A DNA stretch of 64,000 bases from positions 1 to 64,000 of the forward strand of contig JAIQFI010000028.1 of NCBI GenBank assembly GCA_020073345.1, in the 5' to 3' direction. The notes under the pieces were generated by a model, which saw only the letters and a program-made list of their open reading frames with translations, was not told the DNA's origin and did not search any database. This stretch comes from Terriglobia bacterium (lineage in GTDB: Bacteria > Acidobacteriota > Terriglobia > Bryobacterales > Bryobacteraceae). Below are positions 1 to 64,000 of the stretch, piece by piece (the stretch's first letter is position 1; every line of letters begins with the position of its first letter). The translations under genes were made by a program, and so were the position numbers.

Positions 1-756
1 CGAGTTTTGCTGGTTTTGCCTTTGGTTTTACAGGTGTGTGTCACGTCGGTATACGGCGCCGATCCCCTGCCGTCGGCTGAATCCGTTCTGGACCGCTATG
101 TCCAGGTCACCGGCGGCAAACAGGCTTACGAAAAGCGCAGAACGGAAATTGCCCACGGGACGGTGGAGTTCTCCGCGCTCGGCATTAAGGGATCCATGAC
201 CCGCTATGCAGCCGAGCCCGACAAGTATTACTACACGATCGATATCGAAGGGCTGGGCAAGATGGAGACGGGCGTCAACGGCCCGATTGCCTGGGAAAGC
301 ACCGCCCTGCTGGGGCCCCGCGTAAAGACCGGCGTGGAGCGTGCCGAGGCCATCCGGGAAGGCAATATGAACTCGACTCTGAACTGGCGCAAGCTGTATC
401 CCAAAGTGGAAAACCAGGGGATTGAAACGATCGATGGCGAGGAATGCTTCAGGGTGGTCCTGACCCCGGCCGAAGGCCAGCCGATGATCGGCTACTATCA
501 GAAAAAATCCGGGCTGCAAGTGAAGATCACCACGGTTGCCAGCTCCCAGATGGGAGATGTTCCGGTGGAGCTGATCGCTTCTGACTACAAGAACTTCGGC
601 GGCATTCTGGAGCCGACCAGGGTGACCCAGAAGGCCGGGCCCGCGGAGTTCACTATTACGCTTGAGAGCGTGGAAGTCAATCCATCCATCCCCCCGGAAA
701 AGTTCGCTTTACCGGCCGAGGTCCGCAAGCTGGTGGACAAGGCCGCAGCGAAATAG
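1..756 (+). CDS. Periplasmic outer-membrane lipoprotein-sorting-like protein (5' truncated)
   Basis: The reading frame is open from the first base, and the first residues (RVLLVLPLVLQV...VYGADP) look like the hydrophobic part of a signal peptide, so the real start probably lies a few codons before the window. The mature part begins with PSAESVLDRYVQVTGGKQAYEK, the opening seen in many secreted acidobacterial proteins that resemble lipoprotein-carrier (LolA/DUF4292-like) folds. Beta-rich segments follow, with a typical DGEECFRVVLTP stretch near the middle. About 250 residues are visible. The specific role is unknown. It probably binds a hydrophobic ligand in the periplasm, but that is inference from the family resemblance only. 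Confidence 0.6.
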   Translation, partial: RVLLVLPLVLQVCVTSVYGADPLPSAESVLDRYVQVTGGKQAYEKRRTEIAHGTVEFSALGIKGSMTRYAAEPDKYYYTIDIEGLGKMETGVNGPIAWESTALLGPRVKTGVERAEAIREGNMNSTLNWRKLYPKVENQGIETIDGEECFRVVLTPAEGQPMIGYYQKKSGLQVKITTVASSQMGDVPVELIASDYKNFGGILEPTRVTQKAGPAEFTITLESVEVNPSIPPEKFALPAEVRKLVDKAAAK

Positions 757-767
757 TCCGGGCTCTC

Positions 768-968
768 TCAATCGTCCGCGAGTGGAGTCGCCGAGCGGTA
801 AAAACGCGACCGGCAACTGCGGCAGCGAAACGGCAGCCGTCCCAAAACTCGAAGCAGGGTCGCCACGACACCGTGGTCGTGAGAACGGCGAACGTCCTGG
901 GATCCGCATTTGGGACAGGCCGGGCGCTCCACTGGGGTCTGCTGCTCTTCATGGATCGGGTCGGGCAT
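768..968 (-). CDS. Small zinc-ribbon protein (66 aa)
   Basis: This short gene lies in the gap between two plus-strand genes and is read from the opposite strand. It encodes CPKCGSQDVRRS near residues 19-30 and, about 20 residues later, PFRCRSCRSRFYR, giving a CPxCG...CRxC four-cysteine zinc ribbon. Small proteins of this pattern are common in Acidobacteriota and are annotated only as hypothetical. The spacing and basic residues suggest a nucleic-acid or protein-binding zinc finger. No partner can be inferred from the divergent and convergent neighbours. The call is supported by the motif pair, but the short length leaves some risk that the frame is not expressed. Confidence 0.6.
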   Translation of the reverse strand: MPDPIHEEQQTPVERPACPKCGSQDVRRSHDHGVVATLLRVLGRLPFRCRSCRSRFYRSATPLADD

Positions 969-1018
969 CGCGTCGTGGCTTGATCCTCAGGCAGTCTCCA
1001 TCCAACGGTGAGCATAAC

Positions 1019-1411
1019 ATGTGCTGGCCTTTTCTTGCGATTCGGTCTATAAATAAAGAGGAAGCCTTGTTCGAGCAACTCCGCAGGACCGCGATGGGAG
1101 GAAAGGGAGCATTAATTTTGCTCGCCATCGTCATTGCGTATGCCTGGATTGCCGTGAGCGGGCCGCAGGGCTTGCAGGCGTTGCTGCAGAAACGCGGCGA
1201 AATTCGCCAGCTTCAGGAGCAGAACGCCGAGCTCACCCGCGAGATCGAACACCGCCGCGACCGGATCCGCCGGCTGGAAGGCAGCCGCAGCGAGCAGGAG
1301 ATGGAGATCCGCAAGCAGTTGAAGCTCCTGCGCCCGGGCGAGACGACCTTCATTCTGCCGGATGGTCCGAAAGAGTCAGACCCAACACCAGCCGCGAACG
1401 AAACAAAGTAA
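1019..1411 (+). CDS. Septum formation initiator (FtsB/DivIC family)
   Basis: The protein has a short cytoplasmic N-terminus, one membrane span (GALILLAIVIAYAWIAV, about residues 29-45), and then a long coiled coil rich in Gln, Glu, Arg and Leu (QKRGEIRQLQEQNAEL and onwards). It ends in a segment like the FtsB C-terminus (RKQLKLLRPGETTFILP). FtsB/DivIC proteins join FtsL and FtsQ/DivIB in the divisome. Length, about 130 residues, fits the family. ATG at 1019 is chosen; ATG at 1094, just before the membrane span, is a possible alternative. The gene ends 7 bases before the convergent carbamoyltransferase gene. Confidence 0.8.
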   Translation: MCWPFLAIRSINKEEALFEQLRRTAMGGKGALILLAIVIAYAWIAVSGPQGLQALLQKRGEIRQLQEQNAELTREIEHRRDRIRRLEGSRSEQEMEIRKQLKLLRPGETTFILPDGPKESDPTPAANETK

Positions 1412-1418
1412 CACCGCC

Positions 1419-2984
1419 TCACTTTTCCAGCAGGAAATTCCCCACGAACATCGCGTCGATCCCCGACGAGTAAAAGCTCCGTACCGCATCGCGCGGCGCC
1501 GAAACCAGCGGATCGCCGAAGAGATTGAAGCTGGTGTTGTAGAGCACCGGAAGCCCGGTGGCCTTCCCGGCTTCGCGCAGCAGGCGGTGATACAGGGGAT
1601 TGTCCTTCTCCGCTACCACGTGCGCGCGGATCATGTCCTGGCCCAGAATGGCGGCTTCGAAGGTCTTGCGATGCTTGGGGCGGACGCGCCCCACCGTTGC
1701 CAGATAGCGCGCGTTGGGCCCGGCCTCGAAGTATTCCCCGGCCACTTCCGCCGGCACCGACGCCGCGAACTTGCGGAACGCCTCGCGATGCTTGATAAAG
1801 ACGTTGAGATTCTCGGTGGAATACGGATCGAGCGGCGAGGCCAGAATGCTACGGTTGCCCAGCGCGCGCGGGCCGAACTCCATGCGCCCTTGCATCCAGG
1901 CCAGAATCTTGTGTTCCCCCAGCATCCGCACCGCCCGCGCCAGCATGTCGTCGGTGGAGCGAAGATATTGGAAGCGCAGCTTGCAATTCTCCAGCACCTG
2001 CTTGATCTCTTCCGCGCCGTAACCCGGCCCGAGAAACAACGATTCCATACCTCCGCGGCGCTTGTGGCGCCGGACCTGGTGCCACACGTGATACACCGCG
2101 CCGAGAGCCGTCCCGGCGTTTCCGGCGGCCGGTTGCACGAAGACATTCTTCCAGCGGCCACAGCGTTCGAGGTACTCCACCAGCATCACGTTCAGGAACA
2201 ACCCCCCGGCCAGGCACAGGTTCTCGCCCTCGCCGGCCAACCCCAGCACGGTTTCCTCGACGGTTTTCTGCAGTCCGCGCGCCACCGCTGGCACCGCGGA
2301 TGCGGGAATCCGGGCGCCCTCCTCGAAACCCAGCCGCTCAAAGAATTTCGGGCTGAAGCCACCCTCTGATTGCCGGTGCCCGTCGAAAAAAGAAGGATCC
2401 AGACGCGCCGATGGCGACAGCACCTCGCGGAACAGAGGCGCGTAACGCTCATCGCCCGATGCCGACTGCCACTGGACCTTGTGTTCTTCCGCTCCTGCGC
2501 GGTACCCCAGCAACTGCGTCACGGCGCCATACAGACGGCCCAGCGAATCGGGATAATACCACTCCCGCTCGGCCTGAATCTGCGAATCCTTGGCCTGCCA
2601 GCGCGTGCCGCAGCGGAAATCGCCGGCGTGATCGAGCGTGAGCACCGTGGCCTCCTCAAAGGATGAGGCGAAAAACGCCGAGGCGGCGTGGGCCTGGTGA
2701 TGCTCCACCACCGCGATCTCGGCCTTGGGGAATTGGTCGCGCAGGATGGTGTGCACGTGCGACTCCGGTGCACGCGCGAACGGCCGCACCACGGCCACGC
2801 ATTCCACATGTTCGCGAGTGGTTCCCGCCAAGCGCAGGCACTCCGCGATCGACGCACGCGGCAACCCCCCGGGCTTCCACACGTGATCGAGCTTGTTCTC
2901 CTCGATGGCAGCCATCAGCTCGCCGTCCTTCAGCACGGCGCACGCCGCGTCCCCTAACAGACCACCCAGCCCCAAAATCACCAT
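1419..2984 (-). CDS. Carbamoyltransferase, NodU/CmcH/TobZ family
   Basis: The 521-residue product has the two-part layout of the family. A Kae1-like N-terminal domain carries EHHQAHAASAFF (the metal-binding HxxxH-type motif) and LTLDHAGD. The C-terminal YrdC-like carbamoyltransferase domain carries MEFGPRALGNRSILASP and LYNTSFNLFGDP. Such enzymes make carbamoyl-adenylate from carbamoyl phosphate and ATP and transfer the carbamoyl group to a hydroxyl, usually on a sugar or antibiotic. ATG at 2984 is chosen because the recognisable fold begins there, 13 bases after the glnS stop; longer upstream extensions would lie inside glnS. It is the last gene of the gltX-glnS transcription unit. No biosynthetic cluster is nearby, so the substrate is unknown. 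Confidence 0.85.
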   Translation of the reverse strand: MVILGLGGLLGDAACAVLKDGELMAAIEENKLDHVWKPGGLPRASIAECLRLAGTTREHVECVAVVRPFARAPESHVHTILRDQFPKAEIAVVEHHQAHAASAFFASSFEEATVLTLDHAGDFRCGTRWQAKDSQIQAEREWYYPDSLGRLYGAVTQLLGYRAGAEEHKVQWQSASGDERYAPLFREVLSPSARLDPSFFDGHRQSEGGFSPKFFERLGFEEGARIPASAVPAVARGLQKTVEETVLGLAGEGENLCLAGGLFLNVMLVEYLERCGRWKNVFVQPAAGNAGTALGAVYHVWHQVRRHKRRGGMESLFLGPGYGAEEIKQVLENCKLRFQYLRSTDDMLARAVRMLGEHKILAWMQGRMEFGPRALGNRSILASPLDPYSTENLNVFIKHREAFRKFAASVPAEVAGEYFEAGPNARYLATVGRVRPKHRKTFEAAILGQDMIRAHVVAEKDNPLYHRLLREAGKATGLPVLYNTSFNLFGDPLVSAPRDAVRSFYSSGIDAMFVGNFLLEK

Positions 2985-2997
2985 GAGAAGCCCACCA

Positions 2998-4700
<1,703 letters not shown>

Positions 4701-4701
<1 letters not shown>

Positions 4702-6158
4702 TAATTCTCTGTCCTTAGCGGTGCGGGCAGCATCTGCAGCGCCTGGTCGATTCTCTTGAGCGTAATCTCGCGGCCCAGCACTTCCAGCGTCTCGAACAAC
4801 GGCGGCGCGACCTTACGGCCGCACACCGCCACGCGAATCGGCTGGAACATTTGCCCCGTTTTGATCTTCAGTTCTGCTGCCGCCGCGCGAAGAGCCGCAT
4901 CGAGAGCATCATGGCTGAACTCGGCCGTCCCCAGGACCTGCCGTGCCCGCGCTAGCACCGTCGCAGCCATCGCGGCATCACCCTTCTGTGGGATCAGCTC
5001 GGCGCTGTCGTAAGGCGGCAGTGGATCCAGAAAGAAGATGTCGGCCCAGGTCTTCACGTCTCGCAGCAACTGGATCCGTTCGTGGATCAGCGGCGTCACC
5101 TGCAACATTTTGGCCCGGTCCGCCGCGAAACCGGCCTCGGCCGCGAAGGGCAGCAGTTGCTCGGCGAGTTGCTCCACAGGCACGGCCCGGATGTGCTGGG
5201 AGTTCAGCCATACGGCCTTGGGATCGAAGGGATCTTGTTCCGTGAAGTTGACTGTGGCGTTGCTGTGATTAATACCCTCCAGCGAAAACGCGTCGATCAG
5301 TTCCTGGCGCGACAGCACTTCGCGGTTGTCCTTGGGCGACCAGCCCAGCAGGCACACGAAATTGACGAACGCCTGCGGCAGAAAACCGGCATCACGATAG
5401 GTGGTGACGCTCACCACCGGACCATGCTTGCGTTTCGACAGCTTGGACCCGTCCGGCGCGATCAGCAGCGGCAGATGCGCGAAGTTCGGCGGCGTAACAC
5501 CCAGGGCCTCGAAGATCAGCACATGTTTAAAGGTATTCGTCAGGTGATCCTGGCCCCGGATGATGTGGCTGATACGCAGATCGGCGTCGTCGGCACAGGA
5601 CGCCATGTGATAAGTGGGCACGCCGCTGCTGCGCAACAGGGCGAAGTCTTCGATGTCGGCGGTGGCTTTCGACTGCGGGCCGTAAACCATATCCTGAAAC
5701 GTCACGTCGGTACGGGACTCACGTGGCACGCGGAAACGCAATACGAACGGCTCGCCGGCGGCCGCGCGCAGGTCGCTTTCTACCTTCGGCATCTCGCGCA
5801 TCTCGGGATTGAACTTTGCGTGAACGTCGACTTTGCTCAGGTCAAGGTCCTCGAACGTGAAGGTACGGAAATCGCGATATGCGAGCCCTTTGGCGAAGAT
5901 CGATTCCGCCGCCTTCCGATGCAGTTCGCCGCGCTCGGACTGCCGGTAGAATTCGTCCCAGCTCAGATCCAGCCACTGCAACCCTTCGTAGATCGAATCG
6001 AGCGATTCCTGAGTATTCCGCTCGACGTCGGTGTCGTCGATGCGCAGGATCATAGTGCCGCCGTTGCGGCGGGCGTATAGCCAGTTAAAAATGAACGTCC
6101 TGGCGCTGCCGATGTGGAGATACCCCGTGGGGGAAGGGGCGAAGCGGACTCGAAGCAT
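4701..6158 (-). CDS. gltX: Glutamyl-tRNA synthetase
   Basis: The 485-residue product starts with [18 protein letters not shown], the class I HIGH region, and carries [11 protein letters not shown], the KMSKS equivalent, near residue 245. It ends with the alpha-helical anticodon-binding domain typical of bacterial GluRS. It charges tRNA-Glu in the cytoplasm. The start at ATG 6158 is chosen because it places the conserved RFAPSPTG segment three residues in; the longer open frame upstream has no family similarity. The gene is first in an operon with glnS and a carbamoyltransferase. Confidence 0.97.
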
Positions 6159-6228
6159 CAATCTCTTCAGGATAACAGCCGATGACTCACAGGGATATAA
6201 TTGGGCAAGACCGAACGGAGGGGATGGG

Positions 6229-7053
6229 ATGAAATCCAACAGTAGGACTTTTTGGACAGGCTTGGCCGCTGGACTGGTGCTGACCGCGCCGATGTTCGCC
6301 CAGCAGGTGGCGACGTTTCGCGCCCAAATCCGGGGCGGCGGCGACCACGGGAAGTGCACCATCGAAGTCGACGTGGATGGCGTTGCAGAGATCGAAATAC
6401 AAGGCGATAAGGGCCGCATGCGGACCCTTTCTGGAAACCCCGCGGGTTGGCGCCGTATGGAGTGCAACCAGCCGCTGCCGCAGAATCCCCAGGGATTCCG
6501 CTTCAGCGGCGTGGACGGCCGCGGCCGGCAAACCCTGCTGCGCGACCCGTCTAGCAATCGCGGCACAGCCGTCATTCGGATCGAGGATCCTCAGGGTGGG
6601 CGCGAAGGCTACACCTTCGACATCGAATGGGGCGGCGGTTTTCGCGGCGACGGCGGCTTTGATCGAGGTGGTGATCGAGGCGGCGATCGAGGTCGGGATG
6701 ACGGCGGTTTCCGCAGGGGCCGTAACGGCCGCTGGGACGACGAGATCCGCTTCACCGGTCGCGGCGACGGCAATTTCAATAACTTCCGCGGCCCCGACGA
6801 CAGACTTTACGATTGCGAAGTCTCGGTGGAGCGCGGCGGCCAGGTCAGGGTCACTTTCCAGACCGCGCGCCGCTCGCAACTGACGTTTACCGGACGGCTG
6901 ACCCGCTTCGATCGCGACTTGATCATTGCCGATATGTCCGGTATGCGAGTCCGCGGCTCGATGGAGATCCGGCTCAACGGGCGGGATCGCGTAACCGATA
7001 TCGCGATGTCGGCTAGTGGCCGGGAACGTTTCGAACTGCGCTGGCACCGCTAG
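6229..7053 (+). CDS. Secreted protein with Gly/Asp/Arg-rich linker, function unknown
   Basis: A strong ribosome site (GGAGGGGATGGG) precedes ATG 6229. The N-terminus is a clear signal peptide ending near MFAQQ, so the 274-residue protein is exported. Two beta-rich segments flank a linker of about 35 residues made of repeated DRGGDRGG-type units (about residues 136-170). The first segment contains CTIEVDVDG and a tract ending in a second cysteine, and the last contains [10 protein letters not shown]. No enzyme motif is seen. Similar GDR-rich proteins occur in Acidobacteriota, but their role is not known. It converges with the anion symporter gene, only 4 bases away. Confidence 0.75.
6661..6696 (+). 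repeat. Three in-frame 12-bp tandem repeats
   Basis: Three successive 12-base units of the form GATCGAGGNGGN encode DRGG, DRGG and DRGR inside the linker of the secreted protein. Their DNA identity suggests recent slippage growth of the linker. Confidence 0.7.
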
Positions 7054-7057
7054 GCGT

Positions 7058-8494
7058 TTAGAAAAAGCCGATCATTCGCCAATAGAACACCCCAGCGATC
7101 AACGCCAGGATCGCCGAGAGCGCGTAAATGTTGGCGATGTTGAACAGCTGCATCTTACTGAAGGCCTGTTTCTGGGTGATGCTGTCGCCCATAGCCATCC
7201 AGAAGTTCATGTAGGTCAGCCAGAACGGCGCCGAAGCCAGCAGTAAGGGCGCGGTCAGCACCAGCGGCGGAATTCCTGCCTTGGCCAGCGGTTCCTGGAG
7301 CGGCAAGAAGATCAGCGGCATCGCGATAAACGCTGTCGGATCCAGGAATCGTAATGCCAGCATCGCCAGTAGAACCACAATCAGCAGGAGCATCGGGGTC
7401 GCGATCAGGCTCCCGACGTGGGGCAGCATGAGTCCGGCCATCCAGTCGGTGATCTTGGCGTCCACGATCACGTTCCCCAGTCCGAAGATCCCGCCCAGGA
7501 ACAGGAGCAGCGTCCAGGAAACGCCCGTGGCAATGTCGGCATCCTGCAGAATTCCGGACATGGCGAACACGGCCATCGCGACCATGCCGACGGCGAAGGT
7601 CGGGAAGGAGTGGAGTTTACCGTTCGTAGCCCAAAGAAAGATCGAGACGGCGACGACGATCGCGGTGATCATTTCCGGCCGTTTGATGGAACCGAGCGCG
7701 GCCAGTTTCGTCCGGGCGAAATCGGTGGAGGCGCGCAGCGGAGCCTCCGGCCGAAGCAGTAGCCCGTTCAACCCCAAAATCAGCCCGCAGAAAATCAACG
7801 TCGGAAGCGCCATCACCTGCGCGTAGCCCGTCCAGGTAATCGGCAGGTGTTTATCAGCGAACATCTTGAGGACCACCGGCCCGTTCAACGATCCCAGCTC
7901 GAACGCCAGCCCGGGTACCACCGCCATTTCGACCACCGTGAGCATGATCAACGCCGATCCGCGGCTGCGCGGCGCCAGGCCCAGCGTCTGCACCATGGCC
8001 CAGGCGATGGGCGCCATGATCGCAGTGCGGACAGTCATCGACGGAATGCCCAGCGCCAGAACGAACCCGATCGCGAAGAAGGCCGAGAGAATCCCCGCGT
8101 AGCTGCCGGGGAATAAGGTCAGAATATAGTACGACAGCCGCTCCGCCAGTCCCGTCTTGCGCATCGCAAAGCCGTAGTAGAGAACCGCCAGCAGCGTCCA
8201 GAAGGCCGGATCGGCGAAACCGCTCAGCGCACGCGGCGGCGGGACTTTCACTGCGATCAGCAGCGCCATCATCAACACCGACGCCACGCCGTTGTTCATC
8301 ACCTCAGTAGCCCACAGGACCACGGTGCCCGCGGTGATCGCGAGCACCAGCTGCCCCGTTCGCGTCAGCCCCTGCGGCGTGGGAGAAAACGCGAGCACCA
8401 GGCCCACCACGATTGCGACAGCCAGCCAGATCCACTTGGCTGTCGAGATACCGGAGACGGTGACGGGCGGGTGTGTAGCGGCTGGAGTGCTCAT
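7058..8494 (-). CDS. SLC13/DASS-type divalent anion:Na+ symporter
   Basis: The 478-residue product is almost wholly hydrophobic with about 12 predicted membrane segments. It carries DASS/ArsB-like features, for example FADPAFWTLLAVLYYGFAMRK, ALGIPSMTVRTAIMAPIAW and the later LLLFLGGIFGLGNVI. Family members import dicarboxylates, tricarboxylates, sulfate or related anions with sodium. ATG 8494 is preferred over the GTG three codons earlier because GGTGG lies just upstream of it. The carbonic anhydrase gene ends 9 bases before this start, so both are probably co-transcribed. The substrate cannot be read from sequence; the context hints at bicarbonate or a carboxylate whose use is tied to CO2/HCO3-. 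Confidence 0.8.
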   Translation of the reverse strand: MSTPAATHPPVTVSGISTAKWIWLAVAIVVGLVLAFSPTPQGLTRTGQLVLAITAGTVVLWATEVMNNGVASVLMMALLIAVKVPPPRALSGFADPAFWTLLAVLYYGFAMRKTGLAERLSYYILTLFPGSYAGILSAFFAIGFVLALGIPSMTVRTAIMAPIAWAMVQTLGLAPRSRGSALIMLTVVEMAVVPGLAFELGSLNGPVVLKMFADKHLPITWTGYAQVMALPTLIFCGLILGLNGLLLRPEAPLRASTDFARTKLAALGSIKRPEMITAIVVAVSIFLWATNGKLHSFPTFAVGMVAMAVFAMSGILQDADIATGVSWTLLLFLGGIFGLGNVIVDAKITDWMAGLMLPHVGSLIATPMLLLIVVLLAMLALRFLDPTAFIAMPLIFLPLQEPLAKAGIPPLVLTAPLLLASAPFWLTYMNFWMAMGDSITQKQAFSKMQLFNIANIYALSAILALIAGVFYWRMIGFF

Positions 8495-8503
8495 AAGAAC
8501 CAC

Positions 8504-9136
8504 CTATCCTATCAGCGTTTGCAACGGCATGAAGCCCGGCCCATCGCTTTCGTAAGCGGTGACCGTCCCCTCGCCGATGTGGTACACCCAGCCGTGCAAG
8601 TTCAGATCGCCCTGTTCGATCCGGGCCGCCACCGCGGGATGGGTGCGGAGGTTGCCCAGCTGCTCGATCACGTTGCGCTCTGTTACGGCGAGCAGGAACT
8701 CTTCGCTGGTGCGCGTTTGTTCCTGCTGCTCGACCGCTTTTCGCGCGGGCTGGGCGTAATTCAGCCAGGCGCTCACACTGGTCAGAGGTTCCAGGGCATC
8801 CGGGCTAAGCACGCCTTTCATCACGCCGCAATCGGTGTGCCCGCACACGATCACGTCGGGGACGCCCAGCACGCCCACGGCATACTCGATGGTCGCCGAA
8901 ACGCCGCCGATCGCGTCCGGATACGGCGGGACAATGTTCCCGATCACCCGGCAGATGAAAAGCTGGCCGGGCTTGGTCTGCGTCAGCATGCAGGGATCGA
9001 TGCGGGAATCGGCGCAAGTGATGAACAGGGCTTCCGGCCGCTGCCCCAGCGCGAGCTTCTGGAAAAGGTCGCGGTGCTTCGGGTAGACGCGCTTCTGGAA
9101 ACGCGACAGGCCTTTGAGAATCCGGTCCACGGACAA
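8504..9136 (-). CDS. Beta-class carbonic anhydrase
   Basis: The zinc-site motifs of the beta class are complete: CADSRIDP supplies Cys and the Asp-Arg pair, and GHTDCGVM supplies His and the second Cys. It interconverts CO2 and bicarbonate. The body of about 210 residues is normal for the class. The start is uncertain: the open frame extends to 9223, but the extension overlaps the divergent gene's start region. TTG 9136 or GTG 9130 give the expected N-terminus (VDRILKGLSRFQKRVYP). It is followed after 9 bases by an anion symporter gene. Confidence 0.9.
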   Translation of the reverse strand: MSVDRILKGLSRFQKRVYPKHRDLFQKLALGQRPEALFITCADSRIDPCMLTQTKPGQLFICRVIGNIVPPYPDAIGGVSATIEYAVGVLGVPDVIVCGHTDCGVMKGVLSPDALEPLTSVSAWLNYAQPARKAVEQQEQTRTSEEFLLAVTERNVIEQLGNLRTHPAVAARIEQGDLNLHGWVYHIGEGTVTAYESDGPGFMPLQTLIG

Positions 9137-9222
9137 CCATTCTACACGCTGGCCACAGATGGGGACCTCCGGTTGACTTCGTAACTCGTTGAATGTAGGA
9201 TCGAAAGCGATCCGGAGGGGCA

Positions 9223-10212
9223 ATGAGACATCGCCTTCTTGTACTATTCAGCGCGTTTTTGATCGTGACCGCGGTGTCTGCGCAGACTGCCAAACCGGCG
9301 GCCCCAGCAGCGGCAAAAAAGTGGACCGCTCCGCGCACTCCTTGGGGCGATCCCGACCTCCAGGGCTGGTTCACCAACCTCCAGGAAGACGGCACCCCGC
9401 TCGAACGCCCCGATCAGTTTGCGGGCCGCTCGCTCGACGACATCAAGGGAGAGGAGCTGGCCAAGATCAAGCGCGACACCCAGAAGCGGACCATCACCAC
9501 CTTCCAGGGGCCCCTGCATGCTCCCGAGAACTGGTGGCAGAAGGATCTCAATCTGGAGAAGGGTAGCCAGGCATGGCTCGTGGTCGACCCGCCTGATGGC
9601 AAGATTCCTCCATTGACGCAGGAGGCCAAGGATCGTGCCGCCGCGCGCGCAGCGGCCCGGCGCGCCAGCGGACGCGGACCGGCGGACTCGTGGGAAGATT
9701 TGAGCCTGTACGACCGCTGCATCACGCGCGGGCTGCCCGGGTCGATGATGCCGGTGATTTACGGCAACTCGTATCAGATCCTGCAATCGCCCGGATTCGT
9801 TTCCATTCGCTATGAAATGGTGCACGAAACCCGCTTAATTCCTCTCGATGGGCGGCCGCACGCCAGCCCCGAGATTCGCTCCTATATGGGGGATCCGCGC
9901 GGCCACTGGGAAGGCGACACGCTGGTGGTGGAAACCACCAATTTCCGCGACGACGGGACCTTTCGCAATGCCAATGGGGCCACGCTTCGGCTGATCGAAC
10001 GTTTCACCCGCACGGCGCCGGATAAAGTGAGGTGGTCGGTTACGGTGGACGATCCTAAAACCTGGACCAGGCCCTGGACGTTCTCGATGCCGCTGACCAT
10101 GGACGACTCTCAGCCGGTCCTCGAGTATTCCTGTCATGAAGGCAACCTGGGATTGCAGAACATCCTGAAGGCGGCGCGTGCCGAAGAGAGGAAGGCAGCC
10201 AATGCGAAATAG
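9223..10212 (+). CDS. Secreted family B protein (paired with DUF6152)
   Basis: A 329-residue exported protein (signal peptide ending VSAQ) of the group called family B here. It shows WGDPDLQGWF near residue 46, RCITRGLPG with the first conserved Cys (about residue 166), a LIPLDGRPH segment, HWEGDTLVVETTNF, and the C-terminal LEYSCHEGN with the second conserved Cys. These marks recur in four other genes of the window at 12208, 20137, 56640 and 58013. It has an extra Ala/Arg-rich insertion around residues 133-150. The DUF6152 gene begins inside its last codons (11-base overlap), so the two are translationally coupled. No catalytic motif is recognised. Confidence 0.8.
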   Translation: MRHRLLVLFSAFLIVTAVSAQTAKPAAPAAAKKWTAPRTPWGDPDLQGWFTNLQEDGTPLERPDQFAGRSLDDIKGEELAKIKRDTQKRTITTFQGPLHAPENWWQKDLNLEKGSQAWLVVDPPDGKIPPLTQEAKDRAAARAAARRASGRGPADSWEDLSLYDRCITRGLPGSMMPVIYGNSYQILQSPGFVSIRYEMVHETRLIPLDGRPHASPEIRSYMGDPRGHWEGDTLVVETTNFRDDGTFRNANGATLRLIERFTRTAPDKVRWSVTVDDPKTWTRPWTFSMPLTMDDSQPVLEYSCHEGNLGLQNILKAARAEERKAANAK

Positions 10213-10603
10213 AGTCTTGTTCTTTCTAACGCTGGTAGCGATTCCCGCGTGGGCTCATCACGCGTTTTCCGCCGAATTCGACGACAAGAAACCGCTCAAG
10301 CTGGTGGGCCGCGTCACCAAGATGGACTGGATCAACCCGCATGCCTGGATCCACATGGATGTGAAGGGCGATGACGGCAAGGTGGTCAGCTGGATGGTCG
10401 AGCTCGGCCCGCCGAACGCGCTGCTCAAGCGCGGCTGGAACAAGAACTCGCTGCCCGAAGGGACCCAGATTATCGTGGATGGCTACCAGTCCAAGGATGG
10501 GGAGCTACGGCTGAACGGCCGGGATCTCACCTTCCCCGACGGGAAGAAACTGTTCGCCGGATCGTCCGGCACGGGCGCACCGGACGAACGTCCCGAGAAG
10601 TAA
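10202..10603 (+). CDS. DUF6152 family secreted protein (family A)
   Basis: The 133-residue product has a very short signal peptide (about 18 residues, ending IPAWA) followed at once by HHAFSAEFDDKKPLKL. The DUF6152 core then shows TKMDWINPH, a DVKGDDGKV stretch and KNSLPEGTQ, and ends FPDGKKLFAG. DUF6152 proteins are periplasmic and uncharacterised. His19-His20 would form the mature N-terminus, and His47 is the conserved NPH histidine. ATG 10202 is chosen because upstream codons lie in the preceding gene and are not signal-like. It forms a B-A pair with the gene at 9223. Confidence 0.88.
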   Translation: MRNRVLFFLTLVAIPAWAHHAFSAEFDDKKPLKLVGRVTKMDWINPHAWIHMDVKGDDGKVVSWMVELGPPNALLKRGWNKNSLPEGTQIIVDGYQSKDGELRLNGRDLTFPDGKKLFAGSSGTGAPDERPEK

Positions 10604-10604
10604 A

Positions 10605-10644
10605 GTAGGGCCGGTCTCCAGACCGGCCATCGGCAGGTCGGCAA
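10605..10644 (+). repeat. Dispersed palindromic repeat (GTAGG type)
   Basis: GTAGG is followed by a near-perfect palindrome, GGCCGGTCT/AGACCGGCC (10609-10617 with 10620-10628), and then ATCGGCAGGTCGG. A similar element lies on the opposite strand at 28387-28410. It starts one base after the DUF6152 stop and could also act as a terminator, although no T-run follows. Confidence 0.6.
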
Positions 10645-10699
10645 TCTGATACCATCAGGTGATGATAGTCTCGCCTGCCACCTCGATGTCGATCCGCCG

Positions 10700-11335
10700 A
10701 TGATTCCGAGAGGATTTCCACCCCGCCGTCCCAGAATTCGTGAGAACGTCAACGAAGCGATCCGTGCACGCGAAGTGCGCGCGGTCTTTCCCGACGGCAC
10801 CGTCGAGGTGCTTCCCACTCCTCAGGCCATTCGCAAAGCCCAGGACCTGGGGCTCGATCTGATTCTGATCGCCCCCACGGCCGAGCCGCCTGTCGCCAAA
10901 GCCATGGACTACGGGCAGTGGCAGTACGAGAACAAAAAGAAGCAGCACGAGGCCAAGCGGAAGCAGCATATCATCCAGGTGAAGGAACTCAAATTCCGTC
11001 CCAACACCGATGATCATGATTACGACTTCAAGAAGAACCACGCCATTCGATTCTTAACGGAAGGGAATCGCGTGAAGGCTGTGGTTCAGTTCCGTGGCCG
11101 TGAGATCGCTCACACGGATCTGGGCAGAAAGCTCCTGCTGCGGTTCGCCGGAGACTTAAGTCAATACGGCACCATCGAATCCCAGCCGCGCCTCGAGGGC
11201 CGTAATGCGCACGTTCTGATCAGCCCGGTCAAGGTAGAGAAGCCGCATACTTCCAAAGAAAAAGATCCCAAGGAAAAAGAGAAAGACAAGCCCAAGCCCG
11301 ACGCGGGCAATGGCGTGCCTCCTGCGTCCGCTTAG
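10700..11335 (+). CDS. infC: Translation initiation factor IF-3
   Basis: The N-domain (RIRENVNEAIRAREVR, then a run ending AKAMDYGQWQYE) and C-domain (IQVKELKFRPNTDDHDY, AVVQFRGREIAHTDLG) match IF-3, which binds the 30S subunit and checks the start codon. The core is followed by about 33 extra residues rich in Lys, Glu and Pro (KEKDPKEKEKDKPKP), which is unusual. The start is ATG 10700; the very next codon is ATT, the rare start codon known for E. coli infC, so autoregulated initiation at ATT 10703 is conceivable. The usual rpmI-rplT partners do not follow; the next gene is convergent. Confidence 0.95.
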   Translation: MIPRGFPPRRPRIRENVNEAIRAREVRAVFPDGTVEVLPTPQAIRKAQDLGLDLILIAPTAEPPVAKAMDYGQWQYENKKKQHEAKRKQHIIQVKELKFRPNTDDHDYDFKKNHAIRFLTEGNRVKAVVQFRGREIAHTDLGRKLLLRFAGDLSQYGTIESQPRLEGRNAHVLISPVKVEKPHTSKEKDPKEKEKDKPKPDAGNGVPPASA

Positions 11336-11350
11336 TTAGCTCCAGGCTTC

Positions 11351-11668
11351 TTACCGCCAGCGGCCTTCACGATAGTGATAGCGGCCGCCCTTGGTTTCCC
11401 AGCGTCCCGCATCCCACCTTGTCCGCCCCCGCGGAGGACGATCCCAGCGGCCTGGAACCCAGGCGTAGCTTCCGCCGCGATAACCCCAGTAGCCGTCGAT
11501 CCAAACAAATCCGGCGCCCGGCGCCACGCCCCGCGCTTCGACTCGTAGTGGCGGCGGTGGCGTCGACGCATAAAATGCATAGCCGCCACCCGCGCAGCCC
11601 GTCAATGAAAGGCCCCCGACCAAAGAAAGCCCGCCCAGTATTACAGCCATTCCTAGTGTCCGTTTCAT
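11351..11668 (-). CDS. YXWGxW-repeat lipoprotein
   Basis: The 105-residue product has a lipoprotein signal (LSLTGCAGG, lipidated Cys at about residue 25). The mature part is then built from Trp/Gly repeats: WIDGYW, WVPGRW, WDAGRW and REGRW. These match the YXWGxW/WXXGXW repeat family of small surface or periplasmic lipoproteins, whose function is unknown. AGGAG lies about 8 bases before ATG 11668. The gene converges with infC, 15 bases apart. Confidence 0.8.
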   Translation of the reverse strand: MKRTLGMAVILGGLSLVGGLSLTGCAGGGYAFYASTPPPPLRVEARGVAPGAGFVWIDGYWGYRGGSYAWVPGRWDRPPRGRTRWDAGRWETKGGRYHYREGRWR

Positions 11669-11806
11669 TGCGCGATCTCCTACCTGTTAGAACGCCCTGG
11701 AGCGGAAAGGGTTCCACGGCTTAATGCCTTCTTCACATTAGGAGTACCGCTGGCCCATGCGGTCATAGCTGTTTCTGTGGCAAAATACAAAGCTGGAGGT
11801 TGTTTA

Positions 11807-12205
11807 ATGGGAGCCAAAGTTCTTATTCTTGCCGCATCTCTGGGCGCTCTACTGACCGTTCCGATGCTGGCGCATCACTCGTTTGGGTCGGAGTACGACG
11901 ACAAGAAACCGCTCAAGTTCGAAAATGTCACTGTCACGAAGCTGGAGTGGACCAATCCGCACGCTCGCTTCTACGTCGACGTGAAGGACGAAAAGGGGAA
12001 AGTCACCAACTGGAATTTCGAACTCGCCAGCCCGAATGTGCTGAAACGCAACGGCTGGACCAAGAACACTCTCAAAGAGGGCGACAAGGTCACCGTAATC
12101 GGTTCGGCCGCTAAGGATGGCGCCAGCCTGGGCCATGCTCAAACCGTCATCGGGGCGGATGGCAAGCGCCTCTTCGCCGGGTCTAACACCGCGGACGGGC
12201 AGTAA
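11807..12205 (+). CDS. DUF6152 family secreted protein (family A)
   Basis: The 132-residue protein has a signal peptide ending VPMLA followed directly by HHSFGSEYDDKKPLKF, then TKLEWTNPHARFYVDVKDEK and RNGWTKNTLKEGDKVTV, and ends DGKRLFAGS. All DUF6152 landmarks are present. A good ribosome site (TGGAGG) lies 8-9 bases before ATG 11807, which fixes the start over an upstream open extension. The family B gene at 12208 starts 2 bases after its stop, forming an A-B pair. A promoter probably lies in the roughly 140-base gap upstream, but no clear hexamers were picked. Confidence 0.88.
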   Translation: MGAKVLILAASLGALLTVPMLAHHSFGSEYDDKKPLKFENVTVTKLEWTNPHARFYVDVKDEKGKVTNWNFELASPNVLKRNGWTKNTLKEGDKVTVIGSAAKDGASLGHAQTVIGADGKRLFAGSNTADGQ

Positions 12206-12207
12206 CC

Positions 12208-13014
12208 GTGAAGAAGAAACTGACGAGCGGGATGATGACCGCCGCGGCGCTGGCGGCCGCGCTTCTGTTGTTGCAGGGCCCGGCCGATTCTCAAGCTCCC
12301 GCGGCCGACGCCAAGGCTCCGGCCAAGGGCGGCGGTAAGGGAAAAGGTAAGGGCAAAGCGCGGCCCACCGGTCCCACTCCCCGCATGGCCGACGGCAAAC
12401 CGGATTTCTCGGGAATCTGGAACGGCGGCGGACCTATCGGCGATATCGCCCAGGGGTTGATGCCGGGAGAAGAGATTTCCCTGACTCCCTGGTCCAAGAA
12501 GATCATGGACACGCGGCTGACGAAGGATGATCCGGAAGCGAATTGCCTGCCTACCGGCGTACCGCGCATTGCACCCTATCCGTGGCGGATCCTTCAGACT
12601 CAGACCCACATCTTCTACCTATTTGAGGGCAACATCCACAGCTTCCGGCAGATCTTTATCGACGGCCGCAAGCATCCCGCCGATCTCGATCCTACTTGGT
12701 ACGGCGATTCGATCGGAACCTGGGATGGCGACACGCTGGTGGTCGACACCATCGGATACAACGACAAATTCTGGTTCGATTTCAGTGGGCACCCGCATTC
12801 CGAGCAGCTTCACACCATCGAACGCATCAACCGGCCGGATTTGGGTGGGCTGGATATCGAAACGCAGATCATCGACCCCGTGGCCTACACCAAGCCCTTT
12901 AAGATCAAGTTCACGGCCACTCTCCGGCCGGGCGAAGAATTGATGGAGTATATCTGCCAGGAGAACCAGCAGGACGCTCAACACCTGCAGGGTCCGGCCG
13001 GACCGCCGAGATAA
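12208..13014 (+). CDS. Secreted family B protein with Gly/Lys linker
   Basis: The 268-residue protein starts at GTG 12208, 2 bases after the DUF6152 stop. After the signal peptide comes a low-complexity KGGGKGKGKGKARP linker, then DGKPDFSGIWNGGG, NCLPTGVPRIAP (first conserved Cys), RQIFIDGRKHP, TWDGDTLVVDTIGY and MEYICQENQQD (second conserved Cys). These are the full set of family B marks. A similar GKGKGKGK linker occurs in the family B gene at 56640. The protein has no recognised catalytic domain. Its role is inferred only from the tight pairing with DUF6152. Confidence 0.8.
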   Translation: MKKKLTSGMMTAAALAAALLLLQGPADSQAPAADAKAPAKGGGKGKGKGKARPTGPTPRMADGKPDFSGIWNGGGPIGDIAQGLMPGEEISLTPWSKKIMDTRLTKDDPEANCLPTGVPRIAPYPWRILQTQTHIFYLFEGNIHSFRQIFIDGRKHPADLDPTWYGDSIGTWDGDTLVVDTIGYNDKFWFDFSGHPHSEQLHTIERINRPDLGGLDIETQIIDPVAYTKPFKIKFTATLRPGEELMEYICQENQQDAQHLQGPAGPPR

Positions 13015-13018
13015 GGCT

Positions 13019-14560
13019 CTACGGAGCCTTACAGGAGAAGTTGGCGGCGTCGTTCGTGCTGCCGACGCCCTTGTAGGTCGCCACCTGCGGATACGGGCAC
13101 AGCGGACGCGTCATATCCACCTTGTTATTCGCGACATGCTCGGCCACGATGGACTCGGGGGCCACGCCGGATTCGCGCCATCGCTCCATCGCGCCCATCA
13201 AATTGAACTGGTTGGGACCAGGACCGCCCTGGCAGTGCCCCATGCCGGGCACCATGAACAGCCGGTACCAGTTGTCCTGCTCGGGACCCATTTTGGCGAG
13301 GACACTCTCGCGATAGTTGATGCTGTTCTCGGGTGAAATCCCCGTATCGTTCCATCCGTGGTAGGTGATGAGCTTTCCGCCGCGAGCCTTGAACTGCGAA
13401 AGATCCGGATTTACGGCATTGATGTAGCCGTGCTTTTCATCCAACGCCGCCACGTCCTTGTTCACGTCGAACGTCCTCCAATCCCAGTTGGGATCCTGAT
13501 GCAAGACTTCCCGATAGCTTCCCAGGGAAAGCGCCGTCGGGGCAGGGCCATTCGCCGCCGACAACAAGCGCCAGGTGCCTTCGCTTCCCATCGCGTACCC
13601 GGGATAGACCAAGGCGCCCTTGGCATTCATCAGCGGACCATGCGCCTTCTTGACCGAATCGACTTGCGCCGCCGTGAGGCAGCCATCTGCCTCGGCGCCT
13701 TTACATAAGAGCGAGCCGTAATCGAAGTTGCACTTGCGCGGATTGTTCAGAAAGCCATCTTTGATTCCGTCGGCCGCGTCACAGGCATCCAGCACGGCTT
13801 TCCCCAGCAGCGTCACTTTGGCCGGCGGAACTGCCGAACCGAATTGCCGCACGGCGGTTTGCAACACGATATCGAAGGCGTGCAGGTGGGTCTGGAAATT
13901 GGCGGGTGCTCCGGCGATGATGGCGTCGAAATCTTCCGGGTAGCGCTGCGCTTCCATTAATCCCTGGCGTCCGCCGGTGGAACAGCCATTCCAGTAAGAC
14001 AAACGAGGACCGCGGCCGTAGAAAGCCGTAATCACGGCCTTGGCCTTGACCGTCATTTCGTGTACGGCGCGATACGAGAAATCGACAATCTTCTCCGGAT
14101 GGCCTACCGCGAATCTAGCGTTGCCGCCTTCGTGGCCGGTGTCGGTGGAAGACGTCGCGTAGCCTTCCTCCACCGCGTTCGCCAGCGCCGTGTAGCTGAT
14201 GACTCCGGCCCATCCACCGCCGCCGACCGCTTCATACTTTCCGTTCCACGCCGCGCCGAGAGGGAGCCAGACTTCGATCTTGATGTCGGAATCGGGCGAA
14301 GGTTTGAGGGTCGCTAACAAGCGGCAGTATGCCGGCAGCATTTGAGGCGCCGGGGTCGCCGCAGGGGGCGGCGGGGGCGGATCGATCGCGTCCAGCTGCG
14401 GGGCCGGTGGCGGCGCGGGATTCACGAACGCCCCGGCCGGCACGGTCGTGACCTTGGTGATGGTCGTGTCGGGCAGCTTCAGCGACTGCAACTGCTCGCA
14501 CGGAGTCTGGGCAGATACAACCGGTCCCGCGACAGCCAGCAGAATGAGAGCGCGATTCAT
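13019..14560 (-). CDS. Tannase/feruloyl esterase family protein
   Basis: A 513-residue exported esterase (signal peptide ending VVSAQ). It carries the tannase-family nucleophile motif YWNGCSTGGRQG (Ser in GCSTGG), a later YHGWNDTGISP segment with the acid Asp, and MVPGMGHCQGG with the catalytic His next to a Cys that pairs with the nucleophile-side Cys in this family. Members cleave ester bonds in gallate or ferulate conjugates of plant polymers. A proline-rich linker (IDPPPPPPAATP) follows the signal peptide. It converges with the family B gene, 4 bases away. The exact ester substrate is unknown. Confidence 0.88.
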   Translation of the reverse strand: MNRALILLAVAGPVVSAQTPCEQLQSLKLPDTTITKVTTVPAGAFVNPAPPPAPQLDAIDPPPPPPAATPAPQMLPAYCRLLATLKPSPDSDIKIEVWLPLGAAWNGKYEAVGGGGWAGVISYTALANAVEEGYATSSTDTGHEGGNARFAVGHPEKIVDFSYRAVHEMTVKAKAVITAFYGRGPRLSYWNGCSTGGRQGLMEAQRYPEDFDAIIAGAPANFQTHLHAFDIVLQTAVRQFGSAVPPAKVTLLGKAVLDACDAADGIKDGFLNNPRKCNFDYGSLLCKGAEADGCLTAAQVDSVKKAHGPLMNAKGALVYPGYAMGSEGTWRLLSAANGPAPTALSLGSYREVLHQDPNWDWRTFDVNKDVAALDEKHGYINAVNPDLSQFKARGGKLITYHGWNDTGISPENSINYRESVLAKMGPEQDNWYRLFMVPGMGHCQGGPGPNQFNLMGAMERWRESGVAPESIVAEHVANNKVDMTRPLCPYPQVATYKGVGSTNDAANFSCKAP

Positions 14561-14643
14561 GAATGGGTCCCCCCTGATGCCTTCAAGTAACTCATTGAAA
14601 AACTACCACAACCAGGAGATGGATGCCATGACTGCCCCGGTCG

Positions 14644-15210
14644 TCAGGTCTTGCAGCGGCAATCCAGGCAGCCATGCTCCGCACAGCTTCCGCAGACGTT
14701 GCGAACCTGCTTGCGGAGCGCCTCCCTGGCCCGATGGACGCGAACCGCCGCATTCCCCGCCGTAATCCCCGATTGCTGCGCTAAGTCGTTCAGGCTCCCC
14801 TCATCCAGATCGACAATGCGAAGCGCCTCCTGGTATTCGGGCTTAAGCGTCTCCACCAGGCCCGAAATGCACGCGCAGATGTCCCGGTGCAAATCCGGAT
14901 CTGGTGACTCCTGCCTCTTGAATTCCTTCCCCCAGCCCTCCAAGGCCCGTTCCGTGGAAGCACGGTGACGATAGTGATCGATCACCGCGTTGCGCAGTAC
15001 CCGATAAAACCACGCCACGGCGCTCTCTTCATCACGCACTTCCGCCCCTTGCTCCAGGCCTCGCACGAAAGCCGACTGAAGGATATCCTCCGCGACCGCC
15101 CTGGATTCGACGCGTTGCTGCAGGAACGCCAAAAACTGGCGGTGACTATCCACCAGGCGCTGAATTACGGCAGGCGACAAGGAGGGCGATGGCTCGGGTT
15201 CGGGCATCAT
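14644..15210 (-). CDS. ECF-type RNA polymerase sigma factor with Cys-rich C-terminal tail
   Basis: The 188-residue product has region 2 (AVAEDILQSAFVRGLEQG, then AWFYRVLRNAVIDHYRH) and region 4 (LKPEYQEALRIVDLDEGS, then AVRVHRAREALRKQV). It ends with a compact cysteine cluster, CGSCAEHGCLDCRCKT (C-x2-C-x4-C-x2-C-x-C). No anti-sigma gene is adjacent. In Myxococcus CorE-type (ECF44) sigma factors, a C-terminal Cys-rich domain senses copper or other metals directly; this tail suggests similar control, by analogy only. A divergent metallothionein-like gene starts 112 bases away. ATG at 15210 is immediately followed by a second ATG. Confidence 0.88.
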   Translation of the reverse strand: MMPEPEPSPSLSPAVIQRLVDSHRQFLAFLQQRVESRAVAEDILQSAFVRGLEQGAEVRDEESAVAWFYRVLRNAVIDHYRHRASTERALEGWGKEFKRQESPDPDLHRDICACISGLVETLKPEYQEALRIVDLDEGSLNDLAQQSGITAGNAAVRVHRAREALRKQVRNVCGSCAEHGCLDCRCKT

Positions 15211-15322
15211 GACGTAAGGCTATCAAACGAAAGGGTTCCGCAGGACTGTAAGGTTTCTGGCAGACATACGTCAACCTCTATGAAAGCGCACGACGCGCAA
15301 GAAGAGAAAGAGGAGAAAGAAA
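15211..15322. promoter_or_regulatory. Divergent promoter region, sigma factor / metallothionein-like gene
   Basis: On the minus strand GGAACCCTTT (15230-15239) lies upstream of the sigma gene, followed by TTACGTCA just before its ATG. On the plus strand TGTAAGG (15247-15253) is followed after 15 bases by CGTC (15269-15272), an ECF-like arrangement upstream of the Cys-rich gene. AGGAG at 15311-15315 is the ribosome site of the latter. Confidence 0.4.
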
Positions 15323-15469
15323 ATGTCCAACGTGAAGAATCCGACGACGAAACCTGCCGCGAAATCAGGCTGCGACTGCGGTTGCAAGAGCTGCTCCTGT
15401 GGTTGCCAGCCGAACGCTTGCCACTGCAAGAAGAACAACTGCCAGTGCGGGTGCCAAGCACGTTCCTAA
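15323..15469 (+). CDS. Metallothionein-like Cys-rich peptide (48 aa)
   Basis: This gene is too short for common length cut-offs. ATG 15323 has an excellent ribosome site (AGGAG, 7 bases upstream). After a short basic leader the peptide contains 11 Cys in 28 residues, in two clusters: CDCGCKSCSCGC (residues 17-28) and CHCKKNNCQCGC (residues 33-44). There is one His and no aromatic residue, as expected for a metallothionein. Such peptides bind soft metals such as Cu(I), Zn(II) or Cd(II) through thiolate clusters. It is divergent from an ECF sigma factor with its own Cys tail, which suggests metal-dependent control. It does not match a named bacterial metallothionein closely enough for a symbol. 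Confidence 0.75.
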   Translation: MSNVKNPTTKPAAKSGCDCGCKSCSCGCQPNACHCKKNNCQCGCQARS

Positions 15470-15481
15470 CGTGATCAGCAT

Positions 15482-15518
15482 CGGCCTCGCCCGGTCCGGA
15501 TTGCGGCGGGCGGGGCCG
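15482..15518 (+). terminator. Hairpin after the metallothionein-like gene
   Basis: CGGCCTCGCCCG (15482-15493) pairs with CGGGCGGGGCCG (15507-15518), a 12-bp stem with one G-T pair and a 13-base loop, starting 12 bases after the stop codon. No strong T-run follows, so termination is plausible rather than certain. Confidence 0.5.
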
Positions 15519-15553
15519 CTTCCATATTTGGGAAACAAAGGTATATGCTCCTT

Positions 15554-15619
15554 AAAAGGGGTGTTTTCAGGGAACCCTTTTGAGCCGGGAGACGTATTGA
15601 ACGCAAAGGAGCATCGTCA
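15554..15619 (+). promoter_or_regulatory. Candidate ECF promoter and leader of DUF6152 gene
   Basis: GGAACCCTTT (15571-15580) repeats exactly the 10-mer found upstream of the sigma gene, and CGTATT follows 16 bases after GGAACC. AAAAGGG/CCCTTTT (15554-15560 with 15575-15581) could form a hairpin overlapping it. AAAGGAG just before ATG 15620 is the ribosome site. Confidence 0.35.
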
Positions 15620-16012
15620 ATGAGCTATAGGATCAGTGCTTCCATCGCCCTGGGGATTATGCTGCTGGCGGGCGTGGCATGGGCGCACCACAACATGTCG
15701 GCACTATACGACTTCAACAATCGAGTCGCCATGACTGGCACGCTCACCAAGTTTGACTGGCGGAATCCCCACATCGAGCTGATTGTGGATGCCAAAGGCG
15801 ATAAGGACCAGATGGAGACCTGGACGCTGGAGGGGCCGCCACCCAGCTTTTTCCGAAACCGCGACGTCGCCAAGAGCGATTTCGAGGGCGCTTTTGGGAA
15901 ATCTGTTTCCTTCGAGGCGAGTCGCGCCCGGGACGGCTCCAAAGCCGGCCTGCTGCGGACTATGACGCTGCCAGGCGGCAAAGTCGTATCGGCGTGTCCG
16001 CAAAATTGCTAA
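15620..16012 (+). CDS. Divergent DUF6152 family secreted protein (family A)
   Basis: The 130-residue protein has a signal peptide ending GVAWA followed by HHNMSALYDFNNRV, then TLTKFDWRNPHIELIVDAKG. It lacks the usual EYDDKKP motif and the GW...TLKxGD segment is altered, but the His-His start, DWxNPH and the overall length identify DUF6152. It ends with a private CPQNC, two cysteines in five residues, which could bind metal or form a disulfide. No family B gene is adjacent; instead two TolB-like propeller genes follow after 58 bases. The candidate ECF promoter upstream links it to the neighbouring sigma factor, as inference. Confidence 0.8.
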   Translation: MSYRISASIALGIMLLAGVAWAHHNMSALYDFNNRVAMTGTLTKFDWRNPHIELIVDAKGDKDQMETWTLEGPPPSFFRNRDVAKSDFEGAFGKSVSFEASRARDGSKAGLLRTMTLPGGKVVSACPQNC

Positions 16013-16070
16013 AAACTCCATTCTAAAAGTGCACCGTTGGGTCTGGGCGTCCCGCCCAAGGAGGTCTCGC

Positions 16071-17954
16071 GTGAAGAGGTCTTGCCAGATTGCCATGGTT
16101 ACCGCAGTGGCTGCATTGGCTGCCGCCTTGATGGTTCCGTTGCCTGGACTCGGCCAGAGCACGGACGACGAAAAGGCCAAAGCCAAGGCGGCCGCAAAAG
16201 CCGCCGCCAAAGCCAAACAGAACGCCAAGAACTTCGAGAACAACGCCGCGGTGATCACCTTCTACGACCGCGAGGGGAAGACCGTGGGGACCGCCGGCGA
16301 GCGCGCGCTGTACGAGGAAACCGTGCTGTCTCCGGACCGGACGCGCGTAGCGGTGGTCAAGGATGACCAGGAAGCGGAAAATGCAGATCTGTGGATTTTG
16401 GATATCGCCACGGGCAAAAGCACTCGCCTCACCACCAGCGCGAAGGACGAGTTTGTACAGGCGCCGGTGTGGTCGCCGGACGGCCGCCAGGTGGCTTATG
16501 TCACGATTCGAAAGGGCAGCGAGGGTCTGTACCGGCGAGCCTCGAATGGCGAGGGCCCCGAGGAACTCTTGTACAAGAATCCCGGCGCATTCCTGAACCT
16601 CACCGACTGGTCTCAAGACGGACGTTTCCTCACCTTTGCGAAGTCGGACTTATCGGGAGGAGTTCTATACATTCTGCCGCTCGCCGGCGAGGGCGAGCGC
16701 AAACCCGTGGAGGTCTTTAGCAGTAAGTCGCGCATGTTTGGACCGCGCATTTCTCCCGACGGCCGCTTCCTGTCTTACCTGGTGGTGAACTCCGGCGCAA
16801 GGAACGAAGTCTTTGTGCGGCCGATTGACGCCGGGGCGGGCCAGGGGCCCTGGCAGGTGTCGGAAGGCTCCCGGAGCATCGCTTCCTGGCGCGGCGATGG
16901 CAAGGAACTCTACTATCTGGGCCTGGACGGCGCCGTGATGGTGGCGGAGGTCGGCACCTCCCCAGCCTTTACTTTCACAAAACCCAAGGTGCTGTTCCGC
17001 CCGCCGGGGGCGGTTCCCGACTTCGTCAATAACATCAGCCGCGACGGCGAGCGATTCCTCACCTTACCGCCGCCCAGAGGACAGCAACTTCAGCAGATCA
17101 CGGTGTACGACCGGGAAGGAAAGGTCGTGAGCAAAGTAGGCGAGCCCGGCCAGTATTTCCAACCCGCGTTTTCGCCCGACGGGACACGTCTAGCGGTCAT
17201 GAAGAACGATCTCAAAACCGGACAAGCGGACATCTGGACCTTCGACATCGCCACGGGGAAGGGCACGGCGTTGACCCACGATCTGCTGCCGAAGAATACG
17301 CCCATGTGGTCTCCGGACGGCCGCCAGATTCTGTACACATCCTTTCGCGATCCCTACAACGCGGTCTTTCGCCGGGCTTCCGATGGAACCGGCAGCGAGG
17401 AATTGCTGTTCCGCTATACTCCGGGCGCGGGTTTGAATCTCACTGATATTTCCCCGGACGGGAAGTTCCTGGCCTGCGCTTCCGGGGGAGTGTTGCTCGT
17501 GGTCCCGCTGACCGGGACGGACCCGCTGGCGCGCAAGGCCATCGAGTATTCGCGGGACGAATTCGATTTGAACGCGGGAAGATTCTCCCCCGACGGCCGG
17601 TTCATGGCCTACCGCTCGAACGAAGACGATCCCGACCGGGGCGAGGTCTACGTGCGGGCCTTCAATGCGTCCACGGGAACGGCCGGCGAGGGGAAATGGA
17701 AACTGTCGAACAAGGGCGCCGCGGGCATGCAATTCTGGCGAGGGGACGGCAAGGAGTTTTTCTTCCGGCAGTTTAACGAACCAGCGATAGAAGACATGGT
17801 GGTGATGTCGGCTGAGGTCACGACCACTCCGGGGTTCCAGGCGGAAACACCCAAACCCCTGTTCAAGCTACCCGGTCCGATTAATGGAAACCTTGGAAAC
17901 ATCAGCCGCGATGGGCAGCGGTTCGTGTTCGCCATCAATGTGCCCGCGCGCTGA
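16071..17954 (+). CDS. Secreted TolB-like WD40/PD40 beta-propeller protein, copy 1
   Basis: GTG 16071 is chosen because a perfect AAGGAGGT lies 5 bases before it. After the signal peptide (ending LGQS) there is an Ala/Lys-rich stretch, then two halves, each opening with ITFYDREGKTV or ITVYDREGKVV. Each half has several PD40/TolB blades (VWSPDGRQVAYVT, FSPDGTRLAVMKND, MWSPDGRQILYTS, ISPDGRFLSYLV). Length is 627 residues. These propellers bind peptides or proteins in the periplasm; no protease domain follows, unlike in related prolyl peptidases. A close paralogue follows after 11 bases, so this is a tandem duplication. The ligand is unknown. Confidence 0.85.
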   Translation: MKRSCQIAMVTAVAALAAALMVPLPGLGQSTDDEKAKAKAAAKAAAKAKQNAKNFENNAAVITFYDREGKTVGTAGERALYEETVLSPDRTRVAVVKDDQEAENADLWILDIATGKSTRLTTSAKDEFVQAPVWSPDGRQVAYVTIRKGSEGLYRRASNGEGPEELLYKNPGAFLNLTDWSQDGRFLTFAKSDLSGGVLYILPLAGEGERKPVEVFSSKSRMFGPRISPDGRFLSYLVVNSGARNEVFVRPIDAGAGQGPWQVSEGSRSIASWRGDGKELYYLGLDGAVMVAEVGTSPAFTFTKPKVLFRPPGAVPDFVNNISRDGERFLTLPPPRGQQLQQITVYDREGKVVSKVGEPGQYFQPAFSPDGTRLAVMKNDLKTGQADIWTFDIATGKGTALTHDLLPKNTPMWSPDGRQILYTSFRDPYNAVFRRASDGTGSEELLFRYTPGAGLNLTDISPDGKFLACASGGVLLVVPLTGTDPLARKAIEYSRDEFDLNAGRFSPDGRFMAYRSNEDDPDRGEVYVRAFNASTGTAGEGKWKLSNKGAAGMQFWRGDGKEFFFRQFNEPAIEDMVVMSAEVTTTPGFQAETPKPLFKLPGPINGNLGNISRDGQRFVFAINVPAR

Positions 17955-17965
17955 GGAGAATCATC

Positions 17966-19885
17966 ATGAATCAACCTTGCAAAATTGCGATCGTGACGAC
18001 GGCTGCGGTTCTGTCGGCCGCCTTGATGCTCGCGCCGGTCCGTGGTTTCGGCCAGGCGCCGGAAGACGAAAAGGCCAAGGCTAAGGCGGCTGCGAAGGCG
18101 AAACAAATCGCCATAGTCTTCGAGCAGAACGCCCGGGTGCTTACGGTGTTCGACCGCGACGGCAAAACCGTGGCCACACTCGGGGAGCGCGCGCTTTACA
18201 ATCAGCCGGTCTTTTCCCCCGACCGGACGCGCGTGGCCGTGGTCAAGACGGATTTGGAGAAAGAAACCTCGGACATCTTTATTTTGGATGTGGCCACCGG
18301 CAAGAGTACGCGGATCACCTCCAACGCGATGCGGGAGCCGGCGCAAGCGCCAGTCTGGTCGCCCGACGGCAGCCAGGTGGCCTATGTGGCCTTACGCAAC
18401 AGTTCCCTGACTGCATTCCGGAGGGCTTCTAACGGCGAGGGACCCGAGGAACTGCTGTACAAGCATCCGGGAGGCAACTTTCTGTTGACCGACTGGTCGG
18501 CTGATGGACGATACCTGATCTACTCCTCGACCGATCTCGGGGGCGGAATGCTGTACGCACTGCCTCTCCAAGGCGAGCGGAAGCCGGTGGAACTGTTCCG
18601 CTCGACATTCCAGGTGCTGGGCGCACGGATTTCGCCGGATAACCGCTTCATCGCCTACCGGTCGAATGAGACCGGGAAGAACGAGATTTTCGTGCGCGTA
18701 TTCGACCCGACGTCTAACCCAAGTGGACGGGCCGTGCCCGCGGCGGCCACCGGGCCATGGCAGGTTTCCAACAACGAGGGCGGTCTGGGATTGATCTTCT
18801 TCCGGCAGGACGGCACGGAATTGTATTACATGGGTGCGGATCGCGGCGTGAAGACCGTCTCGATCAGCACTGCTCCGGCGTTCGAGTTTGGAAAGCCCAA
18901 AACGTTGTTCAAATTGCCGGATGCGATTCCCGTTACGGGCACGCCCGGCGGGCTTGGAAATATCTCACGCGACGGCCAGCGGGTAGTGTTCGTGGTGCCT
19001 CAGGCGCCGCGCGCCCAGCAGATCACCGTGCTCGATCGCCAGGGAAAGGTCGTACGCACGGTGGGCGCGCCGGGTTTCTATGCTCAACCTGCCCTGTCGC
19101 CCGACGGCACCAAAGTGGCGGTTTCCAGGAATGACCGGGATACGGGCTTCAACGATATCTGGACGTTCGACATGGCGACCGGCAAGAGCACGGCCGTCAC
19201 CAACGATATGCCGCCGGACAATGGACCCATCTGGTCCCCGGACGGCAAACAGGTCCTCTACGTTTCCAATCGCCCGCCCTACAACAATATTTATCGCAAG
19301 GCCGCGGATGGGACGGGTAATGAGGAACTGCTGTTCCGGTTCACGCCGGGTGCAGGCATGCAACTTACCGATGTTTCTCCGGACGGAAAGTTTGTGTCGT
19401 TCTCCTCGGGAGGAGTCGTGTTCGTGGTGGCGCTGACCGGCACCGACCCGCTGGCCAGAAAAGCCGTTGAGTTCGCGCGTGAGGAGTTCGATACCATGGA
19501 GGGCCGGTTCTCGCTCGACGGGCGCTTTATGGCCTATTGCTCCAATGAGGCGGATCCCGAGAAAACGGACGTCTACATACGGCCTTTCAATGCCGCCACA
19601 GGGGCTGCGGCCGAGGGCAAATGGCGGGTGTCCAAAGACGGCGGCAACGGCATGATCCACTTCCGGGCGGACGGGAAGGAGATGTATTGGGTGAGTCTCG
19701 ATCCGCTGACGGGGGAGGCGTCCTTCATGGCGGCCGACATTTCCACCACGGCTGTATTCCAGGCGGGAACGCCCAAACTCCTGTTCAAGTTGCCCGACGT
19801 CCGTCAGAACCTGAGCAGCCCGGGAAGCATCAGCCGCGATGGACAGCGATTCGTCTTTACCATGATGCAGGCGCCGGCGCGATGA
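17966..19885 (+). CDS. Secreted TolB-like WD40/PD40 beta-propeller protein, copy 2
   Basis: The 639-residue paralogue of the preceding gene has the same order: signal peptide (ending RGFGQ), a Lys/Ala-rich stretch, and two propeller halves beginning LTVFDRDGKTV and ITVLDRQGKVV. Blade motifs include VFSPDRTRVAVVKTD, VWSPDGSQVAYVA, IWSPDGKQVLYVS and VSPDGKFVSFSSGG. The two copies align along their whole length, with the same C-terminal ISRDGQRFVF ending. AGGAG precedes ATG 17966. The next gene starts inside its stop codon (ATGA). Probably one transcription unit from 15620 to 20130. Confidence 0.85.
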   Translation: MNQPCKIAIVTTAAVLSAALMLAPVRGFGQAPEDEKAKAKAAAKAKQIAIVFEQNARVLTVFDRDGKTVATLGERALYNQPVFSPDRTRVAVVKTDLEKETSDIFILDVATGKSTRITSNAMREPAQAPVWSPDGSQVAYVALRNSSLTAFRRASNGEGPEELLYKHPGGNFLLTDWSADGRYLIYSSTDLGGGMLYALPLQGERKPVELFRSTFQVLGARISPDNRFIAYRSNETGKNEIFVRVFDPTSNPSGRAVPAAATGPWQVSNNEGGLGLIFFRQDGTELYYMGADRGVKTVSISTAPAFEFGKPKTLFKLPDAIPVTGTPGGLGNISRDGQRVVFVVPQAPRAQQITVLDRQGKVVRTVGAPGFYAQPALSPDGTKVAVSRNDRDTGFNDIWTFDMATGKSTAVTNDMPPDNGPIWSPDGKQVLYVSNRPPYNNIYRKAADGTGNEELLFRFTPGAGMQLTDVSPDGKFVSFSSGGVVFVVALTGTDPLARKAVEFAREEFDTMEGRFSLDGRFMAYCSNEADPEKTDVYIRPFNAATGAAAEGKWRVSKDGGNGMIHFRADGKEMYWVSLDPLTGEASFMAADISTTAVFQAGTPKLLFKLPDVRQNLSSPGSISRDGQRFVFTMMQAPAR

Positions 19886-20130
19886 TCTTCCGGAGCCCCA
19901 CTGTCGCGTTCCACATCCTGAGAGGGATTCTCGGCTTAGGATTCCTGGCCATAGCCCTGCAGTATGCGCCGATCGTGGGATGGTGGGCCCTGGTGCCGGG
20001 AATCGCTGCGTTCGTGTGTTTAGGCGGATGCCCGATGTGTTGGACCGTTGGTCTCGTAGACACAGTACTTCGTCGCAAGGCAAGTACAACCTGCGTGGAT
20101 GGGTCGTGCGGAAACGTCACGCGCCTGTAG
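19882..20130 (+). CDS. Small DUF2892-like inner membrane protein (82 aa)
   Basis: The gene begins at ATG 19882, overlapping the propeller stop by four bases (ATGA), so it is translationally coupled. The product has two membrane segments (LRGILGLGFLAIALQY and GWWALVPGIAAFVCLGG), separated by a short turn, and a CLGGCPMCWTVGL segment that resembles the conserved Cys-Pro end of DUF2892 domains, known from rhodanese-linked YgaP-type proteins. Two further cysteines lie at TTCVDGSCGN near the C-terminus. Five cysteines in 82 residues is unusual and could bind metal. Function is unknown. Confidence 0.7.
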   Translation: MIFRSPTVAFHILRGILGLGFLAIALQYAPIVGWWALVPGIAAFVCLGGCPMCWTVGLVDTVLRRKASTTCVDGSCGNVTRL

Positions 20131-20136
20131 GAACTC

Positions 20137-20982
20137 TTATCGGGCGGGGATGGCCGGGCTGGGCGGCTCCGGCAGGGGAGCCGTGATGCGCCGGTGCTCC
20201 ATGGTTTTCTCGTGCTGGTCGCAAAACGCTTCGATGAGCTCGGTGTCGGGCTGCAGTTCGAGCGTCGTTTTGACGGTCCAGGGTTTCAGATAGGCCTTCG
20301 GATCCGTAATGGTGATGCTGAGATCCATGTGCCCGAAATCCGTCCGCCGGAACCGCTCGGTGACGCGCAAAGCATCGCTGTTAGGCCGCGCCTTCTTGGT
20401 ATCGAGCCAACCTCCGTCCTTGAAACCGGTGGTATCGATTACGAATGTGTCGCCGTCCCATCGGCCCACGGAGTATCCCAACCAGGTTGGTTCCCCCGCT
20501 GCCATAAGAGGCCGGCCATCGGTGAACACCTGGCGGAAGATCATGCCGACCAAGGTTTCATACAGAATCGCCGTGATCGCAGGCGTCTGAAGAACCTTGA
20601 ACGGACCGCCCCCGAAATCAATGCGTGGAACACCCGGCGGCAGGCAATAGCCGTACGGATCATCGACATGATCGCGGCCTTCGCGTTGGGCCTGAATTTT
20701 CGAGGCCCACGCCGTCATCTGAACGTCATCCGGTTTCAGGTCCTTCGCAAGGTCGAAGAACAGACTTCGCGTAAAGCATCCGCCTCCGTCGTAGAGGGCG
20801 CATTCGGCGGCCCAGATGCCGGACAGGTCGGGCCTGCCGTCCGCTAAGCGTGGAGCCGGCGCCGATAGATTGGGCTTGCCGTCGGCAAGCCGAGGAGTTC
20901 CTGGTGTTGCATAATTCAGCCACTGCGCGGCAGCGGTTCCGGCCAGGAGGACCGTGCCGACCGTTCTATAGATTGCCAGCAT
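20137..20982 (-). CDS. Secreted family B protein next to an amidohydrolase
   Basis: The roughly 280-residue exported protein carries all family B marks: DGRPDLSGIWAAEC, YCLPPGVPRIDFGG (first conserved Cys), RQVFTDGRPLM, RWDGDTFVIDTTGF, RRTDFGHMDLSITI and IEAFCDQHEKT (second conserved Cys). Two extra cysteines (ECALYDGGGCF) are private to this copy. Before the domain there is a duplicated short segment, RLADGKPNLS and RLADGRPDLS. ATG 20982 lies inside the 3' end of the upstream amidohydrolase gene (17-base overlap), so the two are coupled. No DUF6152 gene is adjacent, which sets this copy apart from the others. Confidence 0.78.
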   Translation of the reverse strand: MLAIYRTVGTVLLAGTAAAQWLNYATPGTPRLADGKPNLSAPAPRLADGRPDLSGIWAAECALYDGGGCFTRSLFFDLAKDLKPDDVQMTAWASKIQAQREGRDHVDDPYGYCLPPGVPRIDFGGGPFKVLQTPAITAILYETLVGMIFRQVFTDGRPLMAAGEPTWLGYSVGRWDGDTFVIDTTGFKDGGWLDTKKARPNSDALRVTERFRRTDFGHMDLSITITDPKAYLKPWTVKTTLELQPDTELIEAFCDQHEKTMEHRRITAPLPEPPSPAIPAR

Positions 20983-22648
20983 TGTGCACGATCTTCCCAT
21001 CCACTATAGTCAGGACGGAGCGGATCTTCTTGATCTCGGCATCAGGCACGGCGAAATAATCGCGGTCCAATACCGCCAGATCGGCCAGCTTGCCGCGCTC
21101 GATGGAGCCGATCTTCTCTTCCATGCGAAGGAACCAACTATTGTTGCGAGTGAACAGGCGCAGCGCCTCGGCACGCGTGAGCTGCTGGTCGGCGTTCACT
21201 TTATCGCCAAACGAATTCACGCCCGTGGTCGCGTAATAAATGTGGAGCCACGGATTCAGCGGCGCGATGTGGACGCCGTCGCCATGAATGCCCACCTGGA
21301 TGCCGTGATCCATGATGGTTCGGAACGGCGGGCCTGCCACCATCTTCGGATCCGAAGAAGTCACCCAGCGGAACGCGCCCATTTCTACGCCGCAGCCCAG
21401 CGCCTTGAGCCGGTTGAGCAGGTCGGCATTGACCTGAGGGACGTGGTGGACCACCCAGCGCTTCTGCGTAATATCGAACTCGCGGTTGACGGCTTCGTAA
21501 GCCTCGACCACTTGGGTCAGTCCAGCAAGGTTTTGCACCGCGTTTTCGTTGCGCCAGCCGGCCTCGGCAACCAGCCGCTGGGCTTCTCTCCAAACGGCGC
21601 CGCTGGCGAGTGGCGCCGCCCACTCTCCGATCGAGCCGGTCTGCATCATGTCGTCGCCGAAGAACTGGAACTGGTTGCGGAGACGCTCCTTCAACTCGGG
21701 CAGATTTGGGTCGCTCTGATTCTGCAGGAAATTCATCTGCAGGCGGATGATGGTCTTTCCTTCGCGGTGGAGCTCGAGCCAGGGATCGTACATGCGGTAC
21801 TGGTCGAGGTTGGACAGGATCTGGCTCGGATGAAGAGGGCCGGGCGTGGGGAACAACACCTGATCCAGATGCGCGGTGAGGCCGACGCTGGCCGAGTAGT
21901 TCATCGCGTCGAGCGTGCTGCGCTTGCGATCCGCGAAGGTCTGCATCCGGCGCAAGAGGAACAGGGCAGACGCCGACGGATTGCCTGCTTGGCCGGCGCC
22001 GGCGATCGCACCGGTGGGCGAGACGTTGATTTTCTTGATATCCGGATGGACCGGCGGCGCGGCATCGACAGCGTCGAAGTACGCTTTGCCGAGGCTGTTG
22101 GTCGCGCAGGGACCGGTAAAGCGTTCGTACAGCAGCACGGGACGATCGGGAACCGCCTGGTCGAGCTCGGCGAGCGTGGGATGACGATGCTCGGCCCACT
22201 GGTTGGGATGCCAGCCGCCCATGGAGGTGATCCACGCGCCTTGAGGAACGTCCCTGCGGCGCGCGGCCAGGGCTTCCTGGATCTCGCGAATCGAGGTGGT
22301 GTTCTCGAGGATGGTGTGATAGCCGGGACGGTTCGCGAGGCTCACGCTGTGGATGTGAGGTTCGACCAGTCCGGGCACCACGGTGCGTCCTGCGAGATCG
22401 ATCACGCGAACGCCCGGCCCGGCGGCCGGCGCCGCGTTCACGGCCAGAAACCGCCCATTCCGGATCGTCACGGACGTGGCGATGGTGTTGGCCGCGTCCA
22501 TGGTGTGGATCCGGCCGTTGGTCAGCACCAGAGTCTCCTCGGGCGGGATGTTCTGCGCCGAGACGACGACTGCGGCGGGGCCAGCTGCAAGAGCGGCCGC
22601 TCCGGCGGTAACACTCAAAAATTTCCGGCGCGATCTTTTCTCTCTCAT
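20966..22648 (-). CDS. Tat-exported amidohydrolase (YtcJ-like, amidohydrolase 3)
   Basis: The 560-residue product starts with a twin-arginine-type signal (RSRRKFLSVTAGAAALAAG). The enzyme domain shows LTNGRIHTMDAANTIA, VVPGLVEPHIHSVS (HxH metal motif), WVVHHVPQ, QVGIHGDGVHIAP, and the closing IGSIERGKLADLAVLDRD of metal-dependent amidohydrolases. Related YtcJ-type enzymes hydrolyse amides or related C-N bonds, with undefined substrates. Export of a folded metalloenzyme by Tat is consistent. It is followed by an overlapping family B gene. It diverges from an ABC exporter gene 39 bases away. Confidence 0.85.
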   Translation of the reverse strand: MREKRSRRKFLSVTAGAAALAAGPAAVVVSAQNIPPEETLVLTNGRIHTMDAANTIATSVTIRNGRFLAVNAAPAAGPGVRVIDLAGRTVVPGLVEPHIHSVSLANRPGYHTILENTTSIREIQEALAARRRDVPQGAWITSMGGWHPNQWAEHRHPTLAELDQAVPDRPVLLYERFTGPCATNSLGKAYFDAVDAAPPVHPDIKKINVSPTGAIAGAGQAGNPSASALFLLRRMQTFADRKRSTLDAMNYSASVGLTAHLDQVLFPTPGPLHPSQILSNLDQYRMYDPWLELHREGKTIIRLQMNFLQNQSDPNLPELKERLRNQFQFFGDDMMQTGSIGEWAAPLASGAVWREAQRLVAEAGWRNENAVQNLAGLTQVVEAYEAVNREFDITQKRWVVHHVPQVNADLLNRLKALGCGVEMGAFRWVTSSDPKMVAGPPFRTIMDHGIQVGIHGDGVHIAPLNPWLHIYYATTGVNSFGDKVNADQQLTRAEALRLFTRNNSWFLRMEEKIGSIERGKLADLAVLDRDYFAVPDAEIKKIRSVLTIVDGKIVHNAGNL

Positions 22649-22687
22649 CGGTCGGATTATAGCGCCGGGAACACTTAGAATGCATGT

Positions 22688-23587
22688 GTGGCGCCCATTT
22701 CAATCCGCGGAGTGACCAAGCGGTATGGAAACCTTCTGGCCGTCAACAATCTGAGCCTGGAGGTGTTCCAAGGGGAGATCCTCGGATTTCTCGGGCTGAA
22801 CGGCGCCGGCAAGACCACCACCATTCGCATCCTGCTCGATCTGCTGCGGCCCACCAGCGGGAACGCGGTCATCCTGGGACATGATTGCCAGGCGGACGGA
22901 CTCCGGGCGCGGCAGAACATCGGGTATCTGCCGGGCGAGATGGGGATTTACTCCGATCTGACCGGGCGTGAAGTGCTGGATCTGCTGGCGGGCCTTAACG
23001 GTCACACCATTGATAAGTCGTTCCGCCACGAGTTGCAAGGGCGTTTGGAATTCCCCGATAGCGACCTGCGCCGCCGGCTGCGGGAATATAGCACCGGCAT
23101 GAAGCGCAAGCTCGGGCTTATTCAGGCATTTCAATCCGATCCCCTGCTGCTGATTCTGGACGAGCCGACCGAGGGTCTGGATCCGCTGATGCAGGAGTCT
23201 TTCTACAAACTCCTGGTAGGTGTGAAAGAGCGTGGCAGAACGGTGTTCATGTCGTCGCACGTGCTGTCCGAAGTCGATCGCGTGTGCGACCGGATCGCAC
23301 TGGTGCGGAAGGGCGAGCTGGTGCTGCTCTCGAACGTGGAAGAGCTCCGCAAGCTGGCTGCGCGGCCGGTGCGAGTGTCATTTGCTGAAGACGTGCCTGT
23401 CGCGCCGGCTTTGCCACCCGGCATTGAAATCATCGAGACTGGCCCGCGCTCTTGGAGCTTGAGAGTGGAGGGACCGATGGGACCCCTGCTGCGCGCGATC
23501 GCGGGTTTGCCGCTGCGGGACATCGAGATCGCGGAAGCCAAGCTCGAAGACGTGATCCTCAAGTATTATCGCGATGGTGCTGAATGA
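22688..23587 (+). CDS. ABC-2 type exporter, ATP-binding subunit
   Basis: The 299-residue ATPase has Walker A (GLNGAGKTTTIRIL), the signature YSTGMKRKLGL typical of ABC-2 drug and lipid exporters, Walker B (LLLILDEPTEGLDP) and the H-loop (MSSHVLSEVDRV). The C-terminal 80 residues form the accessory domain common in this group. The start is GTG 22688; an ATG slightly upstream is out of frame. The permease gene overlaps its stop by four bases (ATGA). The two form a complete exporter if each subunit dimerises. The cargo is unknown. Confidence 0.93.
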   Translation: MAPISIRGVTKRYGNLLAVNNLSLEVFQGEILGFLGLNGAGKTTTIRILLDLLRPTSGNAVILGHDCQADGLRARQNIGYLPGEMGIYSDLTGREVLDLLAGLNGHTIDKSFRHELQGRLEFPDSDLRRRLREYSTGMKRKLGLIQAFQSDPLLLILDEPTEGLDPLMQESFYKLLVGVKERGRTVFMSSHVLSEVDRVCDRIALVRKGELVLLSNVEELRKLAARPVRVSFAEDVPVAPALPPGIEIIETGPRSWSLRVEGPMGPLLRAIAGLPLRDIEIAEAKLEDVILKYYRDGAE

Positions 23588-24402
23588 GACGGGCCGCGCT
23601 CTTGTTCGCCTATTCGCTCAGGCGCGCGCGAGCTCTGATACTCACCACCGGACTCCTGCTCGGGGCCCTTCAATTGGTCTTGATTTTCGTCGCAGGCGCA
23701 CTACAGAGCTCGGGGTCGTTCGATCAGCTCAGCGCGATTATTCCTCCCTTCGCACGCGAACTGCTGGGGCCCTCCGTGACGATTGTCATGTCGTTCGGCG
23801 GAATCGTGTGCATGGGGTACTTCGAACTAGCGGTGATGGGTGCGTTGATCGCGGTGGCAGTTACGCTCGCCACCACTCCGACGAGCGAGGTGGAAACCGG
23901 GTTTATGGATTTGATCCTGGCGCGTCCGCTTGCGAGGCACTGGGTCATCACACGCACAGTCGCGTTGACGACGTTCGTAACTGCCGCCATGGTGGCGCTC
24001 ATGGTCGGAGGGACATGGGCCGGCCTCCGCATGTTCGCACCGGCGGGCGTCGCGTGGCCTGCCGCGACGCTCATCAACTCACTCGCTGTCAACCTGGGCA
24101 TGCTGACGCTGTGCTGGGGCGGCGTGGCAATGGCGATCGGGGCGGCATCGACCCGGCGAAGTGTGGCAGGCGGGGCCGCGGGACTGCTGGCACTGGGAAC
24201 GTTTCTGCTGGACTATGTCGCGCGGCTGTGGCAGCCGGCCGAGAAGGTCGCGTGGATATCGCCATTCCGGTACTACAATCCGTTCGACCTGATCACGGGG
24301 ATTGCGCTGCCGTACAGGAATCTGGTGGTGCTGGGAGCGATTGCTCTAGCTGGATTTGTGGCGGCGTATGTATTGTTCGCGCGCCGCGATATTTCGAATT
24401 AG
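23584..24402 (+). CDS. ABC-2 type exporter, permease subunit
   Basis: The 272-residue membrane protein has about six hydrophobic segments (for example LILTTGLLLGALQLVLIFVA, TFVTAAMVALMVGGTWAGL and VVLGAIALAGFVAAYVLFA) and the ABC-2 feature TGFMDLILARPLARHWVI, a cytoplasmic loop that contacts the ATPase. It overlaps the ATPase gene by ATGA, which confirms the pairing. The gene ends 64 bases before the convergent cupin gene, across a dispersed repeat that may serve as terminator for both. Confidence 0.88.
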   Translation: MRRAALLFAYSLRRARALILTTGLLLGALQLVLIFVAGALQSSGSFDQLSAIIPPFARELLGPSVTIVMSFGGIVCMGYFELAVMGALIAVAVTLATTPTSEVETGFMDLILARPLARHWVITRTVALTTFVTAAMVALMVGGTWAGLRMFAPAGVAWPAATLINSLAVNLGMLTLCWGGVAMAIGAASTRRSVAGGAAGLLALGTFLLDYVARLWQPAEKVAWISPFRYYNPFDLITGIALPYRNLVVLGAIALAGFVAAYVLFARRDISN

Positions 24403-24409
24403 AGGCCGA

Positions 24410-24466
24410 TCGCTGTCGCTCGCGGTTCCGAAGCGGAGCACCGAACCGCGACAGCTATCGAGCGGC
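24410..24466. repeat. Dispersed repeat (ACCGAACCGCGACAG type) in inverted pair
   Basis: A 27-base unit (24440-24466) begins ACCGAACCGCGACAG and ends GAGCGGC; it matches 45360-45386 at 25 of 27 positions. A partial inverted copy (24411-24434, CTGTCGC...GCGGTTC) precedes it, so the pair can fold back. It fills the gap between two convergent genes and may terminate both. Confidence 0.7.
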
Positions 24467-25378
24467 TTAGTCCGGCGGTTGATAGTTGTGCAGCAGGTCC
24501 TGATACCCGTTCATCGCCAGGCGGCAGGCCAGCTCGGTGCCGCCGAAACGCGCCCGATGCCAGGTTTCCCGGGGCGTGTAGACGATATCGCCCTGATCGG
24601 CGATAAAGATGGGCAGCGATCCGATCTTATACTCCATCTTGCCGAGCAGGATGAACCAGAATTCGGAAGATTCCAGGTGAAAGTGGCCCCAGTCGGTGTC
24701 GGGCGCGGGCCTCTGCTTGGTGGGATCGCCGATGATGATGTTGGCCACGGCGCGGTCGTCGGCGATGAAGCGGCGCTGCTTTTCGGTTCCCGCCACTACT
24801 TGATTAAAGTCGATGTAGGGTTTGTTGCCCTGATCGTATTTGCCTTTTCCGCTGATCCGCACCTTGACGAAGTTGAATCCCGGCATGGCTGCCGGCCTTT
24901 CATCGATCGGATACATCGTTTTGGCGCCGGCGATATTCACTTCGAGCCGAAGCGACGGCTTATCGCCCACCGTTTCCATGCTGAAGACGTTGCGATACGG
25001 CACCTGCACCAAGTAGCCCTTGGAGGCGACAAACGGCTCTTGTCCTTCGATGCTGAAGCGAATCTGCCCATCCTGCACGATCCACCAGGCGCGGGTATCG
25101 GGATGAAACTGGCGCGGCGTCTTGACGCCCGGCGCCATAGAGACATAGTCGGCGTGGAGCGTGCTGTCGTCGACCACGGTCTGGCTCCAGCTCGGCTGGC
25201 CCCTGTGCTTCGCAAGCAGGTCGGACAACTTCCAGATGGGCTGGTTCGGCGCGACCCAGGTGTTCGGCTGTACGGGCAGCGGCGCCCAGGCCAAGGTTTC
25301 CCGCTGCTGAGCGCGTAGAACGGAGAATAAGCCCAAGGCCACGGCGGCGAGAACCGCGAATTGCTTCAATCGGCGCAT
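24467..25378 (-). CDS. Secreted cupin-fold protein
   Basis: The 303-residue product has a signal peptide ending LRAQ. Cupin-like motifs appear twice: first TPRQFHPDTRAWWIVQDGQIRF with GYLVQVPYRNVF, then DWGHFHLESSEFWFILLGKMEY with GDIVYTPRETWHRA. The second copy has the His-x-His and Glu expected of a metal-binding cupin; the first keeps one His. It is therefore a two-domain (bicupin) periplasmic protein with an unknown enzymatic or binding role. The gene is monocistronic between the repeat at 24410-24466 and the CpaE-like gene. Confidence 0.8.
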   Translation of the reverse strand: MRRLKQFAVLAAVALGLFSVLRAQQRETLAWAPLPVQPNTWVAPNQPIWKLSDLLAKHRGQPSWSQTVVDDSTLHADYVSMAPGVKTPRQFHPDTRAWWIVQDGQIRFSIEGQEPFVASKGYLVQVPYRNVFSMETVGDKPSLRLEVNIAGAKTMYPIDERPAAMPGFNFVKVRISGKGKYDQGNKPYIDFNQVVAGTEKQRRFIADDRAVANIIIGDPTKQRPAPDTDWGHFHLESSEFWFILLGKMEYKIGSLPIFIADQGDIVYTPRETWHRARFGGTELACRLAMNGYQDLLHNYQPPD

Positions 25379-25437
25379 GTCGTTTACCCCCGATCACGAT
25401 AACATCGCGGCCCACGGGTGTAAACCAGGGATCAATG

Positions 25438-26637
25438 CTACGAGCGCAGGGTAAGTTCCTGTTCGTGCGCCGGCAACTGACGAAAGAACTCCAGAAACTT
25501 GCGGCGGTAGGAGGGTGTTTTCGGCACCTCCAGGTGAGGCACCATGGACTGCGCCAGGTTCAAGATGCTCTGGCCGAGAGCGGACTCATGAGATACCGGC
25601 GTAGCGTTCAGGATCGCACCCTGGACGCTGGCGTAGTCGTTGGAGAAGGAATAGGATACCGGCAATCCGACTAATTTCGCCACGTCGGCATCGCTAAAAT
25701 CATTGCGAACCTTGCGGTTGAGCAACAAACTGACCCGATCGTGCAGGCCTAGATCCTTTAAGCTGGCGAGTCGCACTTTGGCCATATGCAGCGGGACCAC
25801 TTCGGGGGTCGTCACCAGGAAGATCCTGCGCGACTCCTTCATGAGCGCGACGGAGAATTCGTCCAAGCTGCTGGCCAGGTCGACACAAATCACTTCATAT
25901 TGCGCGCGGGCCATTGCCAGGACTCGCTCGAGGCTCGGCAAGTCGAGACCGGAAGGCGGCTCGAGCAGGCCGGCGTGCAGGACTTCCAGCCGGTCGTACG
26001 TTCCGACCATCTGCGACCATAGGTCCTCGTCCAGATTCCCGGCATGCTTGATGGAATCCACGACCGAGCCGCTTGTGGAGAGTCTTAACAGAAACCGGAT
26101 GGCGCCAGCCGCCAGATCGCAGTCCAGAAGTAGTGTGCGGGCGCCGAGGTCCTCGGCTAGGGCATGACTCGTGCTCACTGCCAGCGTCGAAGTGCCGACG
26201 CCCGGCTTCGCAGGCAGAAACGTATACAGATCGGACTGGCGCGCGGCCGCCACGGGATGAGCAATGAGCCGCCGCCGAGCTGAGTCAATCGCCTCGGCTA
26301 GCCCGGGAGCATTTAGAGGAAACCTGAGATGTTCCCGGATTCCAAGGTGCATTAATTTGGGTAACAGATCCGTAGCGTCATGGCTGCTAAAGGTGATGAC
26401 CGGCAACCCCGGCACCGCGTTGTCCAGGCTGCTAACGATCGCTTCTGACGGCGCCCAGTCATCCAGGCATAGCAGCACGAGATCCGCTTTGCGTACGCGG
26501 ATCGCGCGCAATAACTCGTCCGGCGATGGATAGGTGGTCCATACCCGAGCCACTTCGAGGTCAGGAATTCTGGACAACAAAACCGCCAGTTGGGCGTTTG
26601 CGTCTTCGTTAGGGCAGATCAGAATACAATGAAGCAT
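25438..26637 (-). CDS. CpaE-like MinD/ParA-family ATPase with altered Walker A
   Basis: The 399-residue product has an N-terminal receiver-like domain (HCILICPNEDANAQL at the start; DLVLLCLDDW where the phosphorylatable Asp would lie) and a MinD/ParA-like domain from about residue 138. The deviant Walker A is PAKPGVGTSTLA: the first lysine is kept, but the P-loop lysine before Ser/Thr is replaced by Thr. LLLDCDLAAGAIRF and VICVDLASSLDE follow at the usual places. CpaE proteins position Flp/Tad pilus machinery at cell poles, yet no tad gene lies nearby. ATG 26637 is preferred to the adjoining GTG. Confidence 0.82.
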   Translation of the reverse strand: MLHCILICPNEDANAQLAVLLSRIPDLEVARVWTTYPSPDELLRAIRVRKADLVLLCLDDWAPSEAIVSSLDNAVPGLPVITFSSHDATDLLPKLMHLGIREHLRFPLNAPGLAEAIDSARRRLIAHPVAAARQSDLYTFLPAKPGVGTSTLAVSTSHALAEDLGARTLLLDCDLAAGAIRFLLRLSTSGSVVDSIKHAGNLDEDLWSQMVGTYDRLEVLHAGLLEPPSGLDLPSLERVLAMARAQYEVICVDLASSLDEFSVALMKESRRIFLVTTPEVVPLHMAKVRLASLKDLGLHDRVSLLLNRKVRNDFSDADVAKLVGLPVSYSFSNDYASVQGAILNATPVSHESALGQSILNLAQSMVPHLEVPKTPSYRRKFLEFFRQLPAHEQELTLRS

Positions 26638-26702
26638 CACAATCGTCTATCGGCGGCGCACTCTGTGCGCGATAGCCAAAGGGAGTAGGAGGTCGTATAC
26701 CA

Positions 26703-28376
26703 ATGCGGTGGCACTACGGAAATTGGTGTTTGGTGGCCGTAAGCGCTCTGACGGCATTCGGCCAAGCCCGGGATTACGGGCGGTCGATGGTGATCACACA
26801 GCAGGGCATGGCAGCCACCAGCCAGACGCTCGCTTCGCAGGCTGGCGCCCAGATCCTGGCGAAGGGAGGTTCGGCCGTGGATGCGGCCATCACCGCGAAC
26901 GCCGTGCTGGGCGTGGTGGAACCGATGATGGACGGGATCGGCGGCGACCTGTTCGTGATCTATTGGGACGCCAAGTCGGGGAAACTGACGGGCCTGAATG
27001 CGTCGGGTCCGGCGCCGCGCGGGCTGAGCGCGGAGTTTCTGACAAAACAGGGGTTCCAATCGATCCCGGAAGGCATCCACAGCGTTACGGTGCCGGGAGC
27101 GGTCGACGGCTGGGCCAAGATGCATGAGCGCTTCGGCAAGCTGCCGTGGAAGGATCTGTTCCAGGCCGCAATCGCGTACGCGGAAGAAGGTTTCCCGGTG
27201 ACCGAAGACGCCCAGCGTTACTGGGCCGGATCGGTAGGATCGCTGCGAGCACATTCCGCAAACCAGCCGGAAACCGCTCGAGTGTATTTGCCGGGAGGCC
27301 GTGCACCGCGGGTCGGCGATGTGTTCAAGAACCCCGAGATGGGACGTGCGCTGCGCATTCTTGCGGAGAAGGGTCGCGATACATTCTATAAAGGCGAAAT
27401 CGCGGCCGCGATTCTCAAGACCTCCAAGAGCTTGGGCGGGACCATGACGGCGGAGGATCTTTCGACATTTTCAGCCGAGTGGGTGGAGCCGATTTCATCG
27501 GAATATCGCGGATGGCGCGTCTACGAGCTGCCTCCCAACAGTCAGGGGATCGCCGCGCTCGAGATGTTGAACATCATGGAAACCCTTCCCGCTGGTAAGA
27601 ACGGTCCATATACAAGTGACGAATTGCACCGGCGGATCGAAGCCATGAAGCTGGCTTATTCCGATCTGCGATATAACGGCGACCCGCGCTTCGCGGACAT
27701 TCCGGTGCACGGGCTTCTGTCGAAAGACTACGCGCGCAAGCGAGCTACCGCGATCGATCCGGCGAAGGCAAACTGCTCCGTGGCCGCGGGCGCGCCGGTG
27801 TTCGGCGAGACGACGTATCTCACAACCGTTGACAAGGACGGCAACATCGCCAGTTGGATTCAGAGCCTGTACGACTATTTCGGCTCGGGCGTCACGGTGG
27901 AGGGTTTAGGCTTTCTGCTGCACGACCGTGGCCAGAATTTCACGCTGGCGCGCGGGAGCGCGAATGTGTTGGCTGGCGGCAAGCGCCCTTCCCACACCAT
28001 CATTCCCGGCTTCATGGAAAAAGGCGATCAACACATGGGGTTCGGAATTATGGGCGGGTCGAACCAAGCCATGGCGCACGCGCAGTTCGTTTCGAACGTG
28101 GCCGACTACGGCATGAACGTCCAGCAGGCGATGGAAGCCGCGCGCTTCCGAAAAAATGGAGCGCCGGGTTGCGACGTCCGCATCGAGGGACGCGTGTCTG
28201 CCACCGCGATCCAGGGCTTGAAGGAACGCGGTCATCAAGTCCAAGTGATTCGCGAGTACGATTCAGCGGTTACCGGTCGCGGGCAGGCGATTTTGTACAA
28301 CTCGACCACCAAGACGAAGTTCGGCGCATCGGATCCAAGGGCGGATGGGTCGGCGGTGCCGGAGCCGATTCGGTGA
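26703..28376 (+). CDS. Gamma-glutamyltransferase family protein (YwrD-like)
   Basis: The 557-residue exported protein has the Ntn-hydrolase layout of gamma-glutamyltransferases: AKGGSAVDAAITANAVLGVV and GIGGDLFVIYWD early, VPGAVDGWAKMHERFG, and the processing site VFGETTYLTTVDKDGNIAS, where the first Thr of TTY would be the new N-terminus and nucleophile. The later segment RPSHTIIPGFM is typical of the GGT-like subgroup that includes oxamate amidohydrolase and YwrD rather than classical Ggt. The likely reaction is hydrolysis or transfer at a gamma-glutamyl or related amide bond in the periplasm. It is followed by a short dispersed repeat. Confidence 0.88.
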   Translation: MRWHYGNWCLVAVSALTAFGQARDYGRSMVITQQGMAATSQTLASQAGAQILAKGGSAVDAAITANAVLGVVEPMMDGIGGDLFVIYWDAKSGKLTGLNASGPAPRGLSAEFLTKQGFQSIPEGIHSVTVPGAVDGWAKMHERFGKLPWKDLFQAAIAYAEEGFPVTEDAQRYWAGSVGSLRAHSANQPETARVYLPGGRAPRVGDVFKNPEMGRALRILAEKGRDTFYKGEIAAAILKTSKSLGGTMTAEDLSTFSAEWVEPISSEYRGWRVYELPPNSQGIAALEMLNIMETLPAGKNGPYTSDELHRRIEAMKLAYSDLRYNGDPRFADIPVHGLLSKDYARKRATAIDPAKANCSVAAGAPVFGETTYLTTVDKDGNIASWIQSLYDYFGSGVTVEGLGFLLHDRGQNFTLARGSANVLAGGKRPSHTIIPGFMEKGDQHMGFGIMGGSNQAMAHAQFVSNVADYGMNVQQAMEAARFRKNGAPGCDVRIEGRVSATAIQGLKERGHQVQVIREYDSAVTGRGQAILYNSTTKTKFGASDPRADGSAVPEPIR

Positions 28377-28384
28377 CCGCATGT

Positions 28385-28410
28385 CCGACGGGCCTGGAGG
28401 CCCATCCTAC
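28385..28410 (-). repeat. Dispersed palindromic repeat (GTAGG type), second copy
   Basis: On the minus strand GTAGGATGGGCCTCCAGGCC is followed by CGTCGG. The centre GGGCCT/AGGCCC is palindromic (28390-28403). The GTAGG start, the CTCCAG centre and the CGG end match the element at 10605. It lies 9 bases after a stop codon. Confidence 0.55.
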
Positions 28411-28428
28411 CGGTACAATGAGGGATTC

Positions 28429-30330
28429 ATGCGCGTGTTGTCCTCATTTGTACTCCTGGCCGTGTGCGCGTGCGCGCAGACACTTCCGGTAAACTGGCGT
28501 GTTCAACCGGCAGGGACGCAGGTGGCGCTCGATTCGCTGCCGTTGAGCGCGGCCGTTTCGCCCGATCGCAAATTCCTGCTTGCACTGAACGCAGGCAGCC
28601 ATCCCTCCATCAGCGTCGTCGATACGGGCGCAATGAAGGACACAGCCCGGGTCGCGATACCGGACGCCGGCCTCGGATTAGCGTTTTCGCCAGACGGCCG
28701 GCGCGTGTATGCGGGCGGCGGAGCGCGAAACGCCGTGCTCGAGTTCACCTTCTCGCCGGCGGGTGAGTTGAAAGCCTCGCGCGAGATCTCGGCGGGTCCA
28801 CCCGCCACCATGAGCTTCATCGGCGACGTCGCGATCTCCCCGAACGGCCAAACGATCCTGGCCGCCGATCTCTTCCACGACCGCGTGCTGGTGATAAACG
28901 CGCAATCGGGTCAGGTCACCGGCGCGCTCAAGTCCGGGCGGCGGCCCTACCGGATACTGTTTCATCCCGATGGACAGTCGTACTTCGTTTCGAGCTGGGC
29001 CGACGCGTCCGTGTACGAGTACAGCCTGCCTTCGGGCACCGAGATGGCGCGCGCGCGTGTGGGCGCGCATCCCACGGATCTGGTCCTGAGCAACCGCAAA
29101 ATTCCCGGTGAGCAAAGCAACTGGCAGTATCGGTTGTTCGTGGCGGCCGCGAACACCAATGACGTATTCGTGCTGGGCGTGAGCGAGGGTAAGGAGCTGG
29201 CCGTGCTCGAAACGCTGAACGCCGGGTTCAGCGCGCTCGCTCCCGCGGGCATGACGCCAAGCGGTCTGGCGCTGAGCGCCGATCAGACGCGGCTCTACAT
29301 CGCCTGTTCGGATGTGAACGCGGTGGCCGTGGCGGATATCTCGGAAACGCGCAGCCGTCTGGCGGGATTCGTTGCCGCAGGTGCCTATCCCACTGCAGTG
29401 CGCGTCGTGAACGGAGGGAAACTCGCGGTGTTGAACGGCCACGGTGGCAGCATGTCTGTGTTCGATGCCCCCGCGGACGAAATGCTTCCCGAGTACACAC
29501 GGATGGCCATGGCGCTGACGCCGTATCGCGAGTCGTTTTCGGATTCTCTGCCGGAGGAACGTTCCTCGATCGAGCATGTAATCTACATTCTGATGGACGG
29601 AGCCTCTTCCGGTCCAAATACCGCCAAGCTCGCTCGCGAGTTCGTGCGGCTGGAGAATTTCCATCCGGCCGGCGATACGCCTGCGGCCGCATTCAACTGG
29701 GCCGTGGCGGCCATCGCGCCCGATTTCACAGCAAGATTGGCTCCGAGCTTCGCGGCGGGGCGCCTGCACTACAACGGCTTCGAAGGCGGCGAGCCTGCCA
29801 ATCTGCCTCCCGCCGGCTACCTATGGAGCAACGCGTTATCGGCCGGATTATCCGTGCGCAACTACGGCCTGTTCATCGATAACGGAGGGCAGGTGGCCCG
29901 GGTCAAAGATCCATCGCTCCAAGGCGTCACCAACCTGAAATATCGCGGCGCAGATCCGCAACCGTTTCTCGATGACCTGAAGCAATTCGAATCGGGCACG
30001 ATGCCGAACCTGATGATGCTCCGCGTGGAGAGCGACGCCGCGCTCGGGCGCATCGTGGAGGCTGTATCGAAGAACAAGTTCTGGCCACAGACGGCGATCT
30101 TCGTGATGAACCCCTCGGGACCAAGCCCGATGCTGCTGGCGCTGTCTCCTTACACGCGCCGGGGAGCGGCGGATTCGACGCCCTACGACCAAGTGTCGGT
30201 CCTTCGCACCATCGAGCTGATTCTGAACCTCAGGCCGATGACTGTTTTCGATTTCTCGGCCCGCTCACTGGCGGCCGCGTTCGTTTCTACGCCGAACAAC
30301 GCTCCCTATTCCTCGGAGCAAACCAACTAG
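28429..30330 (+). CDS. Secreted YVTN-type beta-propeller with degenerate phosphoesterase domain
   Basis: The 633-residue product has a signal peptide ending CACAQ. An N-terminal seven-bladed propeller of YVTN/lactonase type follows (LSAAVSPDRKFLLAL, LGLAFSPDGRRVYAGGG, DVAISPNGQTILAADL, GLALSADQTRLYIACSD). A C-terminal part from about residue 380 opens with IEHVIYILMDGASSG. That opening resembles the phosphoesterase domain of bacterial proteins with the same architecture, but the usual ENRTYDQ metal motif is absent, so catalysis is doubtful. ATG 28429 is selected after GAGGG. The GH57 gene starts in its stop codon (TAGTG), so expression is coupled. Confidence 0.78.
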   Translation: MRVLSSFVLLAVCACAQTLPVNWRVQPAGTQVALDSLPLSAAVSPDRKFLLALNAGSHPSISVVDTGAMKDTARVAIPDAGLGLAFSPDGRRVYAGGGARNAVLEFTFSPAGELKASREISAGPPATMSFIGDVAISPNGQTILAADLFHDRVLVINAQSGQVTGALKSGRRPYRILFHPDGQSYFVSSWADASVYEYSLPSGTEMARARVGAHPTDLVLSNRKIPGEQSNWQYRLFVAAANTNDVFVLGVSEGKELAVLETLNAGFSALAPAGMTPSGLALSADQTRLYIACSDVNAVAVADISETRSRLAGFVAAGAYPTAVRVVNGGKLAVLNGHGGSMSVFDAPADEMLPEYTRMAMALTPYRESFSDSLPEERSSIEHVIYILMDGASSGPNTAKLAREFVRLENFHPAGDTPAAAFNWAVAAIAPDFTARLAPSFAAGRLHYNGFEGGEPANLPPAGYLWSNALSAGLSVRNYGLFIDNGGQVARVKDPSLQGVTNLKYRGADPQPFLDDLKQFESGTMPNLMMLRVESDAALGRIVEAVSKNKFWPQTAIFVMNPSGPSPMLLALSPYTRRGAADSTPYDQVSVLRTIELILNLRPMTVFDFSARSLAAAFVSTPNNAPYSSEQTN

Positions 30331-32261
30331 TGACCTCTCTTTGTTTCCTATGGCACATGCACCAGCCGTTCTACAAAGATCTGTGGACCGGCCAGTATAA
30401 ACTGCCCTGGACACGCCTGCACGCCCTGAAGGATTACGCCGGTATGGTCCGGCTGCTGGAAGAATTTCCGAACGTTCGGCAGACCTTCAATCTGGTGCCG
30501 TCCATGGTGTCGCAGATCGCGGAATATGCCGCCGGAACGGCGTCGGATCCGTTTTTCGAATGCGCGGCCATGCCCGCCGAAGCGCTGACAGAGGCGCAAC
30601 AGACCTTCGTGCTGCGCTATTTCTTCCAGGCTAACGTCGATAAAATTATTCGCCGCTATCCACGCTATGTCGAATTGTACGAGCGCCGGCGTGGTCCGAT
30701 GTCGATCCAGGATCTGCGGGACTTGCAGATTCTCAGCCAGCTCGCGTGGTTCGATGAAGACGTTCTCGCCAAGGACCAAGAATTGCAGGAGCTGATTCGC
30801 AAAGGGCGCGATTATTCGCTGAGCGACCAGGAGCGGATGATCAGCAAGCAGCGCGAGGCGTTGGCGGCCGTCCTGCCGGTATACCGCGACTTCGCGGCGC
30901 GCGGCCAGATCGAGATCGCGACGACGCCGTTCTACCATCCGATCCTGCCACTCTTGTGCGATTCCGATATCGCCGAAGTCTCGCATCCCGGTGTGACCCT
31001 GCCGCGGCGCTTCCAGTATCCGCAGGACGCGCTCACGCAACTGGAACGTGCGCGATCGTACATGCGGGACATGCTGGGGGTGACGCCGGAGGGCCTGTGG
31101 CCTTCGGAAGGATCGGTTTCAGATGAAGCCCTGGCCATGGCGGCCGGCTGCGGCTTCAAGTGGGCGGCGAGCGACAACGGGGTCCTGTCGCGGACGCTCG
31201 GCATAGCCGCCGGCATTGACGAGACCTATCAGCAGTATGTCTGGCAGCAAGACCAACGCGAGATGCGCCTGCTGTTCCGCGACCACTACCTCAGCGATCT
31301 GATCGGATTCGAGTATTCGCGCATGGGTGCGGAAGAGGCAGCGGAACACTTTCTGGCGCGGATCCGCGAAAACACCCGCAACCATGACGTGCTGGTGCCC
31401 ATCATTCTGGATGGCGAAAACGCCTGGGAATGGTATGAAGCGAATGGGCGGCCGTTTCTGCGAGCGTTGTACCAGCGCATTTCCGACGATCCGCGTCTGG
31501 AGGCGACGACCGTCTCGCAGGCGCTGGAACGATACGACACGCGGCCGCTCAGCCATGTGGTTCCCGGTTCGTGGATCAACGCGAATTTCGATATCTGGAT
31601 CGGAGCGGAGGAGGACAATCTGGCGTGGGACCTGCTGCTGGACGCGCGGCGCGTCTATGACCAGCACGCGGCGGAGACCATGGAAATCGCGCGGCTGCTG
31701 GCCTATGAGGAACTGCTGATCGCCGAGGGAAGCGACTGGTGCTGGTGGTACGGACCGGAGCACGGATCCGAGAATCGTCCTGAATTTGACCAGCTTTACC
31801 GGGATCATTTGTCCAACGTGTACCGGGCGCTGGGTCTGGAACCGCCTCCGCAGCTATCGCACCCGATCCTCAAAACGCAGGATGGTGAATTGCGCGAGCC
31901 TCCGTCGAATCCGATCCATGTGACGTTGGACGGCGAAGTGACTTCGGCATTTGAATGGATGGGAGCGGGGCATTACCGTCCGGATTCGCGCTCCGGCGCG
32001 ATGCACGGCGGAGGGGCGGTGGCGCGCGAGATGTTCTACGGGAGCAACGGGACGGATTTGTTCGTGAGACTGGATTGCGCAGGCACGGGGAAGTTCGGCA
32101 TCGAGTTCGAAGGTTCACCCACGGAGGTTCGCGTGGTATTGGGGCGGATCGTCGAAATGGAGGCTCCACGCAAAGGCGACCGCTTCCGGATCACCGTGGA
32201 GCGGGACGGACTGCCATCGATGACGCTGCCGGCGGAAGGTTGGATAGAGTTTGCTCGTTGA
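30330..32261 (+). CDS. Glycoside hydrolase family 57 alpha-glucanase
   Basis: The 643-residue cytoplasmic enzyme begins with FLWHMHQPFYKD, the GH57 opening histidine motif. It carries GLWPSEGSVSDEAL (nucleophile Glu), VPIILDGENAWEWY (acid/base Asp) and DWCWWYGPEHGS. GH57 enzymes act on alpha-1,4 or alpha-1,6 glucans as amylases, amylopullulanases or branching enzymes. The domain with the GWPE-like signature and the extra C-terminal beta domain resemble amylopullulanase-type proteins rather than branching enzymes, but the activity cannot be fixed. The GTG start shares one base with the upstream TAG. No signal peptide is seen. Confidence 0.9.
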   Translation: MTSLCFLWHMHQPFYKDLWTGQYKLPWTRLHALKDYAGMVRLLEEFPNVRQTFNLVPSMVSQIAEYAAGTASDPFFECAAMPAEALTEAQQTFVLRYFFQANVDKIIRRYPRYVELYERRRGPMSIQDLRDLQILSQLAWFDEDVLAKDQELQELIRKGRDYSLSDQERMISKQREALAAVLPVYRDFAARGQIEIATTPFYHPILPLLCDSDIAEVSHPGVTLPRRFQYPQDALTQLERARSYMRDMLGVTPEGLWPSEGSVSDEALAMAAGCGFKWAASDNGVLSRTLGIAAGIDETYQQYVWQQDQREMRLLFRDHYLSDLIGFEYSRMGAEEAAEHFLARIRENTRNHDVLVPIILDGENAWEWYEANGRPFLRALYQRISDDPRLEATTVSQALERYDTRPLSHVVPGSWINANFDIWIGAEEDNLAWDLLLDARRVYDQHAAETMEIARLLAYEELLIAEGSDWCWWYGPEHGSENRPEFDQLYRDHLSNVYRALGLEPPPQLSHPILKTQDGELREPPSNPIHVTLDGEVTSAFEWMGAGHYRPDSRSGAMHGGGAVAREMFYGSNGTDLFVRLDCAGTGKFGIEFEGSPTEVRVVLGRIVEMEAPRKGDRFRITVERDGLPSMTLPAEGWIEFAR

Positions 32262-32270
32262 TCAGACCGC

Positions 32271-32543
32271 CTAGATGAACGCGGTGGTCTTGATGCCCGA
32301 CACATCGAAGCGCTTGCGGCATCGCATGTTCTTGCACAGGGCTTTGTCGTCCAGCAGGACCATGTAGCTCATCCATTTGGCGAACTTGGCGCGATCGCGC
32401 TCGTCGGCGCCGCCGGGGATCCGGTCGAGCTTCTTGCGAACCAGCCAGTTCAGCTCGTAGGTATCCGCGGTCCGGCAAAAGGGACAGTTCAACGTTGCCG
32501 GCTTAGTGGTCTTCGATTCTCGATAGAACGCTTTTTCTTCCAT
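32271..32543 (-). CDS. Small protein with two CxxC-type metal motifs (90 aa)
   Basis: The 90-residue product starts at ATG 32543 inside the 3' end of the aminotransferase gene (41-base overlap). It has NCPFCRTADTYELNWLVRKK near the start and ALCKNMRCRKRFD near the end: CxxC and CxxxC pairs that could hold zinc. A Trp/Lys-rich middle (AKFAKWMSYMVLLDD) separates them. It resembles no named family that can be stated with certainty. The overlap with the aminotransferase suggests co-expression. It converges with the GH57 gene, 9 bases away. Confidence 0.6.
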   Translation of the reverse strand: MEEKAFYRESKTTKPATLNCPFCRTADTYELNWLVRKKLDRIPGGADERDRAKFAKWMSYMVLLDDKALCKNMRCRKRFDVSGIKTTAFI

Positions 32544-33840
32544 GGTTAGATCTCTCGATGTGGCTGAAACTGGCGGACAGGCGTTCCGCAAAGTCGTCCA
32601 CGTCTGATTTCGAAATGTTCATCGGCGGAGTAATTCGGATGACGTTACCGTCGATGCCACCCTTGCCGATCAGCAGGCGGTTTTCGCGCGCGGCCTCCAT
32701 CAGCGCGGCGGTGGCGGCGGTCGCGGGAGCCTTAGTTTCGCGATCCTCCACCAGTTCGATGGCCTGCATGAGCCCCATGCCCCGCACGTCGCCGATCAGC
32801 GGATGTCTCCCCTTCACCTCCTCGAGCCTCCCTCGCAAGTGCGCACCGGCTTCCGCGGCATTAATTAGGAGCTGATTCTCGTCGATGAAATCGATCACGG
32901 CTTTGGCCGCGGTAGTCGTCACCGGGTTGCCGCCGAAGGTGGAAATCGTCAAGCCCTTGAGGCCGGCGGCGACTTCGGGACGCGCCACGGTTACGCCGAT
33001 CGGCAAGCCGTTGCCCAGACCTTTGGCGCTGGTGAGGATGTCCGGCGTCACGCCATAGTGCTCGATGCCGAACCATTTGCCGCCGGTGCGTCCCCAGGCG
33101 GTCTGCACCTCGTCGCTGATGAAGACGCCGCCGAATTTCTTGACGATGCCCGAGACAATCTCGAAGTATTCCTTAGGAGGCGTGATGAAGCCGCCGATGC
33201 CCTGAATCGGCTCGGCAATAAACCCCGCGATACGTCCAGATGTCGAGGTGCGGATCAGCTCCTCCATGTCGCGCGCGCATTTCACGTTGCAGGAAGGATA
33301 TTCGAGTCCCAGCGGGCAGCGATAACAATAGGCGTTCAACGCGTGGACGAATCCGGCCGGCGGCGCGCCCCCCAAGCGCCAGGACGCTTGTCCGCTGGCG
33401 GCCATCGCGACGGCGGAACGGCCGTGATACCCGTGCCGCAGCGCGACCACTTCATGATTTCCTGTGTAGCAGCGGGCGGTGAGGATCGCAGTCTCATTCG
33501 CCTCGGTGCCGCTGTTGGTGAAGAAACTCTTGGTTAGTTTCCCGCCCGGAGAGACTTCGGCGATGCGCTTGGCCAGTGCTGCTTGCGGCTCGGTGGCGAA
33601 CACCGTCGAGACATGCTGCAGGCGTTCCATCTGTTCTGCGGTCTTGCGGGTGACAGTGTCGTTGCAATGCCCGACGCTGATGGTGACGATGCCGCCGAAA
33701 AAATCCAGGTACTGGTTGCCGTCGGCGTCCCACACGAACTGGTCCTTGGCCCGCGCGATCACCAGCGGCTCCTTGAAATAATGGAAGACGCTGGGGAACA
33801 GATACTGCTCGTGGGCCAGCAGGATTTCCTGTTTCGTCAT
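32503..33840 (-). CDS. Class III aminotransferase (AGXT2/4-aminobutyrate-type)
   Basis: The 445-residue PLP enzyme shows the class III pattern: FWDADGNQYLDFFGGIVT-like opening, FTNSGTEANETAI for phosphate binding, GGVFISDEVQTAWGRTG with the PLP-ring Asp, DILTSAKGLGNGLPIG with the Schiff-base Lys, and STFGGNPVTTTA. It most resembles alanine-glyoxylate aminotransferase 2 or related omega-aminotransferases, which move an amino group from alanine or an omega-amino acid to glyoxylate or pyruvate. An insertion with four cysteines (CYRCPLGLEYPSCNVKC) occurs around residues 188-204, as in AGXT2-like bacterial enzymes. The exact donor is unknown. Confidence 0.9.
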   Translation of the reverse strand: MTKQEILLAHEQYLFPSVFHYFKEPLVIARAKDQFVWDADGNQYLDFFGGIVTISVGHCNDTVTRKTAEQMERLQHVSTVFATEPQAALAKRIAEVSPGGKLTKSFFTNSGTEANETAILTARCYTGNHEVVALRHGYHGRSAVAMAASGQASWRLGGAPPAGFVHALNAYCYRCPLGLEYPSCNVKCARDMEELIRTSTSGRIAGFIAEPIQGIGGFITPPKEYFEIVSGIVKKFGGVFISDEVQTAWGRTGGKWFGIEHYGVTPDILTSAKGLGNGLPIGVTVARPEVAAGLKGLTISTFGGNPVTTTAAKAVIDFIDENQLLINAAEAGAHLRGRLEEVKGRHPLIGDVRGMGLMQAIELVEDRETKAPATAATAALMEAARENRLLIGKGGIDGNVIRITPPMNISKSDVDDFAERLSASFSHIERSNHGRKSVLSRIEDH

Positions 33841-33893
33841 AGAGCGCGTTGCAGCCTACTATGATACAGCGGGCGTAAACTAAGAACGTACGC

Positions 33894-34244
33894 GTGCTCT
33901 CTGAAACCGAATTCGACGCCTTAGTCACGCGCGCGCTGCGCCGCATCCCGCCGCGTTTTCGAAAGCACCTGCAAAACGTGGCCATCATCGTGGAACGCGA
34001 GCCGTCCCGCCCCGGCCTGCTCGGCTTGTATCAGGGACATCCGCTCACCACGCGCAGCGTCAGCCACAGTTTCACGTTGCCCGACCGAATCACCATCTAC
34101 CAGGGCCCGCACGAGCGCATGTCGCGGAATCCGGCGGAGCTGGAGCAGATGGTTGCCGACACGGTGTGGCACGAGATCGCGCATTATTTCGGCATGGACG
34201 AAACGCGCGTGCGGCGGGCGGAGAGAAAGCACGGCATACGGTGA
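33894..34244 (+). CDS. Zincin-like metallopeptidase family protein (DUF1025 type)
   Basis: The 116-residue protein begins at GTG 33894 and carries WHEIAHYFGMDE (residues about 95-106), a short HExxH-x5-[DE] zinc site like that of the small zincin-like family described from Thermus (TTHA0227). The LLGLYQGHPLTTRS segment and a phrase ending TIYQGP are typical of the same family. These proteins have a minimal metzincin-like fold, but peptidase activity has not been established. Its stop overlaps the start of the thiE-like gene (GTGA). Confidence 0.88.
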   Translation: MLSETEFDALVTRALRRIPPRFRKHLQNVAIIVEREPSRPGLLGLYQGHPLTTRSVSHSFTLPDRITIYQGPHERMSRNPAELEQMVADTVWHEIAHYFGMDETRVRRAERKHGIR

Positions 34245-34798
34245 TCCGCTGCTATATAACGCATCGACAAACGTTAGGCGCTGAATCTCTGCTCGACGCG
34301 ATCGCCCGGAATCTTGCCGCTGGTGTCACCTGGATTCAGATTCGCGAAAAAGATCTGAGCGCCCGGGCGTTGTTCGAGCTGGTGGAGGCGGCGGGCAAGC
34401 TGCCGAATCCGCATAGCGCTAAGCTTCTGGTCAACAGTCGGGTGGATGTGGCGCTGGCGGCCGGAGCCGGAGGGGCGCATTTGCCAGCGGGCTCGCCTGC
34501 ACCCCGCGCCTGGCGCGCGATCGTGCCTCCAGGCTTCCTGATCGGCGTGTCATGTCACTCAGTCGACGAGGTGCGCAATGCGGAGGCCGAAGGCGCCGAC
34601 TACGCCGTCTTTGGACCGGTGTTCCCGCCGCTTTCAAAACCTTCCGGTCTCGAGCCTAGAGGCCTGGAAGAGTTAGCGCGTACTGCAGCCGCGGTACGGA
34701 TTCCCGTGCTCGCCCTGGGCGGAGTGACAGAAGAGAACAGTTCGGCTTGTATTTCCGCCGGAGCGGCCGGTATCGCCGGAATCTCGATCTTCCAATAG
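34241..34798 (+). CDS. Thiamine-phosphate synthase (ThiE/TenI family)
   Basis: The 185-residue TIM-barrel protein starts at GTG 34241, sharing four bases with the preceding stop. It has WIQIREKDLSARAL, LLVNSRVDVALAAGAGGAHLP, IGVSCHSVDEVRNAEAEGADY, FGPVF and LALGGVTEENSSACISAGAAG, the conserved landmarks of ThiE, which joins the pyrimidine and thiazole moieties of thiamine. It is shorter than E. coli ThiE (211 aa), and TenI-like aminotransferase-linked relatives share this form, so the function as true synthase versus TenI isomerase is not settled. No other thi gene or TPP riboswitch was seen nearby. Confidence 0.85.
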   Translation: MIRCYITHRQTLGAESLLDAIARNLAAGVTWIQIREKDLSARALFELVEAAGKLPNPHSAKLLVNSRVDVALAAGAGGAHLPAGSPAPRAWRAIVPPGFLIGVSCHSVDEVRNAEAEGADYAVFGPVFPPLSKPSGLEPRGLEELARTAAAVRIPVLALGGVTEENSSACISAGAAGIAGISIFQ

Positions 34799-34815
34799 TT
34801 GCTAAAATTCGATTG

Positions 34816-35730
34816 GTGACGGCTGCGGCGGCGAAGCAAGCGTATTCGAGGGCCGGGACGCGTCGTCTTCTCAAAATCACCGAGCGCCAGCTCAAGAGCT
34901 GGGAGCGCCAGAAACTGGTCGCGGCTTCGGAAACCTACGGATTCAAGGAACTGCTCGCGCTCAGAACCCTTCTGAAGCTGCGCGCCGGCCGAGTGGCTCC
35001 GGCTCAGATCCGGCGCGCGCTGACCGCGCTCGGCGACAAGCTGCGCGGCATCCATGACCCTCTTACGCAACTGAAGATCTACGCCGATGGGAAACGCATT
35101 CGCGTGGATCTCGACGGCCGCGCCATGGAGGCGGAATCCGGCCAGTTGCTGCTGAATTTCGATCCAGTGGAGCTCAAGCGCCTGCTGGAATTCCGCACGC
35201 CGGATCAATCCAACGCGGAGCATGTCCGTCGTGCCTCCGCAGAGCACTGGTTCCAGCGCGGTCTGGAGCTGGAGCAGACCGGGGCGCCTCTCGCCGAAGT
35301 CATCGAGGCCTACCAGAAGGCCGTGGAGTTGGATCCGACCTCGGCAGGAGCGCTGGTGAACCTGGGAACCATCCAGTTCAACGCGCGCAACTGGATTGAT
35401 GCCGAGCGGTACTACCTGGAGGCGCTGGAGGCCGATCCGCAATACGCGCTGGCGCACTTCGATCTGGCCAATTTGTACGACGAGCGAGGAGATCGCGTGC
35501 GGGCCCTGGAGCATTACCAGTCCTCGCTGGAGATTTCGCCCACCTACGCCGACGCGCATTACAACCTGGCGTTGCTTTTTCAGGCGTCGAACCAGCCGAT
35601 GAAGGCCGTGCGGCACTGGACCGAATACCTCAAGCTCGATCCCGCGAGCCACTGGTCGAGCATCGCGCGACGGGAGCTGTCGAAGCTCCGTAAGGCGGCC
35701 GTGGTGCCGGGCAATCTAAAGACCTTGTAG
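34816..35730 (+). CDS. MerR-type DNA-binding domain fused to TPR repeats
   Basis: The 304-residue product (GTG 34816) opens with a winged-helix region of MerR type (RRLLKITERQLKSWERQ, then LLALRTLLKLRAGRVAPAQI). About five tetratricopeptide units follow from residue 140 (EAYQKAVELDPTSAGALVNL, DAERYYLEALEADPQYALAH, RALEHYQSSLEISPTYADAH, HWTEYLKLDPASHW). Known MerR proteins sense small molecules through short C-terminal domains; a TPR tail suggests a protein partner instead. It is encoded 17 bases after the ThiE-like gene. The 3' end overlaps the convergent metallo-hydrolase gene by 15 bases. Confidence 0.82.
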   Translation: MTAAAAKQAYSRAGTRRLLKITERQLKSWERQKLVAASETYGFKELLALRTLLKLRAGRVAPAQIRRALTALGDKLRGIHDPLTQLKIYADGKRIRVDLDGRAMEAESGQLLLNFDPVELKRLLEFRTPDQSNAEHVRRASAEHWFQRGLELEQTGAPLAEVIEAYQKAVELDPTSAGALVNLGTIQFNARNWIDAERYYLEALEADPQYALAHFDLANLYDERGDRVRALEHYQSSLEISPTYADAHYNLALLFQASNQPMKAVRHWTEYLKLDPASHWSSIARRELSKLRKAAVVPGNLKTL

Positions 35731-36348
35731 GAAGGGATTGCGCTCTTTCTCGCGGCCGATGGTGGTGTTTGACCCGTGGCCTGGAATCACCAGCGCCGTC
35801 TCGGGCAGTGTCAGGAGTTTCTCGTGGATGGAACGTAGAATCTGTCGGGAATTGCCCCCCGGAAGATCGGTGCGCCCGATGCTGTCGCGGAACAGGGTGT
35901 CGCCCGCGACCAGCTTGTTTTCGGCCGGAATCCAGATCGATATGCTGCCCTGAGTGTGCCCCGGCGTGTGGAGGATGTGGAACTCGGCGTCCCCGAGGCG
36001 TAGCTGGTCGCCTTCGCGCGCCTCGCTGTCGATCTCGGTCCGCGAAGGGGTCGCCATTCCCAGCCAGGAGGCCTGAGTATCGAGGTGCGCATAGAGCTCG
36101 GCGTCATTCTGGTTCATGTACACGGGGGCTCCGGTGAGCGCCTTCAGCTTGGCCGCTCCCCCGATATGGTCGATATGGGCGTGGGTGATCACGATAGCCT
36201 TCACAGTGAGTCCGTGCTTGTCCAGCAGGGCCGTAATGTTCGCAATATCATCGCCTGGGTCGACGACAATGGCCTCGCGGGACTGCTCGTCGCCGAAAAT
36301 CGAGCAGTTGCACTGCAGCATGCCAACGGGAAGGATCTCGTGAATCAC
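35716..36348 (-). CDS. MBL-fold metallo-hydrolase (glyoxalase II-like)
   Basis: The 210-residue product carries the full zinc site of the metallo-beta-lactamase fold: ITHAHIDHIGG, HTPGHTQGSI, VAGDTLFRDSIGRTDLPGG and IPGHGSNTT. This arrangement is typical of hydroxyacylglutathione hydrolase (glyoxalase II)-like enzymes that cleave thioesters. GTG 36348 is chosen because the conserved start IHEILPVGMLQCN follows; the frame is open for another 36 codons with no family similarity. It is convergent and overlaps the MerR-TPR gene by 15 bases. Confidence 0.88.
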   Translation of the reverse strand: MIHEILPVGMLQCNCSIFGDEQSREAIVVDPGDDIANITALLDKHGLTVKAIVITHAHIDHIGGAAKLKALTGAPVYMNQNDAELYAHLDTQASWLGMATPSRTEIDSEAREGDQLRLGDAEFHILHTPGHTQGSISIWIPAENKLVAGDTLFRDSIGRTDLPGGNSRQILRSIHEKLLTLPETALVIPGHGSNTTIGREKERNPFLQGL

Positions 36349-36545
36349 ATCCCGATTGTATACTCGGGGTATAAGCCCAGGGCTTATGTCCCAATCGGTG
36401 GAATCCTTGATGCCCTTCGGCGGAAAGTTGTGAGCGAGTCGGCGGTTCCGGCGCACTATTCTTCATGGCTTGGCATCAGAGCGCGGCGGGCGCTGCCCAT
36501 GCGCGTAGCTTTTACATTCGCCCCCGGTTTCTTGACACGACTTCG

Positions 36546-37478
36546 ATGACCTCAACGTCCGGATACACCGCTCTACGGGAGCATGCAGCGTGGCTGGATC
36601 TGTCCGGCCGCGGCAAGATTCGCGCTACGGGTGAAGACCGGGCGCGGCTGCTGCATGCCATGACCACCAACCAGGTGGAAACCCTTCAGCCAGGCGAGGG
36701 CTGTTACGCCTTCTTCCTGAACGCCCAGGGCCGTATTCTGGCGGACGTGAACCTACTCTGTTTCGAGGATCATTTCCTGCTGGATACCGAGCCCGAGACG
36801 CGGACCAAAGTTTACGAGCATCTGGACCGCTACATTATTGCCGACGACGTCACTTTGGAGGATCAGACCGATCGGATCGTGACTCTTGCCGTTGAGGGAC
36901 CGAGCGCGGCAGCTGCTCTGGCGGAACTGGGCGCGCCGGCGCCTGAGGCTCCGTATTCATCGGTGCCGTGGTCGTATGGAACGGTTGCCCGACTGGATAC
37001 TACGGGCCGGGGCGGGTTTTTCCTGATGATCCCCATGGATGAAAAAACAGCCGTGACTGCGTTGCTGACGAAGGCTGGGGTGCCCGCGGCTACGGCGGAA
37101 GACGCCCGCATCGTGCGCATCGAAAACGGCCGGCCGCGCTTTGGCGAGGAGATCACGGAACGCTATCTGGTCCAGGAAACCGGGCAGTTGCAGGCTGTGA
37201 ACTTCAACAAAGGCTGCTATCTGGGCCAGGAGATCGTGGAGCGTGTCCGCAGCCGCGCGCAAATCCATCGCGTGCTGCGGCGCCTGGAAATCGACACCAG
37301 CGAGCCGCCTGCCGCCGGGACCAAGCTCAAATCCGGCGACGCGGACGCGGCCGAAATCGCCAGTGCCGTTTTTTCGCCGGCGCTCGGGAAGACAGTCGCA
37401 CTGGCGTATGTGCGTACGCAGTTTGCCGAGCCGGGAACCGGAATCGCCCTGGACGGAATCTCGGGAATTGTCGTTTAG
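36546..37478 (+). CDS. ygfZ: YgfZ/GcvT-like folate-binding protein
   Basis: The 310-residue product has the GcvT-like fold (LREHAAWLDLSGRGKIRATG, RLLHAMTTNQVETLQPG, FFLNAQGRILAD) and the YgfZ signature NKGCYLGQEIVERVRSRA with the conserved Cys. YgfZ uses folate and helps assemble or repair certain [4Fe-4S] enzymes such as MiaB. ATG 36546 is used because the similarity begins directly after it. The stop codon lies inside the left arm of a large hairpin (37477-37547). Confidence 0.9.
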   Translation: MTSTSGYTALREHAAWLDLSGRGKIRATGEDRARLLHAMTTNQVETLQPGEGCYAFFLNAQGRILADVNLLCFEDHFLLDTEPETRTKVYEHLDRYIIADDVTLEDQTDRIVTLAVEGPSAAAALAELGAPAPEAPYSSVPWSYGTVARLDTTGRGGFFLMIPMDEKTAVTALLTKAGVPAATAEDARIVRIENGRPRFGEEITERYLVQETGQLQAVNFNKGCYLGQEIVERVRSRAQIHRVLRRLEIDTSEPPAAGTKLKSGDADAAEIASAVFSPALGKTVALAYVRTQFAEPGTGIALDGISGIVV

Positions 37479-37547
37479 CCCGCAAAGGGCGCGGCGCGTG
37501 CCAAACGGGACTGTAAGATGATCGCGCCGCGATCCGTTTTGCGGGCT
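37477..37547. terminator. Large two-stage hairpin between convergent genes
   Basis: The outer arms AGCCCGCAAA (37477-37486) and TTTGCGGGCT (37538-37547) are perfect complements. The inner arms CGCGGCGCG (37490-37498) and CGCGCCGCG (37523-37531) are also perfect. The loop has 24 bases. It sits between convergent stops and probably terminates both transcripts. A small mobile element of inverted-repeat type is an alternative. Confidence 0.7.
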
Positions 37548-37558
37548 GTTACAGCTAC

Positions 37559-38200
37559 TTAGCGCGACGCCCGCGACTGAGTCTCGGCTTCCACCGGGAA
37601 CTCGAAGATCTCCGCCGCCGCGTCTACGACCAGCCGTCCCGCACCCAGTGGCTTGCCACCGCTGGGATAAAACACCGCGCCGTCAGTAGATTGTCCAGGT
37701 GCGAGCTTGGTGGTCACCAAAGCGATGGCCGATGCCGCCGACGCAGCTTTCAGCCTGGTGGAGCCAAGCGCCATGTAGTCCTGCCGCCGCTCCTCGTACC
37801 CGTTGGTGGAATGCACGTGAGCGTTGCCGAACAGCGCCGATTCGTAGGCGTTGATCAGCCGCCCCACGTCGCCCCGGCTGGCGCGATCCAGTAGTTGCTT
37901 GACCACGGTACCGGCCGATACGGCTTGAATTTGCTGGCCGCTGTCGCGCTCGAATCGAAAATCTTCCGGCTTGAAGCTCCAGGACGTCGGCGAACCATTG
38001 GAGATCGCTACCTGGAGAATCGTATAGCCCAAAACTCGCGTGGGAAGGGGCGCGAACATGATGGTCACGCCGCCGCGCGTCAGCGCCTTGTACTTCAAGC
38101 CTCCAGACTCAAACTCCAGAACCTGGGCATGCAGCCTCGCGCTGGAAAGCGCCGACAGGAACAAGAACGCGAATAACCGGAACGGGCTTCGCGATCTCAT
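37559..38200 (-). CDS. Secreted protein of unknown function (213 aa)
   Basis: A signal peptide (MRSRSPFRLFAFLFLSALSS, ending LHAQ) is followed by about 190 residues with beta-strand character: GLKYKALTRGGVTIMFAPLP, then YTILQVAISNGSPTSWSF, which resembles the opening of bacterial proteins that carry a DUF4352/Ig-like or telokin-like beta-sandwich. The middle is helical (RLINAYESALFGNAHVHSTN), and the end again forms strands (GRLVVDAAAEIFEFPV). No enzyme motif is seen. ATG 38200 is the first Met before the signal peptide; upstream codons have no coding character. The MFS gene lies 29 bases away on the same strand, upstream of this gene. Confidence 0.75.
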   Translation of the reverse strand: MRSRSPFRLFAFLFLSALSSARLHAQVLEFESGGLKYKALTRGGVTIMFAPLPTRVLGYTILQVAISNGSPTSWSFKPEDFRFERDSGQQIQAVSAGTVVKQLLDRASRGDVGRLINAYESALFGNAHVHSTNGYEERRQDYMALGSTRLKAASAASAIALVTTKLAPGQSTDGAVFYPSGGKPLGAGRLVVDAAAEIFEFPVEAETQSRASR

Positions 38201-38229
38201 ACCACTATCATAATCGGCTGAGAGCCAGC

Positions 38230-39759
38230 TTAATCGCGTTTGGGCTTCCGCATGAGCAAAAGCAGCGGAATCATCAACAAAAACACTGCGGTCACCAGCT
38301 TGAAGATGTCCAGAAACGCCCGCATGGCGGCCTGCTGCTGCACCAGGCCGAACACGGCTCCATAGGCGCGCTGGTCCGCTAACCCCGGTCCCGAACCCGT
38401 TGCCTGGAACATGGATCGGAGAGACCCCAGCCATTGTCCCGTCGCCGGATCGCCCTGGACCACGTGCGAGCCCAGAATGTTGATGTACTTCTGCTGGTAG
38501 CGCGTGTTGAGCATGGCGATCACCGCGATCCCCACGGCGCCGCCGATATTGCGCATCAGGTTGAAGAGACTGGTCGCGTTCCCCATGCTCTCGCGTGGCA
38601 CTCGGCCCATCGAGATGGTGGTCAAGGGCACGAAGATCAATCCCAGTCCGAAGCCCTGGATGAACTGCGGCCAGAACAGGTCCCAGTAGCCGACGTTCAG
38701 GTTCATCTGCCCGAACTGCCAGGTGGAAAACGCGCCTAACAGGAGCCCGCCCGCCAGCAGCTTGCGCGGGTCGAAGCGCGGCAAAATAATTCCGACCAAG
38801 GGCATGGCGATCATCGATCCCAGGCCGCGCGGCGCCATGGTCAGCCCGGCCCGCGTCGCCGGATATCCCATCAGCGTCTGGAGCCAGATGGGCAGAATCA
38901 CGATGCTGCCATACAGCACGAATCCCAGCACTGCCATCAGGAACACGCCGGTGCTATAACTGCCCACTTTGAAAATGCTGAGGTTTACCACGGGGTGCTC
39001 AGCCACCAATTCCCGGACCAGGAAGGCAATCAGGAAGGTGCCAGCGATTACCAGCAGCCACACGATGAAGGGCGAGCTGAACCAATCCAACTGCTGTCCT
39101 TTGTCAAAGGAAAGCTGCAGCGCCGCGATCCACACGGCCAGCATCCCGATGCCCCAGTAATCGATGCGCGCGGTCGCATCGCGCTTGATGTATGAAGGAT
39201 CGAACACGAACCAATACACCATGAGAATCGACAGGATGCCCACTGGCAGATTGATGTAGAAAACCCAGCGCCAGCTATAGCTGTCGGTGAGCCACCCGCC
39301 CAGCACTGGACCAAGGACCGGCGCCGTTACGATTCCCAGACCCCAGAAACCCATCGCCTTGCCGCGACCTTCGGGTGGGAAGGCTTCGAGCAGGACCGCT
39401 TGCGAGAGTGGCTGCAGTGCGCCGCCGCACAGTCCCTGAACTACGCGAAAGAGCACCAGCAGAGGCAGTGTCGGCGCGGCGCCGCAGAGGAAAGAGGACG
39501 CCGTGAATCCCACCACGCTGGCCATCAAAAGGCGCTTGCGGCCGAAATGGTTCGCCAGCCACCCGGTCATTGGCAGCACGATGGCGTTGGCCACCAAGTA
39601 CGAAGTCAGCACCCAGGTGACTTCCTCGATGGTGGCCGAAAGGTTCCCGGCGATGTGCGGCAGTGATACGTTGACAACGGTGGTGTCCAGCACCTCCAGG
39701 AAGGTGCACAGCATCACCGAGAAGGCGACGATCCAGGGATTAACGTGACGCTCGGACAC
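38230..39759 (-). CDS. DHA2-family multidrug MFS transporter (EmrB/QacA type)
   Basis: The 509-residue membrane protein has about 14 membrane segments and the DHA2 marks: DTTVVNVSLPHIAGNLS in helix 1, LANHFGRKRLL (motif A), FRVVQGLCGGALQPLSQAVL (motif B) and GLGIVTAPVLGPVLGGWL (motif C). Such proteins export drugs or metabolites with protons. The start is GTG 39759, which overlaps the metal permease gene by 20 bases, so it belongs to the porin-ABC transcription unit. No EmrA-like membrane fusion partner is seen in the operon. Confidence 0.92.
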   Translation of the reverse strand: MSERHVNPWIVAFSVMLCTFLEVLDTTVVNVSLPHIAGNLSATIEEVTWVLTSYLVANAIVLPMTGWLANHFGRKRLLMASVVGFTASSFLCGAAPTLPLLVLFRVVQGLCGGALQPLSQAVLLEAFPPEGRGKAMGFWGLGIVTAPVLGPVLGGWLTDSYSWRWVFYINLPVGILSILMVYWFVFDPSYIKRDATARIDYWGIGMLAVWIAALQLSFDKGQQLDWFSSPFIVWLLVIAGTFLIAFLVRELVAEHPVVNLSIFKVGSYSTGVFLMAVLGFVLYGSIVILPIWLQTLMGYPATRAGLTMAPRGLGSMIAMPLVGIILPRFDPRKLLAGGLLLGAFSTWQFGQMNLNVGYWDLFWPQFIQGFGLGLIFVPLTTISMGRVPRESMGNATSLFNLMRNIGGAVGIAVIAMLNTRYQQKYINILGSHVVQGDPATGQWLGSLRSMFQATGSGPGLADQRAYGAVFGLVQQQAAMRAFLDIFKLVTAVFLLMIPLLLLMRKPKRD

Positions 39760-40600
39760 TACTCTCTAGAGTAGCCTTACCCAATACGCGCTTGACGACC
39801 CCGCGAAACAGGCCCATCACCAGTAGCACCAAGCCGAAGGTGCAGACGATCGTCGCGCCCGTGGGTAGATCGATTTTCAGCGAGAGATACACGCCGAGCA
39901 CGGACACAACCGTGCCCATGGTCCAGCCGATCGCCAGGCGCGAGCCGATATTCTCGGCATAGAGCATCGCGCCGACCGAGGGCACGATCAGGTAACAAAA
40001 CACCAGCAGCACACCCGCGATCGCAACCGAAGACGTCACCACGAATCCGAACGAAGCGTAGAACAGGAAATCCCAGAGAGGCACGTTGACTCCCTGCTTT
40101 TCAGCTTCCTCCCGATGCATCGAGATCAGCAGGAACTTCTTCCGTAGCAGGTAATGGAACAGTCCGACAGCGCCATAGAGCAGCGCGGTCTTTCGAACCT
40201 CGGCCCAGGACACAGATAGGATGTTGCCTACCAGCATCTCCTTCAGGTGTTCGGTCTGCGCCGTGGATTTGCTCATGGCCACAATAGCCGCCGCCGAGGC
40301 GACCGCATAACAAATGCCGATGACCGCTTCCTGCGGGATTTTAGAATGGTGCAATCTCACCGCCGAGAAGATTGCCGCGCCCAGAAAAGTGAACCCGAGG
40401 CTCATCCAGTACGCACCCGTGCCGTGCGGATCTAATCCCGCGAGCACGGCGATGGTAGTCCCGAAGGCGGCGATCTGCGCGAGGGACAAGTCCACAAAAA
40501 TGACGCCGCGCTCGACTACGTGAACGCCCAGGTAGGCGTGGATACCGGTCAGAATCAGGCTCGCCACGAAGGGAGCCGCCAGAAACATCAAAATATCCAT
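39740..40600 (-). CDS. Metal ABC transporter permease (ZnuB/TroC family)
   Basis: The 286-residue protein has about eight membrane segments and ABC-3 family landmarks: ERGVIFVDLSLAQIAAFGT, QEAVIGICYAVASAAAIVAM, and SSVAIAGVLLVFCYLIVPSV. It would form the channel for Zn(II) or Mn(II) uptake. The binding protein gene ends 1 base upstream. The ATPase subunit expected for this transporter is not in the operon or elsewhere in the window. The gene's last 20 bases overlap the MFS gene. Confidence 0.9.
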   Translation of the reverse strand: MDILMFLAAPFVASLILTGIHAYLGVHVVERGVIFVDLSLAQIAAFGTTIAVLAGLDPHGTGAYWMSLGFTFLGAAIFSAVRLHHSKIPQEAVIGICYAVASAAAIVAMSKSTAQTEHLKEMLVGNILSVSWAEVRKTALLYGAVGLFHYLLRKKFLLISMHREEAEKQGVNVPLWDFLFYASFGFVVTSSVAIAGVLLVFCYLIVPSVGAMLYAENIGSRLAIGWTMGTVVSVLGVYLSLKIDLPTGATIVCTFGLVLLVMGLFRGVVKRVLGKATLESSVRASR

Positions 40601-40601
40601 G

Positions 40602-41519
40602 CTACTTGTACTTTCCGAACGCGGCGATTAAGAGATTGATGTCGTAGTCGAACAGTTGAAAGTACGTCTGCACCTGTTTTTCTCCGCCCACCGAAGGCAG
40701 CAGCACAATGGCCGTCCCGCCGACCTGCTGCGCAACGGAATTGGGTGTTTTCATATCGAAATAAGGCTCCACCAGGATCAGTTTGATGTTCTCCTGCTTC
40801 ATCTTGTTGATGAGTTCCAGAGTGTGGCTGGGCGTGGGCGGAATCCCCGGTTTGGGCTCGACGTAATCCACGATGTTCAGCCCAAAACGCTTGGAGAAGT
40901 TTGGAAACGAACGGTGGTAGGTGACCACTTTCCGGCCCTTGTACGGCGCCATCTGCGCGTCCCAGCGTTTTTCGGCCTCGGTCAGACGCTGTTCGAAATC
41001 TTTCAGGTGCTGATCGAAATACGCCGCGTCGGCCGGTTGCATTTCTGAGAATTTGTCCTTGAAAGCGCGCGCGATGCGACGGCCGTTTTCCGGATCCAGC
41101 CAGTAGTGCGGATTGCCGAGCGGATGCACATCGCCTTCGGCCCTGGTCACCACGCCGGTGGGAAGCTCCAGAACCTCGCACGCCGTGGAGACGTCGAAGT
41201 AGCCCTTGTTGCCGACCTGGATCTTTGAATTGCCGCTCTGCGTGATCAGCGGCGGCAGCCAGCCGATCTCCAGTTGCAGCCCGACCACCGCTAGCAGATC
41301 GGCTTTCTGAAGCTTGAGCAGAAAACTCGGTTTGGGCTCCACAAAGTGCGGGTCCTGGTAGCCTTTGGCGATGGACTCAATGGCGATATGATCGCCGCCG
41401 ACCTCCCGGCCGATCGCGGCCAGATCTTCGGTGGACGTCACCACGTTGAGTTTCGACGCGGCCGGGCACAGTCCTGCCGCAAGCAGCGCGGCCAGCAAGG
41501 TTCTACGCATGGACATCAT
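40602..41519 (-). CDS. Metal ABC transporter substrate-binding protein (ZnuA/TroA family)
   Basis: The roughly 305-residue periplasmic protein has a signal peptide (ending LCPAAS) and cluster A-I marks: YQDPHFVEPKPSFLLKLQKA, a helical backbone and VTYHRSFPNFSKRFGLN. Ligand histidines are visible in DPHFVE, GNPHYWLDP and TYHRSF, and an acidic residue probably completes the site, as expected for Zn(II) or Mn(II). There is no His-rich loop of the ZnuA type. Consecutive ATG codons at 41519, 41516 and 41510 follow AGGAG; any could be used. It is 7 bases downstream of the porin-like gene. Confidence 0.9.
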   Translation of the reverse strand: MMSMRRTLLAALLAAGLCPAASKLNVVTSTEDLAAIGREVGGDHIAIESIAKGYQDPHFVEPKPSFLLKLQKADLLAVVGLQLEIGWLPPLITQSGNSKIQVGNKGYFDVSTACEVLELPTGVVTRAEGDVHPLGNPHYWLDPENGRRIARAFKDKFSEMQPADAAYFDQHLKDFEQRLTEAEKRWDAQMAPYKGRKVVTYHRSFPNFSKRFGLNIVDYVEPKPGIPPTPSHTLELINKMKQENIKLILVEPYFDMKTPNSVAQQVGGTAIVLLPSVGGEKQVQTYFQLFDYDINLLIAAFGKYK

Positions 41520-41526
41520 GAGTCTC

Positions 41527-42771
41527 CTAAAACGGGTGCGCTCCATGCGCCCCGATTGAGAATAAGAACTGAAAGAGAATTTCGTTGGCGGTCAGCCCTT
41601 CCGCGTAGCGCGTGCTGCGATACTGGCCGCGGATCTGGCTGAACTCGCTGGGCCAATAGGTCAGGACGAAGGAGCCTCCGGTGTCGCGCTCGAAGGCGTT
41701 GAGCGCCCGTTCAGACTGATCGAAGCGGACGCCCGCGAACCAGCGCCGCGCGAACTGGTAATCTCCCGACACAAAGTAGCCGAAGGGGGTCTGCTGCCCC
41801 GTCAATGTCCGATTCGGCGGCAGAATGGTCGCCAGGCTTATATCGTTGCGATCCCAGACGAATTCCGCTCTTCCGGTAAAGGAATGGTAAATCGAGCGCC
41901 GCAGGGGCTTCCAGCGCACCGTGGTGTCGATATCGTAGAGGTTATTGAACAGACCGGGTCCCACGGTGGACGCGCCGCGCGCGTAAGAGAATCCGACATC
42001 GACGTTGGTGGATTCGGAAATGTCCCGGTAGCCGTGCACGTGCCCGACCGTATTCAGATTGTTGGCTCGCCAGGCGTGGAAGACGTTTTCGGAATCGCCA
42101 CGGAAGACCTGCCCGGTAGCTTCCAGGAACAGACCTTTCGGAGCGGGCAGGATGCGGGTGAGCGAGAGACCCGCGTCATCGATGCCGTCCTCGCCGCCCG
42201 TCAGATTCTGCATGACCAGGGTCCGATCCACCCACGGCAGCACGTGATTGTGGAGCGTGTTCACCTTGCCGAAGGCCGCGCGCATTTTCCCGGCGCGAAG
42301 CTCCAGATGGCCGGGCAGCGCCGGAAACGTAAGGTACCCCTCCTCGAGATTGACGCCGGTCTCGCCGAAACTGATGAAGAAATCCGCGCGCGCGTACGGA
42401 TCCAGAATCGCCTGAAACGCCACTTCACTCTCATGCATTTCTAGCGCCGGGCTGGACTGCACCGGATTGTGGCCGCCGATGCCGATGAAATCGCCGATCA
42501 CGGCGATGTCAGGGTTAAAGACCTTGGAGGCCGCCGCTTGCGACGCGGCTGTGTTCGCCGGGGCCGGAGCAGGAGCCAAGGCTGCAGGAGCAGCGGCCGC
42601 TGCAGATTCCGGCGCGGCTTTCTGTCCCTTCAACTCCGTCACCTCCGCTTCTAGGGCTTTGATCCGATCTTCCATGGCTCGCATACGGTCCAGCAAGGCG
42701 CTGTTATCTTGAGCGCGAGCGGCGCCTCCCACGAGACAGACGGATGCAAACACTAAGAGGTGACGACTCAT
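41527..42771 (-). CDS. Outer-membrane porin-like beta-barrel protein
   Basis: The 414-residue protein has a signal peptide (ending GAARAQ), a short coiled coil (LLDRMRAMEDRIKALEAEVT) as in many acidobacterial and proteobacterial phosphate or metal-linked porins, an Ala/Pro-rich linker, and then alternating beta-strands typical of an outer-membrane barrel (GHLELRAGKMRAAFGKVN; YFVSGDYQFARRWFAGVRFD). It ends with an aromatic Phe after GAHGAHP, as barrel proteins often do. It is the first gene of the operon with the metal ABC proteins, so it probably lets metal or chelate across the outer membrane. GGGGAG precedes ATG 42771. Confidence 0.82.
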   Translation of the reverse strand: MSRHLLVFASVCLVGGAARAQDNSALLDRMRAMEDRIKALEAEVTELKGQKAAPESAAAAAPAALAPAPAPANTAASQAAASKVFNPDIAVIGDFIGIGGHNPVQSSPALEMHESEVAFQAILDPYARADFFISFGETGVNLEEGYLTFPALPGHLELRAGKMRAAFGKVNTLHNHVLPWVDRTLVMQNLTGGEDGIDDAGLSLTRILPAPKGLFLEATGQVFRGDSENVFHAWRANNLNTVGHVHGYRDISESTNVDVGFSYARGASTVGPGLFNNLYDIDTTVRWKPLRRSIYHSFTGRAEFVWDRNDISLATILPPNRTLTGQQTPFGYFVSGDYQFARRWFAGVRFDQSERALNAFERDTGGSFVLTYWPSEFSQIRGQYRSTRYAEGLTANEILFQFLFSIGAHGAHPF

Positions 42772-42830
42772 CGTGGACTCCCCAACATCCATTATTCGTG
42801 CGGAAACCGGCCAGATCTAACGCAAAACCC

Positions 42831-42861
42831 TGAGCGGGACGTGTGCGCCTATGAGCGGGAC
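42831..42861 (-). promoter_or_regulatory. Two direct repeats at 21-bp spacing (LytTR-type operator candidate)
   Basis: TGAGCGGGAC occurs exactly twice, at 42831-42840 and 42852-42861, with starts 21 bases apart. LytTR regulators such as AgrA bind direct repeats with the same 21-base period. The site lies 60-90 bases upstream of the porin start and directly after a LytTR regulator gene, so it may be that regulator's operator. Confidence 0.5.
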
Positions 42862-42880
42862 AGTTTAACGAATTAACGGG

Positions 42881-43591
42881 CTACCAACGCGCCTGTTCGC
42901 GGATGGCACTCGCCAGACGTTTGCTCACTACGGCCTCGAATCCGTTCGACATCTTGAGCAGCCAGCGCCGGCTGGAGAGGGGAGATATTTTGCGAAGGTG
43001 ATCCGTGTTAATCAGCGTGCCGCGATGGACGCGGCGGAAGCGCGGGCGCTCGAGTTTTTCCTCCAGGGCTTTCAGCGAGTGATCCGACAGATAGCGCTGT
43101 CCGGTGGTAATGATGTGAACCAGCTCGCCGTCGGCTTGGAACGCGACGATTTCGGCCGGATCCAGCATGTATAGGTCCGCGCCGCGGCGCCCCACGATTT
43201 TCTTCGCACCGTGGATGGCCGGGAGGTGCTTCAACTGCCGCCGGGCTTTTTCGAGAGCTTTTTCCAGCCGCTCCCGGCGCACCGGTTTGAGCAGGTAATC
43301 GACCGCGCCGACCTCGAACGCTTCCAGCGCATGACGCTCGTAGGCGGTGACAAAAATAATCAGAGGCGTATGCGCGCCGCGCAAGGAGCGAACTACCGCC
43401 AGCCCGTCGAGCTCCGGCATTTGCTGGTCCAGAAGAACAACGTCCGGGTCCAGGTCCAGGATCCGTTGCAGCGTCTCCTTGCCGGTGGACGCCTCGCCCG
43501 CGATTTCCAGTTGGGGGATCGCTTCCACATGTTCGCGCAGGACCTGTCGCGCCACCGGCTCGTCGTCGGCGATCAGGATTTTCACCGCCAC
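42881..43591 (-). CDS. LytTR-family response regulator
   Basis: The 236-residue protein has a receiver domain (ILIADDEPVARQVLREHV; phosphorylation Asp in DVVLLDQQMPELDGL; FVTAYERHALEAFEVGAVDY; the Lys in LLKPV) and a C-terminal LytTR DNA-binding domain (IVGRRGADLYMLDPAEIV, RFRRVHRGTLINTDHLRK). Such regulators bind direct repeats upstream of target genes. It overlaps the sensor kinase gene by 10 bases and starts at GTG 43591. The porin-metal transport operon begins about 110 bases downstream, with a candidate operator between. Confidence 0.95.
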   Translation of the reverse strand: MAVKILIADDEPVARQVLREHVEAIPQLEIAGEASTGKETLQRILDLDPDVVLLDQQMPELDGLAVVRSLRGAHTPLIIFVTAYERHALEAFEVGAVDYLLKPVRRERLEKALEKARRQLKHLPAIHGAKKIVGRRGADLYMLDPAEIVAFQADGELVHIITTGQRYLSDHSLKALEEKLERPRFRRVHRGTLINTDHLRKISPLSSRRWLLKMSNGFEAVVSKRLASAIREQARW

Positions 43592-45348
43592 GCCTCAACC
43601 GGCCTGCCCGATGCGACAGGAATCCGGACACTTACTTCCGTACCGGAGGCGCTGGATTCAATGGCCAGACGCGCGTCGCCGCCATAGCACAGCTCTAATC
43701 GCCGCTCGACGTTTTCCAGACCGACTCCACTGCGGTTGGATTTCGAGAATCCCGGACCGCTGTCGCGCACGGAAATCAGCAGAGCCCCTTCCGGCCCGAT
43801 GCTGGCATTGATCTGGATCAACCCGCCGCCCGCCTGAGGCGCGATCCCGTGCTTCACCGCGTTCTCAACCAGAGGCTGGATCGAAAGGATCGGAATGGGA
43901 ACCACCTGCGCCTCGGGAGTCACGTTGATGTCGAGCTTCAGCTTGTCGCCCAGGCGCAGGCGTTCCACATCCAGATACGCCTTAACGATGTGCATTTCCT
44001 CTTCCAGAGGCACCAGCGTTTTCTTAGTCTCGAGAAAGTAGCGGAAAATGTCGGCGAGGTTCAGCACGGTCTCGCGGGCGCCGCGCGCTTCGCGAGGAAT
44101 GATCCCGTACAACGTGTTCAGCGCGTTGAACAAGAAATGCGGATGAATTTGGGACTGGAGTGCGCGTAGTTCCGCCTGCGCCACCAGGCGCCGCGTTTCC
44201 AGGTCCCGATATTGGTCCAGTTGCTCGCCGATCGCAGCGGCCACGCGGCCCAATGCCTGGAAGTCTTCGCTCAGGTAGCGTCGTCCGCCCGTACGCCGTC
44301 CCAGTAACACCGAGAGAGATCCACCCGAACCCGTTCGCAAAGGCACTACGGCCTCGGCGCCTTGGTCTGGTGCCTCCACGACCCCGGCTGCGACCCGGGC
44401 TGGCGCTCCCATGAATTCGCCCAACCGGGCCACGGCGCCGGCGATGTACTCTTCCTCGCTGCGGATGGGCGTCTTTAGCTCGCGAAGCAGAGCTTCCTCA
44501 TTCGGCCGGCGAAAGATCAGCCGCGTGAGCGCGCGCTGGACGCCGCCGCGAGCCAGCGCAAACAGGACCAGCAAGAGACACGCTCCCGCCAGTAGCAGCG
44601 CGATGTGAAACGGAGTATCGGCCGCAGGGAGGAGTTCCAGACGCCAAGCCTCCACCGCTCCGAACACGAAGACCGCGGCCAGAAAAACGTTCGCCAGAAA
44701 CCGGAAGAACGCATCCAGCAGAACGAAGCGGTAATCCTGCAGCAACACCAGCAACGCCAGTGGAATGGCCGCGTGATGGAAAGCCAATTCCTGCGACCAG
44801 ATCTGCTGCGCATGCCCGCTGCCCAGGTGTACGAAAGACATCGCCAGCAGGAATAGCGACATGGTGCCGGCCACGCGCGACGTAGTGGCCCGGTCGTGCT
44901 CCTCGCGGTACACAAACACGGCCGCGATCAGCGTGAGAATCCCGAATCCGATGGTGATGGAGCTCAGGGCCCAGCGGTGATAGCTGGCGTCTTCGCGAAA
45001 CAGCTCGGCGATGTGCAAGCCTGTCGCGAGCATGCTGAGTGCATATCCACAGCGGACCAGCGTATGGTAACGCCGCTCCAAACACAAGTCGAACAGTACC
45101 GCGGGCAGCAGACTCAGCACGGAGAACCCGATCGCGATGGTGATTCTGACGAACAGCTTGTCCGGGGTAACGCTGCCCAAAACAATCAAGGACGCCAGAT
45201 TCCAAACCAGCGCTAGCACCGCCGCCAGGATCGATTTGACGCCGCCGCGCCGCGCCGCGCGGTCCCGCAGCAGCAGCACCAAGAAGATGCCGAAGATCAG
45301 CACGCCGGCCGAGTGCCCGAGAGTGTTGACCAGCAGGGACTCGTTCAC
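43582..45348 (-). CDS. LytS-like membrane sensor histidine kinase
   Basis: The 588-residue protein has about eight N-terminal membrane segments (to about residue 280), a GAF-like region (about 290-385; VVPLRTGSGGSLSVLLG), and a kinase core of the LytS/His_kinase type: QSQIHPHFLFNALNTLYG with the phospho-His, VENAVKHGIAPQAGGG (N box) and SGVGLENVERRLELC (G box). It would sense a signal at the membrane and phosphorylate the LytTR regulator encoded just downstream. GTG 45348 is the start. No known ligand-binding motif is seen in the membrane part. Confidence 0.93.
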   Translation of the reverse strand: MNESLLVNTLGHSAGVLIFGIFLVLLLRDRAARRGGVKSILAAVLALVWNLASLIVLGSVTPDKLFVRITIAIGFSVLSLLPAVLFDLCLERRYHTLVRCGYALSMLATGLHIAELFREDASYHRWALSSITIGFGILTLIAAVFVYREEHDRATTSRVAGTMSLFLLAMSFVHLGSGHAQQIWSQELAFHHAAIPLALLVLLQDYRFVLLDAFFRFLANVFLAAVFVFGAVEAWRLELLPAADTPFHIALLLAGACLLLVLFALARGGVQRALTRLIFRRPNEEALLRELKTPIRSEEEYIAGAVARLGEFMGAPARVAAGVVEAPDQGAEAVVPLRTGSGGSLSVLLGRRTGGRRYLSEDFQALGRVAAAIGEQLDQYRDLETRRLVAQAELRALQSQIHPHFLFNALNTLYGIIPREARGARETVLNLADIFRYFLETKKTLVPLEEEMHIVKAYLDVERLRLGDKLKLDINVTPEAQVVPIPILSIQPLVENAVKHGIAPQAGGGLIQINASIGPEGALLISVRDSGPGFSKSNRSGVGLENVERRLELCYGGDARLAIESSASGTEVSVRIPVASGRPVEAWR

Positions 45349-45359
45349 GGTCCAATCTT

Positions 45360-45398
45360 ACCGAACCGCGACAGTTATGGAGCGGCATCTCGTATAAT
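45360..45398 (+). repeat. Dispersed repeat (ACCGAACCGCGACAG type) overlapping a promoter
   Basis: 45360-45386 matches the unit at 24440-24466 at 25 of 27 positions. It is followed by TATAAT at 45393-45398, just upstream of the TTG 45405 start. The repeat would therefore supply the -35 region of the membrane-protein gene, if that TATAAT is used. Confidence 0.6.
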
Positions 45399-45404
45399 CA
45401 GCGC

Positions 45405-47432
45405 TTGCCGTCTCGCTTCAAAACCGTTTTGTGGCTGATCTGGGCCGCGATCGCCGTGTGGTTGACCGCCGGAATCGTACGCTGGCACGTCGAATACTTC
45501 CGCAGCCCTGGCCCCCAGTTCTACCGCGCGGCCGTCATCGGCTTACCGTTGCTGGCGTTAGGGTCTCTGGCTTGGGCCCGCCTGCGAACCGGATTCCTGT
45601 GGCGCTACGAACTGGCGGCGATCGTTGCGATCCCCACAGCCGTCGCGCTGCTGCGCGAACCGCGCGCAACACTTGTAATCGCCGCGCTCTTCGCTGCGTG
45701 CTACTGCGCCGGACGAACCTTGTGCGAGCGCTGCGGCTGGAGCACGGACGCGCCTGCCGCCGACCTGGTCTTCTCCACCGCCTCTGGATTCGCGCTGCTG
45801 AACACCGCGCTGTTCGTGAGCGGCCTCGCTCGAATTTGGTACCCGTGGTTCTTCGCGCTGCTTCTGCTGGCGCCTCTCATCGTGTTCCGCCGCAATCTTG
45901 GGCGCCTGATCGATACCCTGCTGGCGATATTCCGTCGTTGGGGACAGCTCGACGATCTGCGCCGCCCAGTCGCCGGTATCCTGATCCCGTTCGCGGCGAT
46001 TCTGGCCCTATGTACCACCGTGCTGATGCTCGCTCCCACGCTGTCTTGGGACGCGATGAAGCAGCACCTTCCCTTGAGCCAGTACTATCTGCAGGTTCAT
46101 GCACTCCAGCCCAAACCGGACCTCGCGTATTCATTTTTTCCGCAAGCCACCGAATCTTTGTTCGCCCTCACCTGGGCGCTGGGCGGACAGTCCGCGGCGC
46201 AGTTTATCACACCGCTGTTCTTCGCGCTGTCACTGCTGGCGGCCTGGATCCTGGCGCGCGATTGCGGCGCGGATGCCGCAGAGGCGTTGACCGGCGTGGT
46301 GCTTGTGGCTTCTCTGCCTGTCCTGCACTGGGCCGAATCCGTGCCGAAGAACGATGCCGGAGTCACTTTCTTCTTGCTGTGTTCGCTGGTCGCTGCTCTG
46401 CGTTGGCGCATCGCATCCGAATTCAAGTGGGTGCAAGCCGGAGTACTCTTCCTGGCCTGCGCGTTTGCAAACAAGGACCTGGCTTTGCTGGGCGCGATTC
46501 CCTTAAGCGTCGTCTTTCTCTACGCGGCTTGGCGCCAGCCGCGGCGGCTGCGGGCCTTCGCATCCCTGGCGGCGATCTTCGCCCTGGTCGCACTGATTTG
46601 GACCGTGCGGCGCTACGTGCTCACCGGCAGTCCGATCTTTCCTTTTGTGCCCGGGCAGAACATAATCTCGGGTTGGCCGCCGGACCCCAGTTTCCGCGCG
46701 ACTGTCCTGCGCATCCTTCGGCTCCCCTGGGACTTGCACTTTCACGGGCACGACTTCTCTGAAACCGTACTGATCGCGCCACTCGGGCTCGCGTTCGTCT
46801 TCTTCTGGCCTGTATGGCTGTTCAACCGGCGGCCAAACCGCGCCGAATGCCTGTGTCTCTGGTTCGCGATCGCGGCATTCCTGATGTGGGGCTGGCGAAG
46901 CCCGTATGTGCGCTATGCAGTGGCGCCGCTCGCCGTGATCGCCGTGCTCACCGGAGTACGCCTGGCCCGGTTCTGGCGAACCTCCCCTCGCATCACGCGA
47001 GCCAGCCTGGCGGCCGCGTGTCTGTGGGTCCTGATTCCGGCCATTTGCGCGACCATGATCGTCGAAATCAATGCGCCCCAGCTACGTTACGTTGCAGGCA
47101 GGATCGGCCGCGACGATTACCTGAACCAGGCCCTGATCACGCACCGTTCTCTCGTCTGGCTGCGGGATCACGCTGCACCCGCCGAAACCATTCTGGGTTT
47201 GGAGAATTGCTCCGACGTCTACGCGCCGCCTTTTCCGCGCTACCAATCTTACTGCGCCTTCGGCCCCCGGACCGCGGCTGAAGTTGAGGCTCCATTGCGC
47301 GCGGCGTCTTTCGATTGGCTGGTAGCGCCGCCTGGCGATCAGGAAGCCGACATGGCGGCAGCGCGCGCGATCGGACGCGTGGCGCTGGAAATGTATCGCG
47401 ATCCGGATTTCGTGATCTACCGGCTGGAGTAG
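45405..47432 (+). CDS. Polytopic membrane protein, GT-C/PMT-type glycosyltransferase-like
   Basis: The roughly 675-residue protein has about 12 membrane segments from residue 10 to about 560 and a short soluble C-terminus. The loop after the third or fourth segment, with TLSWDAMKQHLPLSQYYLQ, resembles the acidic periplasmic loop of GT-C and dolichyl-phosphate mannosyltransferase (ArnT/PMT) proteins, and SFFPQATESLFALTW plus DAAEALTGVVLVASLPVL fit the same fold. It is therefore probably a lipid-linked sugar transferase in the inner membrane. The start is uncertain: TTG 45405 sits only seven bases after a TATAAT box, so a downstream GTG may be used. Confidence 0.7.
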   Translation: MPSRFKTVLWLIWAAIAVWLTAGIVRWHVEYFRSPGPQFYRAAVIGLPLLALGSLAWARLRTGFLWRYELAAIVAIPTAVALLREPRATLVIAALFAACYCAGRTLCERCGWSTDAPAADLVFSTASGFALLNTALFVSGLARIWYPWFFALLLLAPLIVFRRNLGRLIDTLLAIFRRWGQLDDLRRPVAGILIPFAAILALCTTVLMLAPTLSWDAMKQHLPLSQYYLQVHALQPKPDLAYSFFPQATESLFALTWALGGQSAAQFITPLFFALSLLAAWILARDCGADAAEALTGVVLVASLPVLHWAESVPKNDAGVTFFLLCSLVAALRWRIASEFKWVQAGVLFLACAFANKDLALLGAIPLSVVFLYAAWRQPRRLRAFASLAAIFALVALIWTVRRYVLTGSPIFPFVPGQNIISGWPPDPSFRATVLRILRLPWDLHFHGHDFSETVLIAPLGLAFVFFWPVWLFNRRPNRAECLCLWFAIAAFLMWGWRSPYVRYAVAPLAVIAVLTGVRLARFWRTSPRITRASLAAACLWVLIPAICATMIVEINAPQLRYVAGRIGRDDYLNQALITHRSLVWLRDHAAPAETILGLENCSDVYAPPFPRYQSYCAFGPRTAAEVEAPLRAASFDWLVAPPGDQEADMAAARAIGRVALEMYRDPDFVIYRLE

Positions 47433-47433
47433 T

Positions 47434-48330
47434 TCACTTCGGCTTGACCGCGTGCCCGCCGAACTGCTGCCGCATGGCGGCTAACATCCGCGCGCCGAAG
47501 GAATTCTCCTGCCGCGAGCGGAACCGCATCATCAGGGACAGCCCGATCACGGGAGCCGGAACGGCCGTATTGATGGACTCCTCCACTGTCCAGCGCCCTT
47601 CGCCGGAATCCTCCACCCAAGGCTGCAGATGGTCCAGGCCGGGGTCCTGCTTGAGTGCGCTTGCGGTCAGCTCGAGCAACCAGCTTCGCACCACGCTGCC
47701 CTGCATCCACAGGTTGGCGATAGCCGCCAGATCCAGCGGGAAGCGCGATGCTTGCATGATCTCGAAGCCCTCGGCGTAGCCCTGCATCATCGCGTATTCG
47801 ATGCCGTTGTGCACCATCTTGACGAAGTGGCCCGATCCGACCGGTCCGCAGTACAAATACCCGTCAGGAGGCGCCAGGGTTTTCAGAATGGGTTCCACGC
47901 GCCGGAAGTCGTCCTGTTGCCCGCCTACCATCAGGCAGTAGCCGACCTTCAAGCCCCAGATTCCCCCGCTGGTCCCGGCGTCCATGTAATGGATCCCTTT
48001 GGGCTCCAGGGCGGCCGCACGGGCAATATCGTCGGTAAAGCGAGTATTGCCTCCGTCGATGATCAAGTCCCCGGGAGACAATAGCTTAGCCAGGGCGTCT
48101 ACTGTGTCCTGAGTGGGCTTGCCCGCCGGGACCATGATCCAGATCGTTCGAGGTGCCGGGAGTTGCCCTACCAGCCCCGATAGGTCCGTGACCAGCGTGG
48201 CATGCATTTCCTGAACCCGCGCAGCGTCCGGGGGGTGAGCGTCGTAACCGATCACCTCGTGGCCACCTTGGGTCAGGCGCTGCGCCATATTCCCGCCCAT
48301 CTTGCCTAACCCAATCATTCCAATACGCAT
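47434..48330 (-). CDS. 6-Phosphogluconate dehydrogenase, short (NAD-type) form
   Basis: The 298-residue enzyme carries an N-terminal Rossmann motif (MIGLGKMGGNMAQRL), GNTRFTDD, YMDAGTSGGIWGLKVGYC with the conserved SGG loop, and HNGIEYAMMQGYAEGFEIM with the catalytic Lys-Asn region. The short form of about 300 residues, in contrast to the 470-residue Gnd, commonly uses NAD and belongs to the GndB/YqeC group. It oxidatively decarboxylates 6-phosphogluconate to ribulose 5-phosphate. ATG 48330 is used; the open extension upstream has no similarity. It is convergent, 1 base from the previous gene. Confidence 0.92.
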   Translation of the reverse strand: MRIGMIGLGKMGGNMAQRLTQGGHEVIGYDAHPPDAARVQEMHATLVTDLSGLVGQLPAPRTIWIMVPAGKPTQDTVDALAKLLSPGDLIIDGGNTRFTDDIARAAALEPKGIHYMDAGTSGGIWGLKVGYCLMVGGQQDDFRRVEPILKTLAPPDGYLYCGPVGSGHFVKMVHNGIEYAMMQGYAEGFEIMQASRFPLDLAAIANLWMQGSVVRSWLLELTASALKQDPGLDHLQPWVEDSGEGRWTVEESINTAVPAPVIGLSLMMRFRSRQENSFGARMLAAMRQQFGGHAVKPK

Positions 48331-48386
48331 GGGAACAGTGTATCGGAAGGGAGGTAGAGCGGTCCAAAAAATCTTTGCCTCCATAC

Positions 48387-48450
48387 TTGACACGTAGATA
48401 CGCAGATTATATACTCTAGTAGAGGTTAGATATTTAGAGGAGAAAACATC
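48387..48450 (+). promoter_or_regulatory. Strong sigma-70 promoter of the Hsp20 gene, with a palindrome
   Basis: TTGACA (48387-48392) and TATACT (48410-48415) are separated by exactly 17 bases. CTCTAGTAGAG (48414-48424) is a perfect 5-bp inverted repeat around one G, starting in the -10 box, where a repressor could bind. GAGGAG precedes ATG 48451. Confidence 0.75.
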
Positions 48451-48891
48451 ATGGCGATCATCAAATATGCACCTTTTGGCGGTTTCGAGACATTTCCTGG
48501 CTTGAAAGCCTTTGAGGACACCATGAATCGGCTGTTTGTGGAACCGAACGGTCGGCCATGGGTGCCTCCGGTCGATATCCGGGAAACTGAAAATGAGTTG
48601 GTAGTAAAGGCGGATGTTCCGGACGTGAAGTTCGAGGACATCGACGTTCGCCTGGAGAACGGTACGCTGACCCTAAAGGGAGAGCGGAAGTTCGAAGAGA
48701 AAAAGGAAGAGGGCGGCTGGCATCGCGTGGAGCGTTCCTACGGTCACTTCGAGCGTGTGTTCACGCTGCCGGATACCGTGAATCCGGAAGGGGTCAAGGC
48801 CGATTACAAGAACGGCACGCTCACAATCACCTTGCCCAAGAAGGAAATTGCGAAGCCGCGCCAGGTGAAGATCCAGGTAAGCAATAACTAA
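48451..48891 (+). CDS. Small heat-shock protein (Hsp20/alpha-crystallin)
   Basis: The 146-residue chaperone has the alpha-crystallin domain (VPPVDIRETENELVVKADVP, KFEDIDVRLENGTLTLKGE, RVFTLPDTVNPEGVKADY, GTLTITLPKKE). The N-terminal arm has the FETFPGLKAFEDTMNRLF segment common in bacterial Hsp20. It prevents aggregation of unfolded proteins. A near-consensus promoter precedes the gene, with a palindrome overlapping its -10 box. It is single-gene, upstream of HtpX and on the same strand, which fits a proteostasis neighbourhood. Confidence 0.96.
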   Translation: MAIIKYAPFGGFETFPGLKAFEDTMNRLFVEPNGRPWVPPVDIRETENELVVKADVPDVKFEDIDVRLENGTLTLKGERKFEEKKEEGGWHRVERSYGHFERVFTLPDTVNPEGVKADYKNGTLTITLPKKEIAKPRQVKIQVSNN

Positions 48892-49005
48892 ACCTGGTAG
48901 TTGTCGTTGTAGTTCCTCCTAGAGGCGGGGTTGTGGAGTACGTTTTCGAAAAGGCGTCGGGAACGGACTGCAATTCCGCCTCGTCTTCCTTGTAGGTGGG
49001 TCAGT

Positions 49006-49899
49006 ATGATGGGTAATATGAACGGCGTCAAGACTGCGATGTTGCTGGGCTTGGTCAGCGCCTTGTTGTTGTTCGGCGGTGTGATGATCGCCGGCAGGTC
49101 GGGGCTGGAGATCGCCCTGGTGATTGCCGTGGTCATGAACTTCGCCAGCTACTTCTTCTCCGACAAGATCGCGTTGGCGACGTACTCGGCCCAGCCGGTC
49201 ACCCCGCAGGACAATCCTGAGGTGTATGCGCGCGTGTTTCCCCTCGTCCAGGGCCTCACACAACGAATGGGCCTACCGATGCCCAAGCTATGGCTGATCC
49301 CCGATGCTTCGCCCAACGCCTTCGCCACTGGCCGGAACCCGTCGCACGCTTCGGTCGCATTCACCGCCGGGATTCTGCAGTTGATGAACGATCGCGAGCT
49401 CGAAGGTGTCGTCGCGCACGAATTGGGACACGTGCTGCATCGCGATATCCTGACCAGTTCAATCGCGGCCACGCTCGCCGCGGCCATTACGCACCTGGCG
49501 TATATGGCGATGTGGTTCGGCGGCGGACGCCGGGACGACGATGAAGGTAGTCCATGGGGCGGGCTGTTGATGATCATCCTGGCGCCTATCGCGGCGGGTT
49601 TGATTCAGATGGCGATTTCACGCTCCCGCGAATACGATGCCGATGCGGCCTCCGCCAAGTACACCGGGTCACCGGACGGCTTGATCAACGGGCTGCGGAA
49701 ACTGGAACTGGGCGTGGAGCGAGTCCCCATGAATGATGCCTCGCCCGCGACGGCTCATATGTTCATCCTGAATCCGTTTCGGAATGGCGGCATGACGCGC
49801 CTGTTCTCCACCCATCCATCGACGGAGGACCGCATCGCGCGCCTGGAAGCCCTGCGCGGAGACGCGTTCCACCTGTCGCCGGCGGCACGGGCGAATTGA
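49006..49899 (+). CDS. htpX: HtpX-type membrane metalloprotease (M48)
   Basis: The 297-residue protein has two N-terminal membrane segments (GVKTAMLLGLVSALLLFGG and LEIALVIAVVMNFASYFFS), the zinc motif VVAHELGHVLHRD (HExxH), two more membrane segments (ITHLAYMAMW, GGLLMIILAPIAAGLIQMAI) and EYDADAASAKYTG with the third zinc ligand. HtpX degrades misfolded inner-membrane proteins. Family length is usually about 285-295 residues, as here. ATG 49006 is the first of three nearby ATG codons after AGGTGGG. The next gene overlaps its stop (TTGA). Confidence 0.93.
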   Translation: MMGNMNGVKTAMLLGLVSALLLFGGVMIAGRSGLEIALVIAVVMNFASYFFSDKIALATYSAQPVTPQDNPEVYARVFPLVQGLTQRMGLPMPKLWLIPDASPNAFATGRNPSHASVAFTAGILQLMNDRELEGVVAHELGHVLHRDILTSSIAATLAAAITHLAYMAMWFGGGRRDDDEGSPWGGLLMIILAPIAAGLIQMAISRSREYDADAASAKYTGSPDGLINGLRKLELGVERVPMNDASPATAHMFILNPFRNGGMTRLFSTHPSTEDRIARLEALRGDAFHLSPAARAN

Positions 49900-51053
49900 A
49901 CCTCGTAAAAGTAAACCGCAAGGCTGCCGATCGCGCGGCCAGCGGCCATCCCTGGCTCTTCTCGAGCGACATTACCGATCGTGGCGAGGCTCAGCCGGGC
50001 GAAGCTGTCGGCGTTGCCGACCCGAAGGGGCGCGTGATCGGCGTGGCGCATTACAGCTCCACGTCGCAGATTGCCCTGCGGCTTCTCACGAACAATCGCG
50101 AGCCGATCGACCGGCCGTTCTTCATCCGCCGCCTGACCCAGGCACTCGCGCACCGCGAACGCGTGGTTACGAACTCCAACGCCTACCGGCTGGTCTTCTC
50201 CGAAGCCGATCTTCTTCCAGGCCTGATTGTCGACCGCTACGGTCCGTACCTGGTGATGCAGACCCTGAGCCAGGGCATGGATCGCGCTCGCGACGTCATC
50301 ACGCATTGCCTGAACGAGCTGCTGCGGCCCGCCGGCATTCTGGCGCGCAACGATGCCAGCGTGCGCAAGCTGGAAGGTCTGCCCTCGGAGACGCTCGTTC
50401 TTTCCGGCGAAATCCCCGAGCGTGTCACCGTGGAGATGAACGGCTTGAAGCTCGAAGCCGACTTGCTGCACGGCCAGAAAACCGGCATTTATCTCGACCA
50501 GCGCGAGAACTATATGGCCGCTGAGCGCCACGCCCACGGGCGCGTCCTCGATTGCTTTAGCTCCACCGGCGGTTTCGCTTTACACACGGCTCGCAAGGCG
50601 GAATCGGTCGAGGCCGTGGAATCCTCCGTTCCCGCGCTGGCCATCGCCGAGTCCAACGCGCGCGCGAATGGGCTGACGAACATCCAATTCCGCAAGGCGG
50701 ACGTGTTCGAATTCCTGGCCGGGCTCGACCGCCGCCATTCAATGATCATTCTGGACCCGCCGGCTTTCGCGCGTTCGCGCAAGATGCTGGACGATGCCGC
50801 ACGCGGGTATAAGGAGATCAACCTGCGCGCGCTGCGGATGCTCGACCCGGGCGGGATCCTGGTGACGTGTTCCTGTTCGCATCATATGAGCGAGGCGATG
50901 CTGTTCCAGATCGTCGCCGAAGCCGCGCTCGATGCCGGCAAAACCATCCGCGTTCTCGAGCGCCGGACGCAAGCCTCCGACCATCCCATCCTTCTGACAG
51001 TCCCCGAAACGCTGTATCTTAAGTGCCTGATCCTGGAAGTGCTGGCAGCTTGA
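49896..51053 (+). CDS. rlmI: Class I SAM-dependent rRNA methyltransferase (RlmI type)
   Basis: The 385-residue protein has an N-terminal PUA-like domain (VNRKAADRAASGHPWLFSSD), a central EEHEA-like portion, and a Rossmann methyltransferase core with VLDCFSSTGGFALHTARKA (SAM motif I), IILDPPAFARSRK (motif IV) and VTCSCSHHMSEAMLF. This matches RlmI (YccW), which methylates C5 of a cytosine in 23S rRNA. The TTG start overlaps the htpX stop by four bases. Confidence 0.9.
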   Translation: MNLVKVNRKAADRAASGHPWLFSSDITDRGEAQPGEAVGVADPKGRVIGVAHYSSTSQIALRLLTNNREPIDRPFFIRRLTQALAHRERVVTNSNAYRLVFSEADLLPGLIVDRYGPYLVMQTLSQGMDRARDVITHCLNELLRPAGILARNDASVRKLEGLPSETLVLSGEIPERVTVEMNGLKLEADLLHGQKTGIYLDQRENYMAAERHAHGRVLDCFSSTGGFALHTARKAESVEAVESSVPALAIAESNARANGLTNIQFRKADVFEFLAGLDRRHSMIILDPPAFARSRKMLDDAARGYKEINLRALRMLDPGGILVTCSCSHHMSEAMLFQIVAEAALDAGKTIRVLERRTQASDHPILLTVPETLYLKCLILEVLAA

Positions 51054-51131
51054 ACTCCAGCCTTCCTCGAGTCCAGGCGCAGGGCGTGAACTTCACGATT
51101 GATCGCAACTGAAATAGCGGCTCAGTTCAAC

Positions 51132-51944
51132 TCACCAGTAGGGCTGGTGGATATCTTGGTTCAGCAAGAAGCGCGGCTGCGTACCGAGATGTGCGGCGGG
51201 TGCCCCGGCATGCAGGAGTAACGAGTGCATCAGGATCACGTCACCGGCCGAGGCAGTATTCTCGATGACTTGGAGCGGTATCCCATCGACTTCTTCGACG
51301 TATTCGTGAAACCGCGCAATCCGCGATTCAGGATTGCCCACGACCCGCAGATCCCGGAGGTACGGGTGCCGTTCGAGAGATTTACGGAACTGTGCACCCC
51401 GAGACCCCGGCGGGCTGGGATTCTCAGAAAACCACCGATGCACAAGGCGATGTGATCCGCTTAGAACGTTCACGCCACCACAACGTGGTCCGACGTCGGT
51501 CAGCATCGCGTGCACTTTCACGCCACACGGAGGCAACAGTCGGCCAGTGTAATCACCATCAATGTGCCAACCTGTGCTCGGTATATCCCATTCACGCCCG
51601 ACAGGGAACTGCAGGAAGAAGGCGCCCCAATCATGCGGTTTCTGCCAGGGTTGGCCCTCCAGTACCTCATCGATCGCCTGGATCGTACGAGCGCTCCCAA
51701 TAGCGCGAAAAACCGGCGCGGCCTTCAAGTGTTGCAGATTTACCGGTCGCGGGGTCGTCCAGGTTGAAGGATCGTCGCGATGGATTCCCACTCTGGCCAG
51801 CGCAGCCCAAATGGCATCACACATTGCGGCCGCGTCTCCGGCACTGAAGGCAGCGGGAATCCGGACCCACCCATATGCCCTAAAGTGTTCCAACATGGAT
51901 AGATGCGAGTGAGACATCTCAGATCGGTGCCGTATATTTCCCAT
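51132..51944 (-). CDS. Phytanoyl-CoA dioxygenase (PhyH)-family oxygenase
   Basis: The 270-residue protein has the Fe(II)/2-oxoglutarate oxygenase features of PhyH proteins: TGWHIDGDYTG with the His-x-Asp iron ligands, GVNVLSGSHRLVHRWF, and SLLLHAGAPAAHLGTQPRFL with the distal His and the Arg for 2-oxoglutarate. These enzymes hydroxylate small molecules; substrates range from phytanoyl-CoA to antibiotics. The start is uncertain (ATG 51944 or 51917); neither has a clear ribosome site. The gene stands alone and diverges from the TIM-barrel operon. Confidence 0.85.
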   Translation of the reverse strand: MGNIRHRSEMSHSHLSMLEHFRAYGWVRIPAAFSAGDAAAMCDAIWAALARVGIHRDDPSTWTTPRPVNLQHLKAAPVFRAIGSARTIQAIDEVLEGQPWQKPHDWGAFFLQFPVGREWDIPSTGWHIDGDYTGRLLPPCGVKVHAMLTDVGPRCGGVNVLSGSHRLVHRWFSENPSPPGSRGAQFRKSLERHPYLRDLRVVGNPESRIARFHEYVEEVDGIPLQVIENTASAGDVILMHSLLLHAGAPAAHLGTQPRFLLNQDIHQPYW

Positions 51945-52158
51945 TAAATCACGCGGTCGTGGCTATACCATTGCCCCAATAAGCGGCATGGTGCTGGCGC
52001 ACCATGTTTCGGAGGGCTCGTCGCGGTCCTATGGTATTCGGGATCGTCCCGGAATGCCATTCGGCCGCCCCTTGGAATAGCCGTTCAGCTTCTCCTGGCC
52101 GGTCTCGAGCGCCGCCTCTTAACATAAGTCGCGTGATACTATTTCCGGGGAGGAGTGC
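51945..52158. other. Divergent intergenic region with a hairpin
   Basis: No convincing gene is seen in these 214 bases. CATGGTGC (51987-51994) and GCACCATG (51999-52006) form a perfect 8-bp stem with a TGGC loop. The 5' regions of two divergent genes must start here; AGGAG occurs just before ATG 52159. Confidence 0.55.
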
Positions 52159-53004
52159 ATGCGTCGCAGAGACTTTCTACCCATCCTGGCCGCGCCGCTC
52201 GCGCTCGCCCAGACCACGCCCTCGATCCAAAGAAAGAGCCGCATCAAGCAGGGCGTGACCCGCGGAGTCTTCGCGCGCGAAATGAGCCTGGAGGACTGCT
52301 GCCGCGAGGCCGCGCGCCTCGGCATCAAGGGATTCGACCTGATCGGCCCCGCGGACTGGCCGCTGCTCAAGAAGTACGGCCTAGTGCCCTCGATGTATCC
52401 ACCGGGGCCGGGCGGGTCCATCCCCGACGCGCTAAACAACCCGGCGAATCACGCCAAGATCGAAACATCCCTGCGCGCGGCCATCGACGAATCGGCGGTC
52501 GCCGGAGTGCCGAACGTGATAACGTTTTCCGGCAATCGCCGCGGCATGGACGATCGCGTCGGCGCGGACAACTGCGTGGCGTTTCTCAATAAGGTGAAAG
52601 CCCAGGCCGAAGACAAAGGCGTCACCATCTGCATGGAGTACCTGAACAGCAAGGTGAACCACAAGGACTACATGTTCGATCACATTGCCTGGGGCGTGGA
52701 TGTGATGAAGCGCGTCAATTCTCCGCGCGTCAAAGTCCTGTTCGATATCTATCACGCCCAGATCATGGACGGTGATATCGTGCGCAACATTCGCGATAAC
52801 TTCCAATGGATCGCGCACTTCCATACCGGCGGCAACCCCGGACGGCATGACATCGACGATACTCAGGAATTGAACTACCGTTTCATCATGCAAGCCATCG
52901 CGGATCTAGGGTTCACTGGGTTCGTTTCTCACGAGTACTCGCCCACCCAAGGGCACGATCCAATCGCTACTCTCAACAAGGCAATCGAGATATGCGACGT
53001 GTAG
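52159..53004 (+). CDS. Exported TIM-barrel protein (hydroxypyruvate isomerase-like)
   Basis: The 281-residue protein begins with MRRRDFLPILAAPLALAQTT, a Tat-like leader. The fold is that of xylose isomerase-like TIM barrels: SLEDCCREAARLGIKGFDLI, GVTICMEYLNSKVNHKDYMF, KVLFDIYHAQIMDGDIVRN and GFTGFVSHEYSPTQGHD, with Glu, Asp, His and Glu ligands at strand ends as in hydroxypyruvate isomerase. Exported homologues are common in Acidobacteriota and presumably rearrange sugars or keto acids. It is the first gene of the operon with cytochrome c and PQQ dehydrogenase. The cytochrome gene overlaps its end by 13 bases. Confidence 0.82.
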   Translation: MRRRDFLPILAAPLALAQTTPSIQRKSRIKQGVTRGVFAREMSLEDCCREAARLGIKGFDLIGPADWPLLKKYGLVPSMYPPGPGGSIPDALNNPANHAKIETSLRAAIDESAVAGVPNVITFSGNRRGMDDRVGADNCVAFLNKVKAQAEDKGVTICMEYLNSKVNHKDYMFDHIAWGVDVMKRVNSPRVKVLFDIYHAQIMDGDIVRNIRDNFQWIAHFHTGGNPGRHDIDDTQELNYRFIMQAIADLGFTGFVSHEYSPTQGHDPIATLNKAIEICDV

Positions 53005-53747
53005 TCGTCCTGGCCTTGGGTTCGTTTTGTTGTGGGAGTTTGTGGGGCCAAGCCGGTCCTTACGTGCGCCAGGAAGTGGACCAGGCCGGCTCGGATCGCG
53101 GCAAGCGCGTATACACGCAGTTTTGCATCAATTGCCACGGCGCACTGGCGAAGGGCACCGAACAAGGGCCAGATCTAATTCGATCTCCCCTGGTGCTGCG
53201 CGACCGCTTGGGCGATCAGATCGGACCGGCTCTGAAAAAGCTGGCGAATCACAAGACCGATCTGACGCAGGCGCAAGTGGCGGACCTCACGCATTTCCTC
53301 AAAGACCAGATCGAGACGACGGCGAAGAATCGCAATCCGGAGCATCCGCCGAACGTGCTCACGGGCAATCGGGAAGCCGGCCGAGCCTATTTCAACGGCG
53401 CGGGGAAGTGCAACACTTGTCATTCCCCATCGGGCGATCTGGCGGGTGTCGGACGCAAGTACATGCCGGTCGACCTTCAGCAGCGTTTCCTGTTCCCGCG
53501 CCGCAGTAAGCCGATCCAAGTTACGGTGACGCCTTCGGGCGGGCAGCCCGTCACCGGAGCTCTGGAGCGCATCGACGATTTCAACGTTGCTGTGCGCGAC
53601 GCTTCGGGCGAGTACCGGACGTTTACACGCACTTCCGCGCTCAGAGTCGACATCAATGATCCTCTCGCGGCGCACAATCAGATGCTCGATGTTTACACTG
53701 ACCAGGACATGCACAACGTGGTCCGATATCTGGAGTCCTTGAAGTGA
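52992..53747 (+). CDS. Dihaem cytochrome c with C-terminal beta domain
   Basis: The 251-residue exported protein has two haem c motifs: FCINCHGALAKG (CxxCH, about residue 35) and KCNTCHSPSGDL (about residue 139). After the second haem is an unusual region of about 95 residues with beta character (IQVTVTPSGGQPVTGALERI, TRTSALRVDINDPL) and the closing DMHNVVRYLESLK. It probably accepts electrons from the PQQ dehydrogenase encoded next. GTG 53744 of the dehydrogenase overlaps its stop. The partial similarity of the tail to oxidoreductase-associated domains is weak. Confidence 0.88.
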   Translation: MRRVVVLALGSFCCGSLWGQAGPYVRQEVDQAGSDRGKRVYTQFCINCHGALAKGTEQGPDLIRSPLVLRDRLGDQIGPALKKLANHKTDLTQAQVADLTHFLKDQIETTAKNRNPEHPPNVLTGNREAGRAYFNGAGKCNTCHSPSGDLAGVGRKYMPVDLQQRFLFPRRSKPIQVTVTPSGGQPVTGALERIDDFNVAVRDASGEYRTFTRTSALRVDINDPLAAHNQMLDVYTDQDMHNVVRYLESLK

Positions 53748-55312
53748 GAACACTTGCATTCACGCTGTTCTCGATGACTCTTTTCGGGCAAGCGTCATTT
53801 CCAGAAGCGTGGCCCAGCTACAACGGCGACACCTCCGGCCGCCGCTACAGCACGCTATCGAAAATCAACCAGTCGAACATCGACAAGCTGTCGCTCGCCT
53901 GGGTCTATCGCGTGAATCCCGGCCGCGCTCCGCAGGCCGGCGGCGGGAATGTGAATACTACCATCAAGGGGACGCCGGTCGTCGTAGACGGCGTGCTCTA
54001 CACCACCATCCCCGATCACGTATTTGCCGTCGACGCGCGCACGGGCCGCGAGATCTGGCATTATGTGTGGCCGTCGAAGGGCGGCTGGCACATCGGCAAC
54101 CGCGGCGTGGCCGTGCTGCGCGAAACCGTGTACGTGGAAACGCCCGATTGCAACCTGGTCGCCCTGAACTCGAAAGACGGGAAGGAAAAGTGGCACACGC
54201 AGATCTGCGATCTGGAGCAGTTCTACTACGCCTCGGTCGCGCCGATTATCGTAAAAAATCACGTGATCACCGGCGTCAGCGGCGACGATCTGGATATTCC
54301 CGGTTACATCGAATCGCACGATCCGGACACTGGCACCCTTCAATGGCGCTGGTATGTGCATCCCGAACCAGGCACTCCTGAAGCAAAAACCTGGCCGAGT
54401 GTGGAGGCGATGTTGCACGGCGGCGGCATGACCTGGGTACCCAGCACTTACGATCCCGATCTGAATCTCCTGTACTTCGGCACTGGCAATCCACAGCCGG
54501 TGATCGCGGGACAAGGCCGCGAGGGATCGAATCTGTACACGGAATGCATCATCGCGCTGAATCCGGATACAGGGAAGCTCAAGTGGTATTTCCAGCCGTC
54601 GCCGCACGATACACACGATTGGGACGCGGTGCAGACACCGGTATTATTCGACGGCGAAATAAACGGGCAGCCGCGGAAACTATTAGCGCAGGCCAGCCGC
54701 AACGGATGGTTCTTCGTGCTCGACCGCGCCATGGGCCAGCACATTTTGAGCAGTGAATTCGTCAAGACCAACTGGACCTTGGGCGTCGATACCAAAGGCC
54801 AGCCGATTCCGAACCCGGCGAAGCAGCCCAAGCTCGACGGAGCGCTGGTCACGCCCAACCAGGGCGGCGCGATCAACTGGCCGTCCCCGAGTTTCAACCC
54901 GGAGACAGACCTGTTCTACGCCAATGCCGCGCGCGCCTGGAGCGTGTACTACCTTTACGATGACGACGATAAACCCGAAGGCTGGGGCGGCAACGATCGC
55001 AACGGCACTTCCGAGGCGATGCTGCAGGCGATCGACTACAAGACCGGAAAAGTTCGCTGGACCCACAAGTGGCCGGGCGCAGGCGGGGGCGTTCGGTCGG
55101 GGTTGCTGAGCACCGCAGGGAAGCTGCTGTTCGCCGGCGACCCTTCGGGGAACTTCGTCGCGCTTGATCCCGCGACGGGCGAATTGCTATGGCACGCTGC
55201 GCTGCATACCTCGTTGACCAACGGCCCGATCACGTATGAACTGGATGGCATTCAGTATCTGGTGGTCGGTGCAGGGGATACGCTGTACGGATTCGCCATG
55301 CGAACGCGTTAA
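53744..55312 (+). CDS. PQQ-dependent dehydrogenase (lanthanide-type motif)
   Basis: The 522-residue periplasmic propeller has the usual W-motif repeats (AWPSYNGDTSGRRYS; VPSTYDPDLNLLYFGTGNPQP; NPDTGKLKWYFQPSPHDTHD). The catalytic region HDTHDWDAVQ places Asp292, the probable base, two residues before Asp294. In XoxF and PedH an Asp at this second position coordinates a lanthanide; in calcium enzymes such as MxaF it is Ala. The sequence therefore predicts lanthanide dependence. It oxidises an alcohol or aldose and passes electrons to the cytochrome. The vicinal Cys pair of classical methanol dehydrogenase is not seen. GTG start, coupled. Confidence 0.88.
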   Translation: MRTLAFTLFSMTLFGQASFPEAWPSYNGDTSGRRYSTLSKINQSNIDKLSLAWVYRVNPGRAPQAGGGNVNTTIKGTPVVVDGVLYTTIPDHVFAVDARTGREIWHYVWPSKGGWHIGNRGVAVLRETVYVETPDCNLVALNSKDGKEKWHTQICDLEQFYYASVAPIIVKNHVITGVSGDDLDIPGYIESHDPDTGTLQWRWYVHPEPGTPEAKTWPSVEAMLHGGGMTWVPSTYDPDLNLLYFGTGNPQPVIAGQGREGSNLYTECIIALNPDTGKLKWYFQPSPHDTHDWDAVQTPVLFDGEINGQPRKLLAQASRNGWFFVLDRAMGQHILSSEFVKTNWTLGVDTKGQPIPNPAKQPKLDGALVTPNQGGAINWPSPSFNPETDLFYANAARAWSVYYLYDDDDKPEGWGGNDRNGTSEAMLQAIDYKTGKVRWTHKWPGAGGGVRSGLLSTAGKLLFAGDPSGNFVALDPATGELLWHAALHTSLTNGPITYELDGIQYLVVGAGDTLYGFAMRTR

Positions 55313-55314
55313 CC

Positions 55315-55653
55315 ATGAGGAAGTGGCTCTTCGTGGGCTTAGCACTGCTCGCGTTTTCGGGCTCAATAGCAGGGATCAGTCTCAACCTGGCTATTATTGC
55401 TAGCGAGACTCCCATGCGCCACGACCGATATCTCTGGACTACGCATGCGGCAGACGTGACCTGGTATGCTGCGCTTGGCGTTCAACTGATCGGCGCCTGG
55501 ATTACCTGGCGAGGGTTCCCCGTCCCGAATTCGAAGCAACTGAGATTGTCGCTATATGTAGCCGTGGTCATGGCATGTGACATCGGTTCATTCCTGATTT
55601 CGCTCTTGTCGTTAGATCACTGGACGTGGACTGTAGTTCGTTCCATGGATTGA
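55315..55653 (+). CDS. Small three-span membrane protein (112 aa)
   Basis: The 112-residue protein begins 2 bases after the dehydrogenase stop and has three hydrophobic segments: an N-terminal one (WLFVGLALLAFSGSIAGISL), a middle one (DVTWYAALGVQLIGAWITW) and a C-terminal one (LSLYVAVVMACDIGSFLISL). The location at the end of the operon suggests a link to the PQQ enzyme, for example membrane docking or electron transfer, but no cofactor site is visible. It has no family name that I can support. Confidence 0.6.
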   Translation: MRKWLFVGLALLAFSGSIAGISLNLAIIASETPMRHDRYLWTTHAADVTWYAALGVQLIGAWITWRGFPVPNSKQLRLSLYVAVVMACDIGSFLISLLSLDHWTWTVVRSMD

Positions 55654-55691
55654 GCGAGAGGACTAACCTTGGCCGTTTCGCCAGACTACAA

Positions 55692-56561
55692 TCAGCGCTC
55701 GACGACTCGGGATCCAGACCAACTCGCCCAGGCGGCAGGATCGTCCGAGATGTTCTTCTCGGTGATCTCCCGCAGCGCCTGATACACCCACTTTTTCGTG
55801 GTCGCATCGAGGTTCGGATCCTGGCTGAAGCGAACCAGTTCCGGTACGGCAAGTTTTCTTTGTTCGCGCGACAGCAATCCGGAATCCGCCAGATTGCAGG
55901 CGGCCCGCTCGCGCAGATCGTGCGAGGGATCGTCGTGAAACACGGTCAAGAAAAGAGGGATGGTGTTCTCGGTGCCGAGAAGCGCCAGCCCGTTGATGGC
56001 CGCGGCTCGCACGTTCGAATCGGGATCGCGGACCCACAGTTCCAGCGTGTCGAATACTCTCTGCCGCTCGACGCCGCGATTGCCCAGAATGCCCAGGTGA
56101 GAGGCGAAGAAATACTTCTTCTGCGGGTTGGCAGCCGCGGAGTCGATGATCTCCTGCACCGTTTCCGGAGTCTTGCGGAACCCTGCTTCGACGCGCCAGA
56201 TTTCGATGGCCGCGGCGCGAACGCGAAGATCGCTCGAGAAATAGGCTACGTCGGTCAGCTTGGTGAGCTCGGGCGTCGAATGAACCTGCCCGATCCACGC
56301 TTCAGCGCGCTTTTCGATCTCTTCGCCCGCGCCGGAATAGTGATTGATGGTCCGTTCCACCAGCCGCATCACCTGATCCTGCGGCGTCATGGCGTTGATT
56401 TCTTCGAGTTCGTGTTCGGAGAGGACCGCGGAGGATGCTGGTACAGGAACACCGGACAATTGCAGCAGGACCTCGAGCTTTGAAACCAGGCCCTGTCCCG
56501 CGAGAGCGAGCGTGCCTGTGAGCAGAATCGCGAGGCTCAACAGGAGCTTTCGGGAGGTCAT
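55692..56561 (-). CDS. Secreted HEAT-repeat protein
   Basis: The 289-residue exported protein (signal peptide ending LALAGQG) has helical pairs like HEAT repeats in its centre: SSDLRVRAAAIEIWRVEAG, DPDSNVRAAAINGLALLG, PLFLTVFHDDPSHDLRERAA and LDATTKKWVYQALREIT. Such repeats form a scaffold that binds other proteins or damaged complexes. It is downstream of the family B gene at 56640 on the same strand, about 78 bases in the transcription direction, so it may be a distal member of that operon. The exact partner is unknown. Confidence 0.75.
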   Translation of the reverse strand: MTSRKLLLSLAILLTGTLALAGQGLVSKLEVLLQLSGVPVPASSAVLSEHELEEINAMTPQDQVMRLVERTINHYSGAGEEIEKRAEAWIGQVHSTPELTKLTDVAYFSSDLRVRAAAIEIWRVEAGFRKTPETVQEIIDSAAANPQKKYFFASHLGILGNRGVERQRVFDTLELWVRDPDSNVRAAAINGLALLGTENTIPLFLTVFHDDPSHDLRERAACNLADSGLLSREQRKLAVPELVRFSQDPNLDATTKKWVYQALREITEKNISDDPAAWASWSGSRVVER

Positions 56562-56639
56562 GCTTTGAGCATGACAGGCTTGTGTCGGGGACGGAATAGG
56601 GCGTATTACTTAGCCGTCCGCGCAGCCGATGGTACTTTT

Positions 56640-57533
56640 TTACTGTTCGCCGCGGTACATGTGCTTCGCGTCGCGATTGTTTTCCTGGCACACGTATTCG
56701 TACATCTCGTCGTTGGGATTCCACGGAATCGCCCAGCCACCCGACCACTTGGCCGTATAGGCGCCTGGATCGTCAATGGTCGCGATGTAGCGCAGCGTGT
56801 CGTATTCGGGGCGCTCGAAGGTCTCTGTCAGCTTGAGGTATTCGGTGTGCGGAATGCCCTCCCGGCTAAGCCAGAAACGCTGATTGTAGTTGGTGGTTTC
56901 GACCACCAGCTTTTCGCCTTCCCAGTGACCGATCGAATAGCCATGGAAACTCGGATCGATGTCTTTCGGGCGCTCCCGGCCGTCCATGTAGATCACGCGC
57001 CAGGTGTGCGGACCGCCGACACCCATCACATAGATCCGCTCAAGCTCGGGGATATCGACGATTTCAAAGCCGTACGGAGTGTGATACAAGCGCGGACCGC
57101 CGGACGATTTGCAGCGGACATGCGGGTCGTCGGCGGTGTTGTTGGCTTGCCGCGATTCATACAACGCTCGCGCCCAATCCTGGAAAGGCACATCCGGGAT
57201 CTTGAGGTTGGTGGGAAGATTGACCTGGTTGTTGTCGAGGCCCCGCCCGACGTTGGTGGCGATGGTCGCGCCGGCGTTGCCGTTCCACACACCTTTTTCT
57301 CCCGGCAGCGGACCGAGCAATACATGCCCGTCGGGGCCATGAGGAGTCGGGCGGGAAGGCGGACGCTGCTTGCCCTTGCCTTTTCCCTTTCCGAACTGGC
57401 CCTGTTGGCCCGGATTCTGTCCCGGAGGCGGCGTCAAACCCTGGTTCTGCTGCCCAAAGGAGGGCACGGCAAATGAGAAAATCACCGCCGCGGTTGCGAC
57501 TGCGGCCAAGGCAACAATGTCACGATTTCGCAC
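56640..57533 (-). CDS. Secreted family B protein with Gly/Lys linker
   Basis: The 297-residue protein starts at GTG 57533 after a GGGAGGG site. After the signal peptide it has a QGQFGKGKGKGKQRPPS linker, similar to that in the gene at 12208, then DGHVLLGPLPGEKGVW, WARALYESRQ, CKSSGGPRLY (first conserved Cys), RVIYMDGRERPKDIDPSF, HWEGEKLVVETTNY, TETFERPEYDTLRYIATIDD and YEYVCQENNRDAKHMYR (second conserved Cys). The GHVxLGxxPGxKGxW opening is shared only with the fusion gene at 58013, so these two form one subgroup. The DUF6152 gene lies 46 bases upstream on the same strand. Confidence 0.82.
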   Translation of the reverse strand: MRNRDIVALAAVATAAVIFSFAVPSFGQQNQGLTPPPGQNPGQQGQFGKGKGKGKQRPPSRPTPHGPDGHVLLGPLPGEKGVWNGNAGATIATNVGRGLDNNQVNLPTNLKIPDVPFQDWARALYESRQANNTADDPHVRCKSSGGPRLYHTPYGFEIVDIPELERIYVMGVGGPHTWRVIYMDGRERPKDIDPSFHGYSIGHWEGEKLVVETTNYNQRFWLSREGIPHTEYLKLTETFERPEYDTLRYIATIDDPGAYTAKWSGGWAIPWNPNDEMYEYVCQENNRDAKHMYRGEQ

Positions 57534-57579
57534 TTCGACCCTCCCACTGCAATATCTCAAGGTATTCGACCGGCGAGCT

Positions 57580-57981
57580 CTACGGAATGGTGCCTTCGCT
57601 CGAAGCGCCGCCCAGTTTCTGTCCGGTGGTGGCCAGCGTCACAGAGCGCGCGTTGCCGTGCTTGCCGCCGTCCTTGGCCAGAGTTCCGCTGACGATGACC
57701 TCATCGCCTTCTTTCATGGTGTTCTTCTTCCAGCCGCCCCGTTCCAGGAGTCTGGGAGGACCCATCTCAAACGCCCAGTTGGCGGTTTTGCCGCTCTCAT
57801 CCTTCACGTCGATGTAGAAATAGACGTGCGGATTCATCCAGTCGACTTTGGTGATGACGCCCTTCAGTTCAATGGGCTTCTTGGCGTCATACTCGGCCGC
57901 GAAGGAGTGGTGCGCCAGCAGCGGGGCCGCCGCCAGAAGAACGCTGGTTACTCCTAGAATCGCAAATGCGCGCAGTCTCAT
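57580..57981 (-). CDS. DUF6152 family secreted protein (family A)
   Basis: The 133-residue protein has a signal peptide ending AAPLLA directly before HHSFAAEYDAKKPIEL, then TKVDWMNPHVYFYIDVKDES and GWKKNTMKEGDEVIVSGTLA, the standard DUF6152 pattern. ATG 57981 is preferred over ATG 57987, because AAGGAG is only 2 bases from the latter and 8 bases from the former. The predicted mature N-terminus is His-His. It is the second of the three A/B genes in the operon that begins at 59882 and lies between the fusion gene and the family B gene. Confidence 0.9.
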   Translation of the reverse strand: MRLRAFAILGVTSVLLAAAPLLAHHSFAAEYDAKKPIELKGVITKVDWMNPHVYFYIDVKDESGKTANWAFEMGPPRLLERGGWKKNTMKEGDEVIVSGTLAKDGGKHGNARSVTLATTGQKLGGASSEGTIP

Positions 57982-58012
57982 GGTCATAGCTCCTTAGGGT
58001 GTGCCTGAAGTC

Positions 58013-59161
58013 TTAAGGTGTAGAGGTTGTATGTTTACCGGATAAAGACTCGGTCTCGTGATTGCTCTCATCACAAAAATATTCTTCGACGTCGGCAGGA
58101 ACCCACGAAAGGTTAAAGCTGCCGGTCCAAGGCCGTGTGTAAGCCCCTGGATCGTTTACCGTTACTTCATATTTTAGCGTGTCGAAGTCGGGCCGGGTGA
58201 TGCGCTCGGTCAACGCCAGTTTCTCGGTATGAGGGAGACCGCCATTGGTGAACCAGAATCGCTCGGTGAACGCAGTAGTGTCGACCACCAGCGTGTCGCC
58301 CTCCCATTTCCCGGATGAATACCCGTAGTACGTGGGAGTTACTTCCTCCGGATCGGGGTTTTTGCGCCCGTCGAGGAAAATGAGGCGCCAATTGCGATTC
58401 CCGCCCGCGGACATGATAAAAATCCGCTGCCGATCGGGCTGTTCGAGGATCTGGACTCCATAACGATCCTGGAATTGGCGCGGCCCACCAGGCGGGAGGC
58501 AGTAAGCCATGGGATCGTCCTTCAGATTGTTGCGCTGGCGATACTCGTATAGCGCTTTCGCCCATGGTTGGAACGGGGCGATCTTACCGGCATCGGCGAT
58601 GTTGGCAAGCTGACCCTGATAATTCATGCGAATGTTGCCCGCGCTAGTCTCATACAATCCTGCAGGATTGGCATCGGCCCAAAAGCCCTTGCCACCCGGA
58701 ACTGCGCCCAAACGAACATGTCCGTTCGGCCAGTGAGGAGCCTCTTTCCCGGTGCGCGCGCCAGCGAGCTTGATGGCCGCGGGGTTCGCCGCGGCTATTT
58801 TCTTGCCGCTCGCCAGGGTCAGCGATTTGCCGCTGGCCTGCTTGCTCCCGTCGCGCGACAGGATCCCTTCCGCGGTCACGGTGTCGCCCACCTTAACGAC
58901 GTCGCGGTTCCAGCCATTGGCGCTGCGCTTCAGATCGAGCGTGCTGTCGTACTCGACGGCCCAATTGGTGAACTTGCCATTCGAATCGCGGACGTCGAGA
59001 TAGAGATAGACGTGGGGATTGGTCCAATCGAACTTGGTGACCGTTCCGCGCAAGGTGATGGGTTTCTTGTCGTCGTACTCGGCCGCGATGGAGTGGTGTG
59101 CCCACACCGGCGCGATCACACTCAAACCCAACATCAGATATCTGAACGCCCTGCGTCTCAT
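58013..59161 (-). CDS. DUF6152-family B fusion protein
   Basis: The 382-residue secreted protein joins the two families in one chain. Residues about 1-130 are DUF6152: signal peptide ending APVWA, HHSIAAEYDDKKPITL, TKFDWTNPHVYLYLDVRD and VVKVGDTVTAEGILSRDG. Residues about 145-382 are family B: GHVRLGAVPGGKGFWA, CLPPGGPRQF (first conserved Cys), RLIFLDGRKNP, KWEGDTLVVDTTAF, TERITRPDFDTLKYEVTV and EEYFCDESNHE (second conserved Cys). ATG 59161 overlaps the cytochrome stop by one base and follows GAGGAG; the adjoining GTG is a less likely start. Normal A and B genes follow it directly. Confidence 0.9.
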   Translation of the reverse strand: MRRRAFRYLMLGLSVIAPVWAHHSIAAEYDDKKPITLRGTVTKFDWTNPHVYLYLDVRDSNGKFTNWAVEYDSTLDLKRSANGWNRDVVKVGDTVTAEGILSRDGSKQASGKSLTLASGKKIAAANPAAIKLAGARTGKEAPHWPNGHVRLGAVPGGKGFWADANPAGLYETSAGNIRMNYQGQLANIADAGKIAPFQPWAKALYEYRQRNNLKDDPMAYCLPPGGPRQFQDRYGVQILEQPDRQRIFIMSAGGNRNWRLIFLDGRKNPDPEEVTPTYYGYSSGKWEGDTLVVDTTAFTERFWFTNGGLPHTEKLALTERITRPDFDTLKYEVTVNDPGAYTRPWTGSFNLSWVPADVEEYFCDESNHETESLSGKHTTSTP

Positions 59162-59466
59162 CACTTCTCCTCTACCGGCCCAAAATTCTTCTCGAGGTAA
59201 TCCAGGATCAATGAGAACTCCTCATCGGTCACCGGAGCGCCCTCGGAAACCATGCCTTTAATCACGTTCTCCCACTGGTTCCTGGTAAAAGCCTGACCTT
59301 TGAGTCTGGCCAATCCGTGGCAAAAACTGCAAATCTCCTCCACCAGTTTCCTGCCTGGACCGTCGGGAAGGCGAGTATTGTCGGCCGCAAGGACGTTGGC
59401 GGCAAACACCGCTGCCGCAGCCAGCAACAAAATCGTCGATAAGCGCACGGTGCTTGGTCGCAACAT
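59161..59466 (-). CDS. Small monohaem cytochrome c (101 aa)
   Basis: The 101-residue exported protein has a signal peptide ending VLAADN and a single haem c motif, CSFCHGLARLKG (CxxCH). It ends VTDEEFSLILDYLEKNFGP. No Met ligand is obvious: the first Met after the haem motif, in VIKGMVSEGAP, is plausible as the axial ligand. ATG 59466 starts inside a run before the signal peptide; longer starts are unlikely. It overlaps the fusion gene by one base and lies 8 bases downstream of the previous gene, so it is part of the A/B operon and suggests redox chemistry there. Confidence 0.85.
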   Translation of the reverse strand: MLRPSTVRLSTILLLAAAAVFAANVLAADNTRLPDGPGRKLVEEICSFCHGLARLKGQAFTRNQWENVIKGMVSEGAPVTDEEFSLILDYLEKNFGPVEEK

Positions 59467-59474
59467 CGGCAAGA

Positions 59475-59882
59475 CTAGTCCCGAGTGAGCTTGAAATCGC
59501 CCTTTTGGGCGCCCTGGGTCCAAGTACCGGTAATGGTGCGGTTATAAGAGCCAACGTTGTCCAGCTTCCCGTCGAAAACGGTGTGCGCGGGTTTGCCCGC
59601 AGCGTCTTTCAGATCGGCCTCGAAGTGCACCATCCACTTGCTCGGATCGAGAGTAGCCACTTTCAAAGGGATGGAGTTGGCGCCCGGATTGATCTTACCC
59701 TCCACGTTCTTGGAGTCCCAGTGCATCAGGAAGACGAACTGGGTCCGCTGGGTGGGAGAAGTACCATAGTCTCCGTGCCAGGATCCGGTAAGAGGGTGAC
59801 CTTCCTGGGCCATCAAGGCGATGGTGGAGCCTGCGAGCATACCAACCAGAATGCAGGCCAAAATAGCGGCGACTCGGCGCAT
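59475..59882 (-). CDS. Secreted small beta-rich protein, first gene of the A/B operon
   Basis: The roughly 135-residue exported protein (signal peptide ending ALMAQE; ATG 59882 after AAGGAG) has beta-strand sequence such as HPLTGSWHGDYG, TQFVFLMHWDSKNVEGKI, and YNRTITGTWTQGAQKGDFKLT. The GSW and GTW ends resemble lipocalin-like or DUF-type ligand-binding barrels. No enzyme motif is visible. It is encoded 8 bases before the cytochrome c gene and opens the five-gene transcription unit running down to 56640. Confidence 0.7.
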   Translation of the reverse strand: MRRVAAILACILVGMLAGSTIALMAQEGHPLTGSWHGDYGTSPTQRTQFVFLMHWDSKNVEGKINPGANSIPLKVATLDPSKWMVHFEADLKDAAGKPAHTVFDGKLDNVGSYNRTITGTWTQGAQKGDFKLTRD

Positions 59883-60025
59883 CTTCTTCTCCTTACACAC
59901 CTTACGGGTTCTCCTGCGGCACTTTACAGGTCAACATTTTCCGGCCAGCTTGTCAAGGCCGAATGACATACCCAGAAGCTAGACGCTATTTAGACGCCAG
60001 AATGTAACAGGTCACGCTCGCCAGA
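59883..60025. other. Intergenic region upstream of the A/B operon
   Basis: These 143 bases hold the promoter of the minus-strand operon that starts at 59882 and the end region of the cyclase gene. AAGGAG (just before ATG 59882) is a ribosome site. No hexamer pair stands out clearly. Confidence 0.5.
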
Positions 60026-61066
60026 TCAGAAAGTCGCGAGCGCGTTGAACGTGGTGGCGGTTCCTCCCGGAATCCGCGTGAACTGAACCGTGGTCATGAA
60101 TTCCCATCGCTTGCGGGCGGCGGCCTCGCGGGCGACATCCTCGAAATAGCCGTTGTCGACCAGGGGAACCCCCAGTACCGCGATCGCCAGCGTATGCACC
60201 GGACGGTTCGCCGCTTCGCCGGTCCCAACGACGCCGGAGGGCTGGACATCATTCACGCCGTCGCTGCCCAACAACGCGACGTCGCGCTGCTTGATCCAGG
60301 GCATCACGGTCGCATGCAGTCCGGCGGCCTCGCGGGCGGTGTTCCAGGCGCCAAGTTTAGCCCGACGCGCCCAGCGTCCGGTGCGGATAAAGAGCGCATC
60401 GCCGCTCGAGATCTTCACGCCCGCGTACTTTTCCCATGCTTCCAGGTCCGATACGTAGATGGGTGTTCCAGGCTCGAGATACGGCACGCCCTTGAGCAGA
60501 GGCAGGTCGACCAGGACGCCGCGCGTGACGACGCCCGGCCCCATGCGGTCGATGCCGTTCGCCTTGCAGCCCTTCTCGTCGAGATCCTGCGGGTGGCCGT
60601 TGAAGACCAGTTGCTTGCCGTCGCGAGGGAGGGCGTAGTGGCACAGGGCATCGAGATGCGAGTTGGTTCCGTCGTGGATGCCGAAACTGATGGCGTCGAG
60701 CGCGCCGCGGACGCGCCCGGTGTTCGGATCCCGCGAAACCATGGTGTGTTTGGTCTCGCCGAAATTGAAGTTGTCGGCGGCCTTGTCAAGATCGGCAAAG
60801 CGTGCGAGCGACACCGTGACACCATCCTTCACCAGGCGAGCGGCCTCGACCTGCTTCTTCGCCGTGACCAGGTTGAGTGCGCCGCGTTCATCATCTTTGC
60901 CCCAGCGGCCCCAGTTGGAGAGCTCGGTCTCCCAGCGATTGACCTGATCTATCGTGACGGAGGCGCGCTGGTCCTGCGCGTACGCAGGTGTAAAGATGGA
61001 ACGAATCCCGCCCAGCGCCACGATCGCAGCGACCCAAGCGATGGTAAGAGCGATTTTCCTGGTCAT
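60026..61066 (-). CDS. Cyclase/kynurenine formamidase-like family protein
   Basis: The 346-residue exported protein (signal peptide ending TPAYAQD) has the cyclase family metal motif FGIHDGTNSHLDALCHYA, a variant of the HxGTHxDxPxH motif, together with ALFIRTGRWAR and ALLGSDGVNDVQPSG. Family members include kynurenine formamidase and polyketide cyclases, which open or close amide or lactone rings with a metal ion. The periplasmic location and the operon with a binding protein and DUF1080 enzyme suggest a role in breaking down a plant or microbial compound. The substrate is not known. Confidence 0.85.
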   Translation of the reverse strand: MTRKIALTIAWVAAIVALGGIRSIFTPAYAQDQRASVTIDQVNRWETELSNWGRWGKDDERGALNLVTAKKQVEAARLVKDGVTVSLARFADLDKAADNFNFGETKHTMVSRDPNTGRVRGALDAISFGIHDGTNSHLDALCHYALPRDGKQLVFNGHPQDLDEKGCKANGIDRMGPGVVTRGVLVDLPLLKGVPYLEPGTPIYVSDLEAWEKYAGVKISSGDALFIRTGRWARRAKLGAWNTAREAAGLHATVMPWIKQRDVALLGSDGVNDVQPSGVVGTGEAANRPVHTLAIAVLGVPLVDNGYFEDVAREAAARKRWEFMTTVQFTRIPGGTATTFNALATF

Positions 61067-61082
61067 GATCGGTCTCCTTTTT

Positions 61083-62114
61083 TTATCGGAACGCCGACTT
61101 CCCTTGGCGATCCTCTTCTGCCTTAATACTGGGGCCGTAGAGCTTCTCGAAGAATCCTTCGCGCACCAACCGGTCGACGGCGGCGTTATCGACTACAGCG
61201 CGGAAATCGAATTTCTTCAACTGCGCCGCCGATTGGGCGTCCACCGGATGGTCGATCATGTAGCGAACCGCGGCCGCGCCGAGATACGGCACCCGCTCGA
61301 AGGTGTTGGTGCGGGCGTAGTAATCATACACGCGCTCGATGTCGGCGGGATCGTCATTCTTGTTGTACTTGAGATAAGCCTTCACCGCGAAGGCCTTGTC
61401 CTCATAGAAACGCTTGATGGCTTCGGCGTGGACCTTGATCATGAGCTCGGGCAGCTTTGGATCGGCCGCGGCGAGGCTCTTCTTATACAAGTAAACCGTA
61501 GGCGCGTAGATGTCGTCGTAATCGCTGGTGTTCGCTAGGCTCTTGAAACCGCGCTGTTCCAGCTTGAAATAGATGGGCGCGGTGAGCATGGTCGCATCCA
61601 CGCGGCCACTCAAGAGAGCCGCCGCCCGGCCGTTCACATCCGTGCCAATCGGAACCCACTGGACATCCCTGGGGCCCAGCCCGAACTTGGACAGCAATCC
61701 GACGGCGTAGTTATACGGCGCGTCGCCGAGCTGGCTGACGCCGATCGTCTTGCCCTTGAGGTCGCGGACGGTAGCGAAGTTGTCGGACGCCATCAACGCG
61801 AACAGGCTCTTCCGGTACGGGCTGCCGATCATCACCAGAGAACCGTCTTTCGAAGACGCCTGCATGGCCTGCTCGAGGGGATAGTTGGTCATCTGCGCGT
61901 CGCCGCTGACGATCATCGCGACCGCGGCCGGATGCACCGCGAACACCAGTTTCGCCTTCATCCCATATTTTTCGAAATAGCCGCCTTCCTGGGCAATGTA
62001 CAGCGGCCAGGTGGTCCCGGTGCGAGTAGCAAAGTTGATGGTGATATCGCGCAGCGGCGTCTGGCCGTACGCGGCGAGGACGGCCAATAATAACGACGTA
62101 AGAACTTTGAGCAC
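61083..62114 (-). CDS. NMT1/SsuA-like solute-binding protein
   Basis: The 343-residue periplasmic protein begins at GTG 62114, sharing one base with the preceding TAG stop. After the signal peptide (ending AAYGQ) come INFATRTGTTWPLYIAQEGG, FEKYGMKAKLVF, GKTIGVSQLGDAPYN and RVDATMLTAPIYFKL, typical of NMT1/THI5/SsuA binding proteins that catch pyrimidines, sulfonates or aromatic acids. No ABC permease or ATPase gene lies near it. It lies between DUF1080 and cyclase genes, 16 bases from the latter. The ligand is unknown. Confidence 0.85.
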   Translation of the reverse strand: MLKVLTSLLLAVLAAYGQTPLRDITINFATRTGTTWPLYIAQEGGYFEKYGMKAKLVFAVHPAAVAMIVSGDAQMTNYPLEQAMQASSKDGSLVMIGSPYRKSLFALMASDNFATVRDLKGKTIGVSQLGDAPYNYAVGLLSKFGLGPRDVQWVPIGTDVNGRAAALLSGRVDATMLTAPIYFKLEQRGFKSLANTSDYDDIYAPTVYLYKKSLAAADPKLPELMIKVHAEAIKRFYEDKAFAVKAYLKYNKNDDPADIERVYDYYARTNTFERVPYLGAAAVRYMIDHPVDAQSAAQLKKFDFRAVVDNAAVDRLVREGFFEKLYGPSIKAEEDRQGKSAFR

Positions 62115-62899
62115 TATTTCTCCGGCCGATCATAAACGGCGAGCCGCCGAATCCAGATGTTGCGATATCGCACCGGCTGCTGGTGGTCCTGCAAAACCAG
62201 GGAATCCTCGGCGGGCTGCGCCGCGTATTGCGCGAGCTGGCGATGCACGGTCGCCCCCATCAACACCTGGCGATTGTGCAGGAGCACTCCGTTAAGGAAC
62301 ACCGTGGCATATGCGGGCTTGACCAATTTCCCCGCTTCGAATTTGGGAGCCTCGAAAACGATGTCATAACTTTGCCATTCGCCCGGCTTGCGCGTCGCAT
62401 TCGCGAGCGGCGGCCATTGCCCATAGAGCGCTCCGGCCTGTCCATCGGCGTAGGTCGGATTCTGGTAGGAATCGAGCACCTGAACTTCGTAGCGGCCTTG
62501 CAGGAAGATCCCGCTATTGCCGCGATTCTGGCTGTTGCCGCGGATTTCGACCGGAGCGGCCCATTCCACGTGCAACTGAACATCACCGAACTTCTGTTTG
62601 GTGGCGAGGTCGCCGGCGCCGGGTACTACTTGGAGATAACCATCGGCGACCTTCCAACTTCCACGTCCCTGGCTTTGCCATTGGGATAAATCCTTGCCGT
62701 CGAACAGCACGATTGCATCGGAGGGCGCGCCGCCCGCCTGGGCCCCGGGCGTCACCACCGGCGGGTGCGGCCGTTGCGGATCGTGAACGTGGAACGGAAG
62801 GCCGGGGAGCATGGGTGTATCGTCGTAACCGAGATCGTGATTCACGCTTTGACCGAAAATCGCGAACGCGGTGAGGAGTACCAGAAGAATTCGCTGCAC
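62114..62899 (-). CDS. DUF1080 (3-keto-glycoside hydrolase-like) protein
   Basis: The roughly 261-residue exported protein starts at GTG 62899, which follows GGAGG by 7 bases; a longer start at ATG 62920 is less likely. The mature domain shows IVLFDGKDLSQWQSQ, then GNSGIFLQGRYEVQVLDSYQ, TRKPGEWQSYDIVFEAPKF and FLNGVLLHNRQV, the marks of the DUF1080 concanavalin-like fold. Some members are 3-keto-glycoside hydrolases. It has a divergent neighbour 60 bases away. It starts the transcription unit with a binding protein and a cyclase, coupled by TAGTG. Confidence 0.88.
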   Translation of the reverse strand: MQRILLVLLTAFAIFGQSVNHDLGYDDTPMLPGLPFHVHDPQRPHPPVVTPGAQAGGAPSDAIVLFDGKDLSQWQSQGRGSWKVADGYLQVVPGAGDLATKQKFGDVQLHVEWAAPVEIRGNSQNRGNSGIFLQGRYEVQVLDSYQNPTYADGQAGALYGQWPPLANATRKPGEWQSYDIVFEAPKFEAGKLVKPAYATVFLNGVLLHNRQVLMGATVHRQLAQYAAQPAEDSLVLQDHQQPVRYRNIWIRRLAVYDRPEK

Positions 62900-62959
62900 A
62901 GCCCATCCTCCCTGCGCCATAGTAACGCACCTGTTTCCAGCATGCCATCCTTGAACTGA

Positions 62960-64000
62960 ATGCAGGGCTCTTCCACGCGCGCCGCCGGGATTACGCTGGT
63001 AGTCTTGCTGACGGCCGCCGCGGCGTTGTGCCTGCTGATGGTCTGGCCGTTTGCCGCCACCATCATCGGGGCGGCGGTTCTGGCGGTGGTTTGTTATCCG
63101 CTGCACGAACGGCTTCAGAACCGGGTGACCTGGCCGGGATTGGCGGCTTCGCTCTCGACTCTTCTGGTGTTGATCGCATTTTTGGTGCCGTTTGCTTTGC
63201 TCGTGACCACTGTCACGCAGGAGTTACGCGCGGCGTTCCAAGCGCTGGATCCCGGTGCGTCCGGGCAGGGAGCCAGCCGAATTTGGGCGGCGCTCGATCG
63301 TCCACTGGCGGCGGTGGGAACATGGCTCGGAATGCAACCCAGTGAACTCCGTTCCCTGCTGGCGGCTCGTCTCCAGGAAGCCGGTGCGGCTGTGCTGGGC
63401 AACATCATCGCCGTACTCGGCGCGGCGGGCGGCGGCGTAGTGAAGATCGTCATCGGCGTCGGGACCCTGTATTGCATGTTTCTCTACGGCGGCCGCCTGC
63501 ACAAAAACGTGGTGGTCTTGTCGCCGCTCGGGCCGCAGCGAACGGAAACATTATTGAACACGGTACACGAAATGGTGATCGCGAGCTTCTATGGTGTCAT
63601 CGCCGTGGCGGCTGCGCAGGGTCTTCTGTGCGGGCTGGGAGCATGGATCGCGGGCCTGCCGTCGCCGACGCTGTGGGGCGTGGCGGCGGCAGTGGTGTCG
63701 GTCCTGCCCCTGTTCGGCTCGGCGCTGGTTTGGCTGCCGGCGGCGATCGTATTGTTCGTCCAGGGATCCATCGGACGAGGTGTGTTCATGCTGATCTGGG
63801 GAGCCGGCCTGGTGGGCACGATCGACAATTTCGTCCGCCCGCTCGTGGTGATGACCAAGTTGCCGGTTCACCCGTTGGTGGTGTTCGTCGCCATGCTGGG
63901 TGGAGTGGAAGCGTTCGGGCTGATGGGCATTCTGTTCGGTCCCGTGATTCTGGCCGTAACCATGGCGCTGTTTCGCATGCTCCGCGAGGAGATAGGCGGC
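62960..64000 (+). CDS. AI-2E family transporter (3' end outside the window)
   Basis: The reading frame runs from ATG 62960 through the window's last base without a stop, giving 347 residues so far. Hydrophobic segments include TLVVLLTAAAALCLLMVWPF, FAATIIGAAVLAVVCYPLHE and LAASLSTLLVLIAFLVPFAL. The C-terminal half has the conserved pattern of this family: GLPSPTLWGVAAAVVSVLPLF, VDNF-like GTIDNFVRPLVVMTKLPVHP, and FGLMGILFGPVILAV. Family members (PerM/YdiK) export AI-2-type signals or sodium-coupled solutes, but the substrate is usually unknown. It diverges from the DUF1080 gene. Confidence 0.88.
   Translation, partial: MQGSSTRAAGITLVVLLTAAAALCLLMVWPFAATIIGAAVLAVVCYPLHERLQNRVTWPGLAASLSTLLVLIAFLVPFALLVTTVTQELRAAFQALDPGASGQGASRIWAALDRPLAAVGTWLGMQPSELRSLLAARLQEAGAAVLGNIIAVLGAAGGGVVKIVIGVGTLYCMFLYGGRLHKNVVVLSPLGPQRTETLLNTVHEMVIASFYGVIAVAAAQGLLCGLGAWIAGLPSPTLWGVAAAVVSVLPLFGSALVWLPAAIVLFVQGSIGRGVFMLIWGAGLVGTIDNFVRPLVVMTKLPVHPLVVFVAMLGGVEAFGLMGILFGPVILAVTMALFRMLREEIGG

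What the first reader, a model, noticed from the sequence alone, without database searches (positions are those of the whole stretch)
9223..13014. Recurrent DUF6152 / family B gene pairs: a probable two-part periplasmic system
Five family A (DUF6152) and five family B modules occur in 64 kb. Pairs are adjacent at 9223/10202 (B-A, 11-base overlap), 11807/12208 (A-B, 2 bases apart) and 57580/56640 (A-B, 46 bases apart). Both orders are found, so the pairing is not a single inherited duplication. The two families almost certainly act together, yet neither has a known function to my knowledge. Seen directly: coordinates, overlaps and motifs. Inferred: a shared function.
Basis: partly seen in the sequence, partly recalled or inferred. 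Interest (0 to 1): 0.82.

Follow-up and report, generated by a model that had tools for sequence, protein, structure and literature searches.

The report
Paired exported DUF6152 and calycin-like proteins
Some bacteria carry dozens of copies of a two-gene module for exported proteins of unknown function: one protein appears to start with two histidines that could grip a metal, the other looks like a barrel that could carry a small molecule, and the two travel together across genomes.

Summary
Confirmed. All five DUF6152 (A) and five B modules are where stated; one of each forms a single ORF (58013-59164, minus). The pairing is not local chance. In the window's genome (6.23 Mb; Bryobacterales-like) 57 of 73 A copies have a B within 500 bp, 3.6 expected. 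So do 94 of 104 distinct A hits in other Acidobacteriota and 19 of 34 in genome G040 of another family. In 119 phylum genomes A occurs in 10, B in those 10 plus one. Pairs also occur in Sphingomonadales and Sinorhizobium plasmids, and partners diverge together (r = 0.61).

B is the larger family; a subset pairs.

A is modelled as an OB-fold. His-His follows the apparent signal peptide in 72 of 73 own copies and all 113 others examined, as in N-terminal-His metal-binding proteins. B has no Pfam, NCBIfam or PDB sequence match; its model resembles a calycin barrel, weakly. Some A genes adjoin DUF6644 membrane proteins instead of, or besides, B.

Best reading: an exported metal-site protein working with a small-molecule-binding barrel. 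Metal binding, contact and chemistry are unproven.

The parts
9223..10212 (+). Family B gene (329 aa) with exported-type N-terminus; its end overlaps the next A gene
   Evidence: 213.6 bits to the B profile
10202..10603 (+). Family A gene, DUF6152; His-His codons at 10256-10261 directly after the apparent signal peptide (..AWA|HH), NPH at 10334-10342
   Evidence: (PF19649 E 3e-33)
11807..12205 (+). Family A gene, DUF6152; His-His codons at 11873-11878
   Evidence: E 2e-28
12208..13014 (+). Family B gene (268 aa); first row of the modelled alignment, calycin-like barrel
15620..16012 (+). Family A gene with no B within 2.6 kb; His-His codons at 15686-15691
   Evidence: (E 1e-15)
20137..21000 (-). 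Family B gene with no adjacent A
   Evidence: (316.7 bits)
56640..57560 (-). Family B gene (open from TTG 57560; GTG at 57533 possible start)
57580..57987 (-). Family A gene, DUF6152; near-mature form modelled as an OB-fold; His-His codons at 57907-57912
   Evidence: (E 3e-31)
58013..59164 (-). Natural A-B fusion, 383 aa in one ORF: signal peptide, His-His, DUF6152 domain, then B domain (58025-58801)

Best explanation
A and B form a two-part module that works outside the cytoplasm. A (DUF6152) is a small exported OB-fold protein. Removal of its signal peptide appears to expose His-His as its first two residues, and these, with an internal Pro-His, are the obvious ligands of a metal ion, most likely copper. 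B is an exported barrel of calycin (lipocalin/fatty-acid-binding) type that most likely holds a small hydrophobic or aromatic molecule. The paralogue numbers (73 A, at least 172 B) fit diversification for many ligands. Proposed working: each B presents or captures a particular ligand, and its cognate A supplies the metal site next to it, either for redox chemistry on the ligand or to load or strip a metal-ligand complex. A can also be served by DUF6644 membrane proteins, as CopC is by CopD. Shown by computation: exported-type N-termini, pairing, fusion, co-occurrence, co-divergence, near-invariant HH. Inferred: metal binding (about 0.75), copper in particular (about 0.5), B as ligand binder (about 0.6), direct A-B contact (about 0.8), chemistry on the ligand (about 0.3).
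For: Pairing: 57 of 73 own A have a B within 500 bp, 55 same strand, 3.6 expected; with the smaller B list 47 of 73 within 300 bp, all same strand, 2.6 expected. Other genomes: 94 of 104 distinct A hits in 78 loci. G040: 19 of 34, 1.2 expected. 119 phylum genomes: A in 10, B in the same 10 plus G092. Sphingomonadales plasmids A-A-B, B-A, B-A-B-A; Sinorhizobium mexicanum A-B. Three fusions in the own genome. Co-divergence of 55 pairs r = 0.61, 0 of 2000 permutations as high. Metal site: HH at the apparent mature N-terminus in 72 of 73 own, 104 of 104 distinct other Acidobacteriota and 9 of 9 alphaproteobacterial domains; control 0 HH and 6 single His among 569 signal-peptide-like non-A genes. 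HH, NPH, W, E and two G invariant in 32 rows. Folds: A OB-fold, pLDDT 88; B calycin-like, pLDDT 84. DUF6644: 10 of 14 matches within 3 kb of an A, 0.9 expected; 3 bases after A in two Paracoccus loci. Precedent: four classes of N-terminal-His metalloproteins (PMC12537917; abstract, outline, section 5 part 1 of 4 and passages seen).
Against: No metal or ligand binding has been measured and no signal-peptide predictor was run. The first ten residues of the A model average pLDDT 66 and no coordinates were available, so it is not shown that the N-terminal His pair and the internal His come together. The A model has one PDB match at E <= 0.001, B none (best 5e-3, TM about 0.3 by query length). 111 of 172 B and 16 of 73 A lack the partner within 500 bp; two Paracoccus loci have A without B. 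Fusions were seen only in the own genome: none in 78 other loci and no plasmid record covering 80% of the fused query in one place; two of the three are sister copies. One fused A has lost HH. No recurring enzyme neighbour supports a pathway: PQQ dehydrogenases (6 of 66, 5.8 expected) and long CarboxypepD_reg/TonB-type frames (5 of 51, 6.5 expected) are not enriched. Co-divergence can come from joint duplication of linked genes alone.
Confidence: 0.45

Rival explanations
1. Metal handling only: A is a periplasmic metallochaperone or sequestering protein like CopC or the recently described N-terminal-His proteins, DUF6644 is its membrane partner as CopD is for CopC, and B is a client or a binder of a metal-chelating small molecule. 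No catalysis takes place.
For: HH at the apparent mature N-terminus. A next to DUF6644 in Paracoccus and in the own genome; one DUF6644 member scores with CopD PF05425 at E 3e-4, below Pfam's cut-off. A-A-B next to a TonB receptor in Croceibacterium. PMC12537917 reports only weak peroxidase activity for DUF4198 (section 5 part 1 seen).
Against: 73 A copies in one genome seem far more than metal homeostasis needs. TonB-type frames are not enriched near A/B. No copper or nickel genes stood out among the 45 largest neighbour families listed, though most of these were judged by eye, not by Pfam.
Confidence: 0.3
2. A and B are linked because they were duplicated together as neighbours (hitchhiking), with separate functions.
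For: Co-divergence is expected from joint duplication alone; 111 of 172 B and 16 of 73 A are unpaired; 2 of 3 fusions are sister copies.
Against: Fusions of probably two origins, pairs in Sphingomonadales and Sinorhizobium, both gene orders, and presence or absence together over 119 genomes.
Confidence: 0.1
3. B is itself an exported enzyme of unknown reaction and A is its accessory or maturation factor.
For: B has 11 invariant residues in 30 rows, among them R, E, D and two Cys; B occurs without A more often than A without B; three B domains share a frame with a CarboxypepD_reg domain.
Against: The 50 listed Foldseek neighbours of B are ligand-binding proteins of the FABP/UnaG type rather than enzymes; invariant Cys and Gly may be structural.
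Confidence: 0.15

Closest known systems
N-terminal-His metalloproteins found by signal strapping: DUF4198, DUF6702, Ang-1, Ang-2 (PMC12537917)
   Same: Secreted bacterial proteins whose signal-peptide cleavage exposes His as a metal ligand; partly of DUF origin.
   Different: DUF4198 is described as a beta-sandwich and DUF6702 and the anglerases as sharing a beta-sandwich architecture, with N-terminal His in 79% (DUF4198) or 65% (DUF6702) of members; DUF6152 is modelled as an OB-fold, has His-His in nearly all copies examined, and has a partner B. The word DUF6152 is in no paper of the library; supplements were not searched.
CopC/CopD and YcnI/YcnJ copper pairs (PMC7529816, PMC8424229: start of abstracts in the search listings only)
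   Same: Small exported histidine-brace copper protein with a membrane partner; compare A plus DUF6644.
   Different: CopC is a beta-sandwich (recalled), not an OB-fold; of five DUF6644-type members scanned one touches CopD, below cut-off; B has no counterpart.
CusF, periplasmic OB-fold copper/silver chaperone (recalled, no call)
   Same: Exported OB-fold with conserved His and Trp.
   Different: CusF uses internal Met/His/Trp (recalled), not a His at the mature N-terminus; no CusF match among the 5 profile hits in PDB sequences or the 50 listed Foldseek rows.
Calycins: lipocalins, fatty-acid-binding proteins, UnaG
   Same: B's modelled barrel matches UnaG and FABP chains best; a GxW stands near the start of the domain, as in lipocalins (recalled).
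   Different: E only 5e-3, about 10% identity, a chain of about 270 against about 135 residues, no sequence match in PDB; membership not established.

Membership tests
DUF6152 (PF19649) | Score over the Pfam gathering cut-off (27 bits) | tested here: met
   All five window copies 57.7-114.5 bits
N-terminal-His metalloprotein | His is residue 1 after signal-peptide cleavage | tested here: met
   By sequence pattern only: 72 of 73 own and 9 of 9 alphaproteobacterial, 104 of 104 distinct others; no signal-peptide predictor and no protein sequencing
N-terminal-His metalloprotein | Binds a transition metal through His1 | not testable with these tools
   Needs purified protein
Copper histidine brace | His1 amine and side chain plus a second His in T-shape | tested here: inconclusive
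   An internal Pro-His is conserved, but no coordinates were given and the model's N-terminus is low confidence
OB-fold | Five-stranded barrel with helix between strands 3 and 4 | tested here: met
   Order E-E-E-H-E-E after a short N-terminal helix; the 50 listed Foldseek matches, top E 1e-3, are proteins with OB-folds such as LysRS, PriB and SSB (fold class recalled)
Calycin/lipocalin (for B) | Meander beta-barrel with a ligand cavity | tested here: inconclusive
   Nine strands; Foldseek best UnaG and FABP, prob 0.99, E 5e-3, target TM 0.5-0.6; cavity not examined
DUF6644 (PF20349) | Score over cut-off 27 | tested here: met
   10 of 14 own matches over it; of 5 neighbour-family members scanned 2 over it, 3 under (26.8, 24.1, 23.9)
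CopD (PF05425) | Score over cut-off 32.1 | tested here: not met
   Best 21.6 bits, for one of five DUF6644-type members

The most novel reading that the evidence does not exclude
DUF6152-B is a new, massively diversified class of exported copper-dependent oxygenase or oxidase for small molecules: A provides an N-terminal His-His copper site on an OB-fold and B, a calycin barrel, selects the substrate. Bacteria with more than 50 pairs would thus carry a broad extracellular oxidation repertoire, none of it annotated.
Probability: 0.15. Interest if true: 0.92.

Novelty: new variant of a known kind. Interest (0 to 1): 0.7.

Why it matters
In the window's genome the two families account for at least 245 domains in 6.2 Mb (73 A, 172 B), and no paper in the library searched names DUF6152 or DUF6644. 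The pairing gives each unknown a partner, the His-His gives a cheap and sharp test (does mature A bind copper?), and the natural fusions give a single-chain construct in which an interface can be solved.

Tried and rejected
PQQ dehydrogenases as the catalytic neighbour: they recur beside A/B and one lies at 53744-55312 in the window, but they are not enriched: 6 of 66 within 1.5 kb, 5.8 expected; 13 of 66 within 3 kb, 9.0 expected. The 66 are what I kept, by eye one per gene, of 100 matches, which scored 88 of 131 candidates.

TonB-type receptors as a third component: suggested by Croceibacterium, not supported in the own genome: 5 of 51 long frames within 1 kb, 6.5 expected; 8 of 51 within 2 kb, 8.0 expected. 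The 51 are frames of 815 aa or more picked from 116 CarboxypepD_reg matches (150 of 173 candidates scored); a few long frames with weak matches were left out.

Known names for B: none in Pfam at E up to 1, NCBIfam (two hits at E 0.14 and 0.23) or PDB sequences (one search's three hits at E 0.65-0.84). The DUF6152 profile touches 6xi3, a biofilm adhesin, at E 2e-5 for the whole chain, but no single stretch passes by itself; not followed.

Gene order as proof of independent pairing: not accepted. Tandem arrays (A-B-A-B, B-B-A) make the label ambiguous, and at least one fusion (C8) bears a wrong order label, because the B match reaches back past the A start.

Chance pairing: rejected.
Full report
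OBSERVATION. Reading the ORFs and scanning them confirms DUF6152 (A) at 10202, 11807, 15620 and 57987 (minus) and inside 58013-59164 (minus), with PF19649 bit scores of 58-115 against a cut-off of 27. B occurs at 9223, 12208, 56640, 20137 and inside the same 58013-59164. B copies are homologous to each other but have no match in Pfam, only noise in NCBIfam and none in PDB sequences by profile. The finding's gaps and overlaps are right (for the start codons). The ORF 58013-59164 is a natural A-B fusion of 383 aa.

THE SCALE. The window is contig C76 of a 6.23 Mb, 97.5% complete genome. That genome has 73 DUF6152 matches and at least 150 B matches, the scoring cap of the search. In 86 segments (1.17 Mb) taken around these hits I count 73 A domains and 172 B ORFs; the rest of the genome was not recounted, so 172 is a lower bound. 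Eight relatives of the same genus hold 1-57 A matches, four of other genera of the order 0-4. The best named matches are Bryobacterales and other Acidobacteriota.

IS THE PAIRING MORE THAN CHANCE? With the first B list (154), 47 of 73 A have a B within 300 bp, all 47 on the same strand, where 2.6 are expected from the share of the genome that lies near a B. With the fuller list 57 of 73 have one within 500 bp, 55 on the same strand, 20 with B upstream and 35 downstream; 3.6 are expected, a 16-fold excess. Three single-ORF fusions exist: C2 near 55.2-56.5 kb, C8 near 60.3-61.6 kb, and the window's. The B parts of the C8 and window fusions are sisters with strong support, so two origins are likelier than three. 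No fusion was found in 78 loci of other genomes. In those 78 loci, chosen by similarity to one A subfamily, 95 of 105 A hits have a B within 500 bp; without one duplicate 94 of 104, 87 on the same strand. In G040, a genome of another family in the phylum, 19 of 34 A have a B within 500 bp, 17 on the same strand, 1.2 expected. In an even draw of 119 phylum genomes, A is found in 10 and B in 11, the same 10 plus G092, a 75% complete genome of the same genus as one of them; 108 have neither. Fisher p = 1e-13 is optimistic because the genomes are related, and at most 22 B candidates a genome were scored, so a weak B could have been missed.

OUTSIDE THE PHYLUM. Among 72,556 plasmid records A is found in 18 and B in 8 (E up to 1e-3, one query each), the 8 being Novosphingobium (6), Sphingobium and Croceibacterium. 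Looked at closely: Croceibacterium has A-A-B followed by a TonB receptor, Novosphingobium humi B-A with two divergent DUF6644 genes, Sphingobium B-A-B-A (modules confirmed by profile). The 10 A-positive records without a B match are 6 Paracoccus and 4 Sinorhizobium; I looked at two of each. Sinorhizobium mexicanum does have a divergent B whose open frame starts at the end of A's (E 1.5e-22), missed by tblastn; in the two Paracoccus loci and the other Sinorhizobium locus no B was found within 7-8 kb. In the two Paracoccus loci A is followed 3 bases later by DUF6644.

Only 61 of 172 B have an A within 500 bp. B is therefore the larger family and has a life without A, for instance an array of nine B genes on C60. 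The argument from gene order is weak: labels change 11 times on the B tree and 12 on the A tree of 55 pairs, of which strongly supported branches of the B tree force 6, but in 22 isolated pairs (14 A-B, 8 B-A) they force one change only. What the sequences do show is that partners diverged together: the distance matrices of 55 pairs (fusions among them) correlate at 0.61, with 0 of 2000 permutations as high, and at 0.75 and 0.62 within each order. Joint duplication may explain part or all of that, so it supports lasting partnership, not contact.

WHAT A IS. In 32 aligned A proteins the invariant residues are His1, His2, N-P-H at mature residues 27-29, a Trp, a Glu and two Gly. The His pair comes straight after the apparent signal peptide, judged by motif, not by a predictor: 72 of 73 own copies have HH there, 67 of them after Ala; 104 of 104 distinct domains of other Acidobacteriota, 102 after Ala or Gly; 9 of 9 alphaproteobacterial ones. 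NPH is in 71 of 73 and 104 of 104; the alphaproteobacterial copies keep P-H. Among 569 other genes with a signal-peptide-like start by a simple rule of mine, out of 1012 genes called in the A/B-rich segments, 6 have His at +1 and none has His-His. The one exception among own A is the fused copy on C8. A strict requirement for His at a mature N-terminus is the mark of N-terminal-His metal sites such as LPMO and CopC (search-listing abstracts) and the four classes of PMC12537917 (abstract, outline, section 5 part 1 of 4 and passages seen). The A model, nearly mature (two residues too long), is confident (pLDDT 88, pTM 0.80) and its listed PDB neighbours are OB-fold proteins. The N-terminal residues are poorly placed, so the site's geometry is open.

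WHAT B IS. Its model (pLDDT 84, pTM 0.78; residues 23-46 below 50) has nine strands, and the best PDB matches are UnaG and fatty-acid-binding proteins, at E 5e-3 and probability 0.99. That is suggestive of a calycin, not proof. Two Cys are invariant in 30 rows, compatible with a disulphide in an exported protein. Three B domains share an open frame with a CarboxypepD_reg domain (C8 near 54 kb and 13 kb, C59 near 51 kb), again a secreted context.

THIRD PARTNER. A neighbour family of 14 small membrane proteins (9 of 14 within 1.5 kb of an A) is DUF6644 or close to it. A separate search finds 14 DUF6644 matches in the genome (the two sets overlap, they are not the same); 10 of these lie within 3 kb of an A, 0.9 expected, but several are tandem copies, so the independent number is smaller. 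One His in what looks like a membrane segment, and R, K and W, are kept in 13 of 13 aligned: 10 own, 1 Paracoccus, 2 Novosphingobium. The other two neighbours tested are not enriched: PQQ dehydrogenases, TonB-type frames.

MECHANISM. The anatomy fits an exported metal-site protein A acting beside a ligand-holding barrel B, with a membrane protein serving A in some loci. Whether A's metal does chemistry on B's ligand or whether the pair only moves metal or metal complexes cannot be told from sequence. The large, diverged copy number speaks for ligand diversity and against simple metal homeostasis. I put 0.45 on the combined statement (metal-site A working with ligand-binding B) and 0.15 on the bold form, a new class of copper oxygenases.

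NOVELTY. No paper in the held library names DUF6152, DUF6644, PF19649 or PF20349. N-terminal-His metalloproteins are a known kind; an OB-fold member with His-His and a barrel partner was not found described by these searches. I therefore rate it a new variant of a known kind, with a real chance of more.

Noticed in passing
L212 (own genome C60:69837-86963), B genes at C60 74.8-82.0 kb: Nine B genes in a head-to-tail array with no A found nearby; it holds the top-scoring B of the genome.
   Followed up: no
own genome C8:60277-61551 (inside L157): A-B fusion whose A domain has lost the N-terminal His-His while keeping NPH; a natural control for the metal-site idea.
   Followed up: partly
own genome C8:53746-54696, C8:12579-13349, C59:50955-51890: B domains in one open frame with a CarboxypepD_reg domain.
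   Followed up: partly
L162 (C15:26718-36999), L234 (C85), L152 (C2), L182 (C34): DUF6644-type membrane proteins, often in tandem pairs next to A; single invariant His per protein, which might join across a dimer.
   Followed up: partly
window 16029-17954 and 17966-19885: Two tandem ~640 aa paralogues, by eye beta-propeller-like (WSPDG repeats), the first 16 bases after the stop of the lone A at 15620; not scanned.
   Followed up: no
window 13019-14560, 53744-55312, 60026-61066: Tannase/feruloyl esterase, PQQ dehydrogenase and putative cyclase genes around the A/B clusters, hinting at plant-phenolic catabolism; enrichment was tested only for PQQ and not found.
   Followed up: partly
L246 and L249 (Paracoccus plasmids): The A-DUF6644 unit sits beside phenylacetate catabolism and penicillin acylase genes in both.
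   Followed up: no
Genome contigs record CALQCC020000009.1 (L093): A metagenome bin titled Bordetella parapertussis holds a DUF6152 gene 66% identical to the Acidobacteriota query; the title is probably a misassignment.
   Followed up: no
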